A DNA stretch of 64,000 bases. It comes from Asterella californica. Taxonomy: Eukaryota; Streptophyta; Marchantiopsida; Marchantiales; Aytoniaceae. The stretch spans positions 7,130,001 to 7,194,000 of the forward strand of contig JAYKYS010000002.1 of assembly GCA_036924285.1 (NCBI GenBank), given 5' to 3'. Shown piece after piece: positions 1 to 64,000 of the stretch; positions within the stretch are counted from its first letter, which is position 1; each line of letters opens with the position of its first letter. The notes under the pieces are model-generated. The model did no database searches. It was not told the origin of the DNA and saw only the letters and a program-made list of their open reading frames with translations. The position numbers and the translations under genes were made by a program.

Positions 1-1
1 G

Positions 2-103
2 CAACAGAAATTTCTTGCAACGGCACTAGAAGCTCGAGCACCAGGGGATCAAGCTTCTCTCGCAATGCAGGAAGCTTCATCGACTAATTCACTATCATCA
101 TAG
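2..103 (+). CDS. possible 3' end of an unrecognised gene
   Basis: An open frame enters from the left window edge and ends at TAG 101-103, giving 33 residues with codon-like composition (Q, A, E, S rich; it ends in a Ser/Thr-rich tail). It could be the last exon of a plus-strand gene lying mostly outside the window. No domain can be recognised in so short a piece, and chance openness is possible, so this is a tentative call. Confidence 0.25.
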   Translation, partial: QQKFLATALEARAPGDQASLAMQEASSTNSLSS

Positions 104-1544
104 AGCATCTCGTGATATGAAGCAACAAAACCTCTAGTTCCCTCTTCTGAGTATTTCGGTAACAGTTTGGGGAGTCATGTTCTTAGTGATCTTATGCCGA
201 GCCAACACTGCGGGTGCTGCCCTAGGTCTCATGATGATTCTCCACTCTCTACAGCGACTTCCCTTATATTTACTTGTATGTTGCAGCAACATCTAGCACC
301 TAGCGTTGCACTCTCCCCAAATTTGACTTGTTCCTTTTGTTCATCATGGTGCTTCTACACCTTTATGCGTTTGCGACTCGGGAGTCTTGGGGTGCAATTT
401 AAACGTCAGTGCGTGGTTTACGCCGATGAAGCTCTCTATCCCAAGAAGGGGAAAGAAGAAAATTAACTTAATAGAACCTGAACACCATGGGCCTAACACT
501 TGCTGTAAATGAGTAACGTGAAGGGACACGCGGACACGGATAGGGTGGATTCTGCAAGGGAAGGGAGGAATTGTGGTCAAAAGTTTGGTCAGCCGAAGGA
601 CTATTCCGCCCGACCGTGGCCCTGCAGTAGGCGCGGATGCATGCACCGCACCCGAGAGAATATGCCACTGATCCTCATTCCATTTGTCTTCAGGTAGTCA
701 GCAGCTCACAGAAAGAAGGAAAAGAAGCACCCGAGTGATACAACCCCACAGGTCAGCCTAATTTCAAATCCTTAGGGAGGCACCGAGAGTGCTGCAAGGT
801 CTCGTTTGAGAGGAGAAGTCCAAGTGTGGCATGCCTGTACTGATTGCTGCAATCCGGGGTTGATGAAATCGAAGAATTTATCCATTCTTGGACGTGATCT
901 AAGCCAGCCCGGAGTCTTCCTTTCCCGGCTGATGAGGATCGTGCGTAGCGGATACGAGGACTCACGATTGGCTAGTGACGACCTACCGTCTGGAGGTTTA
1001 GGCTTGCAGGAATTGAGGAGTACAGAAATGAATGCCGGTGGAGCGAGCTGCTGATTTGACGAGGTAATCTCGCGCCTCTACACTTCAAGCCTAGGAAGCG
1101 CCAGATGCACGTTCTGGCTAGTCACTAACTGATGCGGCATGGTTATTGACGAGATCGAAGTATTGTGGAAACCGTTGCCGGTCAGAATCAGAGATGATAG
1201 GAGGGAATTTTGTTCACAGTCAGGGAGCTTGATTTTTGGCTTCTGTTCTGATGGTCTGCAAGTACTTTTAGTGCGGTCTGTTATCGATATCAACCTGACG
1301 GTCGTACCACTGTTCTGATGTTCTGGAATGTACTTGTGTTGCGACCAAACTGCAGGTTAGCGTTTTCTCGCATGTCCTTGGAATGAGCCTTGGTGTGCCG
1401 AGATCTCATCTCAAAGTAGTCCCAACCGTTAGAATGAATAGTCGGGACGGATGTGCAATGTTATCACAGTTCTAATCGTACTCTATGTCTCTGGTGCATG
1501 TGGTTGTGTTACTGTATATTTGTCGGTCATACAGGGGAGTGCGA
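104..1544. other. intergenic / upstream region of the 1545-4750 gene
   Basis: I see no supported coding exon here. Short open frames occur on both strands, but none shows a recognisable motif or a continuing splice pattern. A splice-acceptor-like site (TCATACAG, ending at 1533) lies just before the first ATG of the next gene, so an upstream non-coding first exon is possible. Confidence 0.5.
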
Positions 1545-4500
1545 ATGGAGGCCACTACTCCGTGCAAGGTCGTAGGAAGGGCGTGCGTGCATAGACCTCA
1601 CAGTGGACTTTCCGCCAGCTCTTCTTCTGCACCGCTACCGAGCTCCTTGAACTTTCCTGGCAGACTAGGCACGTCTTGTTGGATACCACAGTTCCCCAAT
1701 CCAATGGCATTAGAGAACTTAGTGGCCTGCTTAGCCCAAAAACCTGTTTCTTTAAAACCCTTGAACGTCTTGTCACCTAGGCCGAGCGTAAAAAAGCAAA
1801 GACTTCCGAAGAGTTTCGATTCTTCACTTAAACCTCGTGGAAGTGAAAGTGAGCTTGCTAGTGGATTTTTTCTCCGACGAACGGAGCTGGTACCAGCTTG
1901 TAGGTTTCAGGGATTTGACGACATTTCGACAGCTCCGAACAACTTCTTTGATGGACGATTAGAGAGATACGATGTAGGTAAAATGTGGGACTCGTTGCAG
2001 GCACGACGTTTTGTTGAGAGAGAATCTAGCGGAGGTCCGGATACGGTTCAAAACTGCAGCTCGTCACCGGCACGCAGTGCTTGTTTTGCGGCCATCTCAG
2101 CACAGACGTATCAGCCGCCGATGCAAGTACCTGTGGTACAAAGGTCTGGCCCTTGGTGGATGAGTTAACTCTGTGAATTTATTTTCGCTTGTTCGCTTTT
2201 TGAGCTGCGGAGGACTTTGACCCGCCGAGCGCTAGATGTTACTGAATACTTCCAACTTTGCAGGTCCCAGGTGTCGAGTTATGTTACTGGAGGCGTACTC
2301 TTATCAATTGGCGCGTGGATTTTGTGGGTGATTACAAAGACGGAACAGTATGCCCGTAAAGCACTGGTATCACCTGAGGAAACTCTTGTTACCCCACCAC
2401 CGGCTCCAGAGATGGTGGAACAATTTGAAAGGGCCAAAGCTTCTGTCGCACAGGCTGCCTTGGTGAACGATGCGTTGGCTGCCGTTCGAAATAACGATCT
2501 AATCAAGTACGGTGCTTGTCATGTTAAAACGTGCACATCAGCCTGTTGGTGATTTTGCTTCTTTCTTTTTATTTGTTAGGACATACATCTTTCTTTTTTT
2601 CTGTTACAAGGATATCCCCTTGACATGATATGGTGTGATGGTGTGTAAGGGAAGTTCAGAGAACATGTTCTTCGCGTAGTTGTTGTATTTCTTTCTGTCC
2701 CGGGTCAAGTCGGGATCTTCTCGTATGACTGATTGTTCGTCCTTAACGTCTCAATATAGCTCCCATCTACCAAGTTGTATATCATTGGGTTTGCTTTATT
2801 GAGGGACGGAGGGAGAGTTGGACCACGAAGTCGCTGTAAATTTGACTACACTTTACGGTTCTTGCTGGGAGTGAATACGAACACTACTTTTGCATTTGCG
2901 CCCGAGAGCAAACCCAATTCCCGACAGACCTTTCTCATGCGGCTCTATTATAGCACGACCGGTAGAGCAAATTACCTACATACGGAGGGTTTGCTTCGTA
3001 CCTTTGACGTGTACTCAGATTTCTCGTTTTGATGGAGAATGTAGATCCTGACTTGGTAATTGCATGTCTCCAGAAGTTGATCTGTATGTTTACGGGCCTT
3101 TATAGATGAGTATTATGAGGAAACATATCAAGTTTACGTGATAGCTGGGACTAGAAACCGTCAAATTCAGTCGTTTCTTACTTCCTTACCTAGAGGGACA
3201 CTAGTTGTATTTTTGCTACGCGTAGAGCGGCTTTTAGCATAAATTCGGGCGGTCTACGCTTGAGGGTAGCCCCTCCTGATTTTATTCCACCTCTCGGCCG
3301 GAAATTTGGCTTGCATCGTTGATTTTGCCCGCGGGATGTTGTTTCTTGTACATTAGTCGGTTGACAGGATGTTGATCCATGACAATCCGGTTTCTCTTCA
3401 AATCGACTTTTGCCACATTTATTCCGTTCAGTTCTAGACCCTGGGCCTGTAAGAAGAATGGTCACAAAGATCTTGATGTTGTAACATGCGCGGGTTTGTA
3501 ATGTTGTCTGGAAGTCTTAAGCCGGGTTTTCCATTCGATGTTAGGTAGTTGTTACGCACTACTAGTGTTCTGTTTATGGATTTTGGTTGGACGAGAAGTC
3601 CAGCGTGAGCTCGGAATTTCTTGAAAATCCGTAGGAAGTGGATACCTTGGAATCAGCTTTCGAGTAGTGCATCGCTTTTAAACCGGGGGCAGGCTCTTAC
3701 CTTTGAATTGTACTTTGCAGTAGCAGACTAGTTTTACACTTTTACCTAGACACACGCTGGTAAAGCCCTGGGATTACCTCTCGAATCTTATAGCCGATCT
3801 TACTGATATCCGAACCACACCATGAGCATATAGGAGTCAGCAGAAAAAGTTAGAACCAGATCCATGGTACAAAAGTAGTTTCTCCTCGGAATATTGGCTT
3901 TTACTTTCTGTGCTTTACTGTGATGTGTTGCGTGAATCATGAAACCGGTAATCGACGTTATATCTGTTGTTTGATACTGTTAAGCAGGTGTACAGTTGAG
4001 ATGGAGCTTGCCCTCGAAGAGAACAGAATAGCCAGAACAAGTATTGAGTCCGATTTTTTTTACGAAGGGGAGGTAAGAATCGGTTTTCCTTTTGCTTGCT
4101 GGAGCTGATCTTGCTCCTTTGCCTTGGTCAGTTAATAAAAATTAAGGCATGAACTTAAGGTATGTGCATCAGAGAATACATGCATGCAAGGACGTAAATG
4201 CATATTTATACAGTTTCCCTGGGAGAGCACGTCCCTTTCACTAGCAAGCTGCCGGGAAAGACCTCAACTGCGCGAAGTGGATCGTTTGGTCGACACAAGC
4301 GAGATCTAAAACTTAGTCTGTGGTTTTCAGCACAAAGTAAAACTCGCCAGATGTAAAACTTAGTCTGTGGTTTCTGTAAAGTACAACTAGGTAAGGTAGA
4401 GGTCTGAATTGCTACGCATGGTTTTTCCTGATCAGTCCTTGAAGGTGGAAAATTAGTCGATTTTTCCTTTTCTTCTCTTTTCACCTAAGCATGGGATTCA

Positions 4501-4750
4501 TTCTCACCTGTTGAGTTTCGTTCTTAGTTCCTACAATATTTTACTCCTTTGTCTCAGAAATTGTCCTCACCAACGTGAGTACTAGCAGTTGTTGCAGGTG
4601 TACCGGGGAGTTTTAAAGATGTGGTTAGACGGTTATCCTTTGGACTATGGAAGGATTTTACAGTTGAGAGGTCTTCTGGACATACCGAGTAAGGAAGCAG
4701 AGGAATTGGAACAGGAAGTGCAGCTACAGAGTGATGCCTACGTCATCTGA
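1545..4750 (+). CDS. unrecognised plastid-type single-pass membrane protein, 4 exons
   Basis: I infer four exons: 1545-2143, 2264-2506, 3988-4072 and 4598-4750. All junctions are GT-AG and phase-compatible (2/1, 2/1, 0/0), and the product is 359 residues ending at TGA 4748. The N-terminus (MEATTPCKVV, then a Ser/Ala/Pro-rich stretch poor in acidic residues) resembles a chloroplast transit peptide. Around residues 200-230 there is one hydrophobic segment (YVTGGVLLSIGAWILWVI). After it comes an Ala/Glu-rich helical region, then a C-terminal part of conserved appearance containing YRGVLKMWLDGYPLDYG and IPSKEAEELEQEV. I do not recognise the family. Intron 3 (4073-4597) carries a 20-bp motif twice (4307 and 4353). 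The exon chain is inferred from phase and sequence character only; the two short last exons are the least certain part. A thylakoid or envelope location is inference. Confidence 0.6.
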
Positions 4751-6364
4751 GATAGGAGATCCAGAACTGTTCATCGAAGATGTTTATGGATTTCGACTTC
4801 TCTGTGTCCTCCTGGTGGAGACCCCCTTCGTGGAGAAATTTGAGGCCAGTTCGAGAACGTCGGCGGTAAGCTTCATGCGACTTTATATCATGAACTGTCA
4901 CTGGAACTAAATTGTTTTATGCTAGAGCATGATAACTTGGGACTCATAGGAAACGCAAAAATCAGGTTTGGTCTCGGGCCTACAGTATTGAGCTGTGTGC
5001 AGCAGTGGACGTTCCCGTCCTAATGCAACAAGTTTTCCCGCTGTATTCGAGGAGCAGTTTTGACATGCGTCTGGAAATTGCTTCCCATTGCTACGTGCCA
5101 GATGAGGGTTTTAATTGACCCATAATAGGAGCGAAGTATCCTTTTTAGCAGCGGGAAAATGTAACCTAATGTTGAAGATTGTGATTGGTGTTCTGTGTAC
5201 CACCAAGTGTTTAGCCCGATGAGAACACTAGAAGTCGTAAACTTGCCATTTTGTCAATTTCTTGTTGACAAATTGGGAGACATTTAGTACTCTGGAGCGG
5301 GGTGGGGAGCGTTGTTAACAACATGAATGAATACTTATTCTATGCGGTAGAAGTTTCCACCTAAATGCCTGAGGAACACGGTCAATGTCTTACGCCAAGG
5401 TTATTTAAGTGTGAACTTGAACAAGCTAACTGTTGATGACACGATTTCTCGTAACAACTTAATGAGCAAAGTTGTTGTCGCTGTACCCAACGCTTCTGTT
5501 GTTTAACTTTGGACACTTTAGTCACCTACTATGGGACTGTAAGTCTGTTAACGCGACCTGTGGAAGGTTCAGAGGGAGTCTTTCGCAGTCTTGTCCACTT
5601 AGAAGCTCTAAGGTCGTGGGAGAGTCTAATATTACAATTACACAATGGAAGGTACCTCGAGCAAGCTGGGACTGCATATGTAGCCTCGTATAACTGAGAG
5701 AGCATCACAGACAGATCCAGTGAAAGTACAAAATGTAGTTCCGTGCTGTGGAACACAAGATCTTTATGAGGGAACTGTGCATATCAACCACGGTCGTAAG
5801 GTTCAGATATCGTAAAACATTATGGATCTGGAATCTTCACTCATTCCAGGGAATTTTGGATCTGGAATTTCACTCGTCCTTCGTTGTATTTAATCGGGTT
5901 CTTAAATCCTTCAAAATCTTTGAAGCCTACAAATTACATTGCAAAACGTAATCCACTGGGAACCGCGAAGACACCCATTCTGGGAAAGCATTGCATATGT
6001 TATTATACAGCTCTTAGCAGCGCAAGTGTGGATAGACGGACAGGGGGTCATTGTTTTCGGAAAGGGTTGGGTTTCGAGGCTTCCGATGTTACGTTGTTTT
6101 GTTTTGTTTAATGGCTTCTTGCGACAAAAGTGGAGAATATTTGCACGGGTGTCCCGAACAAAAAGACAGTCTCCCGGCCGCCGAGTTTCTAGTGATACGG
6201 ACTGTGTTGTACGTGAGAATCATTTCGTCCCTTCTTGAACAACACTTCGCAGGATGAGTTTTTTTCCTTGGAATGGTCTGTAAACAGGAAATAATTATAC
6301 TGGAATTTTTCTTTGTAAAAGGATTAGCGGCAAGTCTATGGGAAATGGTCTTTATTCTTTACTA
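4751..6364. other. intergenic region, nothing recognised
   Basis: This stretch follows the stop of the upstream gene and probably begins with its 3' untranslated region. Several short overlapping frames exist between 5472 and 6257, but none has a recognisable motif. I see no RNA gene or transposon hallmark here. Confidence 0.5.
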
Positions 6365-6534
6365 ACAAAGTAAGATCACAGAGAGGTATTACGAGAAGAA
6401 ACGTAAACTGGGAGTATTTATACTGTTTGACTTGGGAGTATTTATGCTCACAAAGTAAGATTACAGAGCAGTACTACGAGAAGAAACGTAAACTGGGAGT
6501 ATTTATACTGTTTGACTTGGGAGTATTTATGCTC
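6365..6534 (+). repeat. two-copy tandem repeat, 85-bp period
   Basis: Units 6365-6449 and 6450-6534 are nearly identical. Both run from ACAAAGTAAGAT through ACGAGAAGAAACG and GGGAGTATTTAT to ATGCTC. Each unit also contains GGGAGTATTTAT twice. This is a recent tandem duplication in non-coding DNA. Confidence 0.9.
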
Positions 6535-6779
6535 TCTGACTGGGGAAGTTCCTGTCCAAATCGAACGTCATCACAAGAGAAGTATAGCAGTTGTTCTCTG
6601 GAGGGAGCTCACGGTCATTTGAAGGTAGAGTTTCATGAAAGAACTTAGTTATGAACTGATTACTCATATAAAAAGGTATACCATCTTCATGCTGGCAATA
6701 CACGGATTTACGGATAGTTAAAGCTGCTCTGACAATACTAACAGGAAAAGAGAGAAACACTAGTAGTAGTTTATTGCTT

Positions 6780-7262
6780 TCATTGCGGTTGTTGTCCTCA
6801 CAAGACCTTATGAACTTGGGATAGCAAAAGTAAGCGGAGCGTTGAGTCCTTGAGGATAAGCCTGAGTTCTTTTAGATACCACGTAGAAGAATGGACTTAT
6901 AATGCACTGGAAGCACTCAAAAGTGTCAGCAAAGGTGTAAGAAATCTTGATGTAACCTAAGCCCAGCAAGAGAAAGTCTGGAGGTTTCAAAGAGTAGCGG
7001 AAATCTATGTACACATAACTTTAGGTGAGCTTTTCTCAATTACGTTGGGTAATAGAACGGGTCCTGCTCTTATCAAAACTATCTTTTTTGCTTCGTCCAG
7101 AGAGCGCATGAACTTCTGGTTATGTACAAATCAGGTTCTGAAAATGACAACAAAACTTGAAAGATCAAAAGGATACGGTGGAAGACTCGATGGTACATGA
7201 AAGCGATCCACTTGCACTGATAACTTTCAATACCGTGCTTACAAACAGGCTCTGATACAACC
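6780..7262 (-). mobile_element. truncated Ty1/copia-like 5' end (PBS and gag relic)
   Basis: On the minus strand, 7260-7247 reads TTGTATCAGAGCCT. This closely matches the primer-binding site complementary to initiator Met-tRNA used by many plant copia elements (consensus TGGTATCAGAGC). Downstream on the same strand, 7014-6808 encodes a gag-like peptide with the string FLLLGLGY. A related minus-strand peptide (FLLLGLDY with the same spaced I-PF-Y pattern) occurs at 25603-25313. The LTR should lie above 7262 on the plus coordinates, but I cannot fix its outer end. The element is truncated before the protease. Confidence 0.6.
7247..7260 (-). other. copia-type primer-binding site
   Basis: The minus-strand string TTGTATCAGAGCCT is one to two bases from the canonical Met-tRNA-complementary PBS of plant LTR retrotransposons. 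It marks the inner edge of a former 5' LTR. Confidence 0.65.
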
Positions 7263-7562
7263 TAGAACGCTGAGAATTTTAAGGCTCGATCTAGTGACAG
7301 GCTCCCTGCAAGACTAGAAGGAGAAGACAGATTCTCATCATCGGTCTCATGGTCTGGTTGAGAATTCTCGGACATTGCAAGCAACGAGGATGGTAATTAA
7401 GTAAGCAAGGAGTGGATATTGCAAGCAGCGAGCACGTGAACTCATCTAAGAAGCGGTAAGCGTGGCAGCAAAGGTAGGAGGCAAAACGAGCTCGAGTTTT
7501 GTGACACCATCTAGGGACAAAATCCCTATCAGCTGACCCATGCGCAGATGATATGCATGACC

Positions 7563-7614
7563 ATTAATTTATGAGCTAATCCTTCTAGAGAGAAAGGTTA
7601 GCTCATAAATTAAT
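7563..7614. repeat. foldback hairpin, 17-bp perfect core arms
   Basis: ATTAATTTATGAGCTAA (7563-7579) is the exact reverse complement of 7598-7614. Pairing continues inward with one wobble and one mismatch to give about 24-bp arms. It resembles a miniature foldback element or the fused ends of one. Confidence 0.85.
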
Positions 7615-8796
7615 ATGTATTGAATGAAGACTATTTCTATTTGTGCAGAAGAGTTGGGTCGAAGGGGTTACTTTTGAAGTCACTGCGTTTATAAGTTTTC
7701 TTTCTCCCAAAGTCCATGTGTCAAGTTCAGCTCAGAATTATATAAATTTATTTATTTAAATTTAGATTTATAAACTGAGTTTAGATTTATCTTGTATTTT
7801 GTTTCTATGTAGTAAGCAAACATTACAGTTAGAGCATTTTTATAGATTTCCACTTTTTGAAGAAATTTTTTTTACCAAAATGATCATGTACATCTAATCA
7901 TTCAAAGAATTCTAAACCTATTTTTTGTTGTATTTTTGTGTCGTTTGATTCTCACACTCGTTGCGGATGCATATTATTTTTGTTTTCAATCTTAGTCCTG
8001 AAAGCATTCGACAACGTAAGGCACTAGAAACGTCTATGTCAAATTGACAATTTTTTATAAAATTATTACAGTTTTGTTAAGTTTTAAATTCGAATATTTA
8101 CGTGATGTTGATCTTTACAAACAAAATTTTCATTCAGTGAACTCCGAAATGGAATTCTCGTTCAAATAATGTTCCTTTCTTGTCCTCGAGGCGGAGCGAG
8201 CCTTCTTTTATCATAAACCACCCGTTTCAGTATATAAACCATTATTAGATAAAACTATCTAAGTGGTATTAGGCTGTACGGGCAGTTGAGCTAAGCATTG
8301 TATTTTTCTCACAAATTGTCATGAGTTGAAGTCACTGCGGTTTAAAAAAGTATGCACGTAACACAGACTTCTAGGAACTTTTGCTAGTGTGTTGTTATCG
8401 AGAAAATATATAAATGTTAAACGGAAACTCTATATCAAGCTAGCAGAAAATATCAAAGTATTTATAGATGTTAATTGCAATCAAACCTGGAACACTAGAC
8501 AACCAGGACATAAATCATCAAGGGAGCAAGGGCTAATGATCACTAACCAAACACATCTAATGAAAGTTTTAATTTATTACTTTACTCTTTCCAACAGAAG
8601 GGTTAGGTCATAAATGAAACCTTTACATAATGATGGAAGAGATGAATATGCATACAACGTGCACATTTTGAGAATGGGGACAAGACATCAAGCTGCGAAG
8701 GTGGGGATATTAAGACATGACATGACATGATATTGTAAGACATGGAGACATTGTCTGAAAAGTCAAGAATTTGTTTGGTGTTCCATGTGACGCTGC
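7615..8796. other. AT-rich intergenic region
   Basis: AT-rich DNA with long A and T runs and no supported gene. The frame at 8389-8613 has no recognisable motif. The sequence at 8576-8616 (AAGGGTTAGGTCATAAAT) resembles one arm of the foldback at 7563-7614. Confidence 0.5.
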
Positions 8797-9085
8797 TGTC
8801 ATGTCAGTTTGGGCACCTCGGCTAGGTTGACCGAGTGCGGAGTGACGAATCCCGGTAAGGTCGTTAGTGCCGTTAAGGCAAGTTGGTGAGAGAGCCCACT
8901 AGGGGTATACTTCGCAGGTAGGGCTTGGAGGCTTTAGTTCTTCAAGTTGAGCCTTCAAGCTCCGGGCTATGGTGGATAGTCTAGTTGAGTGTAACCCGGA
9001 TTCTCTTCGTGCTTAGAGTGGGTTTGGCTTGACCGTTTGTGAGTAATCTTTGTTATAGGGTTGGAGATGATAATTTCTCTGTTCA
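8797..9085 (+). repeat. 5' LTR, gypsy copy 1
   Basis: It starts TGTCATGTCA and ends TTCA (TG...CA). It matches 18130-18418 over its full length with scattered substitutions and the same 289-bp length. The match continues five bases further (GATTA). Related 292-bp repeats bound copy 2. Confidence 0.88.
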
Positions 9086-10719
9086 GATTACTTGAAAAAC
9101 TGAGTGCAGGTCGAGACGGAGTTCAGTAAAAGCTCGCTGATATGAAATCGTCCGGTGGTATCTTCGGGCGTTGTCGTTCGTGCTTGATTAATTAAACTTG
9201 CGATCGAGGTGTGTGTGGGCGCATGGTACCTTGCTGTTTGCAGCTTGATTGCTGTTGTGGGGTCGAGTGGAGATTTTCTGTCATGAGAAAGCGCTGCAGA
9301 AATTTTGCGGAATGTTCTTGATGTGATCTGTTCGGACCGGAGTGCGCGTTTGGGCATTACAGACGGAGTACTTGTCAATGTCAGCCCGGAGTGGGCTCTT
9401 TGGAAGCGCATTGAAGAGATGATTGTAGTGCATCAAGTTTCGTGGTGTTTGGTCGAGCATCGAAGAAGTTATGGCATGTCGAAGTTCACTGCCGTGTGAC
9501 CCGAAAGTGCAAGAAAGCTAGTTACGTCAGATTTTGGTGCAATTTCGTGTGAAAACTGGAGTTTAGGAGTTTTGTTTTGTGTGTGTGCATTCGCGAAGTG
9601 TGTATTGTGCATTCGTGAATCTGTTGTCGTGATGTTCGGGTTGGCTTTGGGTGTTCTTGCTGTTTTACATCAGATTTTGGTTATCCGTGTGCACCCGCAA
9701 GCTATTTTTGCTGTTTTGGAGCCTCTTTTGGTGCAATCTTGTGCAATTCGAGGTGGAGCCGAGTCTCTTTTGGTGTGTTGTATCCGTTCTACTCTACTCT
9801 AGGTTTCGAGGAGCAGAGATGCGTGAGAAGCGGAGTGCGAGAGTGCGGAGACGGAGCGAAGCCCGAGCCCGAGCCCGCCGCAAGCCAGCTTGCTGACGTG
9901 CGTGAGAGAGGTATGCAAGTTTCAGTTGTGTGAGAAGTGTAAAACCAGCTGGTCACCCATCCCAACACTGTTTCTGAACTTGGACACTTAACTGTAGTCT
10001 TAGCTTTGGCTTTACCACTAGACCAATAGCTCTTGGTGTCCTACAGAGATACGTGCAAGTACTTATGGACTTGTATAAGATAATAAGAGACCTTCTCGCA
10101 CGTTCCTAGAGCAGTGGTAGGGCGACTCCACAGTATTAGGAGGAAGCTATAGTTGTGGTAGTGTTTGCCTACACCGTAGAGACGCGCATGAGGGCAATTG
10201 GTGGCAGTTGTCTTGGGTGAGCTAGTAGAGCTATCACGTAGATATTTTTGGAGCTACTAGAGGTGTGGACATCTAGTTAGTGACCTTAAGTATCAGATAC
10301 GACGGTTGGTGACCATATATTGTGCATGTGGTCACCGAAGAGGAGACGTCAGTCCAGGTGGGGTTAGGTTTCTCTTTATGTGAATGTTTGAGTGTAGAGA
10401 GTTATCGTTTGGACTTCATGTGGTTGGAACCTCTCCATATTCTGCTTCCTGTTTGTGCGCCGCGTTTGCTTGTGTTGACGCTTGATTTTCGGAGTGAGTT
10501 CACTCCAGTGTGCTGTCGGTAGTGAGGCTGGAGTTGAAGATCAGTCAGACTAATTTTGTTTCTCTCACTGTGCGGTTGGAGTGACGACCAACAGATCGTG
10601 AGAGGCTGCATGTGGTGATGGCAGGTACATGTTGTCTTTACCTTGATCGTCCTAGTAAGAGATAGAGGAGCTTAGTAGGAGCGGGGTTCAGCAAGTGGTG
10701 GTTACGGTGGTGACGGGGA
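9086..10719 (+). other. untranslated leader of gypsy copy 1
   Basis: This is the 1.6-kb stretch between the 5' LTR and gag. It has no recognisable protein domain; short frames such as 9572-9933 are not supported. Its middle part is homologous to the leader of copy 2 (52336-53280). It contains an antisense 5S rRNA-like block at 9942-10048. No canonical PBS follows the LTR directly; the nearest TGGTATC string is about 70 bp inside. Confidence 0.65.
9942..10048 (-). ncRNA. antisense 5S rRNA-like / tRNA-like block in the leader
   Basis: Read on the minus strand, 9992-9951 begins GTTAAGTGT and ends GGGATGGGTGACC. This reproduces box A and box C of the 5S rRNA internal promoter with the same 42-nt span as in plant 5S rRNA. 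Upstream on that strand, around 10026, is GGTCTAGTGGTAAAGCC, which resembles a tRNA A box. The block is also in copy 2 (53082-53190), where the box C region reads GATGGGTGACCTCCTGG, even closer to 5S. It may be a SINE-like or 5S-derived module captured in the leader. A full 5S gene is not present, and whether it is transcribed is unknown. Confidence 0.65.
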
Positions 10720-12046
10720 TTGCGACATTCCGGTTGGGGAGTGTGTTATCAGGATTCTCTCATCACGGAGTTCTCGGGAGGTTCTGGTGGAGACTTCTCG
10801 GACAGTGGGCATACACGGAGTAGGATGACGTACCGACTACCTACATCCTTGTCGTCAGTTGTTCCAGAAGACGAGTCAGACGCAAACAACGCGTTTTCTG
10901 GTGGTGAGTCTAATGTCACCACATCGTTGTTGTGGGACATGGACGAGATCTATGAGACCACGAAGGGGTCTCGACATTACTCGGGTACAGTTGGTATCAT
11001 TGAGCTGGATGACTTCATCCAGGAGTTCGACAGTTGGTGCGATCTGCAGCAGATGCGGAACCCACAACTGTTTACACCCTTCATGGCGTGAAAAAGTTTG
11101 TTCTAACACTTGGAGGGACCGCCGATGGACGATTATCATGAGTTCAGGCAAGATTATAGTGTTGAGATTGAGTTGTGGAGACAACATTGGTCTCCCAACT
11201 ACGTTTTTTTCACTATTGGTGCAGTTTCGGGAGGCGTAGCACCTGTGAGTTCGGATACCAGTAGCAGTGATACATCCACAGGTGGCGGAGTACCTACTAC
11301 CAGCGGTGCGTCCACAAATAGTGGAGCAGGTGGTAGTGTGAGCGGGATACCACCAGGGTTTAACCCTGTGGTTCAGTTCTTCCAATGTTTGAAGAAGAAC
11401 TATCAAGGTGTGCGGACTGACAAGTTGAGGAGTTGACGGAAGCACGTGCAGTCCAGTTCGAGATACTAGACCGGGAGCTGCGTAAGAGAGTTAGAGATAC
11501 CGCTTCGTCGTTGGCGGTTGTCTTTGGTTTGGCTGAGCGGATTGAGCTCAACATGGTGGAGGAGAGGGTGATGGTTGCTAGGTTCAGCAAGGAGACAACA
11601 CAGGGAGCGACCACCTCTTCTCGAGGATCACAAGTTACGCGTGGTGGTGGTGGTGGTAAAGATCGTGCGGAGCAGTCACTATCTCAAGGAGGTGTTAGAG
11701 GATCTGGTGGGCAGAAGCCCATGCCGTCCTTCTTTAGTCAGCAGCAAGCGGGTCCTTGCTGGACGTGTGATGTCCTCATCAGCAAAATGACTGTCCACAG
11801 AGGAGAGGTGGTTATGAGACGTCAGGGACGTCTCAAGCAGTACCTAGGCAATGTGAGCATTGCGGACGACCTGGTCACAGTAGTGACCGTTGTTTTGATC
11901 TCCATCCCGAGTTGCGGCAAGGGAAGGCTGATCGTGGACGAGGCGGAGGAGCTCAGGGAGGCCGTGGTGGTCGAGCTGGGGGTTGAGGTTCAGCACCTGG
12001 GAGAGGACCGGTTGGTCCACCGTCTACTACGACGTCAGAAGCAGGT
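10720..12046 (+). pseudogene. gag: gag (capsid/nucleocapsid) of gypsy copy 1, broken
   Basis: One frame from 10720 to 11436 continues through two nonsense codons (TGA 11089, TAA 11104). It contains strings typical of plant gypsy gag, such as FDSWCDLQQMRNPQLFTPFM and EIELWRQHWSPNY. A frame change follows. At about 11847-11890, in another frame, there is a CCHC zinc knuckle (CEHCGRPGHSSDRC). This is the nucleocapsid motif that packages element RNA. Both stops are explained by single transitions (TGG to TGA, CAA to TAA). The true gag start is uncertain. Confidence 0.7.
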
Positions 12047-13251
12047 ATGGCTGCTCGGATTGAGCAGTTGGAGCAGAGGATAGCTAGTATGACTATGGCT
12101 CAGCGGAGATCAGGTGGAACAGAGGCTTCCACGTCTTATAGAGGAGAAGGAGATGACATCGACTTCATGGTTGACGTGGCGCATATTGAGGTATTTGCGG
12201 CAGTGACTAGAGGTGCAGTACGTGTCTCTGAGCCACGAGGTGCGTCAGTGGAGTTGGATTCACAACGCGGAGAGGCTGGTAGACAGACCAGGCTTCCCCA
12301 GTCGTTCACGTTATCGGAAGCATTGAGGACCACATCTATGGTTCCTAAACGGCCTATCGATGGTGTTGTAGAGTTGGAGGCATCGACATCTAGGAGTGGG
12401 TGTGATGTGAGTCCACCCTCGACGTCTGTGGATGCGACGTCGAACCCGATCTTGGGGACGGCTACAGCAGTTTTGCGAGCCCCACTATTTTCAGCCACGG
12501 ATATGAAAGCATTGGGAGTCAGCTTAGCTCTAGTGTTCCAGCTGGCGGTCACGTTCAGTGAGGGCGAGGATGTTGTTACCTCTAGTGCGGAGGTGGTTCA
12601 GCGAGAGGCGCTAGATGTGTCCATGAAGTCAAGGATCAGGATAGCTACCAGTGGTACTTGGCAAGCGGCGACTGCCAGGTTAAATGAGTTATCAACTAGG
12701 CCGGAGATTGACCGTGCTGGTTTGGCACCAGGTGTGGTGTTGTTGGACAACAGAAGTGATATCTTCTGTTTGGTGGCACCTTCAAGGAAGGTGTATCGAC
12801 CACAAATGATCTTGTTAGACTCTGGAGCCCAATCGTTGATGTTGGGAAAGACGGCGTGTATTGGTTTGGGTCTGAAGAAGTCTGAGGTAGAGAGATGTCC
12901 ATTCCAGTTACAGACATCTCTAAGGGGATCAAGAGGTACTCTACACATGACACGCGAGATGTTGACGGTGAAAGTTTGACTAGATCATCTCACGGATGGT
13001 TTCATGGTGAGGGCCAAGGCCATTGTTATAGCCGTAGAGTCTTATGATGTATTAGTTGGAGGTGTTGCGTTATACCCTACGGGGTTCGTGATCGACTATT
13101 GGAGAGAAGCAGCATCTTACAGACCAGGTTGGCAGTCCGGTGAAAGACGAATGAGTCGCTTATCAGTGCTAGAGTTGAGACGACGTAGCCTACACCAGGG
13201 ACGATGGCATCCGTTGCAGGGTTCAGTTCGGTCATCACTTGATCGGGCGAG
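12047..13251 (+). pseudogene. pro: retroviral-type aspartic protease of gypsy copy 1
   Basis: The frame 12047-12979 ends with the protease active-site motif ILLDSGAQSLMLG (about 12810-12845), the Asp-Ser-Gly of pepsin-fold retroelement proteases. In the family this enzyme cleaves the Gag-Pol polyprotein. A stop at 12977 and a frame change interrupt it. The following piece (13004 onward, with YDVLVGGVALYPTGFV) looks like the C-terminal part of the protease. The N-terminal 200 codons are Ser/Thr-rich linker without a recognisable domain. Confidence 0.75.
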
Positions 13252-14602
13252 TTGTTGGAGGACAATGCCCATGCGGAGAATACTCTGGTCTTTGAGGAGG
13301 TGGAGGACATGCCTAGCAAGTCTATGTTAGTACCATCTGCCTTGGATGTTCCACTCTGGAGTTCGAGTGGAGAGTTGCAACAATATGCTGATCAGTTGGT
13401 GCAGCAGGCTTGGAGTGAAGCCTTTCTACCACCAGTAGAGGAACAAAGGGTTGTTCTTGCTACTGGCCATGTGACCTTATCACCGTTGAATACGACTCTC
13501 ATTGTGTGGTAGTATCCAGAGGAGGGTGTATGTGTGCTGGAGCTGTTTGGAGAGATCAGCACAGGTTTGGCTGCGGTATTGCAAGCAGGCATACAAGTAC
13601 ATCGATACTTGTATGTGAAGAGAGATGAGATTGCGAGACGCATCTCATTGCGACATGTGGCACGTTTGGTGCAGAGATATCCTGAGTTGTTGTCCATATT
13701 AGCTGTTAGAGGATACCAGCAAGCATTACCGTCAGATATTTCGCTGCTGGGGGCGCATGATCTTACGTTTGCTGGCATCATTCACTTGATGATAGCCGGA
13801 TGGTCATGTCAAGGTCACACGCATGCTGGGAGAGGTCAGGGTTTACATGACCCGCGATCTAGGATGTTCTGAGAGATGTTACGGATCTTTACGACATCTC
13901 CAGATGCATCAGGTGGATTCTCCAGCGTACATCTTGGAGAACGTTCCTTTGTTGGGTGATGCTCGTACACAGATGAAGGCGAGTATCCACCAAGTGCGGT
14001 CTTGGGTTGGACCAACAATGTTGTTGGATGTAGCGAGAGTAGGATCTCGTGCACATCGTCTACGGTTGTGGTGGACGAACTTGTTATCGAGAGAGGTGCT
14101 TAAGCGCGCACACGGTGGAGTGAGACGACCAACGCATCTCACGATTGATAGCATCTTGGATGCAAGACGACGATCTCAAGTAGTGAGAGTCGTCGATAGG
14201 TCATCCATGGCAGTGGTGAACCTAGTGGGACGGCCCATGGTAGCGTTACACACTTTGGTAAGCTTTTCAGCGTCACATGCTTACAGAGATGGAGGACCTG
14301 GGCTTGTGTGGGATGCTCAATTACGGCAGTTGGTGGAGCTCAATGCCAATGAGAGAGAGCGAACGATGAGTTTCGCTACGGATACGATGGCAGTAGCTTC
14401 GATGTCGGAGGCTTCACATCGTCAAGTATTGGGTCAAGCAATGGACTTGAATTGCTTGACATGGATTGTTAACCTTAGATTGGCTGAGCAGCGTAGGATG
14501 CGATCGATGGGTGTTACTGCTCGGACACTTCTGAGCTCTTTATCTATCGAGTCGGTGGAGGCAAAGACTGGGAACGAGGCGTGTGGAGTTCGTCATCCTT
14601 AG
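13252..14602 (+). pseudogene. DNA (cytosine-5) methyltransferase domain inside gypsy pol, broken
   Basis: Conserved C5-methyltransferase motifs appear in canonical order. Motif I (SAM binding) is LELFGEISTGLAAVLQAG (from 13534). The catalytic loop, motif IV, is GWSCQG followed by AGRGQGLHDPRS (Cys codon 13807-13809). Motif VI is ILENVP (ENV at 13937-13945). Motif VIII-like is SRAHRLRLWW (14045-14071). A motif IX/X-like tail is LGQAMDLNCLTW (about 14428-14463). The canonical order excludes the rearranged DRM type; the motif I style and short target-recognition region suggest a DNMT3-like enzyme, but subfamily is unproven. It would methylate cytosine in DNA using S-adenosylmethionine. Damage: TAG 13510, TGA 13870 (TGG in both copy-2 domains) and a one-base insertion near 13890. 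The Pro before the catalytic Cys is Ser in all three domain copies in this window. Confidence 0.85.
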
Positions 14603-16200
14603 ACATCATGAGATGTCTTATGAGAGAGTGTGGAGCTTGCAGCTAGAACTGCAGAAGTTTTACGCACAGTAGCGGTGGAGGTTGTTGGTGGTGAGCAGAA
14701 GGAAACTGCTCCAGAGGCTGCAAGATAGCAGTCAACGACTTCGTCTTCTATCTCTAGCATGGTGACAAAGGATACTTGGGAGCCGGAGATTGGACCCAAG
14801 CTTATAGGAGAGGAGAGACGAAGAGTTCAAAGATTCTTGAAGAGCTACAGGAATTGTTTTGCCTTCAGTATGAAGGATTTGGGTATCTTGAAGGGACCTG
14901 GTATACGGATCGACTTGGCTATTGACACGTCAATCTTTTGACGTCCTTACAGATATAGTGACATGGAGAGAGCCTTGATCCAGAGTAGGACTCAAGACTT
15001 GTTGGAGGTTGGGTTGGTGGAGATGTCGCATGGAGAGTATCATCTGTCACACTTATGCCAGCCAAGAAAGATATATATGACAACTACACGGATAGACGGA
15101 TGTGTGGGGACTACCATCTTATCAATCGACAAATGAAATCTGATAAGTATGCCATGCCGACACCTGAGGAGATCTTTGATGCAGTGGGGCATGTGAAGGT
15201 CTTCAGTACTTTGGATCTTCGAGCAGGGTACCATCAGTTGCCAGTGAAAGAAGAAGATAAGTCCAAGATAGCATTCTGAGGAATTGACTCTCACGGCAAG
15301 GATTGTTTGTATCAGTGGCGGTTCTTATCATTTGGGTTGAAGAACGTCTCTGCTGAGTTCCAGAGGGTGATGGACAGGATCCTAGCTAGATTGGATTTTG
15401 TCAGATGTTATATTGACGACATCTTAGTTTATAGTGCTACTGTGGAGGAGCACGAGAGACACTTACGAGATGTGTTCGACCAGTTGAGAGCTCATCTTTT
15501 GAAGTTACACCCTGAGAAGTGTAAGTTCTTAGGAGTTGGTAGAATATCTGGGCCACACCATCTATCCAGGTGGATTGGGTGTTCAGCAGATGAAAGTTGA
15601 GGCTATTGCACGTATCCCACGCCTCACAGATGTGAGTCGAGTTCGAGCATATGTTGGTTTGACGAACTTTTATCGTCGATACGTGAAGGGATTTAGTGCA
15701 ATTGCGAAGCCGTTGACCAAGCTGATGAAGGTGGACCATGAGTGGCAGTGTGAAGATGAGCAGGAGCGAGCTTTCGTAGAGCTCAAGGATAGGTTGACAT
15801 CTGCTCCCATCTTGAGGAGACCCGTTAGGAGACGTCCTTTCCAACTGCACACCAATTGGAGTATGTTGGGACTTGGAGCAGTGCTGACTCAACATGATGA
15901 TGAGAAAAAAGAGTTCGTGATGGCGTATGTCAGTCGCTCCAACAATTCAGCGGAGGTGAGGTATAGCTCGTATGAGAGAGTGTTTGATGACAGTGTGGGC
16001 TGTTGCACACTTTTGATGTTATCTGTTTGAGAACCCCTTTATTCTCATCACTGGTCATCAGCCGCTCAAGTGGTTGATGGGGTCGGACAAGCTTACAGGG
16101 AAGCTTGCACGATGGGCTCTGATCTTACAGGAGTATGACTTCCAGGTAGTACATAGACCTGGAGTTGCAAACCTAGATGCCGGTGGGTTGAGTCGTAACC
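14603..16200 (+). pseudogene. pol: reverse transcriptase and RNase H of gypsy copy 1
   Basis: The N-terminal RT portion (14759-15000, CFAFSMKDLG) is followed by FSTLDLRAGYHQLP (15208-15249) and the polymerase active site YIDDILVYS (Asp-Asp codons 15415-15420), then EHERHLRDVF and YLGHTI. RNase H follows (15840-16180: LGLGAVLTQHDDEKKEFV, LARWALILQEYDF). The first RNase H acidic residue, normally Asp in T-D-W-S, reads Asn here. Stops at 14939 and 15277 and frame changes near 15290, 15540 and 16030 make it inactive. The order RT, RNase H, integrase is that of Ty3/gypsy. Confidence 0.88.
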
Positions 16201-17700
16201 CATGCACGAGTCAGCAAGATCAGACTGGGACTCGATGACATGACGAGGTTGATGAGGAGATAGTGCCAAGATGGCATGCATCTGCCTTTCTTTGTGTGTT
16301 GGTCATGAACTCTAGTATGGAAAGCCAAGTTGTATCTTTCTTTGGTCAGAGAGTAGATGATGAGTCTCCAGATCTTGAGAGTGGAGATGGTGTATCAGAC
16401 CAGCGAGATATCCATGACGATGTAACTGTAATGGAGAATCTACGTACTGGCATGGTGGTAGGCACAGTAAGTGCCAAGGAGCGAGATCGTGTCTTTCAAC
16501 GAGCGAAGAGATTTTGACGAGAAGGACGACATGTACTTCGAGTGTGAGGTGATGGGAGAGTACTGATAGTATCACATCCAGCTCAGAGGGCACAGTTAGT
16601 ACGACATGCCCATGAGGAGTTGAGACATTTTGGAATGAAGCGTACGCATACCTTACTCCAAGGACAGTATTGGTGGCGTGGTATGCACGTCGATGTGCAG
16701 CAGTTTGTCGCATGATGTGTGGTTTGTGATCGAGTACGAGCATCGTTTAATGCTCCTACTCCACAGTTACACCTCTTACCGATTATGGGGTTGGGTTATC
16801 GTTGGAGTTTGGATTTTGTGGGACCCTTACCGTTGACCGTACGTCATCACCGGTATGTGTTGGTGATGGTGGAGCACTTCTCCAAGTGGATTGAGTTTGT
16901 GACATTACCGGACAAGGTGAGTGAAGGGGCTGCGTATGCGTTCTTAGATCGAGTGCTGAGTCGTTTTGGAGCACCAGCTGAAGTGCTGACATACCAAGGT
17001 ACAAAGCTCCTTGGTGAGTTTCAGGCCTTGTGTGATCAGGCGCTAATTGATCATCGGACTACATCTTGAGATCATCCTGAGGCGGATGGTTTGACGGAGA
17101 GGGTAGTTCAGACGGTGAAGAGAGGATTGCGCAAGTATGGCTTGCAGAAAGACCACTTGGGAGACTGGGATGTGCAGTTACCATGGTTGGCTATGGGTTA
17201 CCGTTTCAGCCGATCAAGCGTCTTTGGCTTCCTTCTCACCGTATTTCTTATTGTATGACCGAGATCCAGATCTACCTTCGGTCATTCGTCGTGATTCTGC
17301 TGAGCTGTTGAACCTTGATGACCCGGATATGTGGGTGACCGCATGTTCTCAACGAGCAAAGACATTTCGGAGAGTTATGCCTATGGCTTTTGAGAACCTA
17401 GCAATTGCTCAGCATAGAGACACGTTGCGATATGCGACTATTCGAGGAGGAGGTTACCGATCATCGATTCACAGGTTTCATCTTGGCGATTATATCTATC
17501 TACAGCAGACTGCACCGACGATGTTAGACGTGACCGCAAGGCGCACTATTTACAAGTGCGTGAGGTGTTACCTTCTGGAGTACTCATGTTAGAGGGCCAT
17601 GATGGTGTTGTTTGGAGAATCATGTGCGTAATTGCGCGTCATGTCATTTTCCCAACATCGATGGTACCGTTGATTCAAGCTTAGCAGTTATACGGGCAGG
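16201..17700 (+). pseudogene. int: integrase of gypsy copy 1
   Basis: The zinc-binding head (HAHEELRHFGMKRTH near 16599, then C-V-V-C with TGA 16713 just before) is followed by the catalytic core. The first Asp is in SLDFVGPLPL (about 16810). The second Asp position reads LTYQGT (16987-17004), where copy 2 has LTDQGI, so the catalytic Asp is lost here. The glutamate region (EADGLTERVVQT, 17083-17118) is retained after TGA 17067. A C-terminal basic/beta region (HRFHLGDYIYLQQ, 17471-17509) resembles the end of gypsy integrases. A frameshift near 17550 precedes the PHD finger. Confidence 0.85.
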
Positions 17701-17848
17701 CTTGAGGTGTATGTTATGTGGGTCTGCTGGTGGAGCAGCCCATATGTTGATGTGTGATGGTTGTTCTAGAGGTTGATACATGTCATGTTTGACTCCATCT
17801 CTCAGTGTCGTTCCTACTGGACGGTGGGTTTGTCCTCGATGTATATAG
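17701..17848 (+). pseudogene. PHD zinc finger at the C-terminus of gypsy pol
   Basis: The frame reads CMLCGSAGG, then MLMCDGCSRG, then a TGA codon (17774), then YMSCLTP, PTGRWVCPRCI and a terminal TAG (17846-17848). This is the C4-H-C3 PHD pattern: Cys pairs at 17708/17717 and 17753/17762, the C5 position at 17786, and the last pair at 17831/17840. The single His position reads Tyr here (TAC) but is His in copy 2 (HMSC), where the domain recurs at 57453-57602. PHD fingers usually bind histone H3 tails, modified or not. In gypsy elements this position is often held by a chromodomain that steers integration; a similar steering role is inference. Confidence 0.85.
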
Positions 17849-18010
17849 CGGAGATAGTCGATTAGATCTTTACGTGGTATGGATTACAGACATGCGACTA
17901 ACGATAGGACGATGTAGCACCCGGCCTCCTGATCCTTGCACCATGAAGGTGTATATCACGTAGTTGGGATATGGAGTTATCTGGAGTTAGAGGGACCTAA
18001 CTGTCAATTA

Positions 18011-18129
18011 GGGGGGGCGATTGTGGTACATTTGTGTGTGTATATGACATCGCCCATGTGTTATGTGTATGTGTAGTGTACCTCTGACAGCGATGTATGT
18101 TGTGTAGTGATGTGTATGCGCACGACAGA
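18011..18129 (+). repeat. polypurine run and 110-bp segment A before the 3' LTR
   Basis: A G-rich run (18011-18017) is followed by segment A, starting TTGTGGTACATTTG at 18021 and ending GCACGACAGA. A near copy (A') starts immediately after the 3' LTR at 18424. In a standard element the polypurine tract abuts the 3' LTR, so segment A could be the U3 part of a longer LTR. Confidence 0.7.
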
Positions 18130-18418
18130 TGTCATGTCAATTTGGGCATCCCGGCTAGGTTGACCAAGTGCGGAGTGACGAATCTCGGTAAGGCCGTTAG
18201 TGCCGTTAGGGCGAGTTGGTGAGAGAGTCCACTAGGGGTATACTTCGCAGGTAGGGCTTGGAGGCCTTAGTTCTTCAAGTTGAGCCTTCAAGCTCCTGGC
18301 TATGGTGGATAGTCTAGTTGAGTGTAACCCGGATTCTCTTCGTGCTTAGAGTGGGTTTGGCTTGACCGTTTGTGAGTAATCTTTGTTGTAGGGTTGGAGA
18401 TGGTAATTTCTCTGTTCA
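18130..18418 (+). repeat. 3' LTR, gypsy copy 1
   Basis: Full-length match to 8797-9085 with scattered substitutions. It is followed after five bases by segment A' (18424-18521), a copy of the sequence lying in front of the LTR. Confidence 0.88.
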
Positions 18419-18793
18419 GATTATTGTGATACATTTGTGTGTGTATGACATCGTCCATGTGTTATGTGTATGTGTAGTGTACCTCTGACAACATGTGTAG
18501 CGATGTGCATGTGCACGACACTGTTGCTTGTTCTCTTGCATTTTGTTGGAGTGAGCGTTATGTAATTTTTCACGTATAGACACAGTGACTTGATGTAATC
18601 TATCACTCAACGCCTTAGTCAACGGGTCTCTCATTCTGCTATTGTCGCTCCGTTCTTTCTCTTGCTTGCTTTGTTCTTGAAAGCGGTCGGTTCAACGGAC
18701 CTATCCTTGTCTCTGCCGCTGTTCATAACATCGATTTCAACCAGAGAACCTTTTCCGTGGTTGATGAACTAGTCCCTATGATGTTAAGAGGAG

Positions 18794-19070
18794 GTGCACC
18801 TATCGGAGAGCTCTACTTCAGCGGATCAGCAAGAATCTATCTATTTTGCAGGTTATGGAGGATTTCGAGGTAGAGATCGTGATAAAAGTGCTAGACGTGG
18901 ACGCGATCGCCGACAGCAACAGCAACAACAGTCACAGCAGCAAAATCAGCAACAGTCTGGTTCTTTCAACAACAACAAAAGAAATACGCTTGATTCTTGC
19001 AACTACTGCAAGAAGCAAGGCCACAATGCGAATCATTGTTACAAGAAGCAGAACAATCAAAGAAAACAAT
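18794..19070 (+). pseudogene. gag: copia gag C-terminus with zinc knuckle
   Basis: A Gln-rich stretch is followed by the CCHC knuckle CNYCKKQGHNANHC (from 18998) and a basic tail. This is the nucleocapsid part of a Ty1/copia Gag. The upstream gag is not recognisable, apart from possible leader sequence at 18640-18790. Confidence 0.75.
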
Positions 19071-19198
19071 AAGACAACAACCCTCAGCAAAGTAACAGCA
19101 ACCAGTAAGACTATGCAGTCATTGAGTAAGTCTATTCGGAGCAATTGTTGATTACAACGCATCAGAGTTATGTAACTTTCGAGCCACATACTGACTAA

Positions 19199-20540
19199 GT
19201 GATCGACTCCGACGCCACCAGTCACATGACTCTTTATCGGGAGTGGTTTAGTTCACTCGAGCATGTGGAGACTCCACAATTTACGGTGACAGGAGATGAC
19301 ACCAAGCACAAGATCCAGCACAAAGATAACATTCCACTTGACATTCCTGCTTCAATGTTTACTGGTATACGAGATGTCTTACATGTACCCATGTTGACTA
19401 GAAACCTACTATCTGTAGGACAGTTCATAGAGCAGGATCTGCAAGTGCGCTTCAATAAAAATGGATGCTTTATTGAAGATTCGAATAGCACTGTCATAGC
19501 TCAAGGTAGCAAGAGTGGTAGGCTGTTTAAACTAGATGCCTCTGCGCTTAAGTTACAAGCTGTCATATATGGACAGAGTCGTCCAATAGTGTCTGATATT
19601 GCCATCTGGCACAACCGAATTGGACACATGAACTTTCAGAGGCTGAAAAGTCTTCCGAGTTCTGACTTGGTTACAAGTCTGTCCAATGAGCCCACTGGAG
19701 TCTGTGCAGCATGCCAGTTCGGCAAGCAAGCTAGACAACCCTTTAAGGGATCAAGTAGTAGAGCGAACAAGCTTCTGGAGCTTGTTCATAATGATGTATG
19801 TATTGCTTCTCAGTCAAATATGACCGGTTTTTAGTACTTCGTGTCGTTCATTGATGATTATTCGTGTTATACTTTGATCTATTTGTTGAGAAACAAGTCC
19901 TCTGCAGAAGTACTGTCAACATTCCGGACTTTCTACAAGTTGGTGGAGAAATAGTCTGGAGCTTCTATCCTCTGTTTGAGATCTGATGGAAGAGGCGAGT
20001 TTCTTTCTGGAGAGTTCGATGCATATCTGCGTGAACATGACATTCGACGCTAGAAGACCTACATTTACAGTCCGTAGCAGAACGGGGTTGCGGAGCGCAA
20101 GAATCGACACATAGCAGAAGCTGCTCGTGCTATGTTGAAAGAGAAGATCATGCCTAGACCTTACTGAGCAGAAGCTGTTTCATGTGCGGTGTATATGATG
20201 AACCGGACGTCTATAGCGGCAGTCCACAGCCAGACACCGATGGATGTCTTCACAAGCAGTAAGCATGATTACTCTTTCCTTAAAGTTTTCAGATGTATCT
20301 GTTATGTGCACATACTTGATGAAAGACGTAAGAAACTAGATCTGAGAGCAGATAGATGTATTTTCCTTGCTTATGCTTCTGATACGAAAGGATATAGATG
20401 TTACAATCCTTTCTCCAAGCTTAGTAGAGATGTTGTTTTTGATGAGCTAGTCTTGGTTTGCACCTGCACCTGTCGTATCCATCCCTGTACCTACAGTAGA
20501 ATCAAAGAGTCAGTCCACTGTAATACCTCAGAGTAGTACG
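19199..20540 (+). pseudogene. int: copia protease and integrase
   Basis: The protease motif, normally D-S-G-A-T-S-H-M, reads VIDSDATSHMT at the start of this frame (Gly to Asp by one G-to-A change). The GAG-pre-integrase motif IWHNRIGHMNFQRL follows (about 19605), then the integrase core with FIDDYSCYT, LRSDGRGEF and QNGVAERKN (about 19850-20110). The conserved fold continues through VFRCICYVH to 20460. Stops at 19832, 19952, 20053, 20077 and 20164 are explained by CAG/TGG to TAG/TGA-type changes or similar. This copy is inactive. Confidence 0.85.
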
Positions 20541-22180
20541 TTGAGTGGAGGAACTGGAGAAGTCACACTTCCATATCAGAATCAGTTGCACATAGAGTTG
20601 TTGTTAACATTGGAGTCTACATAACACAGCCTAGTGGAACTAGTGTAGTTTCTACACAGGATGAGCGCGTTGTCGTGATGTGATCATCTCACATAGTAAA
20701 TAATTCACTTCTCTGTCATGAGTTAGTCTCATCGCGCTGAACACTGTTGTCTACGTTACTTGGCGATTATCTGTTGCACTTCAACTCCGACGCTTGAGTC
20801 TAGTAGTTCTAGAAGTTAGCTCAATATTATTTCTAGTCTTTTATGCATATGTTTGACACCTTTGCATATGGTGTTAACACTATTATGTTATATATTTTGA
20901 GTCCTAGTAGGTTGATAGTATGTTATTATTCTTGTTCAAGCATTCATACGCGTGTGCAAGTGACTTCATACTTATCTATGATGTTCAAAGTACATAACTT
21001 AGGTCTATCATGTTGATAGAGTTTAAGCTCGTGGGTTGTACTTACATGTCGCCCATGCATGCTTTCTAGCTTGTTTAAGTTATCTTTCAGGATTACGTGT
21101 CATTTTACATGTCTTCTCAAGAAATTTAAAGTTTACCCTAGCACTTTAGAGACTTGACGTGGTAACCTATGTGTGAAATTAAGTTACCACGTGGATTGGG
21201 GCACAAAAGGATAGGGAAGTGGAGCTATGAACTCCACATTTTTGTCCTTTGTGAAATTCTAAACTTAGAAGCATGGATCTTAAGGAGATTTCAAGCTTTT
21301 GCTAGAGACATTGAGATTTCTGAGAACACATGGTGATAGAGCTCGTCGTGCGAGTCAATGTCAGTGAAAGTTTTGATCGATTTGGAGCAATAAAGAAAGA
21401 TTTATGCCGATTTGAAGTTCTGATTGGACCAAAATTGCATTACAATTGGTGATTTTGGGATTTTTGGTGTCAGTTGCAGCAGAACTGAGATAATTGCTTC
21501 AAACCTTCGTGGTTGCGTTCACTGTCAACAAGGCTACCACTGTCCAAAAGGTTTCATGTCATTTGAGTGAGTGAGTAATTCAGAGTGATAGCTGAAGTAG
21601 AGGGGTCTGAAAAGCTCTCAATCTAGAGCAGCAACTTCAGAGCTCGGGATCTGGAGAACCGTGTACAACCAGCAAGTCAGATTTCACAGGGATGTTCAGC
21701 GTGCTGTAGACTCCAAATCTTGTAAGAATCATCGAAAGCCAATTCTTTGTTCTAGGTCAAAATAGCTATCTGGGTACGAGAAATTGTCATAATTTTTTTA
21801 CTCAGAACGTTTTTGCCCCATATCTCAGTGCTCAGATTTGATCTCAGGCTGAAAGTTCGTATGTGTCCTCAGTAGGGCCTCATTTACATGTAGGAGAAGT
21901 TTTTGAAGTCTAAAGCATCACATGTTTTCCATTCTTGAGTGTTAAAGTTCACCATCAGATCTTATTATTGCTAGTTAGTCCTGATATCCTCTTTCTGAAC
22001 ATATCGGAGAACCCAACAGACCTGTGTGAGTGTTTATAGTGCCACCTTATAACATGAAGCCCGCCTCTTACGTAAGCAACCACAGCCCGAAGCCCAACGC
22101 TTTCCTAAGTAGACATATCACAATATTCACGATCGTATCACAACTCGAAGGTTCCGCCTTTCCCAGGAAACTCTCACCAC
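20541..22180 (+). other. non-coding interval inside the copia element, possible nested insertion
   Basis: Copia integrase homology ends near 20530, and RT-proximal coding sequence resumes near 22187. The intervening 1.6 kb is AT-rich with dense stops and no domain. It contains a 10-bp-arm inverted repeat (21157-21166 with 21183-21192). It could be a solo LTR or other insertion, but I could not identify ends or a target duplication. Confidence 0.45.
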
Positions 22181-22186
22181 GACAGC

Positions 22187-23930
22187 GTGTTATTGCAGCG
22201 TATGTTTGACTCGTCAAGATATGTGGATCTTCCACATCCATTGGATATGTTGTCTCAGACCTTGGCGTCTACGTCAGAGCAGATGCAAAGGGAGGTGACT
22301 AATGCACGGATTACCTCTCGTAGATCTAAACGGGCAAAAAATCCAATGAATAGGTATATGCATGAAAGTTTTCTTGCTGCGCACCATGCATATATGGCCA
22401 ATGTTCTTCAAGAACAAGAATCAAGTTCACTTGAGGAGGCGAGCACAAAGCCCAATGGATAAGTGCTATGGAAGCTGAACTTGTTGCGCTTCATCATCAA
22501 TAGACTTGGGAGTTGGTGGACTTACCTGAAGATAAGAAAGTGATTGGTTGCAGGTGGGTCTTCAAGATCAAGCGCAACTCGGATGATACCGTGTGTCGGT
22601 ACAAGATCAAATTGGTAGTTAAGGGTTACGCACAGCAACATGGAGTGAATTTTGAGAAGACCTTTGCTCCAGTTGCGAAGATGGTGACTATTCGAACCGC
22701 AGTTGCAATTGCAACTCAAAAAGGTTGGAAGATGCACCAGATGGATTTCAAGAACGCCTTCCTCAACGACGATCTTGAGGAGGAGGTCTACATGCAGCAA
22801 CCTCCAAGTTATGAGGATCCTAAGTTCTCTTCTGGTGTGTGTAAGTTACAGAAGGTCCTCTATGATCTGAAACAAGCACCAAGAGCATGGTATGCAAAGA
22901 TCAATTCTTACTTGCAGTCTCTTGGTTTCCTCCTTTGTAGTTCAGACTCCACCTTGTATTAATTAAGAATACGAGACCGGATTGTTGTAATCATCATCTA
23001 TGTTGATGACTTGATCATTATCGATAACTATGAGGAGTTTATTTCTCAGATCAAGGATCACTTGAAATCTGAGTTCGAGATGATGGACTTAGGAGAACTC
23101 AAGTACTTCCTTGTTGTGGAGTTCATTAGAGATGAGAAGGATGTTTGGCTTGTACAGTGATAGTATGCTCTCAGTATGCTTGAGAGATTTTGTATGCTTG
23201 ACTGCAAACCCATTGCTATGTCACTAGAGCAAGGAGTAAAGCTAAGAGTAGAGGATGTTGAGTTACTTGATGATCCACACATGTACAGACATATGGTTGG
23301 GAGTCTTATCTACCTGACGATCACCAGACCAGACTTGAGGTATGTCGTCGGTCTGATTAGTCAGTTCATGTAGTCATCACGAAGATCACATTTGGAGACT
23401 GTCAAGCGGATCCTCCGCTACGTGAAGTTCTCGATGCAGTACGAACTTCACTATCGATACGATGGACCATTGTTGTTACATGACTACACAGATGCTGATT
23501 GGACAGGAAGTGCCGACAGCAAATCCACGTCAAGTTACGCTTTTGGACTTGGAAGCACTGCTATAAGCTGGGCTTCTAAGAAGCAACTTACGGTTGCTTT
23601 GTCATCCACAGAAGCAGAGTACCGAGGAGCACCGAACGCAACATGTGAATCAATTTGGCTTCGATGTCTGTTATTTGATATTGGTGTGGAGTGTACATAT
23701 CCGTGTTGTTGTATATACAGACAACATTAGCAGCATGAAGTTAGTTAGTAATCATGTTTTCCATGCTAGGACGAAGCACATTGAGGTGCACTATCATTTC
23801 ATTAGAGAGAAGGTCCTTGCAAGAGAGATTGAGCTCAATTATGTGAACACAGGAGATCAGGAGATCAGGAGATCAGGAGATCAGGAGATCAGGTTGCCGA
23901 TATCTTCACTAAGGCATTGTCTAGATAAGT
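22187..23930 (+). pseudogene. pol: copia reverse transcriptase and RNase H
   Basis: RT signatures are GCRWVFKIKRNSDDTV, YAQQHGVNFEKTFAPVAKM, MDFKNAFLNDDLEEEVYMQQ and LYDLKQAPRAWY (22545-22890). The active site is YVDDLI (Asp-Asp codons 23005-23010). RNase H signatures are DADWTGSADSKSTSSYAF and LSSTEAEYRG (about 23490-23630). The C-terminal VADIFTKAL typical of copia (23893 onward) is out of frame because an 8-bp motif, GAGATCAG, is present five times (23853-23892). Stops occur at 22961 and 23157, among others. Confidence 0.88.
23853..23892 (+). repeat. 8-bp microsatellite (GAGATCAG) x5
   Basis: Five perfect head-to-tail copies of GAGATCAG lie inside the copia pol tail. A single copy is expected from the family (coding G-D-Q before V-A-D-I-F). 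Four extra units add 32 bases and shift the frame. Confidence 0.9.
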
Positions 23931-23988
23931 TTGATGCTTTCAGACATTGTCTAGGAGTACAGGATGTAGAGTCGAGCTTGAAGAGGAG

Positions 23989-24069
23989 TGTTGATATAGC
24001 CCCAAGCTCTAGTAGATCATCGGCTAACTTTAGCCGGAGCGGACCATAATGGAGTATCTATGTATTGAC
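23989..24069 (+). repeat. partial copia 3' LTR
   Basis: TGTTGATATAG follows a polypurine run, as expected for a copia LTR start. The similarity to any LTR cannot be extended, because at about 24070 the sequence changes to gypsy-family DNA. Confidence 0.45.
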
Positions 24070-24259
24070 GTGGTGGTAGGCACAATAAGTGTCAAGGAGC
24101 GAGATCGTGTCTTTCAACGAGCGTCCTTTTGACAAGAAGGACGACATGTACTTCAAGTGTGGGATGATGAGAGAGTACGGATAGTGTCACATCCATCGTA
24201 GAGGGCATAGTTAGTACGACATGCCCATGAGGAGTTGCGACATTTTGGAGTGAAGCGTT
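24070..24259 (+). mobile_element. gypsy-family fragment (integrase head region)
   Basis: The segment from TGGTGGTAGGCAC to TGAAGCGT is homologous to 16450-16640 of gypsy copy 1, covering the end of RNase H to the zinc-binding head of integrase. The sequence then diverges abruptly. It is a 190-bp piece joined directly to a broken copia LTR. Confidence 0.85.
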
Positions 24260-24351
24260 GTTGTGTCGTGGACCCTCTCCTACCTGAAAATCTATTTCGA
24301 TTCTTATCATTATCGCTCCAAAGACGCTCATGAGACTAAAAATGAGATATT

Positions 24352-24660
24352 TTGCACAACTGTGGATCTTCACTTTCATCGCATCAATGGATAGAGCTTG
24401 TTGTCAACTTTCCATGGACACTTTGTCTATTTCATTTGGACGCCTAGTGGAGAAGTTATGAGAGTCGAAAGATGAGAAAAGCAAGCTAAGCCCTAGCTTA
24501 CGGGCTTTTGCACAACTTCAGATCTTCACTTTCATCACATCAATGGATAGAGCTCGTTGTCAGCTTTTCATAGGCACTTCGTCTACTTCATTTGGACGCT
24601 TAGTGGTGAAGTTACGAGACTCGAAAGAAAAGAAAATCAAGCTAGGCCTTAGTTTACTAT
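24352..24660 (+). repeat. two-copy tandem repeat, about 156-bp period
   Basis: Units beginning TTGCACAAC at 24352 and 24508 share long blocks (GATCTTCACTTTCATC, CATCAATGGATAGAGCT, TTCATTTGGACGC). They differ by scattered substitutions, so this is an older duplication. Confidence 0.88.
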
Positions 24661-25312
24661 TGCTGACTGAGTATTTACGGCTCCTGGCGCTATACTAAGG
24701 ACGCAAAGGGCCTGCTAGCTCATTATCTGTGAAGAACTTCACGTACTACGACTATCGTAAAGAGGCAGCTTAAGGGACTAGCTTGCATCTATGATTTGTC
24801 AACGGACGGTTCGGGAGATTTGAAGGTCCAGTGCAAATGCGCAAGACGTTGTTGGGTTCAGATCTGTGCAAGCTACGCACTGGTTAAGACGGTTCGTGAA
24901 GAGGCAGATCGAGGAATGTGTTCAGAAAGAAATTGAGACGCATACGAGATTTTTGGAGTGCTTCAACGATCTGCGAAGGAGAGTTGGACCGTTCGAGCCG
25001 TTCTAGAGTCCAAAATTGCTGACATTGGATCCACTAGGATCAGAACGTCGAGTTCTTCAGGAAATTGAAGACGATACGAAGTTCATCGGACGAATTGAGA
25101 GTTCTTGGTGAAATTGACTCGCAGGGAAGCGCTTACGTCATTTTGCATCATCTCAAAGATTGCAGCGTGTGCAGACGATGTGCTCTGGCTGCTCATCTGA
25201 GCAACATGTAAACAAGGATAGTGTTTGCAAACGAATCTGAAGAATTTAAGATCTATGTCTTGACAAACGAAGTGGATGTCGTTCAAACGGTATACAACAA
25301 GGACTGTAGGTT
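24661..25312. other. intergenic, nothing recognised
   Basis: No coding or RNA gene can be supported. It may be transposon-derived, because it lies between the tandem repeat and a copia gag relic. Confidence 0.4.
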
Positions 25313-25603
25313 TTAAAAGATCAAGATCGATGGCGAACTGAAAGAATTTGAGATAGGAGAATATTTAGAATTAGAATCCCGTAAGACAATCCAAGCTCCT
25401 TCTATATCGATATAATGGAAGGGACCGATAACGACATGAAGACAAGTTTTGGATATGGAGAAGAATTTACTCACAAGGACATAGTCCAGCCCGAGAAGTA
25501 AGAATTCAAGAGACACATGCGTATAATGAAAATCTAGATAAATGTAAGACTTATGCATGTACAGCTGAACATCAGAGAACAATAGCAGAGTTTTGCAATA
25601 CAT
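25313..25603 (-). pseudogene. copia gag-like relic
   Basis: A minus-strand frame of 96 residues contains YLDFHY, FLLLGLDY and IGPFHYID. These align in the same order with the minus-strand frame at 7014-6808 (YIDFRY, FLLLGLGY, ISPFFYVV), which sits next to a copia primer-binding site. I infer that both are N-terminal gag remnants of one copia family. No PBS was found next to this one. Confidence 0.5.
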
Positions 25604-26009
25604 AGGATGAGGAGATAAACTGAGAGGACTCCTAAAACGATCGACATGACATGGTCCAGAGACATTAGACTGGTCATAGCAAACGACCTCGAAGGAGTGG
25701 ACTTGTTCTTGTCCACCTCCTCTCGATCTCTCACGGACTTACATGTTGTGGTATGGGAGTAGATTGAATAGACAAAAGTTCGTCATCGGCAATTACTGGA
25801 TCAACAACATCATTCACAGAGGATATGACGTCCGACATGAAAACAATAGAGAAAAGTAAGAAAAGGGGTTCGAGTTGGAAGACTTATCTTCTGTCGCTTC
25901 TCTGCCGCAATCTCATCGCCGTAGACTTGACGAAATGCATGTAATCGAGACGAAGACGCGTACAGGTAGAAGATAAGTTTGTTCCAACATCGCAGCATGT
26001 TTGCACCAT
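25604..26009. other. intergenic, probable transposon leader or LTR
   Basis: No gene supported. The sequence lies upstream (minus strand) of the gag-like relic and probably belongs to the same element. Confidence 0.35.
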
Positions 26010-26400
26010 TCCACCATCTCAGTCTCTCACGACCCGATGCCGATACAGTCACAAGTTAGAGCAAAGAAACAATGTGACGAGAACACAAGAGAAGAACAGA
26101 AGTGAGAAAGACGTGCTTGGAATGAAAACCAGTGAACTAAGAATTGCCAAGCGAGATTGAAGTCACGATGATTAGCAGCGATCCGCAAAACGAGCAATCC
26201 AGATGGATTCTACCATCACAGCAGATTCGCAGCATTCCACCATCCCAGTCTCTCACGACACGATGTCGATACAGCAGTCACGAGTTAGAGCAAACAGACG
26301 ACGCGACGGGAACAAGAAGGAAAGACATGCTTGGAATGAACAGCAGCGAACAAACATTTGTCAACCAAGATTGAAGCCGCGATAGCAACGATCCGCAATA
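26010..26400 (+). repeat. two-copy tandem repeat, about 230-bp period
   Basis: The block beginning TCTCACGAC(C/A)CGATG, with GCTTGGAATGAA and GCGATCCGCAA further on, occurs at about 26031-26190 and again at about 26253-26400. The copies differ by substitutions and small indels. Confidence 0.8.
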
Positions 26401-26790
26401 CCAGCGATCACGAATCGCTCGAAATGACAAATCGCTCACAGCAAGATGCACGACGAAGAAAGAGTTCCACAAGTGAACGAGGAAGCTAAACTATGACCGA
26501 CCGACGATTCGCTCGCAGAGAAGCAAGTGACCGAATCGCAGCAACCGATCGACGAAGAAACAAGAAGAACGACCGAGTAATCGGTTGCAGAGAAGCAAAC
26601 GAACGATTAGAAGTGAGACGATCGATTCGTCGATGAGAGCGATGAGAAATGAGTAGCGATGAATCCTTGACAGGAACCGAATGAGAAGAACGTGAACGTG
26701 AACAAAGCAAGGTCAGTAGCATGTTTGCTGCTAGTCCCGGCGAAACTTGGAAACCTGGCAGTCCTGCCAAAGGCAGCCTGTCGCCGAAAC
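26401..26790. other. purine-rich intergenic DNA
   Basis: A/G-rich with many dispersed GAAGCAA and GAACGA strings. The minus-strand frames across it have no recognisable domain and probably reflect the low-complexity composition. Confidence 0.4.
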
Positions 26791-26968
26791 ACGTAACGGA
26801 CGCTTATTACGCTAATACACTGTTACAAGACCGGTTTAAAATAAGCTGTTTTCGCAACGACGTCTCATTACCGAAGGATTTTACGTAACGGACGCTCATT
26901 ACGGCAATACACTATTACAAGACAGGTTCAAAATAATCCGTTTCTGTGACGACGTCTCATTACCGCTA
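26791..26968 (+). repeat. two-copy tandem repeat, 92-bp period
   Basis: Units start ACGTAACGGACGCT at 26791 and 26883. Each contains AATACACT, TTACAAGAC and ACGACGTCTCATTACCG. The similarity is high apart from substitutions. Confidence 0.9.
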
Positions 26969-27026
26969 AATTGACGATGACAAATGACTGCAGAGGTCAC
27001 GTTAATTGTAAACGGTCCCCACTTTT

Positions 27027-27071
27027 TCTCCAGCCAATATCATCCCCTTGGGGGATGATATTGGCTGGAGA
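27027..27071. repeat. perfect hairpin, 21-bp arms, 3-nt loop
   Basis: 27027-27047 is the exact reverse complement of 27051-27071 (core CCAGCCAATATCATCCCC), with only TTG between. The arms have no mismatch. A second hairpin follows 80 bp downstream. Confidence 0.95.
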
Positions 27072-27149
27072 TTTCCTAGATTTCACAATCACTATTTTAC
27101 AAGAGTATATTCTTTTTTGCTATCAAGGAGATATCGAGATTTATCTTGT

Positions 27150-27178
27150 GCTCTAGTTGGTTCTATACCAACTAGAGC
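27150..27178. repeat. perfect hairpin, 12-bp arms, 5-nt loop
   Basis: GCTCTAGTTGGT (27150-27161) pairs exactly with ACCAACTAGAGC (27167-27178) around TCTAT. Confidence 0.95.
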
Positions 27179-28501
27179 TCTAGTTTCAGTAAAACTAGTG
27201 TACAGGAACACGCTTCAAAAGTATAATTCTGAATTGTATCACTAACCATACATTAAATTAGTGAGCGTGCTTGCCTCTTCCCTTTTGAAAGAGGGTGAAT
27301 AATATTATATACAAAAGAGACTTTCGGCAAATGCAGGAAAGATGACAAGCTGGATGATCGGGAAAGGAAATACTCATCGGCGACAGGGCAGGAGAGTGAG
27401 AACCGTGTGGAAAGGGAGCGGAACGAACGTTGGGAGAAATATGGCGGTGGATTTCAAATCGTATCGTATTTGACGCGGCGTGGTTTGGACATTCTTTAAG
27501 TGTAAAACAAAAATAATTGGATCGAAAAATAAATCAGAATATATTTTTTAAGTAAATTTTATAATTAAGTGAATACTACGTGCCAGAATTTGCCGATAAA
27601 ACTCATGAGTAATGTGAGTTCATTCGTACACAGGAATCGTAGGATTGGTCTGCTATCTTGTCAAAAACAGACTCTTTGCAAAGTTTAATTTATCACCTAA
27701 CCCTTCTTGCAGGAAGAGTTAGATGATAATATAAACTGCTTTGCATATTTCTCTTTTTCTGAAATAGAAGAAGTGAATATACAAAAAAGTACACATAATC
27801 TAATAAGTTTAATGTTTACTGTGATGATAAGTGTTCTTGGTCACCCAGAAGACCTTATTTTGAGAACTTGCTTTTAGAGAAATAAGAAATAAAAATAACA
27901 TAATAAGTTTAGACCCCGAGTATTACTGCAAGTGCTATTGGTGACTCAGAAGACCATATGTTTTGAAGTTAATGTAAATTGCTTAAATCGTGGTTTTGCT
28001 TTCAGAGAACTAAGAAATTTAATTGATATGGGGAAATTGCTTTTGGCGACCACTCCTTCGTCCCAACTTGAAATCTTATTAATAAAGAATCAAATTAAAG
28101 CTATTCAGCAGCTTTACAAGTTAGGATTCATCTTCTTTTACTTAGTGCTGACAGAGAAATGTTAAAGTTAAATATTTCTAGATGCAAAAAAAGAAATATT
28201 TTCTTCAGACTCAAAGAACAATGTGAAGAAATAGGAATATTTTCTTTCATGCTTTATTACTCATACTCAAGGTTTAAGGGACATAATGTATAATTCACGT
28301 TGATAATAGATGAAGTGCGTCATATATTTCAAAGGACCTTCTGTGCGGGTTACAAGGATCGTACTTCCGTTCACGTTATAATTTCAACGAAGGTATTCCG
28401 CATGGCTCGGTGTCGAGTCAGCTCACTGACAGACTCTATTCGGGATACATACAGGCTCTAGAGGGTCTCAAACATCTGTCGTTACCCCTTACGGCCTCGT
28501 C
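27179..28501. other. AT-rich intergenic DNA with dispersed-repeat fragments
   Basis: No gene supported. AAATTAGTGAGCGTGCTTG (27254 on) recurs near 51008. A diverged motif, GGTCACCCAGAAGACC or GGTGACTCAGAAGACC, occurs at about 27839 and 27940 and, in inverted orientation, near 51460. 27685-27740 is an imperfect foldback (TTATCACCTAACCCTTC with AGAGTTAGATGATAA). Confidence 0.45.
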
Positions 28502-28623
28502 AATAGAACTTTTACGGCTTCTGAGCCGTAACCTTATGTACAATCGGTGGAGATGTTCTGTAAATAGAACTTTTTATGGCTGCTGAGCCGTAAACTTGTG
28601 TACAATCGATGGAGATGTGCTGC
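28502..28623 (+). repeat. two-copy tandem repeat, 61-bp period, each with a small palindrome
   Basis: Units 28502-28562 and 28563-28623 start AATAGAACTTTT and end GGAGATGT(T/G)CTG. Each carries TTACGGCT...AGCCGTAA or a close variant (8-bp arms, 4-nt loop in unit 1). Confidence 0.88.
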
Positions 28624-29928
28624 AAATATCACGGCAATAACTGGAAATGGGACTTTGGCTGTACTTCTTTAGTATTTACTTCATTTTAACATTCTCCAAT
28701 ATGTGTTTTTACTTGGACAGACAGTGGTGTATGGGGATAAGATCTATGGTTTATCGGATATAAGTTACTCAAAAATACAAGAGAAGAATAGCAGAAATGG
28801 TTTTTGTCCTATTTTCTAGGGAGTTACACGTCAGACGATTGCTAAATCGAGTTTGATCCTTAATGGACATCACGCTCTAAAACATTTTGAAAGTTTTGTA
28901 TAATTGATTCGATATTTTGTCCTTGTGCAATGGTCTTACTCCGGCCTCATCCGGTTGCGTCATCTCACCCCTTTCACCATTTGCACATGTGGCCTAGGAG
29001 TAATCAGTACCTTCCATGCTTTTGAATCTATAAAGACTGAATTCTGTCTAGCGCGTACATTGTATAAGCATTTGCAAACATTATTCATGATCAGCAATTT
29101 ATGAAAAATTTTCCTCTCGCTCTATGTTCAAAGTGCTGTCTCACAGGCATTGCCTCGCAATTGCGCAGCACCTTGTTTTCCTCCATTCTTTCCGGCTGAA
29201 TGTTACACATTCTTCTTTCCATTCACCAACGCCAGTTATTAATCGCTACATTCATGTGCTGACTCGTCTGGTTCACCATCTGTAACCAGTCACTGGAGCA
29301 GACGAACATTATCGGGCATGCTGACGGGATAGTCTAACCGTCGAATTCTCTGATTCTACACATGATTCAATGTAACACAAAGAGCTATTTACGGGCACGC
29401 AACTGCCAACTCCTACAGAGTAACATTACACTCTCCTTAAAATTGGAAGATAGATTTTACTGCTTCTTTCACATTAACTTTGAGCTGTCAGGTCCATTTA
29501 ACAGTGTAATACATCATAGCCTTCCCGTGCGAATATGAACACAACAGAACAACAAACATGTGTTACTTTATTCTCACTAGTCAGTCTTGTCCCAAACATT
29601 AGTATACTTCGGAGGCCCTTCACTTGGCAGGACATAATTCCAATGGACTACTGATTATAAGTACAGTTCCAAGGACGCAAACAGTTTCATCCGCTCGCCT
29701 TCTGTCCCGTAGTTCAACAGTATCCTGCCTCAAAAGTTTCATTCCTATGGTGCTAGAAATGAATGTCCTCTTTATGTACAGCTCAACTGACCAGAATGAT
29801 ACATTGCCTAAAGGAAAAGTGTTTCACTACTAATATAGGATGAGGTGCAACTATAGTAGGAACTTGGAACCCCACTCCCACAAAACTATGGATGGTAAAT
29901 TTACAATCAAGCCTTCAACAGTTACCGT
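28624..29928. other. downstream flank of the Fd-GOGAT gene
   Basis: This stretch probably contains the 3' untranslated region of the minus-strand Fd-GOGAT gene near 29600-29928. No other coding sequence or RNA gene is recognised. Confidence 0.5.
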
Positions 29929-32900
29929 TTAAACGTTTTGGACGACAGGTTCACTGATAGGAACATTGTCTTGAACCTCCGGACCTGCCTCTGGTGTATC
30001 TTCCTCGCTAGGTGGTACTAGTTGCCAGAACATGGGAAGATACTTCTCCCAATTTTCCAGCACTTGCTGTCCTCTAGTACTTCCCGTCTTGTCCTGTCAA
30101 ACAACTCCCACACAGATTGATTATCGGCTGCATGTACCAAGTATGCAGCTGTCGGGCGCGACATGCTAATCAATTCCCGCTTTTGAGACTACTGAAGTCG
30201 TTGCTCAAGCTGGTTTCATCTTTGTTGTAGTCTCTCTGGAACGGGATTTGCTAGTCACTACATAACGTCTTTCAGACTCCAAAGTGCTCGATCTAATTAT
30301 CTCGACTGACGTATACCGCACCGTGATAGACATAACCATTAGCTATGACGCATACGTGGAAAATGCTAGGCGCCCACAGTAAGAACGAATATTCTCTTTC
30401 TTACCACATGAGACTGAATCAGCCGGCGTAGAAGTTGCTGTCCCGCAGGAGTCCTGACTCGTTGCATTTTCACAATCTCCTTGTTTACCTTTTCATACAA
30501 ACGACAAAACCATGTCAACGGTTACCCTACAGTGAGTGACTGACAGATTGTTCTATGCTTAACGGATACTGGAGCACGCGATTAAACAAAGAGAACATAA
30601 TTCCTAATGCAGAATACGAGAATCACATAGCCAAAGATCTAGACTTCCAACACTCCTCCGTGTCTTCCACAAGAACGTCTGTGATTACTTGCTAAAAGTT
30701 CACCATCGCTAACTTGTAATATCTTTTGCTGTTTTCTCGAGGGAAAGATATGACACAAACCTTGGTGGTGAACGTATCATCCTCATCCAGAAAATAGGCT
30801 AAACCCCCTGTCATTCCTGCACCTACATTTCTTCCCACTCTGCCAGCCAATCACAACAACCGTGTTACTCGATACCGTGTTCATAGTGCATCGTATGTGC
30901 ACGCATTTTTACCACACCTCGCGACTTGCAAGGGCAGTGCTAGAAGTTAGAGGGTAGAGATTGAGCAATCAATAATCTGGGAAGGACTACTCCAGGCAGT
31001 ATCAGGACAGTCCTACACCAGCCGTAACCTATCTTAGCGAGAAAGAAGCAGAGCAAGAAAGTGACTGAACTTATCATAGTGTACTGTGCCCGACCCTTCC
31101 GGTACTCTAACACGACGAATTCTCGACAGGTGGGCTAGGACAGCATGGGTTAAGAACGGAAGGCGACGAATTTACCACCTGAGAAGGGGAAAGAGAGACT
31201 CCAGTTGTTTCATGATTCGGTAAGACGACCAGTTAAGTGAGGATGAGCAAAAGGGTACCGGCCTTGGGCAGAGGACCAAGCAAAGCAAGAACATCACAAC
31301 AAGGAGAGACAGATAGAGAAGCAAAAGGACGAGATCGCAACTGTCACCAGCTTCGTAGCACGCTCCTACGATGGACCTCAGAAGGCACTTACTTGCCCAG
31401 AGATACAACACATCCGCCCGTCATGTATTCACAGCAATGGTCGCCACAACCTTCTATCACTGCTTCCGCTGAGGAGTTTCGAACGGCAAATCTTTCGCCT
31501 GCTTTGCCTCGGGCAAAGAACTGCCCGCCTGTGGCGCCGTACAAACAGGTGTTTCCAACAATGGTAGCATCCTCCGGTGCGAACTTCACATGGCTTTGAG
31601 GTACAATAACGATCTCACCCCCAGCAATTCCCTGCGATTTTATCATTTCAGCCCCTTGAATCGTCACATGAACACAGGTAGGGTACGACAAGCTGTGAAA
31701 CAAAATTTATGGGCTACAACCCCTACCTTTCCCACGTAGTCATTAGCCTCCCCGATGAGGCGGATATTCATTCCTCGAGTCAGAAAACATCCGAAGGACT
31801 GACCAGCACTGCCCTCAAACCTGCAGACCAACCAAGACAAGAAGACCACAGAGGCACTTTATTTCAGGGCATGTAAAAGTAACGTGCTATGCAGAAAGCG
31901 CAAATCATTCCACCAGTGGCGGTAACCAAGGAACAGATAAAAGAGAAACCGTAGCATGGACTACGCGGTCGCAAAGTTCATACCCTCCCCACGAAACATG
32001 GCAGGTGCTAGGCCGTACATTCTGCCTAGACCACCTCACCTCATACGCTCCCAGAGTTACATACAGGTAGATGCTTGAAATTACCCCATCAGCTCATCAG
32101 ACAGAAGACTGAGGAGATATTACCAGAGTACGTTATTTTAGTAATTTTAATCACTCAAAGGGGATGTCCTCAATTCGAGTTCGACTCACGTTATGTCAAG
32201 ACGTCCCGCAAAGCCGTCGCCGTGCTGCTTGGCAATTCGACCCGCTATCCGCCCACCGACAGACCGATCAACGTTGAAAATCTTCGCCTTTTTCTGCACA
32301 TCCTTTTCTTCTTTGATAGCCTCCTCGATCTGCCAACACCACAGGTTTAAAGATTAAAGAGACAAGAAGGCTTGCGCTCAGCAGAAGTCAAGTTCAAAAA
32401 TGCAGCTCGATATACGTTATGTCACGGCCTTGAAAAATCCACTGTTTCATGTCCTTCCAATCAGCACGGCGCAACACCTCCCAACCAGACATCCGCGACA
32501 ATACCAATTCCGACACTGACTTTTCAGAAAGCAGATCTGAGGAGACTCTTTCCAATCTGGCAGTCACTGGAAAGCACTGATACCAAGATGTTCGCGATTA
32601 AAACCGCAACATGCGAAACATTGAGGTTGGCATAGGAATACTGTAGGGATATCTACTTGTGCAAATCAGTACTCCCGAATATCACCTCAGGATCCGCCAG
32701 AAGAACGTCATCCAAGACGGGACCGTTTGAATGCACGGGCTGCTTTCTGATCTCAGTACTACTTATCTTCGGAAGCCCTGCATTCTGTGCAAAGGCAACG
32801 ACTCTATCAGAAGGCGAATCTTCCTGCGAACCTTCCTCGAGATCTAACACCACAGATGCGTTTAGAACCCGGGATTCCGGACATGCACGGTAGAACGACC

Positions 32901-35900
32901 CGCAAAAACTATGTATGTTCCAAATAACACGACCTACAAGCCTCAAATGCGCACAACTCTACTCCCAAAGAAGTTGAAAAGCTGACAATTCAGTACGGAA
33001 CGTACTGAAAGAATGTAGCTCATATCCACGTGCTGCGTCTTCAGTAGTTCTATATCTCTTAACTTCAGAAGATCGACTCTTCCAATGATATCATCTAGTT
33101 TTTCAAAACCCAACTTTGCTAAGATGCCCCGAACCTGTACATGGGAGATGAAAATAAGAAACAACGCTGTAAGATCCGTTCTGTACATGAATCTATCATA
33201 AATTAAAACTTTTTCTTGTCGAACGTACTCGAGACCACTGTGTACGTTTCATGGCCAAGAATGTGAATGACACACTGTAATCTGTTAGAATACGTCAACA
33301 AACACCAAAAAATCATTAGGTTTTCGAGTCCAAATCCGGACATAAATTATCATTACCTCTTCTGCTACATACAGGAAATAGTTCACTAAATCACCAGGAA
33401 CGCCAGGGAATCGTGCACGCAATTCCTCCCTCTGCGGTATAGACAGGCGAGTGGTCAGCTTCTCACGAGTCTGAGAGAATCAATCTCACAAACGTGGTCA
33501 CCTCTATTTTGATATTAGTTGCTCCTTCCTCGAGAGATCCGACATGCAAGCTCGAATACATTGTCAGGAAAGGTTTGGTTTACCTGGCTCGCGACACCAA
33601 CAGGGCAGTTATTGGTGTGGCAAATACGGGCCATAACACAACCGGTCGCAATCATGGCGATCGAACCGAAGCCAAACTCATCTGCTCCCATAGCGGCTGC
33701 AAGTACTACGTCTACACCGCTCTTAAATCCGCCATCAACCCGTAATGTAACTCTTTCTCGAAGCCCATTATTGAGGAGTGTCTGCCATACGAGAGAGGTC
33801 ATATATCGTACACTGGGGAACAATCAACTGGGAAAAGCACTTAAAAGCGCAAAGGCAACCTCCAGGATTAGCCCTACGCGACACTGAAGAACTCACCTGT
33901 TGAGTCTCCGTCAACCCCATTTCCCAAGGACCACCAGCGTGCTTGATTGAGCTGATCGGACTAGCTCCGGTTCCACCATCGTGACCGGAAATCTGCCCCC
34001 AACAGAAAGGTGAATTTGTAAGTCAATACAAACAATCGTACGCTCAGCTGCACGAAGACCCTCATATCCACTTATATCGAGACCACATGCAAAATGTCTG
34101 GACCCCTTGCCAGACGACATTCTCAAGGAAATGTCCAACAAACCTGGATTATATCCGCATTGGCTTTCGCCACACCGCTTGCAACAGTTCCGATACCAGC
34201 TTCGGCCACCAATTTGACGGAAACTTTGGCATTCGGATTGACCTGGATTTCACCATTGTAATACAGTATTAGCAGACAAAAATCAACATGCTGTATGTAC
34301 GCACGCATGATACAATAGCAGAATAAACCTTGCTAGAAAGGGACTCGTAGCTGCACAGCACACGCAAGCGACGAGCAGCAAAAGCAGATCAATAGAAGAA
34401 CGTACCTGGTGCAGGTCATAGATGAGCTGAGCCAAATCTTCAATTGAGTATATGTCATGATGAGGAGGTGGAGAGATCAGGGGCACACCGGCCTTCGAGT
34501 TACGTAGGACTGCAATATAACCACTGACCTTCTTTCCGGGTAATTGACCACCTTCCCCTGGTTTTGCTCCTTGGGCAATCTTAATTTCAAGCTGCTTAGC
34601 GTTAGCTAGGAAAGTTGGGGTCACTCCAAACCGTCCGGAAGCAACCTGCCATCGAACGGACTCATGTATCAGCAATGTGTAGACCAACTGCGAATGATTA
34701 GTATCACAACGATACATATCCTACGACTGCGAAACCGTATCAGATTGAGGTGATGAAGACGTACTTGCTTAATAGCACTAGTCGCCGTATCTCCATTTTG
34801 TAGGCCTTTCAGATGTGGTAATGTTGGTGAGTATCCATCACGTACGTCATCTAGATGCCTCCAGCGCACAGGATCCTGGAGACACAAGTGAACAGGGCTA
34901 CCAGTGAGACCTTCACTTAAGTTACATGGAATGATCGTCGTTTAAGACAGGAATCAGTTAAATTCTAACACTGAACACTGACTGGGATATGGAGTGTAAC
35001 CAACAAACTGGGCGAAATAGCACTCAATGTCAAGCGAATGTCTTACGCCTTTGCGTTACAGTTTCGAAACGCTCACCTCACCCCCTTCACCAGAGTTGGA
35101 CTTCCCACCGATTCTGTTCATTGCTATCGCAATAGCTTCATGAGTTTCTCTGGATATGGCACCCAGAGACATGCCACCGGTGCAGAATCGCTCAACAATA
35201 CTGCTTGCAGGTTCCACCTTACCAGTAGAGATTGGCGATCGATCACTTTTCACTTCAAGCAGATCACGCAGCACCTGTACGGAGGAATATTTCAGCTTGT
35301 GTTATAAGCACTTTCAAGGGGCTCGGGTAGAGAAAACGACTAGAAGTTTTCCTTAACGCGACTTCACGTGAAAACAAACGATAGACAATACTTGATACTC
35401 ACAAATCCTCAGCAACCCAACACATTCATCAGCTACCAGAACGGTCTTTCAGCACATGCTTACCGTAACCCAAATAAATCTGGGTTTCTGTCACTGCTCT
35501 CACCGGTCGAAATAAGCCAGTGCTAATCAGGAGCATAATAACGAGAAGCTCAGTGAAACTAATGAGGAGCATAACACAGAGCAAAGCCCGGTATCTTCTG
35601 CAATCACCAAGAAGAAACAAAATAGACCACACAACCGGCGATCTATGAACTTACCACCTGCAGTTTCGTCCAATGAACATTGGACGAAATCACGATCGAT
35701 AATAAGAAACGGTATTCAGGAGCATAATACCGAGAAACCTCAGTAAAACTAATGAGGAGCATAATACCGAGCATTATCTTCTGCATTAAGATGATTCGTT
35801 ATCATCTTAATGGACAATGGACGCAAAATTTCCGCTTGCTCTTCTCGCGCTTCTCTTAGAATATAGTCGTTCATGTCCAGAAAACATGCCACAGTTCTGA

Positions 35901-38900
35901 GGCGGACAGACTATCTTCAACCTTTCTTGTTAGAAAAGAGTAAGGAACTTACATTGACAGGTCTGCTGGAAAGATGCTCCTGGTAGACAGCATACGCACT
36001 CTCCATTTTCTCCCGAACAGCCTTGTGCAGCAATTTTGACATCTCGGGATTATTTCCATGGTACTCACCTGATTATAAAAAGCAACACAATAAACGTCGG
36101 CACGGACCCTCTGTCCGACTATGAAATCTAAATCCAGAGGCAATGCGTCCATAGTCCAGCAGAGCTGCAACTACCACTCACTACCAACAAACTACCTCCA
36201 ACGAAAAGCTGTTCAAATAATTTGCTTGACGCGATTACAAATGGACCGCTCAGAAGAGTAAGCTAACATTGAACGGACCTCCGGGTCTGAACTGAATGAA
36301 ACCAAAGTTCTCAAGCTTCTTAACTTGCTCCTCTGAAAAGCCCTTCGACCAGAATGAAACAGTCTCACGGGCCAGCTACAAAACACATGAAAGGCAACCA
36401 CCAAGAGTTACTTCCAGTCTTCTGTACTGATGGCCTAAAAATGTGGGAGGCCGGTCTCATGGTCGGTACGAAACGGTTTCACCTCCAGGACGAGTCCAGA
36501 TCAAAATAGTCATCCACAAGCTGCAGAGCAAAGCTCTGATATAATCCTTCGAGCTCTAGGCGAAAGGTCTAAAGCAGTCACGAAGTATCCCACGATGCCA
36601 TCACTCATCAGAACGGCTTACAACATGCTCAAAGGTGAAAAAACTTTAGTAAGAACAACGTACAAAACCTCGATTCCCCTTCGCAAAACTACTTTAATTA
36701 GTGCCCATTGAAACACACAGCACATAGTACCACATGTACTTACTTCGTCCAAAGTCAGGCCCCCAATTCTGGACACTGATCCCCGGAAAGCGATGTCGAC
36801 GACATCTGCACCTAGCCCATAGACTTCAAAAATCTGAGCTCCACAATAGCTGTCCAGATAAAACGTTTAAAACGTCATTTTAAACACCTTGGGAGTTGCT
36901 ACATGATCCGTTTCAAAGTGACCTCAGAACTTAACAAGCTGCAGAAATCAACTAAGTGGTTCCAGAAAAGAAACAAAGTGCAGTCTAATTTTACTGAGGA
37001 CAGACAGCTCACCTGGACAGCAGTGATATACCCATTTTTGAGAGAATTTTCAGAAGGCCTGCTTTCACAGCCTGCTCGTGATGTAGAAACAGTTTTATTC
37101 ATCAGGGTCACTGACAATGTTCCGTTTACAAAATGTTTCCATTGCTGATATTTCACGCGCATTGTACTTCGGACATGGAGAAGCAACTTAAGTGCTGATT
37201 CTACGCCTGTGACTCGTCCTCAATTCTAAAGACGTGCTAAGCATAGTACTGTACCCAAGCTCGCCGTGTTTAGAACTCCAAACAAGACGCCACGGCGCAA
37301 AAGACGACTGATCAACGAAAGAGGAAACCGCGAACAAGCAAAGCTGATTCAATTCGCGGCTGATCATCAAATGAAAGAAGTGTATAAAGTGGACGAAAAC
37401 AGGTCACAGTACCTTGCGGAAATTGGTTTGCGTTTGCTCGACTGTAGTCGAAGGTATTTTTCCATTCTTCATCAAGTTTACAGTTTTAGGACTTGTACGC
37501 CACTGTCTACACGTCTCGAGCGCCAAGTACGGACACACAGCACTGTCCACGATAAACGCATTTGCCACGCACAAGTCAGTGGGGAGTCGATAGAAGCAGA
37601 AGACGAACACCATCCTCCAACTTCGAAAGTACAACTTCATTTATGAACTTAGATGAGTACGTGATAATATACTGGGTTGAGCAAACGAAACACACTTCTT
37701 CCCAAGAGAAGAAGTGTACACAACTGTATGTCGCTTGTACTTAGTGATGACCTCAGTAACCTAAATATATCCCGGAATATCTATGAATTTTAGGCCTTTG
37801 AATACGGTAAATAACGGCCTTAGTAGGCCGGTGAGCAAAACGGACGCATACCTCGCTCCATAACCAATCAGACATGCAAAATGATGCGTGCTGAAACACT
37901 GGGCAGTCTCGACAACTATAGAAGCTGAAAGCCGCAAACCATTCTGAATCAGGTGGTGGTGTACGGCTCCGACTGCCAGTAGTATCGGTATGGCTGGCCG
38001 ATTCGCTTGCTAAATCATAAACACGTATCAATAGAAGAACGTTATTATCGCTCGTAACAAGCAACATACACCTTAGAAGCAACCACTAACAACAACACCA
38101 CCAACCAAAATTAACAGGGTAGTCTTTGCATCTTAACCGCACGCATTTTGTTCATACTTACTGGAGTTACAGTCAATCACTCACGCAAACCATACTGAAA
38201 GGGACTGGCTAGGAGTTTACCAGGTCATCACTACGATCGCTCAGAATGAGTAGCTGCGAACCAGCACGGACGGCTTCATCTGCGGCTTCGCACAGACCGT
38301 CCAGTGCCCGTTGTAGAGAGCCTTGTATACCACTGCTGATGTCAAAGAAAACAGGAAGTGTGGAAGCCTGGAATATCGGATCTCCTTCCAAGGATTCCAG
38401 TTCGCTCTCGCTTAAAAAGGGACTTGACAAGGTCATCTGCCACATTGTTATCAGGCGTTAAACATGTAACTGCTAGGGAATCACGACTTCAAGTCACGGA
38501 AGAACGTGAGACATAAAGCCACAAGATGTACATACCTGTGCTGCATTCTTCGGTCCAGGTACCAGCAAATTTTCACGTTTTCCGATATTCACCTCCAAAG
38601 ACATGACCAGCCCCTCTCGCAGCGGGTCAATAGCTGGATTAGTTACCTGGACAAGAATGCAATGCCGAAATACTTGGTTCAAAATCGAGCGTGAGTTGTC
38701 TTCCTTAACTGGTATGGTTCCAGTACGACGGCAACTGGTCTAGTGGATGACCTATAAACTCAACCCATAGAACCTCGCAAACACAATCCTCAACTCCTTT
38801 AATGGTGAAATCTACCAACGGCATCCGTGCATCAATTGAGTATACCTGAGCAAATCGTTGTTTGAAGTAATCATACAACATGTGAGATCTCTGGGACAAC

Positions 38901-41900
38901 ACGGCCAACGGAATGTCATCACCCATACAGAAAGTCGGTTCTTTCCCCTGCGATGCCATATTCTCTATTACCATTTGGACATCTTCAAAAGAATAACCAA
39001 AAGCCCTGCGTGTGAGAAACGATACGGTAGATCAGCGCCCAGCCTGCGGGCAAAAAAAGAAAAAGCAAACGAAAAGGTAGAACAGGGCCAAAATTGCAGG
39101 ATAACGAAAGCCCAGGCCTCTGGATCTCCAACAGCAGTCAGGTGCTTCGGGGCAAGTTCTCAACTCTCATTACAACATAGATGCAAAACATAATTTGACT
39201 CACTGCTGACTTCGGAGCAAACTTTCAGAATCCAACTGTGTCGAGCTCAGAAAGTTTGCGACTGTAAGTTTGCGACTCTCCGCGGCGAGCCACTGTCCGT
39301 ACGGTTTCGAACTCGCTACACGCTTCTTCACTTCAGTATTTTCGAAAACCTGAGTACGGTATGCATAACTCGGTTATTAAGTTGACCGTATGCTCTAGTC
39401 AAACAGTGAATTATAAGATATCCCGCAGAGAAATGGAGCAGCGTCGCTACTGTTAGAGCATACCTCGCCGGTTTCCAAGTCAACTGAAATCATCATACCA
39501 GGCCCAAGACGCCCTTTCATGATGACTTTCTCCTCGTTTGAGTGGAGCACTCCCACCTGCTCTCAGGTCAAGAGATCTCGAAATCAAATATTTCACCAAT
39601 GATGCATACCGTCTCTGTGGACTGTCATCCACTTTTACATTTTATCTTGCAAACGCTCGGCAGTGATGGACTCTCAGCTTTTACATCACCCACACTGTCA
39701 AGAAACATAAGAATGCGTAGAATCCTGGTGCAAGAAAAACTAACATGATTCCTTTTTTACTTACAACAGGTCACAAGATCCTCCGTAAAGGGTAAAGCTA
39801 GTGCTCCAGTCTAGTGCAAGTTTAGGTTGATTGAGGCTAACGGGATAGGAGAACAAAATGAGGCAGGACCTCAGAAGCCACGTATAGCATGTCATCCTCG
39901 GTTCGCCAATACCGTGCGGGTCGCAGACCGTTCCGGTCTAGACAAGCTCCTACTGTCGTCCCATCGCTGCATCGCAAACTCCACCCATGTGAGAAGCGAG
40001 TAGTCCCTGGGGCCCTTTTCACGACTTTAAGGCTACATTATATCCCAAGATTCCGAAGTCCAACATTTCACACGATTTGCACATGTTCATCCTGCATGAG
40101 AGTAGACTTAAGCAAAGCGTCGAAGCAGATACATTAGGTGCCATTAAATGGTGCCTTTAATGGTACCTTTGCCATTTCTATCAACTAACATTGTGCACTC
40201 TTGGAAGCAACACGCACGGACAAGTCAGAATATATGAACCAGTACCTGAATAGAAGAAGTGCAGGACCGTCCCATGCTTCCATCTGACCTTTGTAGTAAT
40301 TGTAGAAGTCCTTGACCTAATAAATACAGAGTGCACGTCGACAAGGCCCACGAGTCCGTCAGCTTATGATCGATGAATCGGTTTATTTAGTATATACGCG
40401 AAAATCAAATGGATGAAGGGGAGGAGGCATTCTCAGCTTGGGCCACTGTTAGGGCGTCTACTCGTATCTGTATAGCTCTTCTAAAACGTAAGGCAATCTA
40501 ACCTAAGTCCACGATTGCAACAAAATTATCTACTGACGCGAGACACAGTCCATGAGCCAGAACTGAAAGATTAAAGTTACACGAGTTTCAAACGAGAACT
40601 TGACTTTTGCTCCGTCCTTTCGCGCCACACAAAAGTAATCCGATCGACCAAAGTTACCTCTGGGTATTTGATATCGAGCGTTGGGTGATTCTCGTAAGCT
40701 TCTGGTACAAGAATCATCAACGCCTCCTCTGGACTGCGTCCACTTCGAATAAGCAACTGTCCATCAACAACGACTTAGTTCTATTAGATAAGATCAAGGG
40801 AAAATAAGGGGTAAAGTGTCATAGGAGACAATATGGGGAACCGAAGCATAAATACAACGTGTATAAACTTCTTCTTAAAGTGAACTGAATAAAGATTTTC
40901 TCAGACCTCTGCTGTGATGTCTAGATTCGCTGAATCGGACGCCCTCGCATTACCAATAGGTCTAATGTCCTCCTCTCTACCATGCCACACAGGACTGTAC
41001 ATAGTGGCCTCACGTGATCGCATCCAATTCAGATTACCCTGTACAAGATGACATGACGCGAACAGAAGAATGAGAAACTCGGCAATGGTATGACCGAGTG
41101 ACAAGACAAACAGAAGCAGACAGCGAATCTACTGAACTGAAAATACAAAGAAGCAGTGGCGAGCAAGGGATAACGCAGATTACGTCCAAAGTGTCTGCAT
41201 ATTACTGACGAAGTGAGACCATATCACCAAAAATCCAAGAAAAGAGCAACTTCTTTTATCATGACTGTATCACCAAAGAGACAAAACGAGTGATACTTTT
41301 TTCCTGCAAAACAACTTAAACTTCCTTTTCATAACGCAGACGAACCGTAGTAGGAGGTCAGGTCACCGTGCCTGCAAAGTATTGATCTCCCCGTTATGCC
41401 CTAAAAACCTCATTGGTTGAGCAAGGGGCCATCTTGGATTCGTATTCGTACTGAAACGCCTGTGATAAATAGCAAATGGAGACTTGTAGAGCTCATTTTG
41501 CAGGTCCAGATAAAACCTTCCCAGAACTTCAGATCGCAGCATTCCTTTGTAGACGATTGTCTGACTAGATAACGAAGAGAAGTAAGTCTCCTCGCCCCAT
41601 GGCTCAGTCAGAGCTAACTTCTCCACGAGCTTCCGGGTAATATACAACTCTCTTTCAATGTCGTCGACAGATTCTTCTGCTGCAACCTTAACAAAAACTT
41701 GCCGGATGCTCGGCATAGTCTTCTTGGCATAATAGCCAACCACTGCTTCATTGCATGGTACCGATCTCCAGCCAAGTATTTCTAATTTCTCACCGGCGAA
41801 TATTTTCTCAATCGCTGCGACAAGGCCAAGAGCACAGCATCAGCAAGTCTAGTTTGCCATACGAGTGTTCCGACAGACTAATTCAGAGACGACCTAAGCA

Positions 41901-44900
41901 GATACCGGTTGTTGGAACTGGAGAAGAACAAGCGGACCAACACAATTCTTGCTCAATCTCGTCTTAAATGATACAGCAAAAGTCAAGAGATAGTCAACAT
42001 CCCCAGTCCACGAGTAATTGGCTTGACTTTCAGTTATGAATGTGAAGATGCGGTTTCACGAAAGCGCAATTTCTGGTAGCAATTTAATCACCAGTTCCAA
42101 GGAGCCTTACCACGTCCAAACGTTGTGCCAGTACGTACTTGACAGGACATAAAGAAAATAATTTGAAAACCTCTTTCTCCTGATTATCATCATCGTATAA
42201 AGTAACCTCTACAGCAGAAAGCATGATTCCATAAAAGACCAGTTTTGGGAAAAAACATGATCAGTCCAAAAGCAAAAGCGCAACCACTAGCGCAACCGTC
42301 GGAGCAATCATTCATAACCGACGTACAACCTGATAGAGTGATACAAATGAACCGCGAATGAACGGTGCTACTCGATGTAACTATCAGAGTAACCTTTTGC
42401 CAAGTGAAACTCAATGTATGATTCGTCCGGGAGCTCAGCTAAGGAGCAAGAACCACGCTCAAAGGCAGAGGTAACACCCAGTAGAATAGTCCCGGAAAAG
42501 AAAAGTAGCTTGTGTGCTATCTTGGAGCGTCAAGTTAGCGTAACTCTGGAACCTAAGGGGACCGACCAACGGGAATGTGAAGTGCGGCACACATTACCTG
42601 AGATGGTACCCCTAGGTATGGAAGTGCAAAGTAGTGACATGTACAGTATGCAGTGCAAGCTGACCGAAACGAAATTAAGAAATGCAGAACTGAAAACCTG
42701 GGTAATACAGTAAGAGTGAAATCAGTAAAGCCTCGACGGCGAATAAAGTTTGGGATCACACAAAACGCAAAGAAATACTTAGTGTACAAAAGTTCGAGAA
42801 CAATCAGTAAAAGTATTCCGAAGTGACGAGTGAAATGAAAAGACCAGTCAGAAGAATATACGAACAATTTAGTGCACGAAGGTCACTGACCAGCTGTAGG
42901 TAATGAGTAGGTGTACACTCAAGAACCTAACTACCGTAAGATACCATAAGAATCTATATATATTGGTACACGGGTAAAGCAACTTTCTGAGAAACTTGGC
43001 CCGCACACTTAGGTAACCCCCAAATAGTTTTGAACCCAGCAAGTACCAAGTGAGTAACAAAGAGTTGTTAGAGATACCATAAGATTCTATATGTGTGTTA
43101 AACGTTTAAGGCTAATTGCAAGAACTTAATCAACTGGTGACCAAAAGCGAATCGTTAAAGCAGTAATCACGTGAGTGAAGAGTTAGAGAAGACGAACGCT
43201 GAGGAATTCACTACGTAACCAGGCAAAAGACTCGTAGAGACGCCCCAGAATTCCGATCCTATGCCGCTCTGGAGCATTTAGGAGACTAGAAGCGATGGGT
43301 ATCTTTGCCAATCGATCAATCCTTCGAGGAAATACAACGTGATACCGGATTAAGTTCAGCAGTCCATACTTATATGAATCGTCCGGGAGAATGGCAGCTC
43401 AGGCATACTTATATGTCATTTGATGGTCAGCACAACAGAAATGACGCGTGAAAAACCTCGATGCCTCAGGGAACGTCCATGGGTACATTGATGTCCCCAC
43501 TTACTTCCAGATCGTAAACCAGGGAGTAAGAGAGTTACCTGTAAATATGTCAGCACCTATGTAGCCAAAAAGAACATGGGCAACACCAAAAGGGAAAGGT
43601 AAATAGTACACATAAGAGTTGACATGCGATCGTCCAGCATTCGCCCAGAAAACGACAAACCATGTTGGCAACGCGTGAATTCACGTACAAGTTCCTTCAA
43701 AAGACACAACTGCGTTTTGATTCTCCGTTTTTTCTTACCTGGGGGCTAGACCATGACATGCAGAAGTTAACCAGCTGAAGTTTACCAAGGAGCTAATGAG
43801 GAGAATTAGGCGATCAACACATCCTTGACCAGTAAGGAAATTCACAGAGTCTCTGAGCATAGATAAGCAACCTAGCTGTGAGCAAACATATTTAACATAT
43901 TTAAATTATCTAATCTGAGCATTCTCTGCTAAGTGGCTAGCTTTTCTTCAGAATTATAGCCGTTTGCTCCCACCCTAGCTCTCTGTACACCAAGAACTGA
44001 CTCCTCACAATAAAAACATTCCCTGGAGTCCATAAAACTCATATGGTTATCCCAAAGAAACAAGAACCTCGTCACTCGTGCAAAGGCCGAATTGATCCAT
44101 CGCGACAACTACAGTGAGTTTATGCAACAACTAAAAGTAGGAAGGAGAGAAGAAGTCCAGAGACAAAGCTGTAAGACAAGAAGGTTTCAAGTGCTCTCCA
44201 TCACTGTACACCGGTTCTATCACAGCTAAAAGAGCGTACGAGTATGTCTAGGTGGAGACAGTATCAGCCATACACCTCAGCTCTTAAAGAAGAGGACGAC
44301 TGATAACTAGTGTTTAAGCTTGACATACCCTTTGTAAAGCTTAAAAACTGCGTATCAGCGGTAATACGAAGGTAAGGTAAACCCCTGCTCTTCCGTGAAC
44401 AATACAAAATATAGAGCAGGAAGAAAAGAGACAGAATCTAGTTGGGGTGAGCATGATAGTAGCTCCTAACAACGTCAGATGTGTTTCAGATGACACACAT
44501 ACGTGATACTTTCAGGGACCGATTCCAGTAAGAAACAAACTGACAAAAGATTGCAAAACTGACAATACTATCCCTCAGCACCTCCAGACCAAGTCCAACT
44601 TCGACTTGCACTGGCATGCAAAAGATTCTTGATATCTTCACTCACAACTGCACAGTCCCGTCTCAGTACCCACGCATATTTGGTTTTTCGGAGGAAGAAG
44701 TATCCGTCCCGGGTTTCAAACGCTAAAGTGCTCTTACCGCCTTAATACGTCATTCATCTCATTATCATCCACAATGGACTTCTCTTTCAGGGTATTCACC
44801 TGCTAAGGCAGCAGATTGCAGCTCTTCATCCATAGGAAGAAACACCATTCCTACTGCAACCTTCGCACCACTAACAGGCGGTAAACCCTGCTCCTCAAAC

Positions 44901-45768
44901 CAGTGGTCGAACAGCTCCCATGGGATTCGTGTCATAACTCCAGCACCGTCCCCCGAATCATTGTCTGCTCCACAACCTCCTCGGTGTTCCATACAACTGA
45001 GAGCAGATAAAGCATCTTGAACGACTTCAAAAGATGCCTTATTCTTCAAGCTCGCAATAAAACCAACTCCGCAAGCGTCTCGTTCTGCTAAGATATCTTC
45101 CATGTTAACGACCTGCTTGTCATCATCAGAAATTTGCAATGAGTGTAATGGATCTAATTCGACGAGCTCTCAAACTTCATCGTCTGTACATAGCTCAAAA
45201 TGAAGAGAGGTGGCCAACCCAGTGCGTGGTCACAGCTAGTCTAGAAGAATTTTGTCTTCATAAGAAAACGGCTGGTGATGCATTCACCACATCCACTATT
45301 CGTCACATTCACTCAACAAATCAGGACAAGCTCTGCCTATCCATGAAAGTTTATTGCGTTGAAAGGACCGATGCTACAGCCTGAGCGTAGTTTCCGAATT
45401 TAGCATTCCCCAAACTGAAGGACAAATGGTACCTCGTACGTCCTTCCCGTCGAGGCAGGAGTCCCGACTCCGTTAACCAGCGCTGCACATACGTGCTTCC
45501 AGCTTCTGGAATGTCCAACATTCTTTCTATAGCTCGAACTTTCTTGCACGTTTCGAGACCTTTTGAGCTTAGATGCTCCATGAAGGCCATCAAATGCAGG
45601 AATTGTCGACCTATCTTTCAATTGGAAACCATAAGCGAAGTTGGCAGCAGGGCACACGAATGGGATCGAAGCAACAGGTGAGCAGGAAAAAGAAGGAGAC
45701 TGATAGAAACACGAATTCGCCGAAGATCTTCCTTGAAATGGTAATGTAATATAGCTGGCTAACGCCAT
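29929..45768 (-). CDS. GLU1: ferredoxin-dependent glutamate synthase, plastid precursor (Fd-GOGAT), 33 exons
   Basis: Fd-GOGAT converts glutamine plus 2-oxoglutarate to two glutamates using reduced ferredoxin in plastids. I assembled 33 phase-consistent exons giving 1642 residues: 45768-45433, 45112-44800, 41814-41372, 41038-40907, 40756-40658, 40316-40246, 39966-39870, 39556-39464, 39349-39204, 39005-38846, 38646-38536, 38436-38221, 38009-37852, 37542-37413, 37071-37013, 36849-36744, 36375-36279, 36068-35953, 35274-35077, 34875-34765, 34645-34406, 34242-34144, 33992-33897, 33781-33584, 33431-33357, 33134-33006, 32784-32686, 32329-32190, 31820-31727, 31631-31393, 30839-30761, 30488-30405, 30093-29929. 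A Ser-rich transit peptide precedes Cys126 (codon 45073-45071, DACGVGF), the amidotransferase nucleophile. Other landmarks are [25 protein letters not shown], the FMN-synthase domain with 3Fe-4S cysteines 1257, 1263 and 1268 (CHTNNCPVG), and a GXGXG domain ([10 protein letters not shown]). No NAD(P)H-binding beta part follows, so it is the ferredoxin type. The exon 1-2 boundary is the least certain; all other exons match the family strongly. Confidence 0.95.
35450..35815. repeat. repeats and two hairpins within Fd-GOGAT intron 18
   Basis: A block with CAGGAGCATAATA, CGAGAA, CTCAGT, AAACTAATGAGGAGCATAA occurs at about 35527-35585 and 35718-35775. Between and after the copies are two perfect hairpins: 35664-35675 with 35678-35689 (TTTCGTCCAATG), and 35784-35795 with 35801-35812 (CATTAAGATGAT). 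Confidence 0.85.
37692..37717. repeat. perfect hairpin, 10-bp arms, Fd-GOGAT intron 13
   Basis: ACACTTCTTC (37692-37701) pairs exactly with GAAGAAGTGT (37708-37717), with six bases between. It lies in the intron between exons 13 and 14. Confidence 0.9.
41815..44799 (-). other. 3-kb second intron of Fd-GOGAT
   Basis: This is by far the longest intron of the gene; the others are about 80-680 bp. It has a GT donor at 44799 and an AG acceptor at 41816-41815. The split codon (G plus CG) restores Ala and the reading frame. It contains no recognisable coding domain but has internal direct repeats: GATACCATAAGA(A)TCTATAT at 42939 and 43074, and ATTCGTCCGGGAG or AATCGTCCGGGAG at 42421 and 43377. An old non-coding insertion may account for its size. 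Confidence 0.7.
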
Positions 45769-48499
45769 TGCAGGCAAAGCCGACGCAATTCTTCACCCTC
45801 CACGAGAATTTCTTTGAGCACTCACCGTCTCTTGAGGGAAGAGGAGGAACAGGGAATGATGCACACTAGAGAATGCCCCCCTATGTTTGAGGCTGCAGCA
45901 TCCACGTCCGAGGCTCGTGCTTTGGGCTCTCGACCCTGCCAGTTGAAGCACGCTCCTCTTCCTCTTCAACCAGTACCTGTGAATCTGTGAGCATATATGG
46001 ATTTAGCTTCCGTCCGCAGGTAAGGTTCAGAGAAGCTAAAGCTCTTCACCTCGTGTCCACTGGTTCTGGTTCGTCCTCCCTGGCGACTCAGTGGCGAGGT
46101 GAGCAAAGTCCGACGTATGAACGAATTCATCCGTAGCTCCTGGTCAACCTCATGTCTCCATACAGTGCCAAACTGGAGGAATTTTACTGCTACAGGAAGG
46201 CCCAATCCAGTAGATAAGTTTAGTTATTTAGTTGCAAGCAGTAACGTAAATATTCAAAAATATAGTTGAACTGTTTTGCGCTTCAGCTAGAGCCGCAGAT
46301 TCTGGGCACACGAGGAACGATTGAAAGAGATGCAGCCATTCCAGAATCCAGAGCCCAGCAACCGGATCCACAGAATGAAGATTGAGAACAGAGGGAGGAG
46401 CTTCTGCGATGAACTATTTATAGCCTCTGTCACTATGCCAACATGGACAGTGTCCCGGGTCGTACGTGGATCATACGGACTGGATTCTCCTCTAGAAGCA
46501 AACAGGATGCAAGGTGATATCACCTTTGTTTCCTTTAGTGACTAAAGTTCACCTGCTCCAGTAGCAGAAGCGATGAGTACATATGTTTACAGAAAGAAAG
46601 AAGAAAATGCTATGATGTGAGCAAAGTCAGAAATCTCACATCCTCGGAAAATATTTAAATATATATGAATTGTATATATTAAATTTTAAAAATATACTAT
46701 AATATTTATAGATGTTAAATGTTAGGTCAACCTGGATGCGGGACATACCGGTAAGGAGAGGAAACTGGAACGCACTTCCAGCTGTATATATGCTAGAGGT
46801 TGGAAATAAAAAACTAAAACACTAAAAAAACTAAAAAATTTAAACGAAAAAAATAGATAATAAATTAAACCACATGCATATTTCCCAGGCATGCTTTCTG
46901 AGATTCTCGTCTAAAAGAGAGTATCCTTAGCAACTTACCGGCCGTAAAAACATAAAAGAAGATACTTCATATAACTTTGGAACAAGCGCAAAATGTTCTA
47001 AACATTCTTTGTAATATGCATGTCGTTCGTTGTGTTTCTTCTAAATTACTGTCTAGAGTAAATGGAAACATGGTATGTTGTGTCTCTAAGATGTTCCTTT
47101 TACTATAAAAAGAGGTGTAAACTTTTATTAATAACCTGACACCAATCTTTTTCTAAAGATAGCTTTCAACAAGATAATGATAGGCTTCTTCACTGAGTTG
47201 GTAATTATCTTTAATTATAAAACCTAGTTTCAACATAAGTTTTCGTAATGATTATTAGTAGACTTTCCGGTTGATGTTTTAAATGATTTTAAGAATATTC
47301 ATCTAGGTCCCACGTATTTGTTTAAGTTTGTACAAGATTTAACTATATACTAAATATCATAGAGAAACCAGTATTATAAAAATACTTCCAGTAAAATATG
47401 TTTCTTCGTTGAGTTGGTGATTATCTTTAATTATAAAATCTAGTTTTGAAAAAAGTTGGTAATATTACTAATAGATTTATTTTATAATATTTTAAATGAT
47501 TACAGAAATCTTCATCTGAAACTGCATTTCGTGCAGTTTTTTGTATTTTCGATACTGAGGGACAAGTTCAGAGCCACAACCATTTCTACAGTTTCGCATC
47601 ATTTCAATGTTTATCCTCGCACTATCTTTTGCAGTTTTGCAGTTTTGGAGGAAGACTTACATGTGGAGGTGAGCTATCATCCAGCGAGGCTGATGTGCAG
47701 ACGAGCTACCATCCATCACGGCTCTCGTTACGCATGTGACGGTAAAAATTGTAACTCAAAAGCACCCGATCATAAATAGTCTTAAAAATACGAGAACCTG
47801 TATGTTATCTCTCCAACCCTATTCGTCAAACTGAAACAGCGAATAGTTTAGGTCTCATGCTTATTACCACGTCGGCTACACACGTACGAGTTCGTCATCC
47901 GCAGTTTTGAAAATATGAGTGTAGAGTACCTCTTAGAGTCTTGGACTCCTATATCTTTCTATTTTTCAGGGGCACGATTTACATTTCGACTTCTTATGTA
48001 CCTTATGTTATAACCATGCTTTATCCGAATTTATATGTTTTGCCTCTTTAATGATCCTTAATTTGTTAATTATGTTAGAAAGAGCTACAACACATCCGTG
48101 AAAACTTCATTAGGATAAGAAAAATGTACAAAGAACCACCAAATGACAAGTGAACAAGAACCTCGAGTTACATTCATTAGTCGAGGAGCTGGAAACACCA
48201 CAAAGGAGAATGATCAACCAAACGCAAGAGACAAATAGCAAGTCAATAAACACATAATGTTATCTCGACAATAGAGTTATGAAATGAGGAAAGGACAATG
48301 TTGCAAGCGTGTTATTGGCTGAGCGTGTAAAACTTAGAGAACCAAAAGTATGAAGTAGATAGCAAGAACAGAGTGAAGAAATGTAACCAAGTACCGAAAG
48401 TGAAACCTAGATTCATAAAAATATAAAAAAAACATAAATCGTCATCTCCATTAAAAATTTTAATTTTTTATTCTTTACCTCCCAACACAATTTACAACT
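45769..48499. other. upstream region of Fd-GOGAT and AT-rich intergenic DNA
   Basis: 45769 to about 46550 probably holds the 5' untranslated region and promoter of the minus-strand Fd-GOGAT gene; I could not place a TATA box with confidence. From 46600 the DNA is very AT-rich. A direct repeat of about 75 bp (GAGTTGGT(A/G)ATTATCTTTAATTATAAAA(C/T)CTAG) lies at about 47195 and 47410. No gene is recognised. Confidence 0.5.
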
Positions 48500-50850
48500 T
48501 TCATTGAAACCGGTAAGCTAAATGAAGCTTAATACAAGCTCTGAAGAGTTGGATGATGCGTTTGATGACGATGAATTAGGGCCATATCTAGTCTGAGAGC
48601 CAGAGTCGTCGAAGTGGCAGATGTTGCAACAGCGTGACAAAGTGTTCCAAAAGATGAAGCGCGCGTCTAGGTGAGAAGGAAGGTCGACCAATATTATACA
48701 GCCACATGCACTTGTGCATCCAAGAAAGGCTACAATGGAGAGCAAAGATAGAAAAAACCAAATAGCAAAGAGAAGGGGAAAAAGCTAGAGCCGATGAGAG
48801 AAGTAGCAAAAGAGAACCGTCATGAAGTCCGTGCTAAAGAACCGAACCGAGTTCTAAAAGCAATTGTGTAAGAAGGGTCCATGATGGATGTCGAGTGCGA
48901 CAACAACAGACAATATGGGTGATATCCTCGTGATGATAGTAACAAATTGGACAAGTTTGAAAAGAATGTGTGATATATGAAGCCTTGGAGTCAATATAAT
49001 AAACATGGTGTAGAAGACGTCAGATCGTAATATCGTGACAACGATGGAGCTCCAACGTCCATAGTGTAGTCTTATAGATGATCATTGGGAGGGAGTCCAC
49101 TGAAGTTCCACTCGAGTATTATAATATACGGGCAGTTCGATGAGTGACCAAGGATGATAAATAAGAATAAGTTAGCGTCGTGGGAAAAAAATTATTACGA
49201 GTAGAGGATGGCGGTAATTGAAGTAGTGATCAACAAGAAGCTTCATGCTAGGAATCGGAGCCACAGAGAGACAGAAGTGCAATATCATGTTGTAGGTGAA
49301 TGAGGGAGGGATGCGAGACCAAGGAGCAAGAGCGGAGTTGCTGAAGAGAAGAGAGGCCTAGTTGAGCTATCAAGTTACAGAGAAAAAGAACATCTTGGAT
49401 CTATCCAAGTCTTGCGTAAGAGAAGAGACGTAGAGCATGCTGGATGGAAATAGAAAAAGATAGAGAAATTGAGGGTGGTTTCGAGGTAAAAAAAGGAAGA
49501 AGCTGGACCTAGGCTCTAAGCGTAGCAGCGACAAGTGAGAAGCCACAAACTAATAACTTATAGCAATGAAGTAGTGGTATAAAGAGCGAAAGTTGGAAGC
49601 AGATGATCAAAGACGAGCAAAAATTGCAGGTCAGGTAGAGGCTAATGGAGAGTAGAGGAGAAAACCTACTAGTTTGACTAGCTGAACAGATTGAAAGTGT
49701 CTAAATTTAAGGATACCTAAATCGTCAGAAGAAGTCGAATGGTAACTATGGACCAAGCAACAAGAGGGATCTTTGGTTTGCCTTCAGAATGTGATCCCAA
49801 AAGAAGTGGCGAAGAAAAGTGTTTAATAAGTGAAGCTGCGAGAGATGAAAGAGCATGGTGGAAAGACTAAAAAAGGGCATACTTTGTAAAATGAACTTGA
49901 GAAAAGGACTCAGAGTGTCAAAAGTAAAGAACATAGAATTATATATTTTAAGATGGAGCTCAAGTTTAGTGATACAATACCTCCAAGCGTCAAGACGATG
50001 AAGGTCGGTTGTGATTGGAACACCAAGATAACAAGTAAGAGCATGACGGCCCATGATATGAAATGAAAGAAAGGATAGCCAAGTCAAGGTGGAAGTGTAC
50101 ATACCTAAGAAGATCAGCTTAGATCATGATAAGTTAAATTGATTTCATGATCGACTGGAAGATGACAAATAGATCGATGGTGAACATTAAAAGAACTCTC
50201 ACGAATCTAGAGGTACAACGCCGTATCATCCGTCTAACAAGAAATATCTAGAGAAGTAGTCGATGAAATCCAAGGTGGATGAAGAATGTTCATGCGAGTA
50301 ACCCTCTGAATATGGAAGATAAAAAGAATAGTAGCTTGAGAGAACAACAATGGAGGTAGGGGCAGCCATGTCGTACACCTCGATTAACAAGAAAAGTGTC
50401 AATGAGTTGTTCATTGACAAGCACCTAAGAGGTAAGAGCTTTAGTGAGATTGACAATTAAAGAGACAAAATCATGGACTACAAATGCTAGAAGAAGAGAA
50501 CGGATATAATGATGACCAACCCGATCATATGTCTTTTTGAAATCAAGTAAGAGGACCGATGCAGACATGTGCTATCGTTTGAGCAAGTCATGAGTAAGGC
50601 GTAAGATGATTATATAGTTTTGAACATAGCGACCCTTAATAAAACCCAGTTGCTGAGGTGAAACCAGCAGTGGCAAAAGAAGAACAAGACATATGACAAT
50701 AAGCTTAATAACAATCTTGTAGTGAGTAGTTAATGGTGAAATGGGGTGCAAGTCATGAAGGAAACGGGCTGCAAAAACCTTAGGAATAAGCTGAATGACC
50801 TCCTGCATAAAGGACAAAGAGAAAGATTATAGCATTCAAGGTGCAATATT
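48500..50850 (-). mobile_element. LINE-like non-LTR retrotransposon relic (RT and zf-RVT)
   Basis: Read on the minus strand, successive frames carry RT landmarks. The fingers/palm region is at 50817-50572 (PQQLGFIKGRYVQN, then LLLDFKKTYDRV just below 50572). A GVRHGCP-like piece lies near 50370. The active-site string DDTALYL follows at about 50230-50210, with its Asp-Asp codons at 50230-50225. The post-RT region is at 50102-49746 (YLGVPI, FLRHFFWD). Near 48970-48920 a Cys/His array (CPICYYHHEDITHIVC) resembles the zf-RVT domain at the C-terminus of plant L1-type elements. Frames are broken throughout. Ends, poly-A and ORF1 were not identified. Confidence 0.75.
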
Positions 50851-52043
50851 CGAGGTCAATGAGAGGCCAAAGCGCCATAAGAACCTTAGTGTTTATAAGT
50901 ACAAAGCCGAACTATAAATGAGCAATCTTGATTCAAAATAGACATTAGTTTATTATAGATGTTCATTTATTACCTAATCCTTTATAACAAAATAGTTAAG
51001 AGATAATAAATTAGTGAGCATGTTGGTTCTATGAGGATGAAAAAAGTGATTATGCATAAATATGAAATGCTCACTTGAAGCTTAAAAGAGGAAAGACATT
51101 ATGAGACTCTATTGAAACATGTAGGGTTGTACGTTGTTATCATATTTTTCTTTCATTAACATTAAACAAATTGAGGATTTATAAGTTGAAAATTTATAAA
51201 TATTAGTATTAAAGTGTAAAAAAATATTAGTTTTTCCTCCCAGTGTATTTTAAGTCCGAAAAAATTATATTTTGCTCCAAAAAACCAAAAATCTTTAACT
51301 TAACATTCCTCTGTTAATACTTAGTGGTTTGTTTTGAGATGAATAATTTTAAGTTTATTCTTTATTTCATAGATTTCAAGTTGGGATGAAGACATAGTCA
51401 CCAAAATTTTTTTATGCATAATGGTTATATTTTTTAGTTTTTTGAAAGTAAACCCGTAAAATAAGATCTTTTGGGTCACCCGAAGCTCTTGCAGTCATAC
51501 TCGGACTAATTGAAACTATAGACTAATCTCATGAGAGGATTGGATGTTGTTATCAGACTTATTTTTAATTCTTTCATCAATGTTAAATAAACTCGTATCC
51601 ATCAATGGTGAGTGAGAGCTTTATAAATGATAAGTTTGAATATGTACTAACTTCACAAGAGAAATATAATTTATATATAAATGTTAAATATTCAACATAT
51701 GTATGAATAACAAAGAAAATTGTATGCACGTGTGACTCTGGTCCATGAGAAATAAGAACGGTGTTTTTATCAATAAGAGAAAACATAATATTATAGGTTA
51801 AATTTATCACTTGGTTAACACAAAAAATGATATTTATTGCTTTCCTTCGTCCTTCCAAATTCAATCCATATCTACTCTTGTCCATTTGTGGAGTTGTTGA
51901 CCATATTAATAATGGATACTCAACATTCATTATATCTCATATAGAACCTTCTTGAATAATTATTACTACTAATATGTGCTTATTATATAACACATACTAA
52001 CATGCATCTATTCAAGTCCAATCAAGTATAGAAGTCATACACA
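50851..52043. other. AT-rich intergenic DNA
   Basis: No gene supported. 50962-51005 is an imperfect foldback (ATTTATTACCTAATCC with AGATAATAAAT). Inverted similarity to 27840-27960 lies near 51450-51495. Confidence 0.45.
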
Positions 52044-52335
52044 TGTCACTTCAGTTTAGCACCTCGGCTAGGTTGGTCAAGTGCGGAATGATTAATCTCG
52101 GTAGGGCAGTTAATGTCGTTAGGGCGAGTTATTGGGATAGCCCACTAGGGGTATATTTCGTAGATAGGACTTGGAGCTCTTAGTTCTTCGAGTTGAGTCT
52201 TCAAGCTCCTTGTTATGATAGATAGTCTTGGTGAGTGTAATCTGGATTCTCTACGAGCACAGAATGGATTTGGCTTGACTTTAGTGGTTGTTTAGTGTCG
52301 GTTGACATGATGGAGTGAGTACATATCCCTTATCA
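52044..52335 (+). repeat. 5' LTR, gypsy copy 2
   Basis: TG...CA repeat of 292 bp, matching 57886-58177 and, more distantly, the 289-bp LTRs of copy 1. The copies share CCACTAGGGGTATA and CAAGCTCC. Confidence 0.88.
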
Positions 52336-53081
52336 CTCAAAGAACTTGAATTGCGAGGTCAGATTGAGAGCTTTCAAGTCGTGGATTTTTGCCGGTGGTA
52401 TCTTTAGAGTTTACAGATCGTTGGTATCTTCGATTTACGAGTGCGCGAGTGCGCGCGTGCGCAAAGTGGTTTTTTTGGTCGTGTGGTTGATCACTGTGCC
52501 ACCAGTAGTGGTTGGACATGTTCTTGGTCGAATTTGTGATGAGGTAGTGCAGAAGCGCTGCTGGAATTTCATGTGATAGGTTTTTGAGGTCAATTTGAGA
52601 TCGGCAGAAATGTGTCGGAGGATGTCGAGTAGGCTTGTCGTTGAGAACACGATTCCAATGCACCAAAAATCATCCGATTTGGTGAAAGATCGAAGGAGTT
52701 ACAAGGAGAAGAAGGTCACGGATGGACAAAAATCTGACGTCAACCTGCATGCGAGTGCCAATTTGAGAGATTTCGACCTTGTGAAGTGTGTATTCGATCT
52801 CTTAAGTTGTTGTTTTGGGATGTCTTGTTCCTAGGTGTCCTTCTTGTGTTGTTTGGCTCGAGTTTATACTCTACTCCAAGTGGAGCAGAGCAGAGAGTGA
52901 ACAGAGGTGTCGCGGTGTTAGGAGACGTTTCGAGGCTTCGAGGAGTAGAGATGCGTGAGTGCAGAGGCTTGAGAAGCGGAGTGCGAGAGTGCGGAGCCCG
53001 AGCTCGAGCTTGAGCCTGCCAGCAAGTCAGCTTGCTGTCGTGCGTGAGAGAGGTATGCAAGTTTTCAGTTGTGTGGGGGGG

Positions 53082-53190
53082 GTGTAAAACCAGGAGGTCA
53101 CCCATCCCAACATTATTCTTGAGCTTGCACACTTAACTCTGCAGTTCTTAGCTTTGGCTTTACCACTAGACCAATAGCTCTTGGTGTCTT
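53082..53190 (-). ncRNA. antisense 5S rRNA-like / tRNA-like block, copy 2
   Basis: On the minus strand, 53137-53096 runs from GTTAAGTGTGCAAG to GGGATGGGTGACC, followed by TCCTGG. The 42-nt spacing of box A and box C is identical to plant 5S rRNA and to copy 1. A tRNA A-box-like GGTCTAGTGGTAAAGCC lies upstream on the same strand. Confidence 0.68.
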
Positions 53191-53284
53191 CTAGGGATGC
53201 GTGCAAGTATTTATGGACTTGTTTAAGATAGTAAGAGATCTTTTTGCACGTCTAGAGAAGTGGTAGGACGACCCCATAATACTA

Positions 53285-54339
53285 AGGGGAAGCTGGTGAA
53301 GAGATGTTCATTCCAGATGTAGATATCTCTAGGAGGATCAAGGGGTATAATTCTATCAACCATCTAGGACAACGGAGCTTACACCAAGGACGATGACATC
53401 CGTTGCAAGATTCAATTTGGTCACTTGACTGGACGAGTTATTAGAAGATAATGTCCATGCAGAGAATACTCCGGTCTTTGAGAAGATGGAGAACATGCTT
53501 AAAATGACTACGGTAGTACCATCTGCCTTGGATGTTTCACTTTGGAGTTCGAGTGGAGAATTGCAGCAGTATGCTGATCGGTTGGTGCAGCAGGCTTAGA
53601 ACGAATCTTTTGTATCGTCAGTAGAGGAACAGAAGGTTGTTCCTGCTATTAACCCTGTGATCTTATCACCGTTGGATAAGACTCTCATTATATGACAGTA
53701 TCCAGACAAAGGTGTGTGTGCGTCGAAGCTGTTCGGAGAGATCAGGCAGGTTTGGCTGTGATATTGCAAGCAGACATACGAGTACAGTGATACTTGTATG
53801 TGGAAAGAGATGAGATTGCGAGACGCATCTCATTGCGACATGTGGTACGCTTGGTGCAGAGATATCTCGAGTTGTTGTCTATATTAAACTGTCAGAAGAT
53901 ATCAGCAAGCATTACCGTCGGATATTTCGCTACTGAAAGCACAAGATTTCACGTTTGTTGACATCATTCACTTGAGGATAGCCGAGTGGTCATGTCAGGA
54001 TCACACGCGTGTTGGAAGAGGTCAGGGTTTACATGACCCGAGATCTAGTATATTTTGGGAGATGTTACAGATCTTACGACATATCTAGATGCATCAGATG
54101 GATTCTCTAGCGTACATCTTGGACGTTTTTGTTGGATGATGCTCTTACACAAATGATGACAAGTGTGTACCAAGTGCGGTCTTGTGTTGGACCAGCAATG
54201 CTGTTGGATGCAGCGAGAGTGGGATCTCGTGCACATCGTCCACGGTTGTGGTGGACGAACTTGTTACCGAGAAAAGTACTTATGCGTGCACACGATAGAA
54301 TAAGATGATCAGCGCATCTCACGATTGATGACATCTTGT
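53285..54339 (+). pseudogene. protease tail and first methyltransferase segment, copy 2
   Basis: Homologous to 12890-14165 of copy 1. The catalytic loop is readable (W-S-C-Q, Cys codon 53993-53995, then GRGQGLHDPRS), and the Trp missing in copy 1 is intact (FWEML). Motif VI is damaged: a short deletion removes the Glu-Asn of ENV near 54120. Stops and frameshifts abound (for example TAG at 54089), so no product is expected. Confidence 0.8.
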
Positions 54340-54545
54340 TTGAAGAAGATTATAGACCGCTCTAGTCTGTTTCTCAGTTTTGAGTTCTTAGAGAGAAAGA
54401 ACCGGCAGTGTATATACGTTGGGAGTTGGTATATTGCAACGTTCGTTTTCGTGCTTGTGTTTCTCTTTCTTGTATTTGTTCAACACACTACATCTCCATC
54501 CAAGAACCTCGTGTTTTAACGGACATCCTTCATGCAAAATACAAC
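54340..54545 (+). other. 200-bp insert between the two methyltransferase segments
   Basis: This segment has no counterpart in copy 1. It ends with T-rich sequence and TGTTCAACACAC-type DNA reminiscent of an LTR end. Its origin is unknown. Confidence 0.5.
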
Positions 54546-55720
54546 ACGATAACGAGTTGTTTCTGCTACTGACCTTGTGATCTTATCACCATTGGATACG
54601 ACTCTCATTGTATGACAATATCGAGAGGAAAGTGTATGTGTGTTGGAGCTGTTTGGAGAGATCAGCACGGATTTGGCTGCGGTATTGTAGACAAGCATAC
54701 GAGTACAACGATACTTGTATGTGGAGAGAGATGAGATTGCCAGACGCATCTCATTGTGTCATGTGGCACGTTTGGTGCAAAGATATCATGAGTTGTTGTC
54801 CATATCAGCTGTTAGAGGATATCAGCAAGCATTACCATCAGATATTTCGCTGTTGGAGATGCATGATCTCACGTTTGTTGACACCATTCACTTGTGATAG
54901 CCGGTGGTCATGTCAATGTCTCACGCGTGTTGGGAGAGGTCAGGGTTTATATGACTCACGATCTAGTATGTTTTGGGAGATGTTACGGAGCTTACGACAT
55001 CTCCAGATACATCAAATGGATTCTCCAACGTACATCTTGGAAAATGTTCTTTTGTTGGGTGATGCTCGTACACAAATGATGACGAGTGTGCACCACTGTT
55101 GTTGGATGCAGCGAGAGTGAGATCTCGTGCACATCGTCCACGGTTGTGGTGGACGAACTTGTTACCGAGGGAGGTGCTCAAGCGCACACACGATGTAGTG
55201 AGACGACTAACGCATCTCACAGTTGGATGCAAGACGACGATCTCAAGTAGTGAGAGTCATCGATAGATCACCCATGGCAATGATGAATCTAGTGAGATGA
55301 CCCATGACAACGTTGCACATGTTGGTGAGCTTTCCAACATCACATGCTTACAAAGATGGAGGACCTTACTTTGTGTGGGATGCTCGGTTACAATACTTGA
55401 TGGAGCCCAATGCCGATGGAGAGAGCAAGCGACGGATTTTTCTACGAGTACGACGGCAATAGCTTCGATGTCAGAAGCTTCACGTCGTCAGGTATTAGAT
55501 CAAGCAATGGAATTGAATTGCTTGACGTGGATTGTTAGTCTTGGATTGGCTAAGGAGCGTCGGATGCGATCGACGGGTGTTACTGCTCGGACACTTCTGA
55601 GCTCTTTGCTTACCGATCAGTGGAGACAAAGACTGAGGGCGAGGCTTGTGGAGTTCGTCATCCTTGGACGTCATGGGATGTCGTATGAGAGAGTATGGAG
55701 CTTGCAGCTAGGACTGTAGG
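54546..55720 (+). pseudogene. second methyltransferase segment, copy 2
   Basis: Homologous to 13448-14620 of copy 1 and to 53630-54339. Motif I starts at about 54640 (LELFGEIST). Motif IV is W-S-C-Q with Cys codon 54911-54913, followed by GRGQGLYDSRS. ENV is intact near 55038, RPRLWWTNLL follows, and the motif X-like tail QAMELNCLTWIV lies near 55500. Frameshifts separate the motifs. This second copy continues colinearly into the RT region, so the first segment is the extra one or the product of an internal tandem duplication. Confidence 0.82.
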
Positions 55721-56485
55721 AGTTCTTTGCACAATGGAGGTGTAGGTTGTTGGTGGTGAGCATAAGGAAACTGCTCCAAAGGCTGCAAGATAGCAATCAA
55801 CGACATCGTCTTCTACCTCTAGCGTGGTGACAGAGGATACTTGGGAGTCAAAGATTGGACCTAAGCATATAAGAGAGGAGAGACGAAAAGTTCAAAGATT
55901 CCTTAAGAGCCTTCAGTATGAAGGATTTGGGTACTTTGAAAGGACCAAGTATACAGATCGATTTGACTAGTGACACGTCAATCTTTCAACATCTCTACAG
56001 ATACAACGACACGGAGAGAGCCTTGATCTAGAGTAGGACTCAAGACTTGTTGGAGGTTGCATTGGTGGAGATGTCGCATGGAGAGTATGCATCTGTCATA
56101 GTTATGTCAACAAAGAATGATATGTATAGCAACTACACGGATAGACGGATGTTGGAGACTCAGTACTTTGGACCTTCAAGCAAGGTATCATCAGTGGCCG
56201 GTGAGAGAGTAAGATAAGTCCAAGATAACATTATGAGGAATTGACTCTTACAGTAAACATTGTTTGTATCAGTGGCGGTTCTAACCATTTGGGTTGAAGA
56301 ACACCTCTGTTGAGTTCGAAAGGTGATGGACAAGATCCTAGCAAGATGGGATTTTGTCAGATGCTATATTGACGACATCTTAGTCTATAGTGCTACAGTG
56401 GAGGAGCACGAGAGACACCTATGGATGTGTTTGAGCGGTTGAGAGCTCATGGGTTGAAGTTACACACAAAGAAGTTTAAGTTCTT
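55721..56485 (+). pseudogene. pol: partial reverse transcriptase, gypsy copy 2
   Basis: Homologous to 14740-15530 of copy 1, with an internal deletion near 56155. The active-site region ILARWDFVRCYIDDILVYS-type sequence is recognisable at 56340-56390. A TGA (56234-56236) falls at the same RT position as TGA 15277 of copy 1. RNase H and the integrase head are absent. Confidence 0.8.
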
Positions 56486-57452
56486 GTGATCGAGTACGAG
56501 CATCATTTAATGCTCCTACTCCACAGTTACACTCCTTATCGATTATGAGATTGGTTTACTGTTGGAGTTTGGATTTTGCGGGACCCTTATCGTTGATCGT
56601 ACGTCACCACCAGTATATGTTGGTGATGAAGGATCACTTCTCCAAGTGGATTGAGTTGGTGGCATTATCAGACAAGACGAGTGAAAGGATGACATATGCG
56701 TTCTTAGATTGAGTGCTGAGTCATTTTGGAACACCAACTGAAGTGCTAACAGATCAAGGTATAGAGTTTCTTGGTAAGTTTCAGACCTTGTGTGATCAGA
56801 CACTGATTGATCATCAGACTACATCTCGAGATCATCTTGAGGCGGATGGTTTGGCAGAGAGGATAGTTCAAACGATGAAGAGAGGATTGCGCAAGTATGG
56901 CTTGCAGAAAGACCACTTGGGAGATTGGGATGTACAGTTATCATGGTTGGATATGAGCTATCGTTTTAGTCGACAAGCGTCTTTTGCTTCCTTCTCATTG
57001 TACTTTCTATTGTGTGATTGAGATACAGATCTACGTTCGACTATTCATCGTGATTCTGCTGAGATGATGAACCTTGATGATCCGTATATGTGAGTGAGAG
57101 CATATTCTTAATGAGTAGAGACATTTCGGAGCGTTATGTTTATGGCTTTTGAGAATCTAGCGATTGCTCAGCATAGAGACGTGTTGCGATATGCGACTAT
57201 TCAATGAGGAGAATTATCGATCATCGATTTGCAGATTTAATCCTGACGATTATATCTATTTGCCATACTACACCGACGACGTTGGATGTGACCGCATGAC
57301 GCACTATTTTACGAGTGCGTGAGGTGTTATCTTTTGGAGTACTCATGTTAGAGGGCGTGATGGTGTTGTTTGGAAGGACCATGTGCGTAATTGCGCGTCA
57401 TGTCATTTTCTAAACATCAATGGTATCTTTGAACTGAGCTTAGCGGTTGTAC
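56486..57452 (+). pseudogene. int: integrase core, gypsy copy 2
   Basis: Begins at the homologue of 16727. It keeps the second catalytic Asp (LTDQGI, about 56747-56764), which is lost in copy 1, and the glutamate region with an intact CGA where copy 1 has TGA (56827-56829). Stops and frameshifts occur at 56708, 57019 and beyond. Confidence 0.82.
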
Positions 57453-57602
57453 GTGCGGGCTTGAGGTCTATGTTGTGTGGGTCTGCTGGTGGAGTAGTCT
57501 GTATGTTGATGTGTGATGGTTGTTAGAGAGACATATGTCGTGTTTGACTCCACCTCTCAGTGTCATTGTTGTTGGATGGTGGGTTTGTTCTCGATGTATA
57601 TA
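57453..57602 (+). pseudogene. PHD finger, gypsy copy 2
   Basis: Reads MLCGSAGG, MLMCDGC, then after a TAG and a small deletion HMSCLTPPLS and WVCSRCI, with a TAG stop at the same place as copy 1. The metal-ligand His that is Tyr in copy 1 is His here, while the first Cys reads Ser. Together the two copies support a genuine C4-H-C3 PHD domain as the original C-terminus. Confidence 0.8.
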
Positions 57603-57885
57603 GCAGAGATAGCCGATTAGATTTTTGCGTTGTATGGATTACAGACAGACGACTAACGATGAGACAATGTAGCACTCGGCCTCTTGATCTTTGCAACCAT
57701 GAAGGTGTATATTACGTAGTTCAGATATGAGGTTATCTGGAGTTAGAGAGACCTAATCGTCAGTTAAGGAGGCCATTGTTGTACACTTGTGTATGTGTAT
57801 GACATCGTCTATGTGTTATATTTTATGTGTGGTGTACCTCTGACGGCGATGTATGTTGTGTAGCGATGTGTATGCGCACGACAAC

Positions 57886-58177
57886 TGTCACATCAGTTTA
57901 GCACCTTGGCTAGGTTGGTCGAGTGCGGAGTGGTTAATCTCGGTATGACCGGTAGTGTCGTTAGGACGAGTTCTTGAGATAACCCACTAGGGGTATACTT
58001 CGCAGGTAGGGCTTGGAGATCTTAGTTCTTTGAGTTGAGCCTTCAAGCTCCTGGCTATAGTGGATAGTCTTGGTGATTGCAATTTGGATTCTCTACGAGC
58101 ACAAAGTGGATTTGACTCGACTTTAGTGGTTGTTTAGTGCAGATTGACATGATGGAGTGAGTACATATCATTTATCA
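57886..58177 (+). repeat. 3' LTR, gypsy copy 2
   Basis: Matches 52044-52335 over its full length. It is preceded (57776-57885) and followed (58178-58290) by the same 110-bp segment. Confidence 0.88.
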
Positions 58178-58290
58178 TTGTGGTACACTTGAATATGTGT
58201 ATGACATCTTCTATGTGTTATGTGTATGTATGGTGTATCTCTGACAACGATGTATGTTTTGTAGCGATGTGTATACGCATGATACACATT

Positions 58291-60491
58291 TGTAGCGATT
58301 GAAGGAGTAACTTGATTTGCTTTGGAAAGGAGTTTGAGCTTATTATAAATAAAATCTTCTTATTTGACATTTGATTGATCTTATGAATGTAAAAAAAATT
58401 ATTAGAAAATAGTTGGTCAAGCATTTGTTTGGAAAGAACAATTGTGTCGTTATAGATGTGTTTGGTGAGAAGATAAATGTGCTCTCATTCGCATGGATAC
58501 AAGCATCGTCTACAAACAAATAATCTTTACCTCTTGCACCTTGGGTGATGATCTCACAACAATGGCAACATTTTTAAAGAGTTTATTTACGGTGCATGCT
58601 TGTAAATGTATTTTTCAACGATTCTTCTTCACGGCCTAGTCTATTAAAAACATACACTACTTATTACTTGAGCCTGGAACATATAGAAGTAATATGCGAG
58701 TTTATTGTTTGGTGAGTCTCGTCCAGACTCCGGTGAATTGCAGTGAATACGTACTGGAGAGTACAATCTAAGACACAAGATGTTAATAAAATTCATCGGT
58801 GATAAGAGTTACAGCGCGAGACGAGGCTGACAGTATGATTTTCAAGAATGTCGTAAGGTCGAAATTTCCTGTCGACTTCAATTGAAACCGGGTGCTATTT
58901 GGCCCTCTGGAAGTTCGTCGTATTCAGGAGTTCGACAAAATTGATTGTTAAATTATTCTCGACAGTTCTTCTCTCGTGCAAGTTTGGGGCGTGCACAGTC
59001 TGGGGTAGATTGCCATTCCGTGTAGATGCGTGTTGTTTAGGAGCAATCCGTATCTCGTCTGCTCCAGCTTACCAGCAGGTACGTCTCGTTAGGGTCTGGA
59101 GGTTCTCTTTGGCTTATATTGGCGCAGATTTTGGAGAGGAACTTTTCCTGACCAAATTGCCAGGACAACAACAGTGAGGTTTCGAGGTTCATCTCGATGG
59201 AATGTGAAAAATAAGAATTTGAAATCTTTTGCCTTCTTGTCTCTTCGCAACCTCTACGTAATCTTGTTTAATTCCCCCATTTCTAAAAACGACGCATATA
59301 TTGACGAAGCGAGGAGTTTGGCTTATACCTACTGACTAGTAGTCCAGAATGCATCAGGACGCACGCTACGATTCGGTGCCGTAGCTGTACCAGTTCGTTG
59401 TCTGCGGAAAACAGCTGAAGTTTGCAGTTCCCTCTCTTCGTTTCAGTGGGTACATGTCATTGCTGATGAATCCGCCAGGACACGCAACGGTCAGTATCGT
59501 TATCTGTAGTTCGTATTGTGTACATATTTTGGCCGTGATCATGAGACTTTGTCTTGTAACGTTTATGTAGGCGCCCTATCCGTCGGAATCCTCGAGGATG
59601 CGGCAAGGTAAGCTAAAAGCAAATCAAGCAAAGCCTAATTGCAGCAGCAAGTTCCATACCGAAAGCAGATCTTCGTGTAAATGCCATTCACAATTAGCAC
59701 GATTTAATTTACTTGTAGGGAAGGGAGGTTTGTCAGGCAAAGTGTCAACTTCTGTCAAATCCACACGCGACTTAGTACTTTAACGTGGTCTTCCTTGAAT
59801 CATGGAAGACGTTTCAAAGGTTTGTCAGTGGGGAGCTTGCGCCTGATACATCGAGAAACATACAGTCGATCTGAACGTTTCAGTATGATAAGGATGCTGT
59901 TTGAACTGGATGCCTGTTGTCACCGATGGTGTCTTGACTGACAGACAATAATCATGTAGTTCGATAGACACAACTAACAGCTGCATTGGTCATCGATCAT
60001 ATAGAATAGGATTTTAGCAAGATGATACGGGCAGCAGAAGGCTTCTGATGGTGCGGCAAGAGGGTTAAAAAGACCTAGTTTGTGGATCAGGGAAGGCGCA
60101 TAGCTGTCAAGGCGGAGCAGGACAGATTCTTGTATCTTTTACACTACAGTCAATGCTGTAGTGTAACTATCTTCTAGTATACCGGATGCTGTTGCTAATA
60201 TGATAGGCAGTCGAATGAGGCCAAAGGCTTTGTTTGCAAGTGAAAAGGACCGACTAAAGGTGCACTCTTGACTTGAGAGACCACCTGTGCCTGAAACCAC
60301 GGCACGATTATTTGGCACGATCTCGACAGGAAGGTAGCCAGATTTTCAGGGCACATGTCATATGAAGATAACCTGTGTATCCTATCATTAGAAAGTTTAT
60401 AATCTGACATCTTGAAAGTGTGTGGTTGGATGAAGAAGGGAATCGGAAAGAAAAAGATTGAAAGGCATGCCTACGGAGGTCAGTCGCTTCG
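58291..60491. other. intergenic / upstream region of the PX-domain gene
   Basis: No supported gene. The frame at 58899-59177 has hydrophobic and Cys residues but no recognisable family. The region nearest 60491 probably contains promoter and 5' untranslated sequence, possibly with an upstream exon. A perfect hairpin lies at 60139-60166. Confidence 0.5.
60139..60166. repeat. perfect hairpin, 11-bp arms, 6-nt loop
   Basis: TTACACTACAG (60139-60149) pairs exactly with CTGTAGTGTAA (60156-60166) around TCAATG. Confidence 0.93.
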
Positions 60492-63400
60492 ATGCTGGAC
60501 GAAGAGTTTGACAGTCTTGAGAAGATTTCGCTAGCTGCTGGAGGTGATGTGCAAGATTTCGATGGATTCAGTCAGCCAACCAACATTTCCGAAAGATCCG
60601 CTGATTGTGGTAACTCGGTATGGGAAGACCAAACGAAAGTCACACCTACCGCTGTCGCCCTAGAAGCCCTGGAAGACATACGTCGGAATGCTTTTATTGC
60701 TCGTCCAAATTCTGCCGATGCAACTGGAGACGCAACTACTTCCGTTCAGGGGGATGAGGAGAATGAAGGATCTACAGACGGACAAGATGCTCCAGTTTTT
60801 ACGAATGCGTCCAGACGAGGGTCCCTTGCGATGACAGAAGATCATGACAGGTTTACAAACGTGGAAGAGAGTTTTGATCAAGATTACCTTGATGAGAAGG
60901 AACTTGAAGCAACTGGCAGCATATCGGAGTACAAGTCATTTACTGGCAGAGATACGGATAATGATGATAGTTCCTCTTTTGGCGGGAGTCCACCTAAATT
61001 CTTTCAGGCATTGAGCAAGAGCAACAGCAATTGTGACCAGTTTTTCTGCAGCTCCGACGACGAACTAGCATATGGGAGCAGTGATTGGAATGAATACCTG
61101 CATCAGCATGAAAGCGGATTGGATTCATTTGTTGAGCTTCAAGAATCGAGGGACTTTCTAACGGAGCGTAAAATTGGACTCCCGTTAGATAAAAGTCGTG
61201 GTGTCTTGGAGGAAACATGTATTCATGTTACTGAATGTGAAGACACGTCACAAAGCGATAAGCTGGCAGACGAGACTCCTCGAGACAGCGAGGCTGGTAG
61301 ACTTCATACTGATGATGATGATGACCACAAAGATGCTGAAGGAGAAAGTTCTGTATCCGCTTTCTTGTCCATCAGAACCACTTTACCGGCTCCCCATTCA
61401 GATCTGGAAGGTGGCATATCGTTGTTCCAACAGGATGAGGATCGAGTTGATTACAAGAAATTTTGGGACCTGACATCTGGCTCTGACGTGAATTCCATGA
61501 GGGAGGATACTAATAACTCCATGGTTGGACTCCAAGGACAGTTTGAGATGCAGAGTACTGAAGAGCTTAAGGTTTTGGCTGTGCAAGATGGTCTGACTGT
61601 AGCAACAACCGTTTTACCTCGTAAAGTAACAGATGCAGTCAACCTGAGTGTACCCCCTGAAGCTAGTAGTCTGGACGAAATCTCAGAAGCCGAGTTCACG
61701 ACAGACTCGCTGGTTCGGACGAAACAAGATATGTCGGTGGTAGGAATAGCTTGTTCCCCAGGTTTGGGGAATGGACTTGATTCCAAGCACAATGAAGAGT
61801 TGTTTGAACGTGAGCTCTTCGGACAGTTGTCAGCCGAATGTCACGTGCAGGAAGATGTCGGTCCAAGGGTATCTGTTGGTGATTGCAGCAGTAACAAGGT
61901 TCAGACTGTGGATCGGGCGAAATTTGAAAAGCATGTGGAAATCAAATCGCTGAGACTGGGGAAAGTTCAGTGCCCAGCCGAGTCAGTACCAGATGATTCT
62001 ACTGAAGATGAGAGTAAACGAGGTGGTGTGGGTTGGGCTGCAGAGGATTTGGGGCCTGACGAGGTACGAGCAAAGAAGCTCGGTCGGTGTTAAGAAGTCT
62101 AGCAGACTGTTGTGCACAGAAGGAAATTTTCATAATCCTCATATGCAGAGAGAGACTTGTTGAAATCATTGGGAGTGTATGACCAGTGAGAATGAAGAAC
62201 GTTCAGGTGTATAACCCTGTCATAGGAGATGAAAACGAGCGCGACAGCAGTAAAGAAGAGAATGAGAAAATCAACTTTTACAGTTGTATGTAATCTTGAC
62301 AGCAGAGGTTCAGTGGATACCAGCTTGCTGTACAATCTCGTAGAATTTGTTTGTTGCTTCTTGCTATGCGTTTTCATGAGCTACTGTTGTTTGTGACATC
62401 AGCTTTCAAGATATGTGGAAGCACTGGAAGTCAAGGAGACCTACATAGACACGGTTCTGGATATGGAGGACGTCCTTTTCGACGGCGAAGGTGGAGGTGG
62501 AACGCGAAGTTTCCAGAGTGGAAAGGTCATGTCACCGGGATATGTTCGTCCAGTCCGAGATGGCAGCCTTAGTGCTTCTACGTCAAGTCTCTGGGCATCG
62601 GCCTCAGGACAGATCAATCATCCCACACGCCTGTTAACTGACATAGAGTGGGTTGAAATAGTGGGTGCTGTACAGCGTCAGGGAGGTGCTTCACTTGGAG
62701 AGCGAGTTGTTGGCGTCAAGCAACACACGGTATATCGGATAAAAGTGAAGGGAGGCGGCAAGGAATGGGAGATTGAAAGAAGATATCGAGATTTTGTTGT
62801 TTTATACCGCCAGCTTCAAAGCTTGTTTGCTCTTGATAAAAATGTCAGTCTTCCGCCGCCCTGGGAGAAGGTTAAACAAGAGTCACGGAAATATTTCGGG
62901 AACACGTCACCAGATGTGGTGGAATTTCGGAGTGCTCTTATTCAGGCTTGCTTACAGTCTCTTATTAGAGCTGGACCGCCCTTGAATACAGCTACTCCCC
63001 TGCAACGATTTTTATTCCCCGTCGGAGAGGTTAGTCAAGTCAGTGCGGCCGGTGAGGTACCTTCTGGCAAGAATATAGTAGAGGACTTTTCAGTCCCAAC
63101 TTTGCCCATGCAGGAGTTTGGACTTGACTCACCAAAATCCGGCATTTCGGTTTCTGTCACTGAACATGACGATGACGGAGCGCAATCCTCTGTGTTGGGG
63201 AAAACCATAAGATTGATTGTACAGATGCAGAAGAAGCAGTCACTACGACAGCAACTTCAGGCGCAACATTACTCATGTGCTGGTTGCTATAAGCATCTGG
63301 AGCTGGCTATGGGTATTGTCCCAGAATTTGTACAGAATTTGGGCTGGAGTGGACCAAGACTTTGTGAATATAGCGGTCAGTTGTTCTGTTCTACTTGTCA

Positions 63401-64000
63401 CTTGAATGAAACGGCTGTGTTGCCAGCATGGGTTTTGCAGCGATGGGACTTCACGCCGCGTCTTGTCTCTCAACTAGCAAAAGCTTACTTGGATTCTATT
63501 TACGATAAGGTGAGCCCTTGTTGTTAATTGCTCTCTTCATCCTTGTCGTGACTTGACAGCTTATAAGCTTTCTTAGTTGCAACAGCTATGATTTTATAAG
63601 GAGTTACAAAAGCTTGAACGGGCGTAAACGGTCGAACTAGTCAGTCACTTGTCTGTTATGTCCTTACTGTGTGCAGCCGATGTTGTGTGTTAGTGCCGTC
63701 AATCCATATTTGTATGCAAGAGTACCAGTCCTCGCTCATCTTACAGAGATGAGAAGGAAAATCAACAAAATGCTGGCTTGCATTCGCTGTCCGGCCCGCG
63801 GTAGAATTCAAGCAATGCTTGGCTCCCGCCGGTACCTCTTGGAAAACAGTGACTTTTGCGCCCTTCGTGATCTTGTGGACTTATCCAAAGGTGCTTTCGC
63901 AGGTAAAGGTCCTCAACATATCTTCCTTGCTTTCCCCGACCACCGACAACCTATAAATTTTTCTAAATCCACCACAAAAGTTGAAAGGAAGGATCCTTAG
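60492..64000 (+). CDS. PX-domain protein with C-terminal Rubicon-homology-like Cys-rich region, 3' end outside window
   Basis: The exons I can join are 60492-62063, 62403-63509 and 63677-63902 (GT-AG, phases 0, 0, 1); the rest lies beyond the window. The first 524 residues are acidic, Ser-rich and probably disordered. A PX (phox) domain follows (62640-63030), with VGVKQHTVYRIKV, the phosphoinositide-binding ERRYRDF and a PPPWEK loop. After a linker with a basic helix (QMQKKQSLRQQLQAQ), a Cys-rich segment has C-x2-C (CAGC) and C-x2-C (CSTC) plus LPAWVLQRWDF and PMLCVSAVNP, typical of the plant PX/DUF4206 family related to the Rubicon-homology zinc fold. PX domains target PI3P on endosomes, and the animal relatives act in endocytic trafficking and autophagy; the role here is inference. 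ATG 60492 is the first after an in-frame stop at 60459. Confidence 0.85.
63903..64000 (+). other. intron of the PX-domain gene running off the window
   Basis: A donor (GCAG/GTAAAG) at 63903 ends the third visible exon after LSKGAFAG. The following frame loses similarity to the family and stops at 63998. Confidence 0.65.

What the first reader, a model, noticed from the sequence alone, without database searches (positions are those of the whole stretch)
13252..14602. A C5-cytosine DNA methyltransferase is encoded inside a Ty3/gypsy retrotransposon, between protease and RT
Seen: motifs I (LELFGEISTGL), IV (GWSCQG...GRGQGLHDPRS), VI (ILENVP), an R-x-R motif VIII and a motif X-like tail lie in order between the LDSGAQ protease site and the RT. 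Two more copies of the domain occur in the second element at 53-55 kb. Known: retrotransposon-borne DNMTs were reported in dinoflagellates and charophyte algae (de Mendoza and colleagues, 2018). Inference: the element could methylate its own cDNA or new insertions, to hide from or cooperate with host silencing. Whether this lineage belongs to the published charophyte family is open.
Basis: partly seen in the sequence, partly recalled or inferred. Interest (0 to 1): 0.95.

Follow-up and report, generated by a model that had tools for sequence, protein, structure and literature searches.

The report
Retrotransposon carrying its own DNA methyltransferase
A plant genome holds hundreds of copies of a jumping element that encodes a DNMT3-like DNA-marking enzyme in one frame with its shell protein, and whose repeats suggest an unusual, circle-like route into the chromosome.

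Summary
Window element E1 (8797-18520) is a decayed Ty3/gypsy copy with a DNMT3-like C5-methyltransferase between protease and RT; E2 (52044-58284) carries the domain twice. In 16 of 16 long-frame copies fetched from the same genome the domain ends a Gag-PR-DNMT frame, and one UAG followed by CAGTCA (plant-virus readthrough context CAR-YYA) separates it in frame from RT-RNaseH-integrase-PHD. A relative in an environmental contig (50% identical DNMT) keeps this order with UAG-CAATCA. The exact stop context occurs 763 times in the genome; the DNMT is under purifying selection (dN/dS about 0.17). Copies have split repeats A-coding-B-A-B, TGTC/GACA ends, 4-bp target duplications and a Tf1-like self-primer. 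The A2|B2 joint differs between near-identical copies, as if LTR ends were ligated before integration. Klebsormidium KnitGypsy-Dnmt3 (2018) is the precedent: DNMT3 in a gypsy element with A-coding-B-A-B repeats. Added here: probable land-plant host, leaky-stop placement, self-primer, PHD, joint evidence. Proposed function, untested: enzyme made with Gag enters particles and methylates new cDNA. Host species, activity, readthrough and circles are unproven.

The parts
8797..9090 (+). E1 repeat A1 (left end, TGTC...)
   Evidence: 96% identical to 18130-18423; 91% to A of L044
9091..9101 (+). E1 primer-binding site CTTGAAAAACT, complementary but for one base to AGTTCTTCAAG inside A1; both differ from the uninterrupted copies at the same two paired positions
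10750..14725 (+). E1 remnant of ORF1: Gag, protease, DNMT; frameshifted
   Evidence: tblastn with L044 ORF1, 80-86% in five pieces
13513..14494 (+). E1 DNMT domain remnant, motifs I to X, broken by one stop and one frameshift
14726..14728 (+). In-frame UAG followed by CAGTCA (CAR-YYA): boundary Gag-PR-DNMT / Pol
   Evidence: same in 16 of 16 fetched copies; CAATCA in L063
14729..17836 (+). E1 remnant of ORF2: RT, RNaseH, rve integrase; PHD-finger remnant at its end (from about 17708 by mapping to L044)
18011..18020 (+). E1 polypurine tract just before B1
18021..18129 (+). E1 repeat B1
18130..18423 (+). E1 repeat A2
18424..18520 (+). E1 repeat B2 (right end, ...GACA); flanks CTGC/CTGT, 3 of 4 letters alike
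52044..52335 (+). E2 repeat A1; preceded by CACA (52040-52043)
53369..55790 (+). E2 remnant of ORF1 (PR side and DNMT)
53636..54327 (+). E2 DNMT copy 1 of a tandem duplication
   Evidence: families D2-D6, D10
54556..55225 (+). E2 DNMT copy 2
55833..57600 (+). E2 remnant of ORF2, lacking about residues 268-667 of the L044 frame
57776..57885 (+). E2 repeat B1
57886..58177 (+). E2 repeat A2
58178..58284 (+). E2 repeat B2, followed by CACA (58285-58288): 4-bp target duplication

Best explanation
A high-copy Ty3/gypsy retrotransposon family, with young copies, that carries a DNMT3-type cytosine methyltransferase as part of its Gag-side polyprotein. Shown by sequence: a Gag-CCHC-PR-DNMT frame, one in-frame UAG with the CAR-YYA context, then RT-RH-IN-PHD; a self-complementary primer; split repeats A-coding-B-A-B with TGTC/GACA ends and 4-bp duplications. 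Inferred: most ribosomes stop at the UAG, giving Gag-PR-DNMT in excess, and a few read through to make Pol. The methyltransferase is therefore built into particles at Gag stoichiometry, where it can methylate cDNA before or at integration. The PHD finger may read a histone mark at the target. The most likely use is to give incoming DNA the methylation expected of host chromatin, or to quieten new copies so that the host tolerates them.
For: PF00145 in ORF1 of two copies, and RT, RH, H2C2, rve and PHD in ORF2 of one. TAG CAGTCA in 16 of 16 copies and TAG CAATCA in a relative with only 50% DNMT identity. Exact 23-mer stop context 763 times, reversed control 0. CAR YYA after UAG is the plant-virus readthrough signal (PMC2754532, passages). 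DNMT dN/dS 0.174 pooled against L044 over 15 copies, lower than Gag 0.24 and the PR stretch 0.36, higher than RT-RH 0.08 and IN 0.11 (the 10 copies with a usable ORF2). Between the two families DNMT keeps 50% identity, Gag 28%, PR 34%, RT-RH 70%. Best PDB chains are DNMT3A and DNMT3B/3C. Tree: both families' DNMT form one clade, 100/100. Ten of the 16 copies have both frames open.
Against: No activity, readthrough or particle data. De Mendoza et al. detected no activity for the Klebsormidium relative in yeast and called it inconclusive (PMC5890265). C-to-T decay of E1 and E2 is highest at CHG, not CG, as host silencing could give. NCBIfam's dcm model matches only far below its cut-off (36.4 of 100.65 bits), and Pfam finds no Gag or PR family in ORF1 (Gag knuckle and LDSGAQ are read by eye). 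A star of related copies counts shared branches more than once; one copy, L046, has DNMT dN/dS 1.09. The 16 copies were chosen for long frames. The UAG could be bypassed by splicing. Whether particles carry the enzyme is unknown.
Confidence: 0.6

Rival explanations
1. It is simply the published KnitGypsy-Dnmt3 family, or a vertical relative of it, in another streptophyte; nothing structurally new.
For: Same superfamily, DNMT3-type domain, purifying selection, and the same odd A-coding-B-A-B repeats (PMC5890265, sections read). Relatives from two separate sources form one DNMT clade.
Against: The paper places the DNMT in the Pol polyprotein ORF; here it ends the Gag-PR frame before a UAG. The paper's main text has 0 occurrences of PHD, readthrough and gag; its figures and supplements were not seen. 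KnitGypsy sequences could not be compared.
Confidence: 0.45
2. The domain is used to methylate RNA (gRNA or a tRNA), not DNA.
For: It would act in a particle full of RNA; tRNA (cytosine38-C5)-methyltransferase chains appear in the PDB list (best E=0.004).
Against: DNMT3A and DNMT3B are far better matches (1.5e-11, 2.6e-8). The element seems to self-prime and to need no tRNA primer.
Confidence: 0.12
3. The domain is a recent passenger without a function.
For: Window copies are broken, and E2 has a duplicated, decayed domain.
Against: dN/dS 0.174, conserved motifs in copies, the same placement in a relative at 50% identity.
Confidence: 0.04
4. The methyltransferase came from a phage or bacterium, not from a eukaryotic DNMT3.
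For: Phage enzymes match well: 649 records at E up to 1, lowest E among the 20 listed 3e-15 to a 329-aa coliphage enzyme; phrog_116 at 3.6e-19. The element branch is long (2.25).
Against: The tree puts the elements with host DNMT3, DNMT3A and DRM against 5 phage enzymes and Dcm, but with unstarred support 81/88. A clade of elements with host DNMT3 is not rejected (p-AU 0.556).
Confidence: 0.2

Closest known systems
KnitGypsy-Dnmt3 of Klebsormidium nitens (de Mendoza et al. 2018, PMC5890265)
   Same: Gypsy domain composition, DNMT3-type enzyme, DIRS-like A-coding-B-A-B repeats, purifying selection, several copies
   Different: Described as lying in the Pol polyprotein ORF; the main text does not mention PHD, readthrough or gag; sequences not compared; host of this window not identified
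SymbioDIRS-Dnmt3 (same paper)
   Same: DNMT3 in a polyprotein, split repeats A-coding-B-A-B
   Different: Tyrosine recombinase; here an rve (DDE) integrase with 4-bp target duplications
Tf1/sushi group of gypsy elements (PMC7175516, passages)
   Same: Self-priming: in Tf1 the first 11 RNA bases are complementary to the PBS; here 11 bases of A are
   Different: Ordinary LTRs and no DNMT in Tf1 are recalled; here the RNA start is inferred, not mapped
TMV-type leaky UAG (PMC2754532, passages)
   Same: UAG followed by CAR YYA
   Different: Here between Gag-PR-DNMT and RT of a retrotransposon; readthrough not measured
Foamy virus integrase acting on 2-LTR junction palindromes (PMC1180852, passages)
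   Same: Palindrome made of joined ends, which the integrase cuts in vitro in that system
   Different: Here the palindrome GACAGCTGTC lies inside each B+A unit, not at the LTR-LTR joint; no biochemistry

Membership tests
C5 cytosine DNA methyltransferase (PF00145) | Profile match over the curated cut-off | tested here: met
   35.2 and 36.5 bits for two copies, 46.9 for L063, 23.1 for the window read-through; cut-off 22. NCBIfam dcm stays below its own cut-off
C5 cytosine DNA methyltransferase (PF00145) | Motifs I, IV (PC), VI (ENV), VIII, X in canonical order (motif names recalled) | tested here: met
   Alignment of 9 copies and the two window pieces: LELFGGISTG, GWPCQG, LENVP, HRPRLWWTN, RRQVLGQAMD. 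Window copy has S for P in GWPCQG
DNMT3 clade | Groups with DNMT3/DRM rather than phage or Dcm enzymes | tested here: inconclusive
   81/88 support, not starred; PDB ranking favours DNMT3A/B
Ty3/gypsy LTR retrotransposon | PR-RT-RH-IN order with rve integrase | tested here: met
   PR seen as LDSGAQ by eye and as a sub-cut-off Asp_protease_2 match in L063 (20.9 of 24.3 bits)
Ty3/gypsy LTR retrotransposon | Two full LTRs at the ends | tested here: not met
   Split repeats A-coding-B-A-B in the 12 of 16 fetched copies in which all four parts could be seen (6 within one stretch, 6 with the added right ends), and in E1 and E2; L039 is A-coding-B; L031-L033 show part
KnitGypsy-Dnmt3 | Gypsy element with DNMT3 and A-coding-B-A-B repeats | tested here: met
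   feature as described in PMC5890265
KnitGypsy-Dnmt3 | DNMT in the Pol polyprotein ORF | tested here: not met
   DNMT ends the Gag-PR frame upstream of UAG in 16 of 16 copies and in L063
KnitGypsy-Dnmt3 | Sequence relationship in pol | not testable with these tools
   No Klebsormidium sequence held; the search for homologous proteins switched off
Tf1-like self-priming element | Inferred RNA start complementary to PBS | tested here: met
   11 nt in 15 of 15 copies with A and PBS read; one mismatch each in E1 and E2; a 13-nt pair of different sequence in L063; 2 of 20000 simple shuffles of A by chance. RNA start itself not mapped
TMV-type readthrough signal | UAG CAR YYA | tested here: met

The most novel reading that the evidence does not exclude
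A DDE-integrase retrotransposon that integrates not from its linear cDNA ends but from LTR-LTR-joined (circular) DNA. By PPT and PBS logic its LTR is B+A. The integrated copy is that molecule opened at an internal palindrome (GACAGCTGTC) at the B|A boundary, leaving the LTR-LTR joint (A2|B2) inside the provirus. In such a cycle a circular, chromatin-like intermediate is the substrate that the element's own DNMT methylates before insertion, with Gag-PR-DNMT made in excess by a leaky UAG.
Probability: 0.4. Interest if true: 0.88.

Novelty: new variant of a known kind. Interest (0 to 1): 0.74.

Why it matters
Retrotransposons are main targets of DNA methylation, so a family that makes the enzyme itself, keeps it under selection, and has many young copies lets one ask directly what the enzyme does for the element. 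[quoted passage not shown] The host here has a DNMT3 with a following DUF3444, the arrangement reported for non-flowering streptophytes, and is probably a land plant. The leaky stop predicts the amount of enzyme per particle. The variable A2|B2 joint makes an old question, whether joined-LTR circles can feed integration, testable in a eukaryotic element.

Tried and rejected
Pfam on single broken pieces found nothing; this is decay, not absence. Viral contigs: 3 stretches matched a pattern, none was confirmed. Bacterial genome contigs: 68 stretches matched a pattern, one was confirmed, in a contig binned as a cyanobacterium. That bin (G001, 4.8 Mb) holds 16 RVT_1 matches, so I read it as eukaryotic DNA mis-binned; this is inference. 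Its contig has identical 127-nt ends; I do not take this as a real circle, because assemblers collapse repeats that way. A simple-decay reading (no function) is disfavoured by dN/dS. CpG depletion is no signal: observed/expected 0.75 in L044, 0.78 in E1, 0.85 in E2, 0.82 in the rest of the window. A symmetric 2-LTR-circle model predicts some A-B-A-coding-B copies; none was seen in 12 of 12 fetched left ends with 38 nt or more of flank, nor in E1 or E2, so the opening must be one-sided or the model is wrong. Not obtained, because the genome search was busy: the codon spectrum at the UAG over all copies (sent), and a genome count of a DNMT 23-mer; the matching RT 23-mer was therefore never sent.

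Full report
Observation. The window copy is real but dead. Motifs I-IV (13513-13869) and VI-X (13895-14494) are in different frames. Neither piece matches Pfam alone. Read through with X they match PF00145 just over its cut-off and DNMT3A. Repeats flank the element: 8797-9090 and 18130-18423, 96% identical over 294 nt. The second element (52.0-58.3 kb) has its domain duplicated in tandem.

Genome. The window lies in a 516.7-Mb, 773-contig eukaryotic assembly. PF00145 gave 123 scored matches out of 1250 candidates. Four are host genes. Three of these are DRM-like with permuted motifs (L047, L048, L049). The fourth is DNMT3-like, with a DUF3444 match downstream on the same strand (L050); that the two are one gene is inference. 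One short match (53 codons) is unassigned. About 118 remain as likely element copies, a lower bound by the tool's own note; 16 of them were examined in full. DNMT3 with C-terminal DUF3444 is reported for non-flowering streptophytes (PMC6453930, passage); [quoted passage not shown] Full-length PsaA/PsaB matches are present. A land plant, perhaps a bryophyte, is my inference; the species was not identified.

Architecture. I fetched all 16 matches with an open frame of 1366 codons or more; this selects young copies. In 16 of 16, ORF1 ends in TAG followed by CAGTCA, and the same frame continues. Ten of 16 have both frames open, ORF2 being 1038-1041 codons. One copy, L044, was taken through Pfam in full and ORF1 of a second, L034. 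ORF1 carries DNA_methylase only (residues 1047-1118 in L044); no Gag or PR family is found there. L044 ORF2 carries RVT_1, RNaseH, H2C2, rve and a PHD finger (6.7e-11). A Gag knuckle (CEHCGRPGHSSDRC) and LDSGAQ were read by eye. E1 has the same TAG and CAGTCA at 14726. The exact 23-mer around the stop occurs 763 times (362+401), reversed control 0. By hand comparison, 19 of the 28 non-host PF00145 matches on contig C1 have it within about 1.1 kb downstream; the other 9 lack an exact one.

A second family. A scan of bacterial genome contigs with one DNMT found one relative, L063, 50% identical over residues 2-327, in a MAG labelled cyanobacterium whose bin has 16 RVT_1 matches. It shows a sub-cut-off protease match, DNMT (PF00145 3.4e-12), TAG CAATCA, then a 1047-codon frame that begins with RT and ends in a PHD-like cysteine pattern read by eye. 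The flanks of the stop differ, yet UAG-CAR-YYA is kept. CAR YYA 3' of UAG is the known plant-virus readthrough signal (PMC2754532, passages). A caution: a stop between gag and pol of a retroelement need not be read through; for Tca2, local sequences flanking the stop were insufficient (PMC2194720, passages).

Selection. Against L044, pooled over 15 copies, dN/dS is Gag 0.24, the stretch between Gag and PR 0.19, PR stretch 0.36, DNMT 0.174. Over the 10 copies with a usable ORF2 (5 with broken ORF2 left out) RT-RH is 0.08, IN 0.11, PHD 0.11. The two diverged copies L031 and L036 give 0.13 and 0.20 for DNMT; L046 gives 1.09. Between families amino-acid identity is Gag 0.28, PR 0.34, DNMT 0.50, RT-RH 0.70, IN 0.72, PHD 0.61.

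Origin of the enzyme. PDB ranking: DNMT3A 1.5e-11, DNMT3B 2.6e-8, HaeIII 5e-4, DRM2 0.0033, a tRNA C38 methyltransferase 0.004. NCBIfam dcm matches at 36.4 bits, cut-off 100.65. Phage enzymes also match. In a 14-row tree the two element families form one clade (100/100) and lie with DNMT3/DRM rather than phage enzymes and Dcm, support 81/88, not firm. A eukaryotic DNMT3 source is likelier, not shown.

Ends. The repeats are A-coding-B-A-B in 12 fetched copies (L034-L038, L040-L046) and in E1 and E2; L031-L033 show only part; L039 is A-coding-B. Both flanks were read in 13 insertions. The 4-bp duplication is exact in 10 (L035, L037-L041, L043-L045, E2) and 3 of 4 letters in L034, L046 and E1. 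Termini are TGTC and GACA (GATA in L037 and E2). B1|A2 reads GACAGC|TGTC in the 6 of 6 copies printed, GACAGA|TGTC in E1 and GACAAC|TGTC in E2; ACGACAGCTGTCACG also occurs in L063's contig. The polypurine tract abuts B1, and the PBS abuts A1, so by ordinary logic the LTR is B+A. The A2|B2 joint is then LTR end to LTR start. Of 12 joints, 8 are plain, 2 have one extra A, and 2 have fillers (L036, 12 nt; L044, 23 nt); E1 and E2 are plain. L044 and L043 differ by one synonymous change over the ORF1 regions compared, yet L043 has a plain joint, so the joint looks newly made. This is what ligated LTR ends would give. L039, with an exact CCTC duplication, is what a one-LTR circle opened at B|A would give. 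Against it: the mirror form A-B-A-coding-B was not seen in 12 of 12 fetched left ends. A precedent for integrase cutting joined-end palindromes in vitro exists in foamy virus (PMC1180852, passages).

Priming. The 11 nt after A (CTCAAAGAACT) are the reverse complement of AGTTCTTTGAG inside A in 15 of 15 copies. A simple shuffle of A contains the match in 2 of 20000 trials. A blind scan for complementary pairs of 9 nt or more finds this pair (12 nt) and one 9-nt pair in L044; in L063's contig it finds a single 13-nt pair of other sequence, 185 and 361 nt after the palindrome (139 and 293 in L044); the end of A there is not known independently. E1 has changed both partners at the same two positions and has one mismatch; E2 has one mismatch. 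Tf1 primes this way over 11 bases (PMC7175516, passage). The RNA start is not mapped.

Decay. Relative to L044, C-to-T rates in E1 and E2 are CHG 0.105 and 0.242, CG 0.077 and 0.159, CHH 0.082 and 0.135. L044 is not the ancestor, so these are rough. They do not show a CG-methylating element.

Print check. Searches returned PMC5890265 as the only report, by title and listing, of DNMT in a gypsy element. PMC6338049 and PMC12344493 (passages) refer back to it; PMC9861306 was not opened. Searches (20 listed of 1540; 10 listed of 15) showed no other such title. One search (split direct repeats with gypsy and integrase) listed five papers, three of them on tyrosine-recombinase or DIRS elements; I saw only the listing. 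Preprints and most subscription papers are not held, so absence from print is not claimed beyond these searches. Of de Mendoza et al. I read four sections and passages; figures and supplements were not available.

Verdict. A known kind of thing, with a distinct and conserved layout. Shown: the domain, its place before a leaky-type stop, copy number, selection, split repeats, target duplications, primer complementarity. Inferred: readthrough, packaging, cDNA methylation, circles, land-plant host.

Noticed in passing
window 53636-55225: DNMT region duplicated in tandem (about 920 bp apart, 84-91% identical by piece) inside the dead element E2.
   Followed up: partly
window 19199-22959: Copia-type element beyond E1 (Pol_BBD and gag_pre-integrs at 19199-19831, RVT_2 at 22504-22959); a fragment like this gypsy family's ORF2 lies at 24043-24258.
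   Followed up: no
window about 29900-45800, minus strand: Multi-exon glutamate synthase by its reading frames; GATase_2 in the frame 41366-41839 at 1.1e-59.
   Followed up: no
window 62397-63524: Host frame with PX and Rubicon-homology domains; the open frame 60462-62090 upstream has no Pfam match.
   Followed up: no
L063, L067, L068 (CADCWO010000201.1): A public cyanobacterial MAG contains gypsy-type retrotransposon DNA, with 16 RVT_1 matches in the bin: probable eukaryotic contamination.
   Followed up: partly
L039: A copy with both frames open but only A-coding-B and an exact 4-bp duplication, lacking the A2-B2 right end.
   Followed up: partly
L054 (right end of L044): 23-nt filler made of a repeated short unit at the A2|B2 joint, absent from the near-identical L043.
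   Followed up: partly
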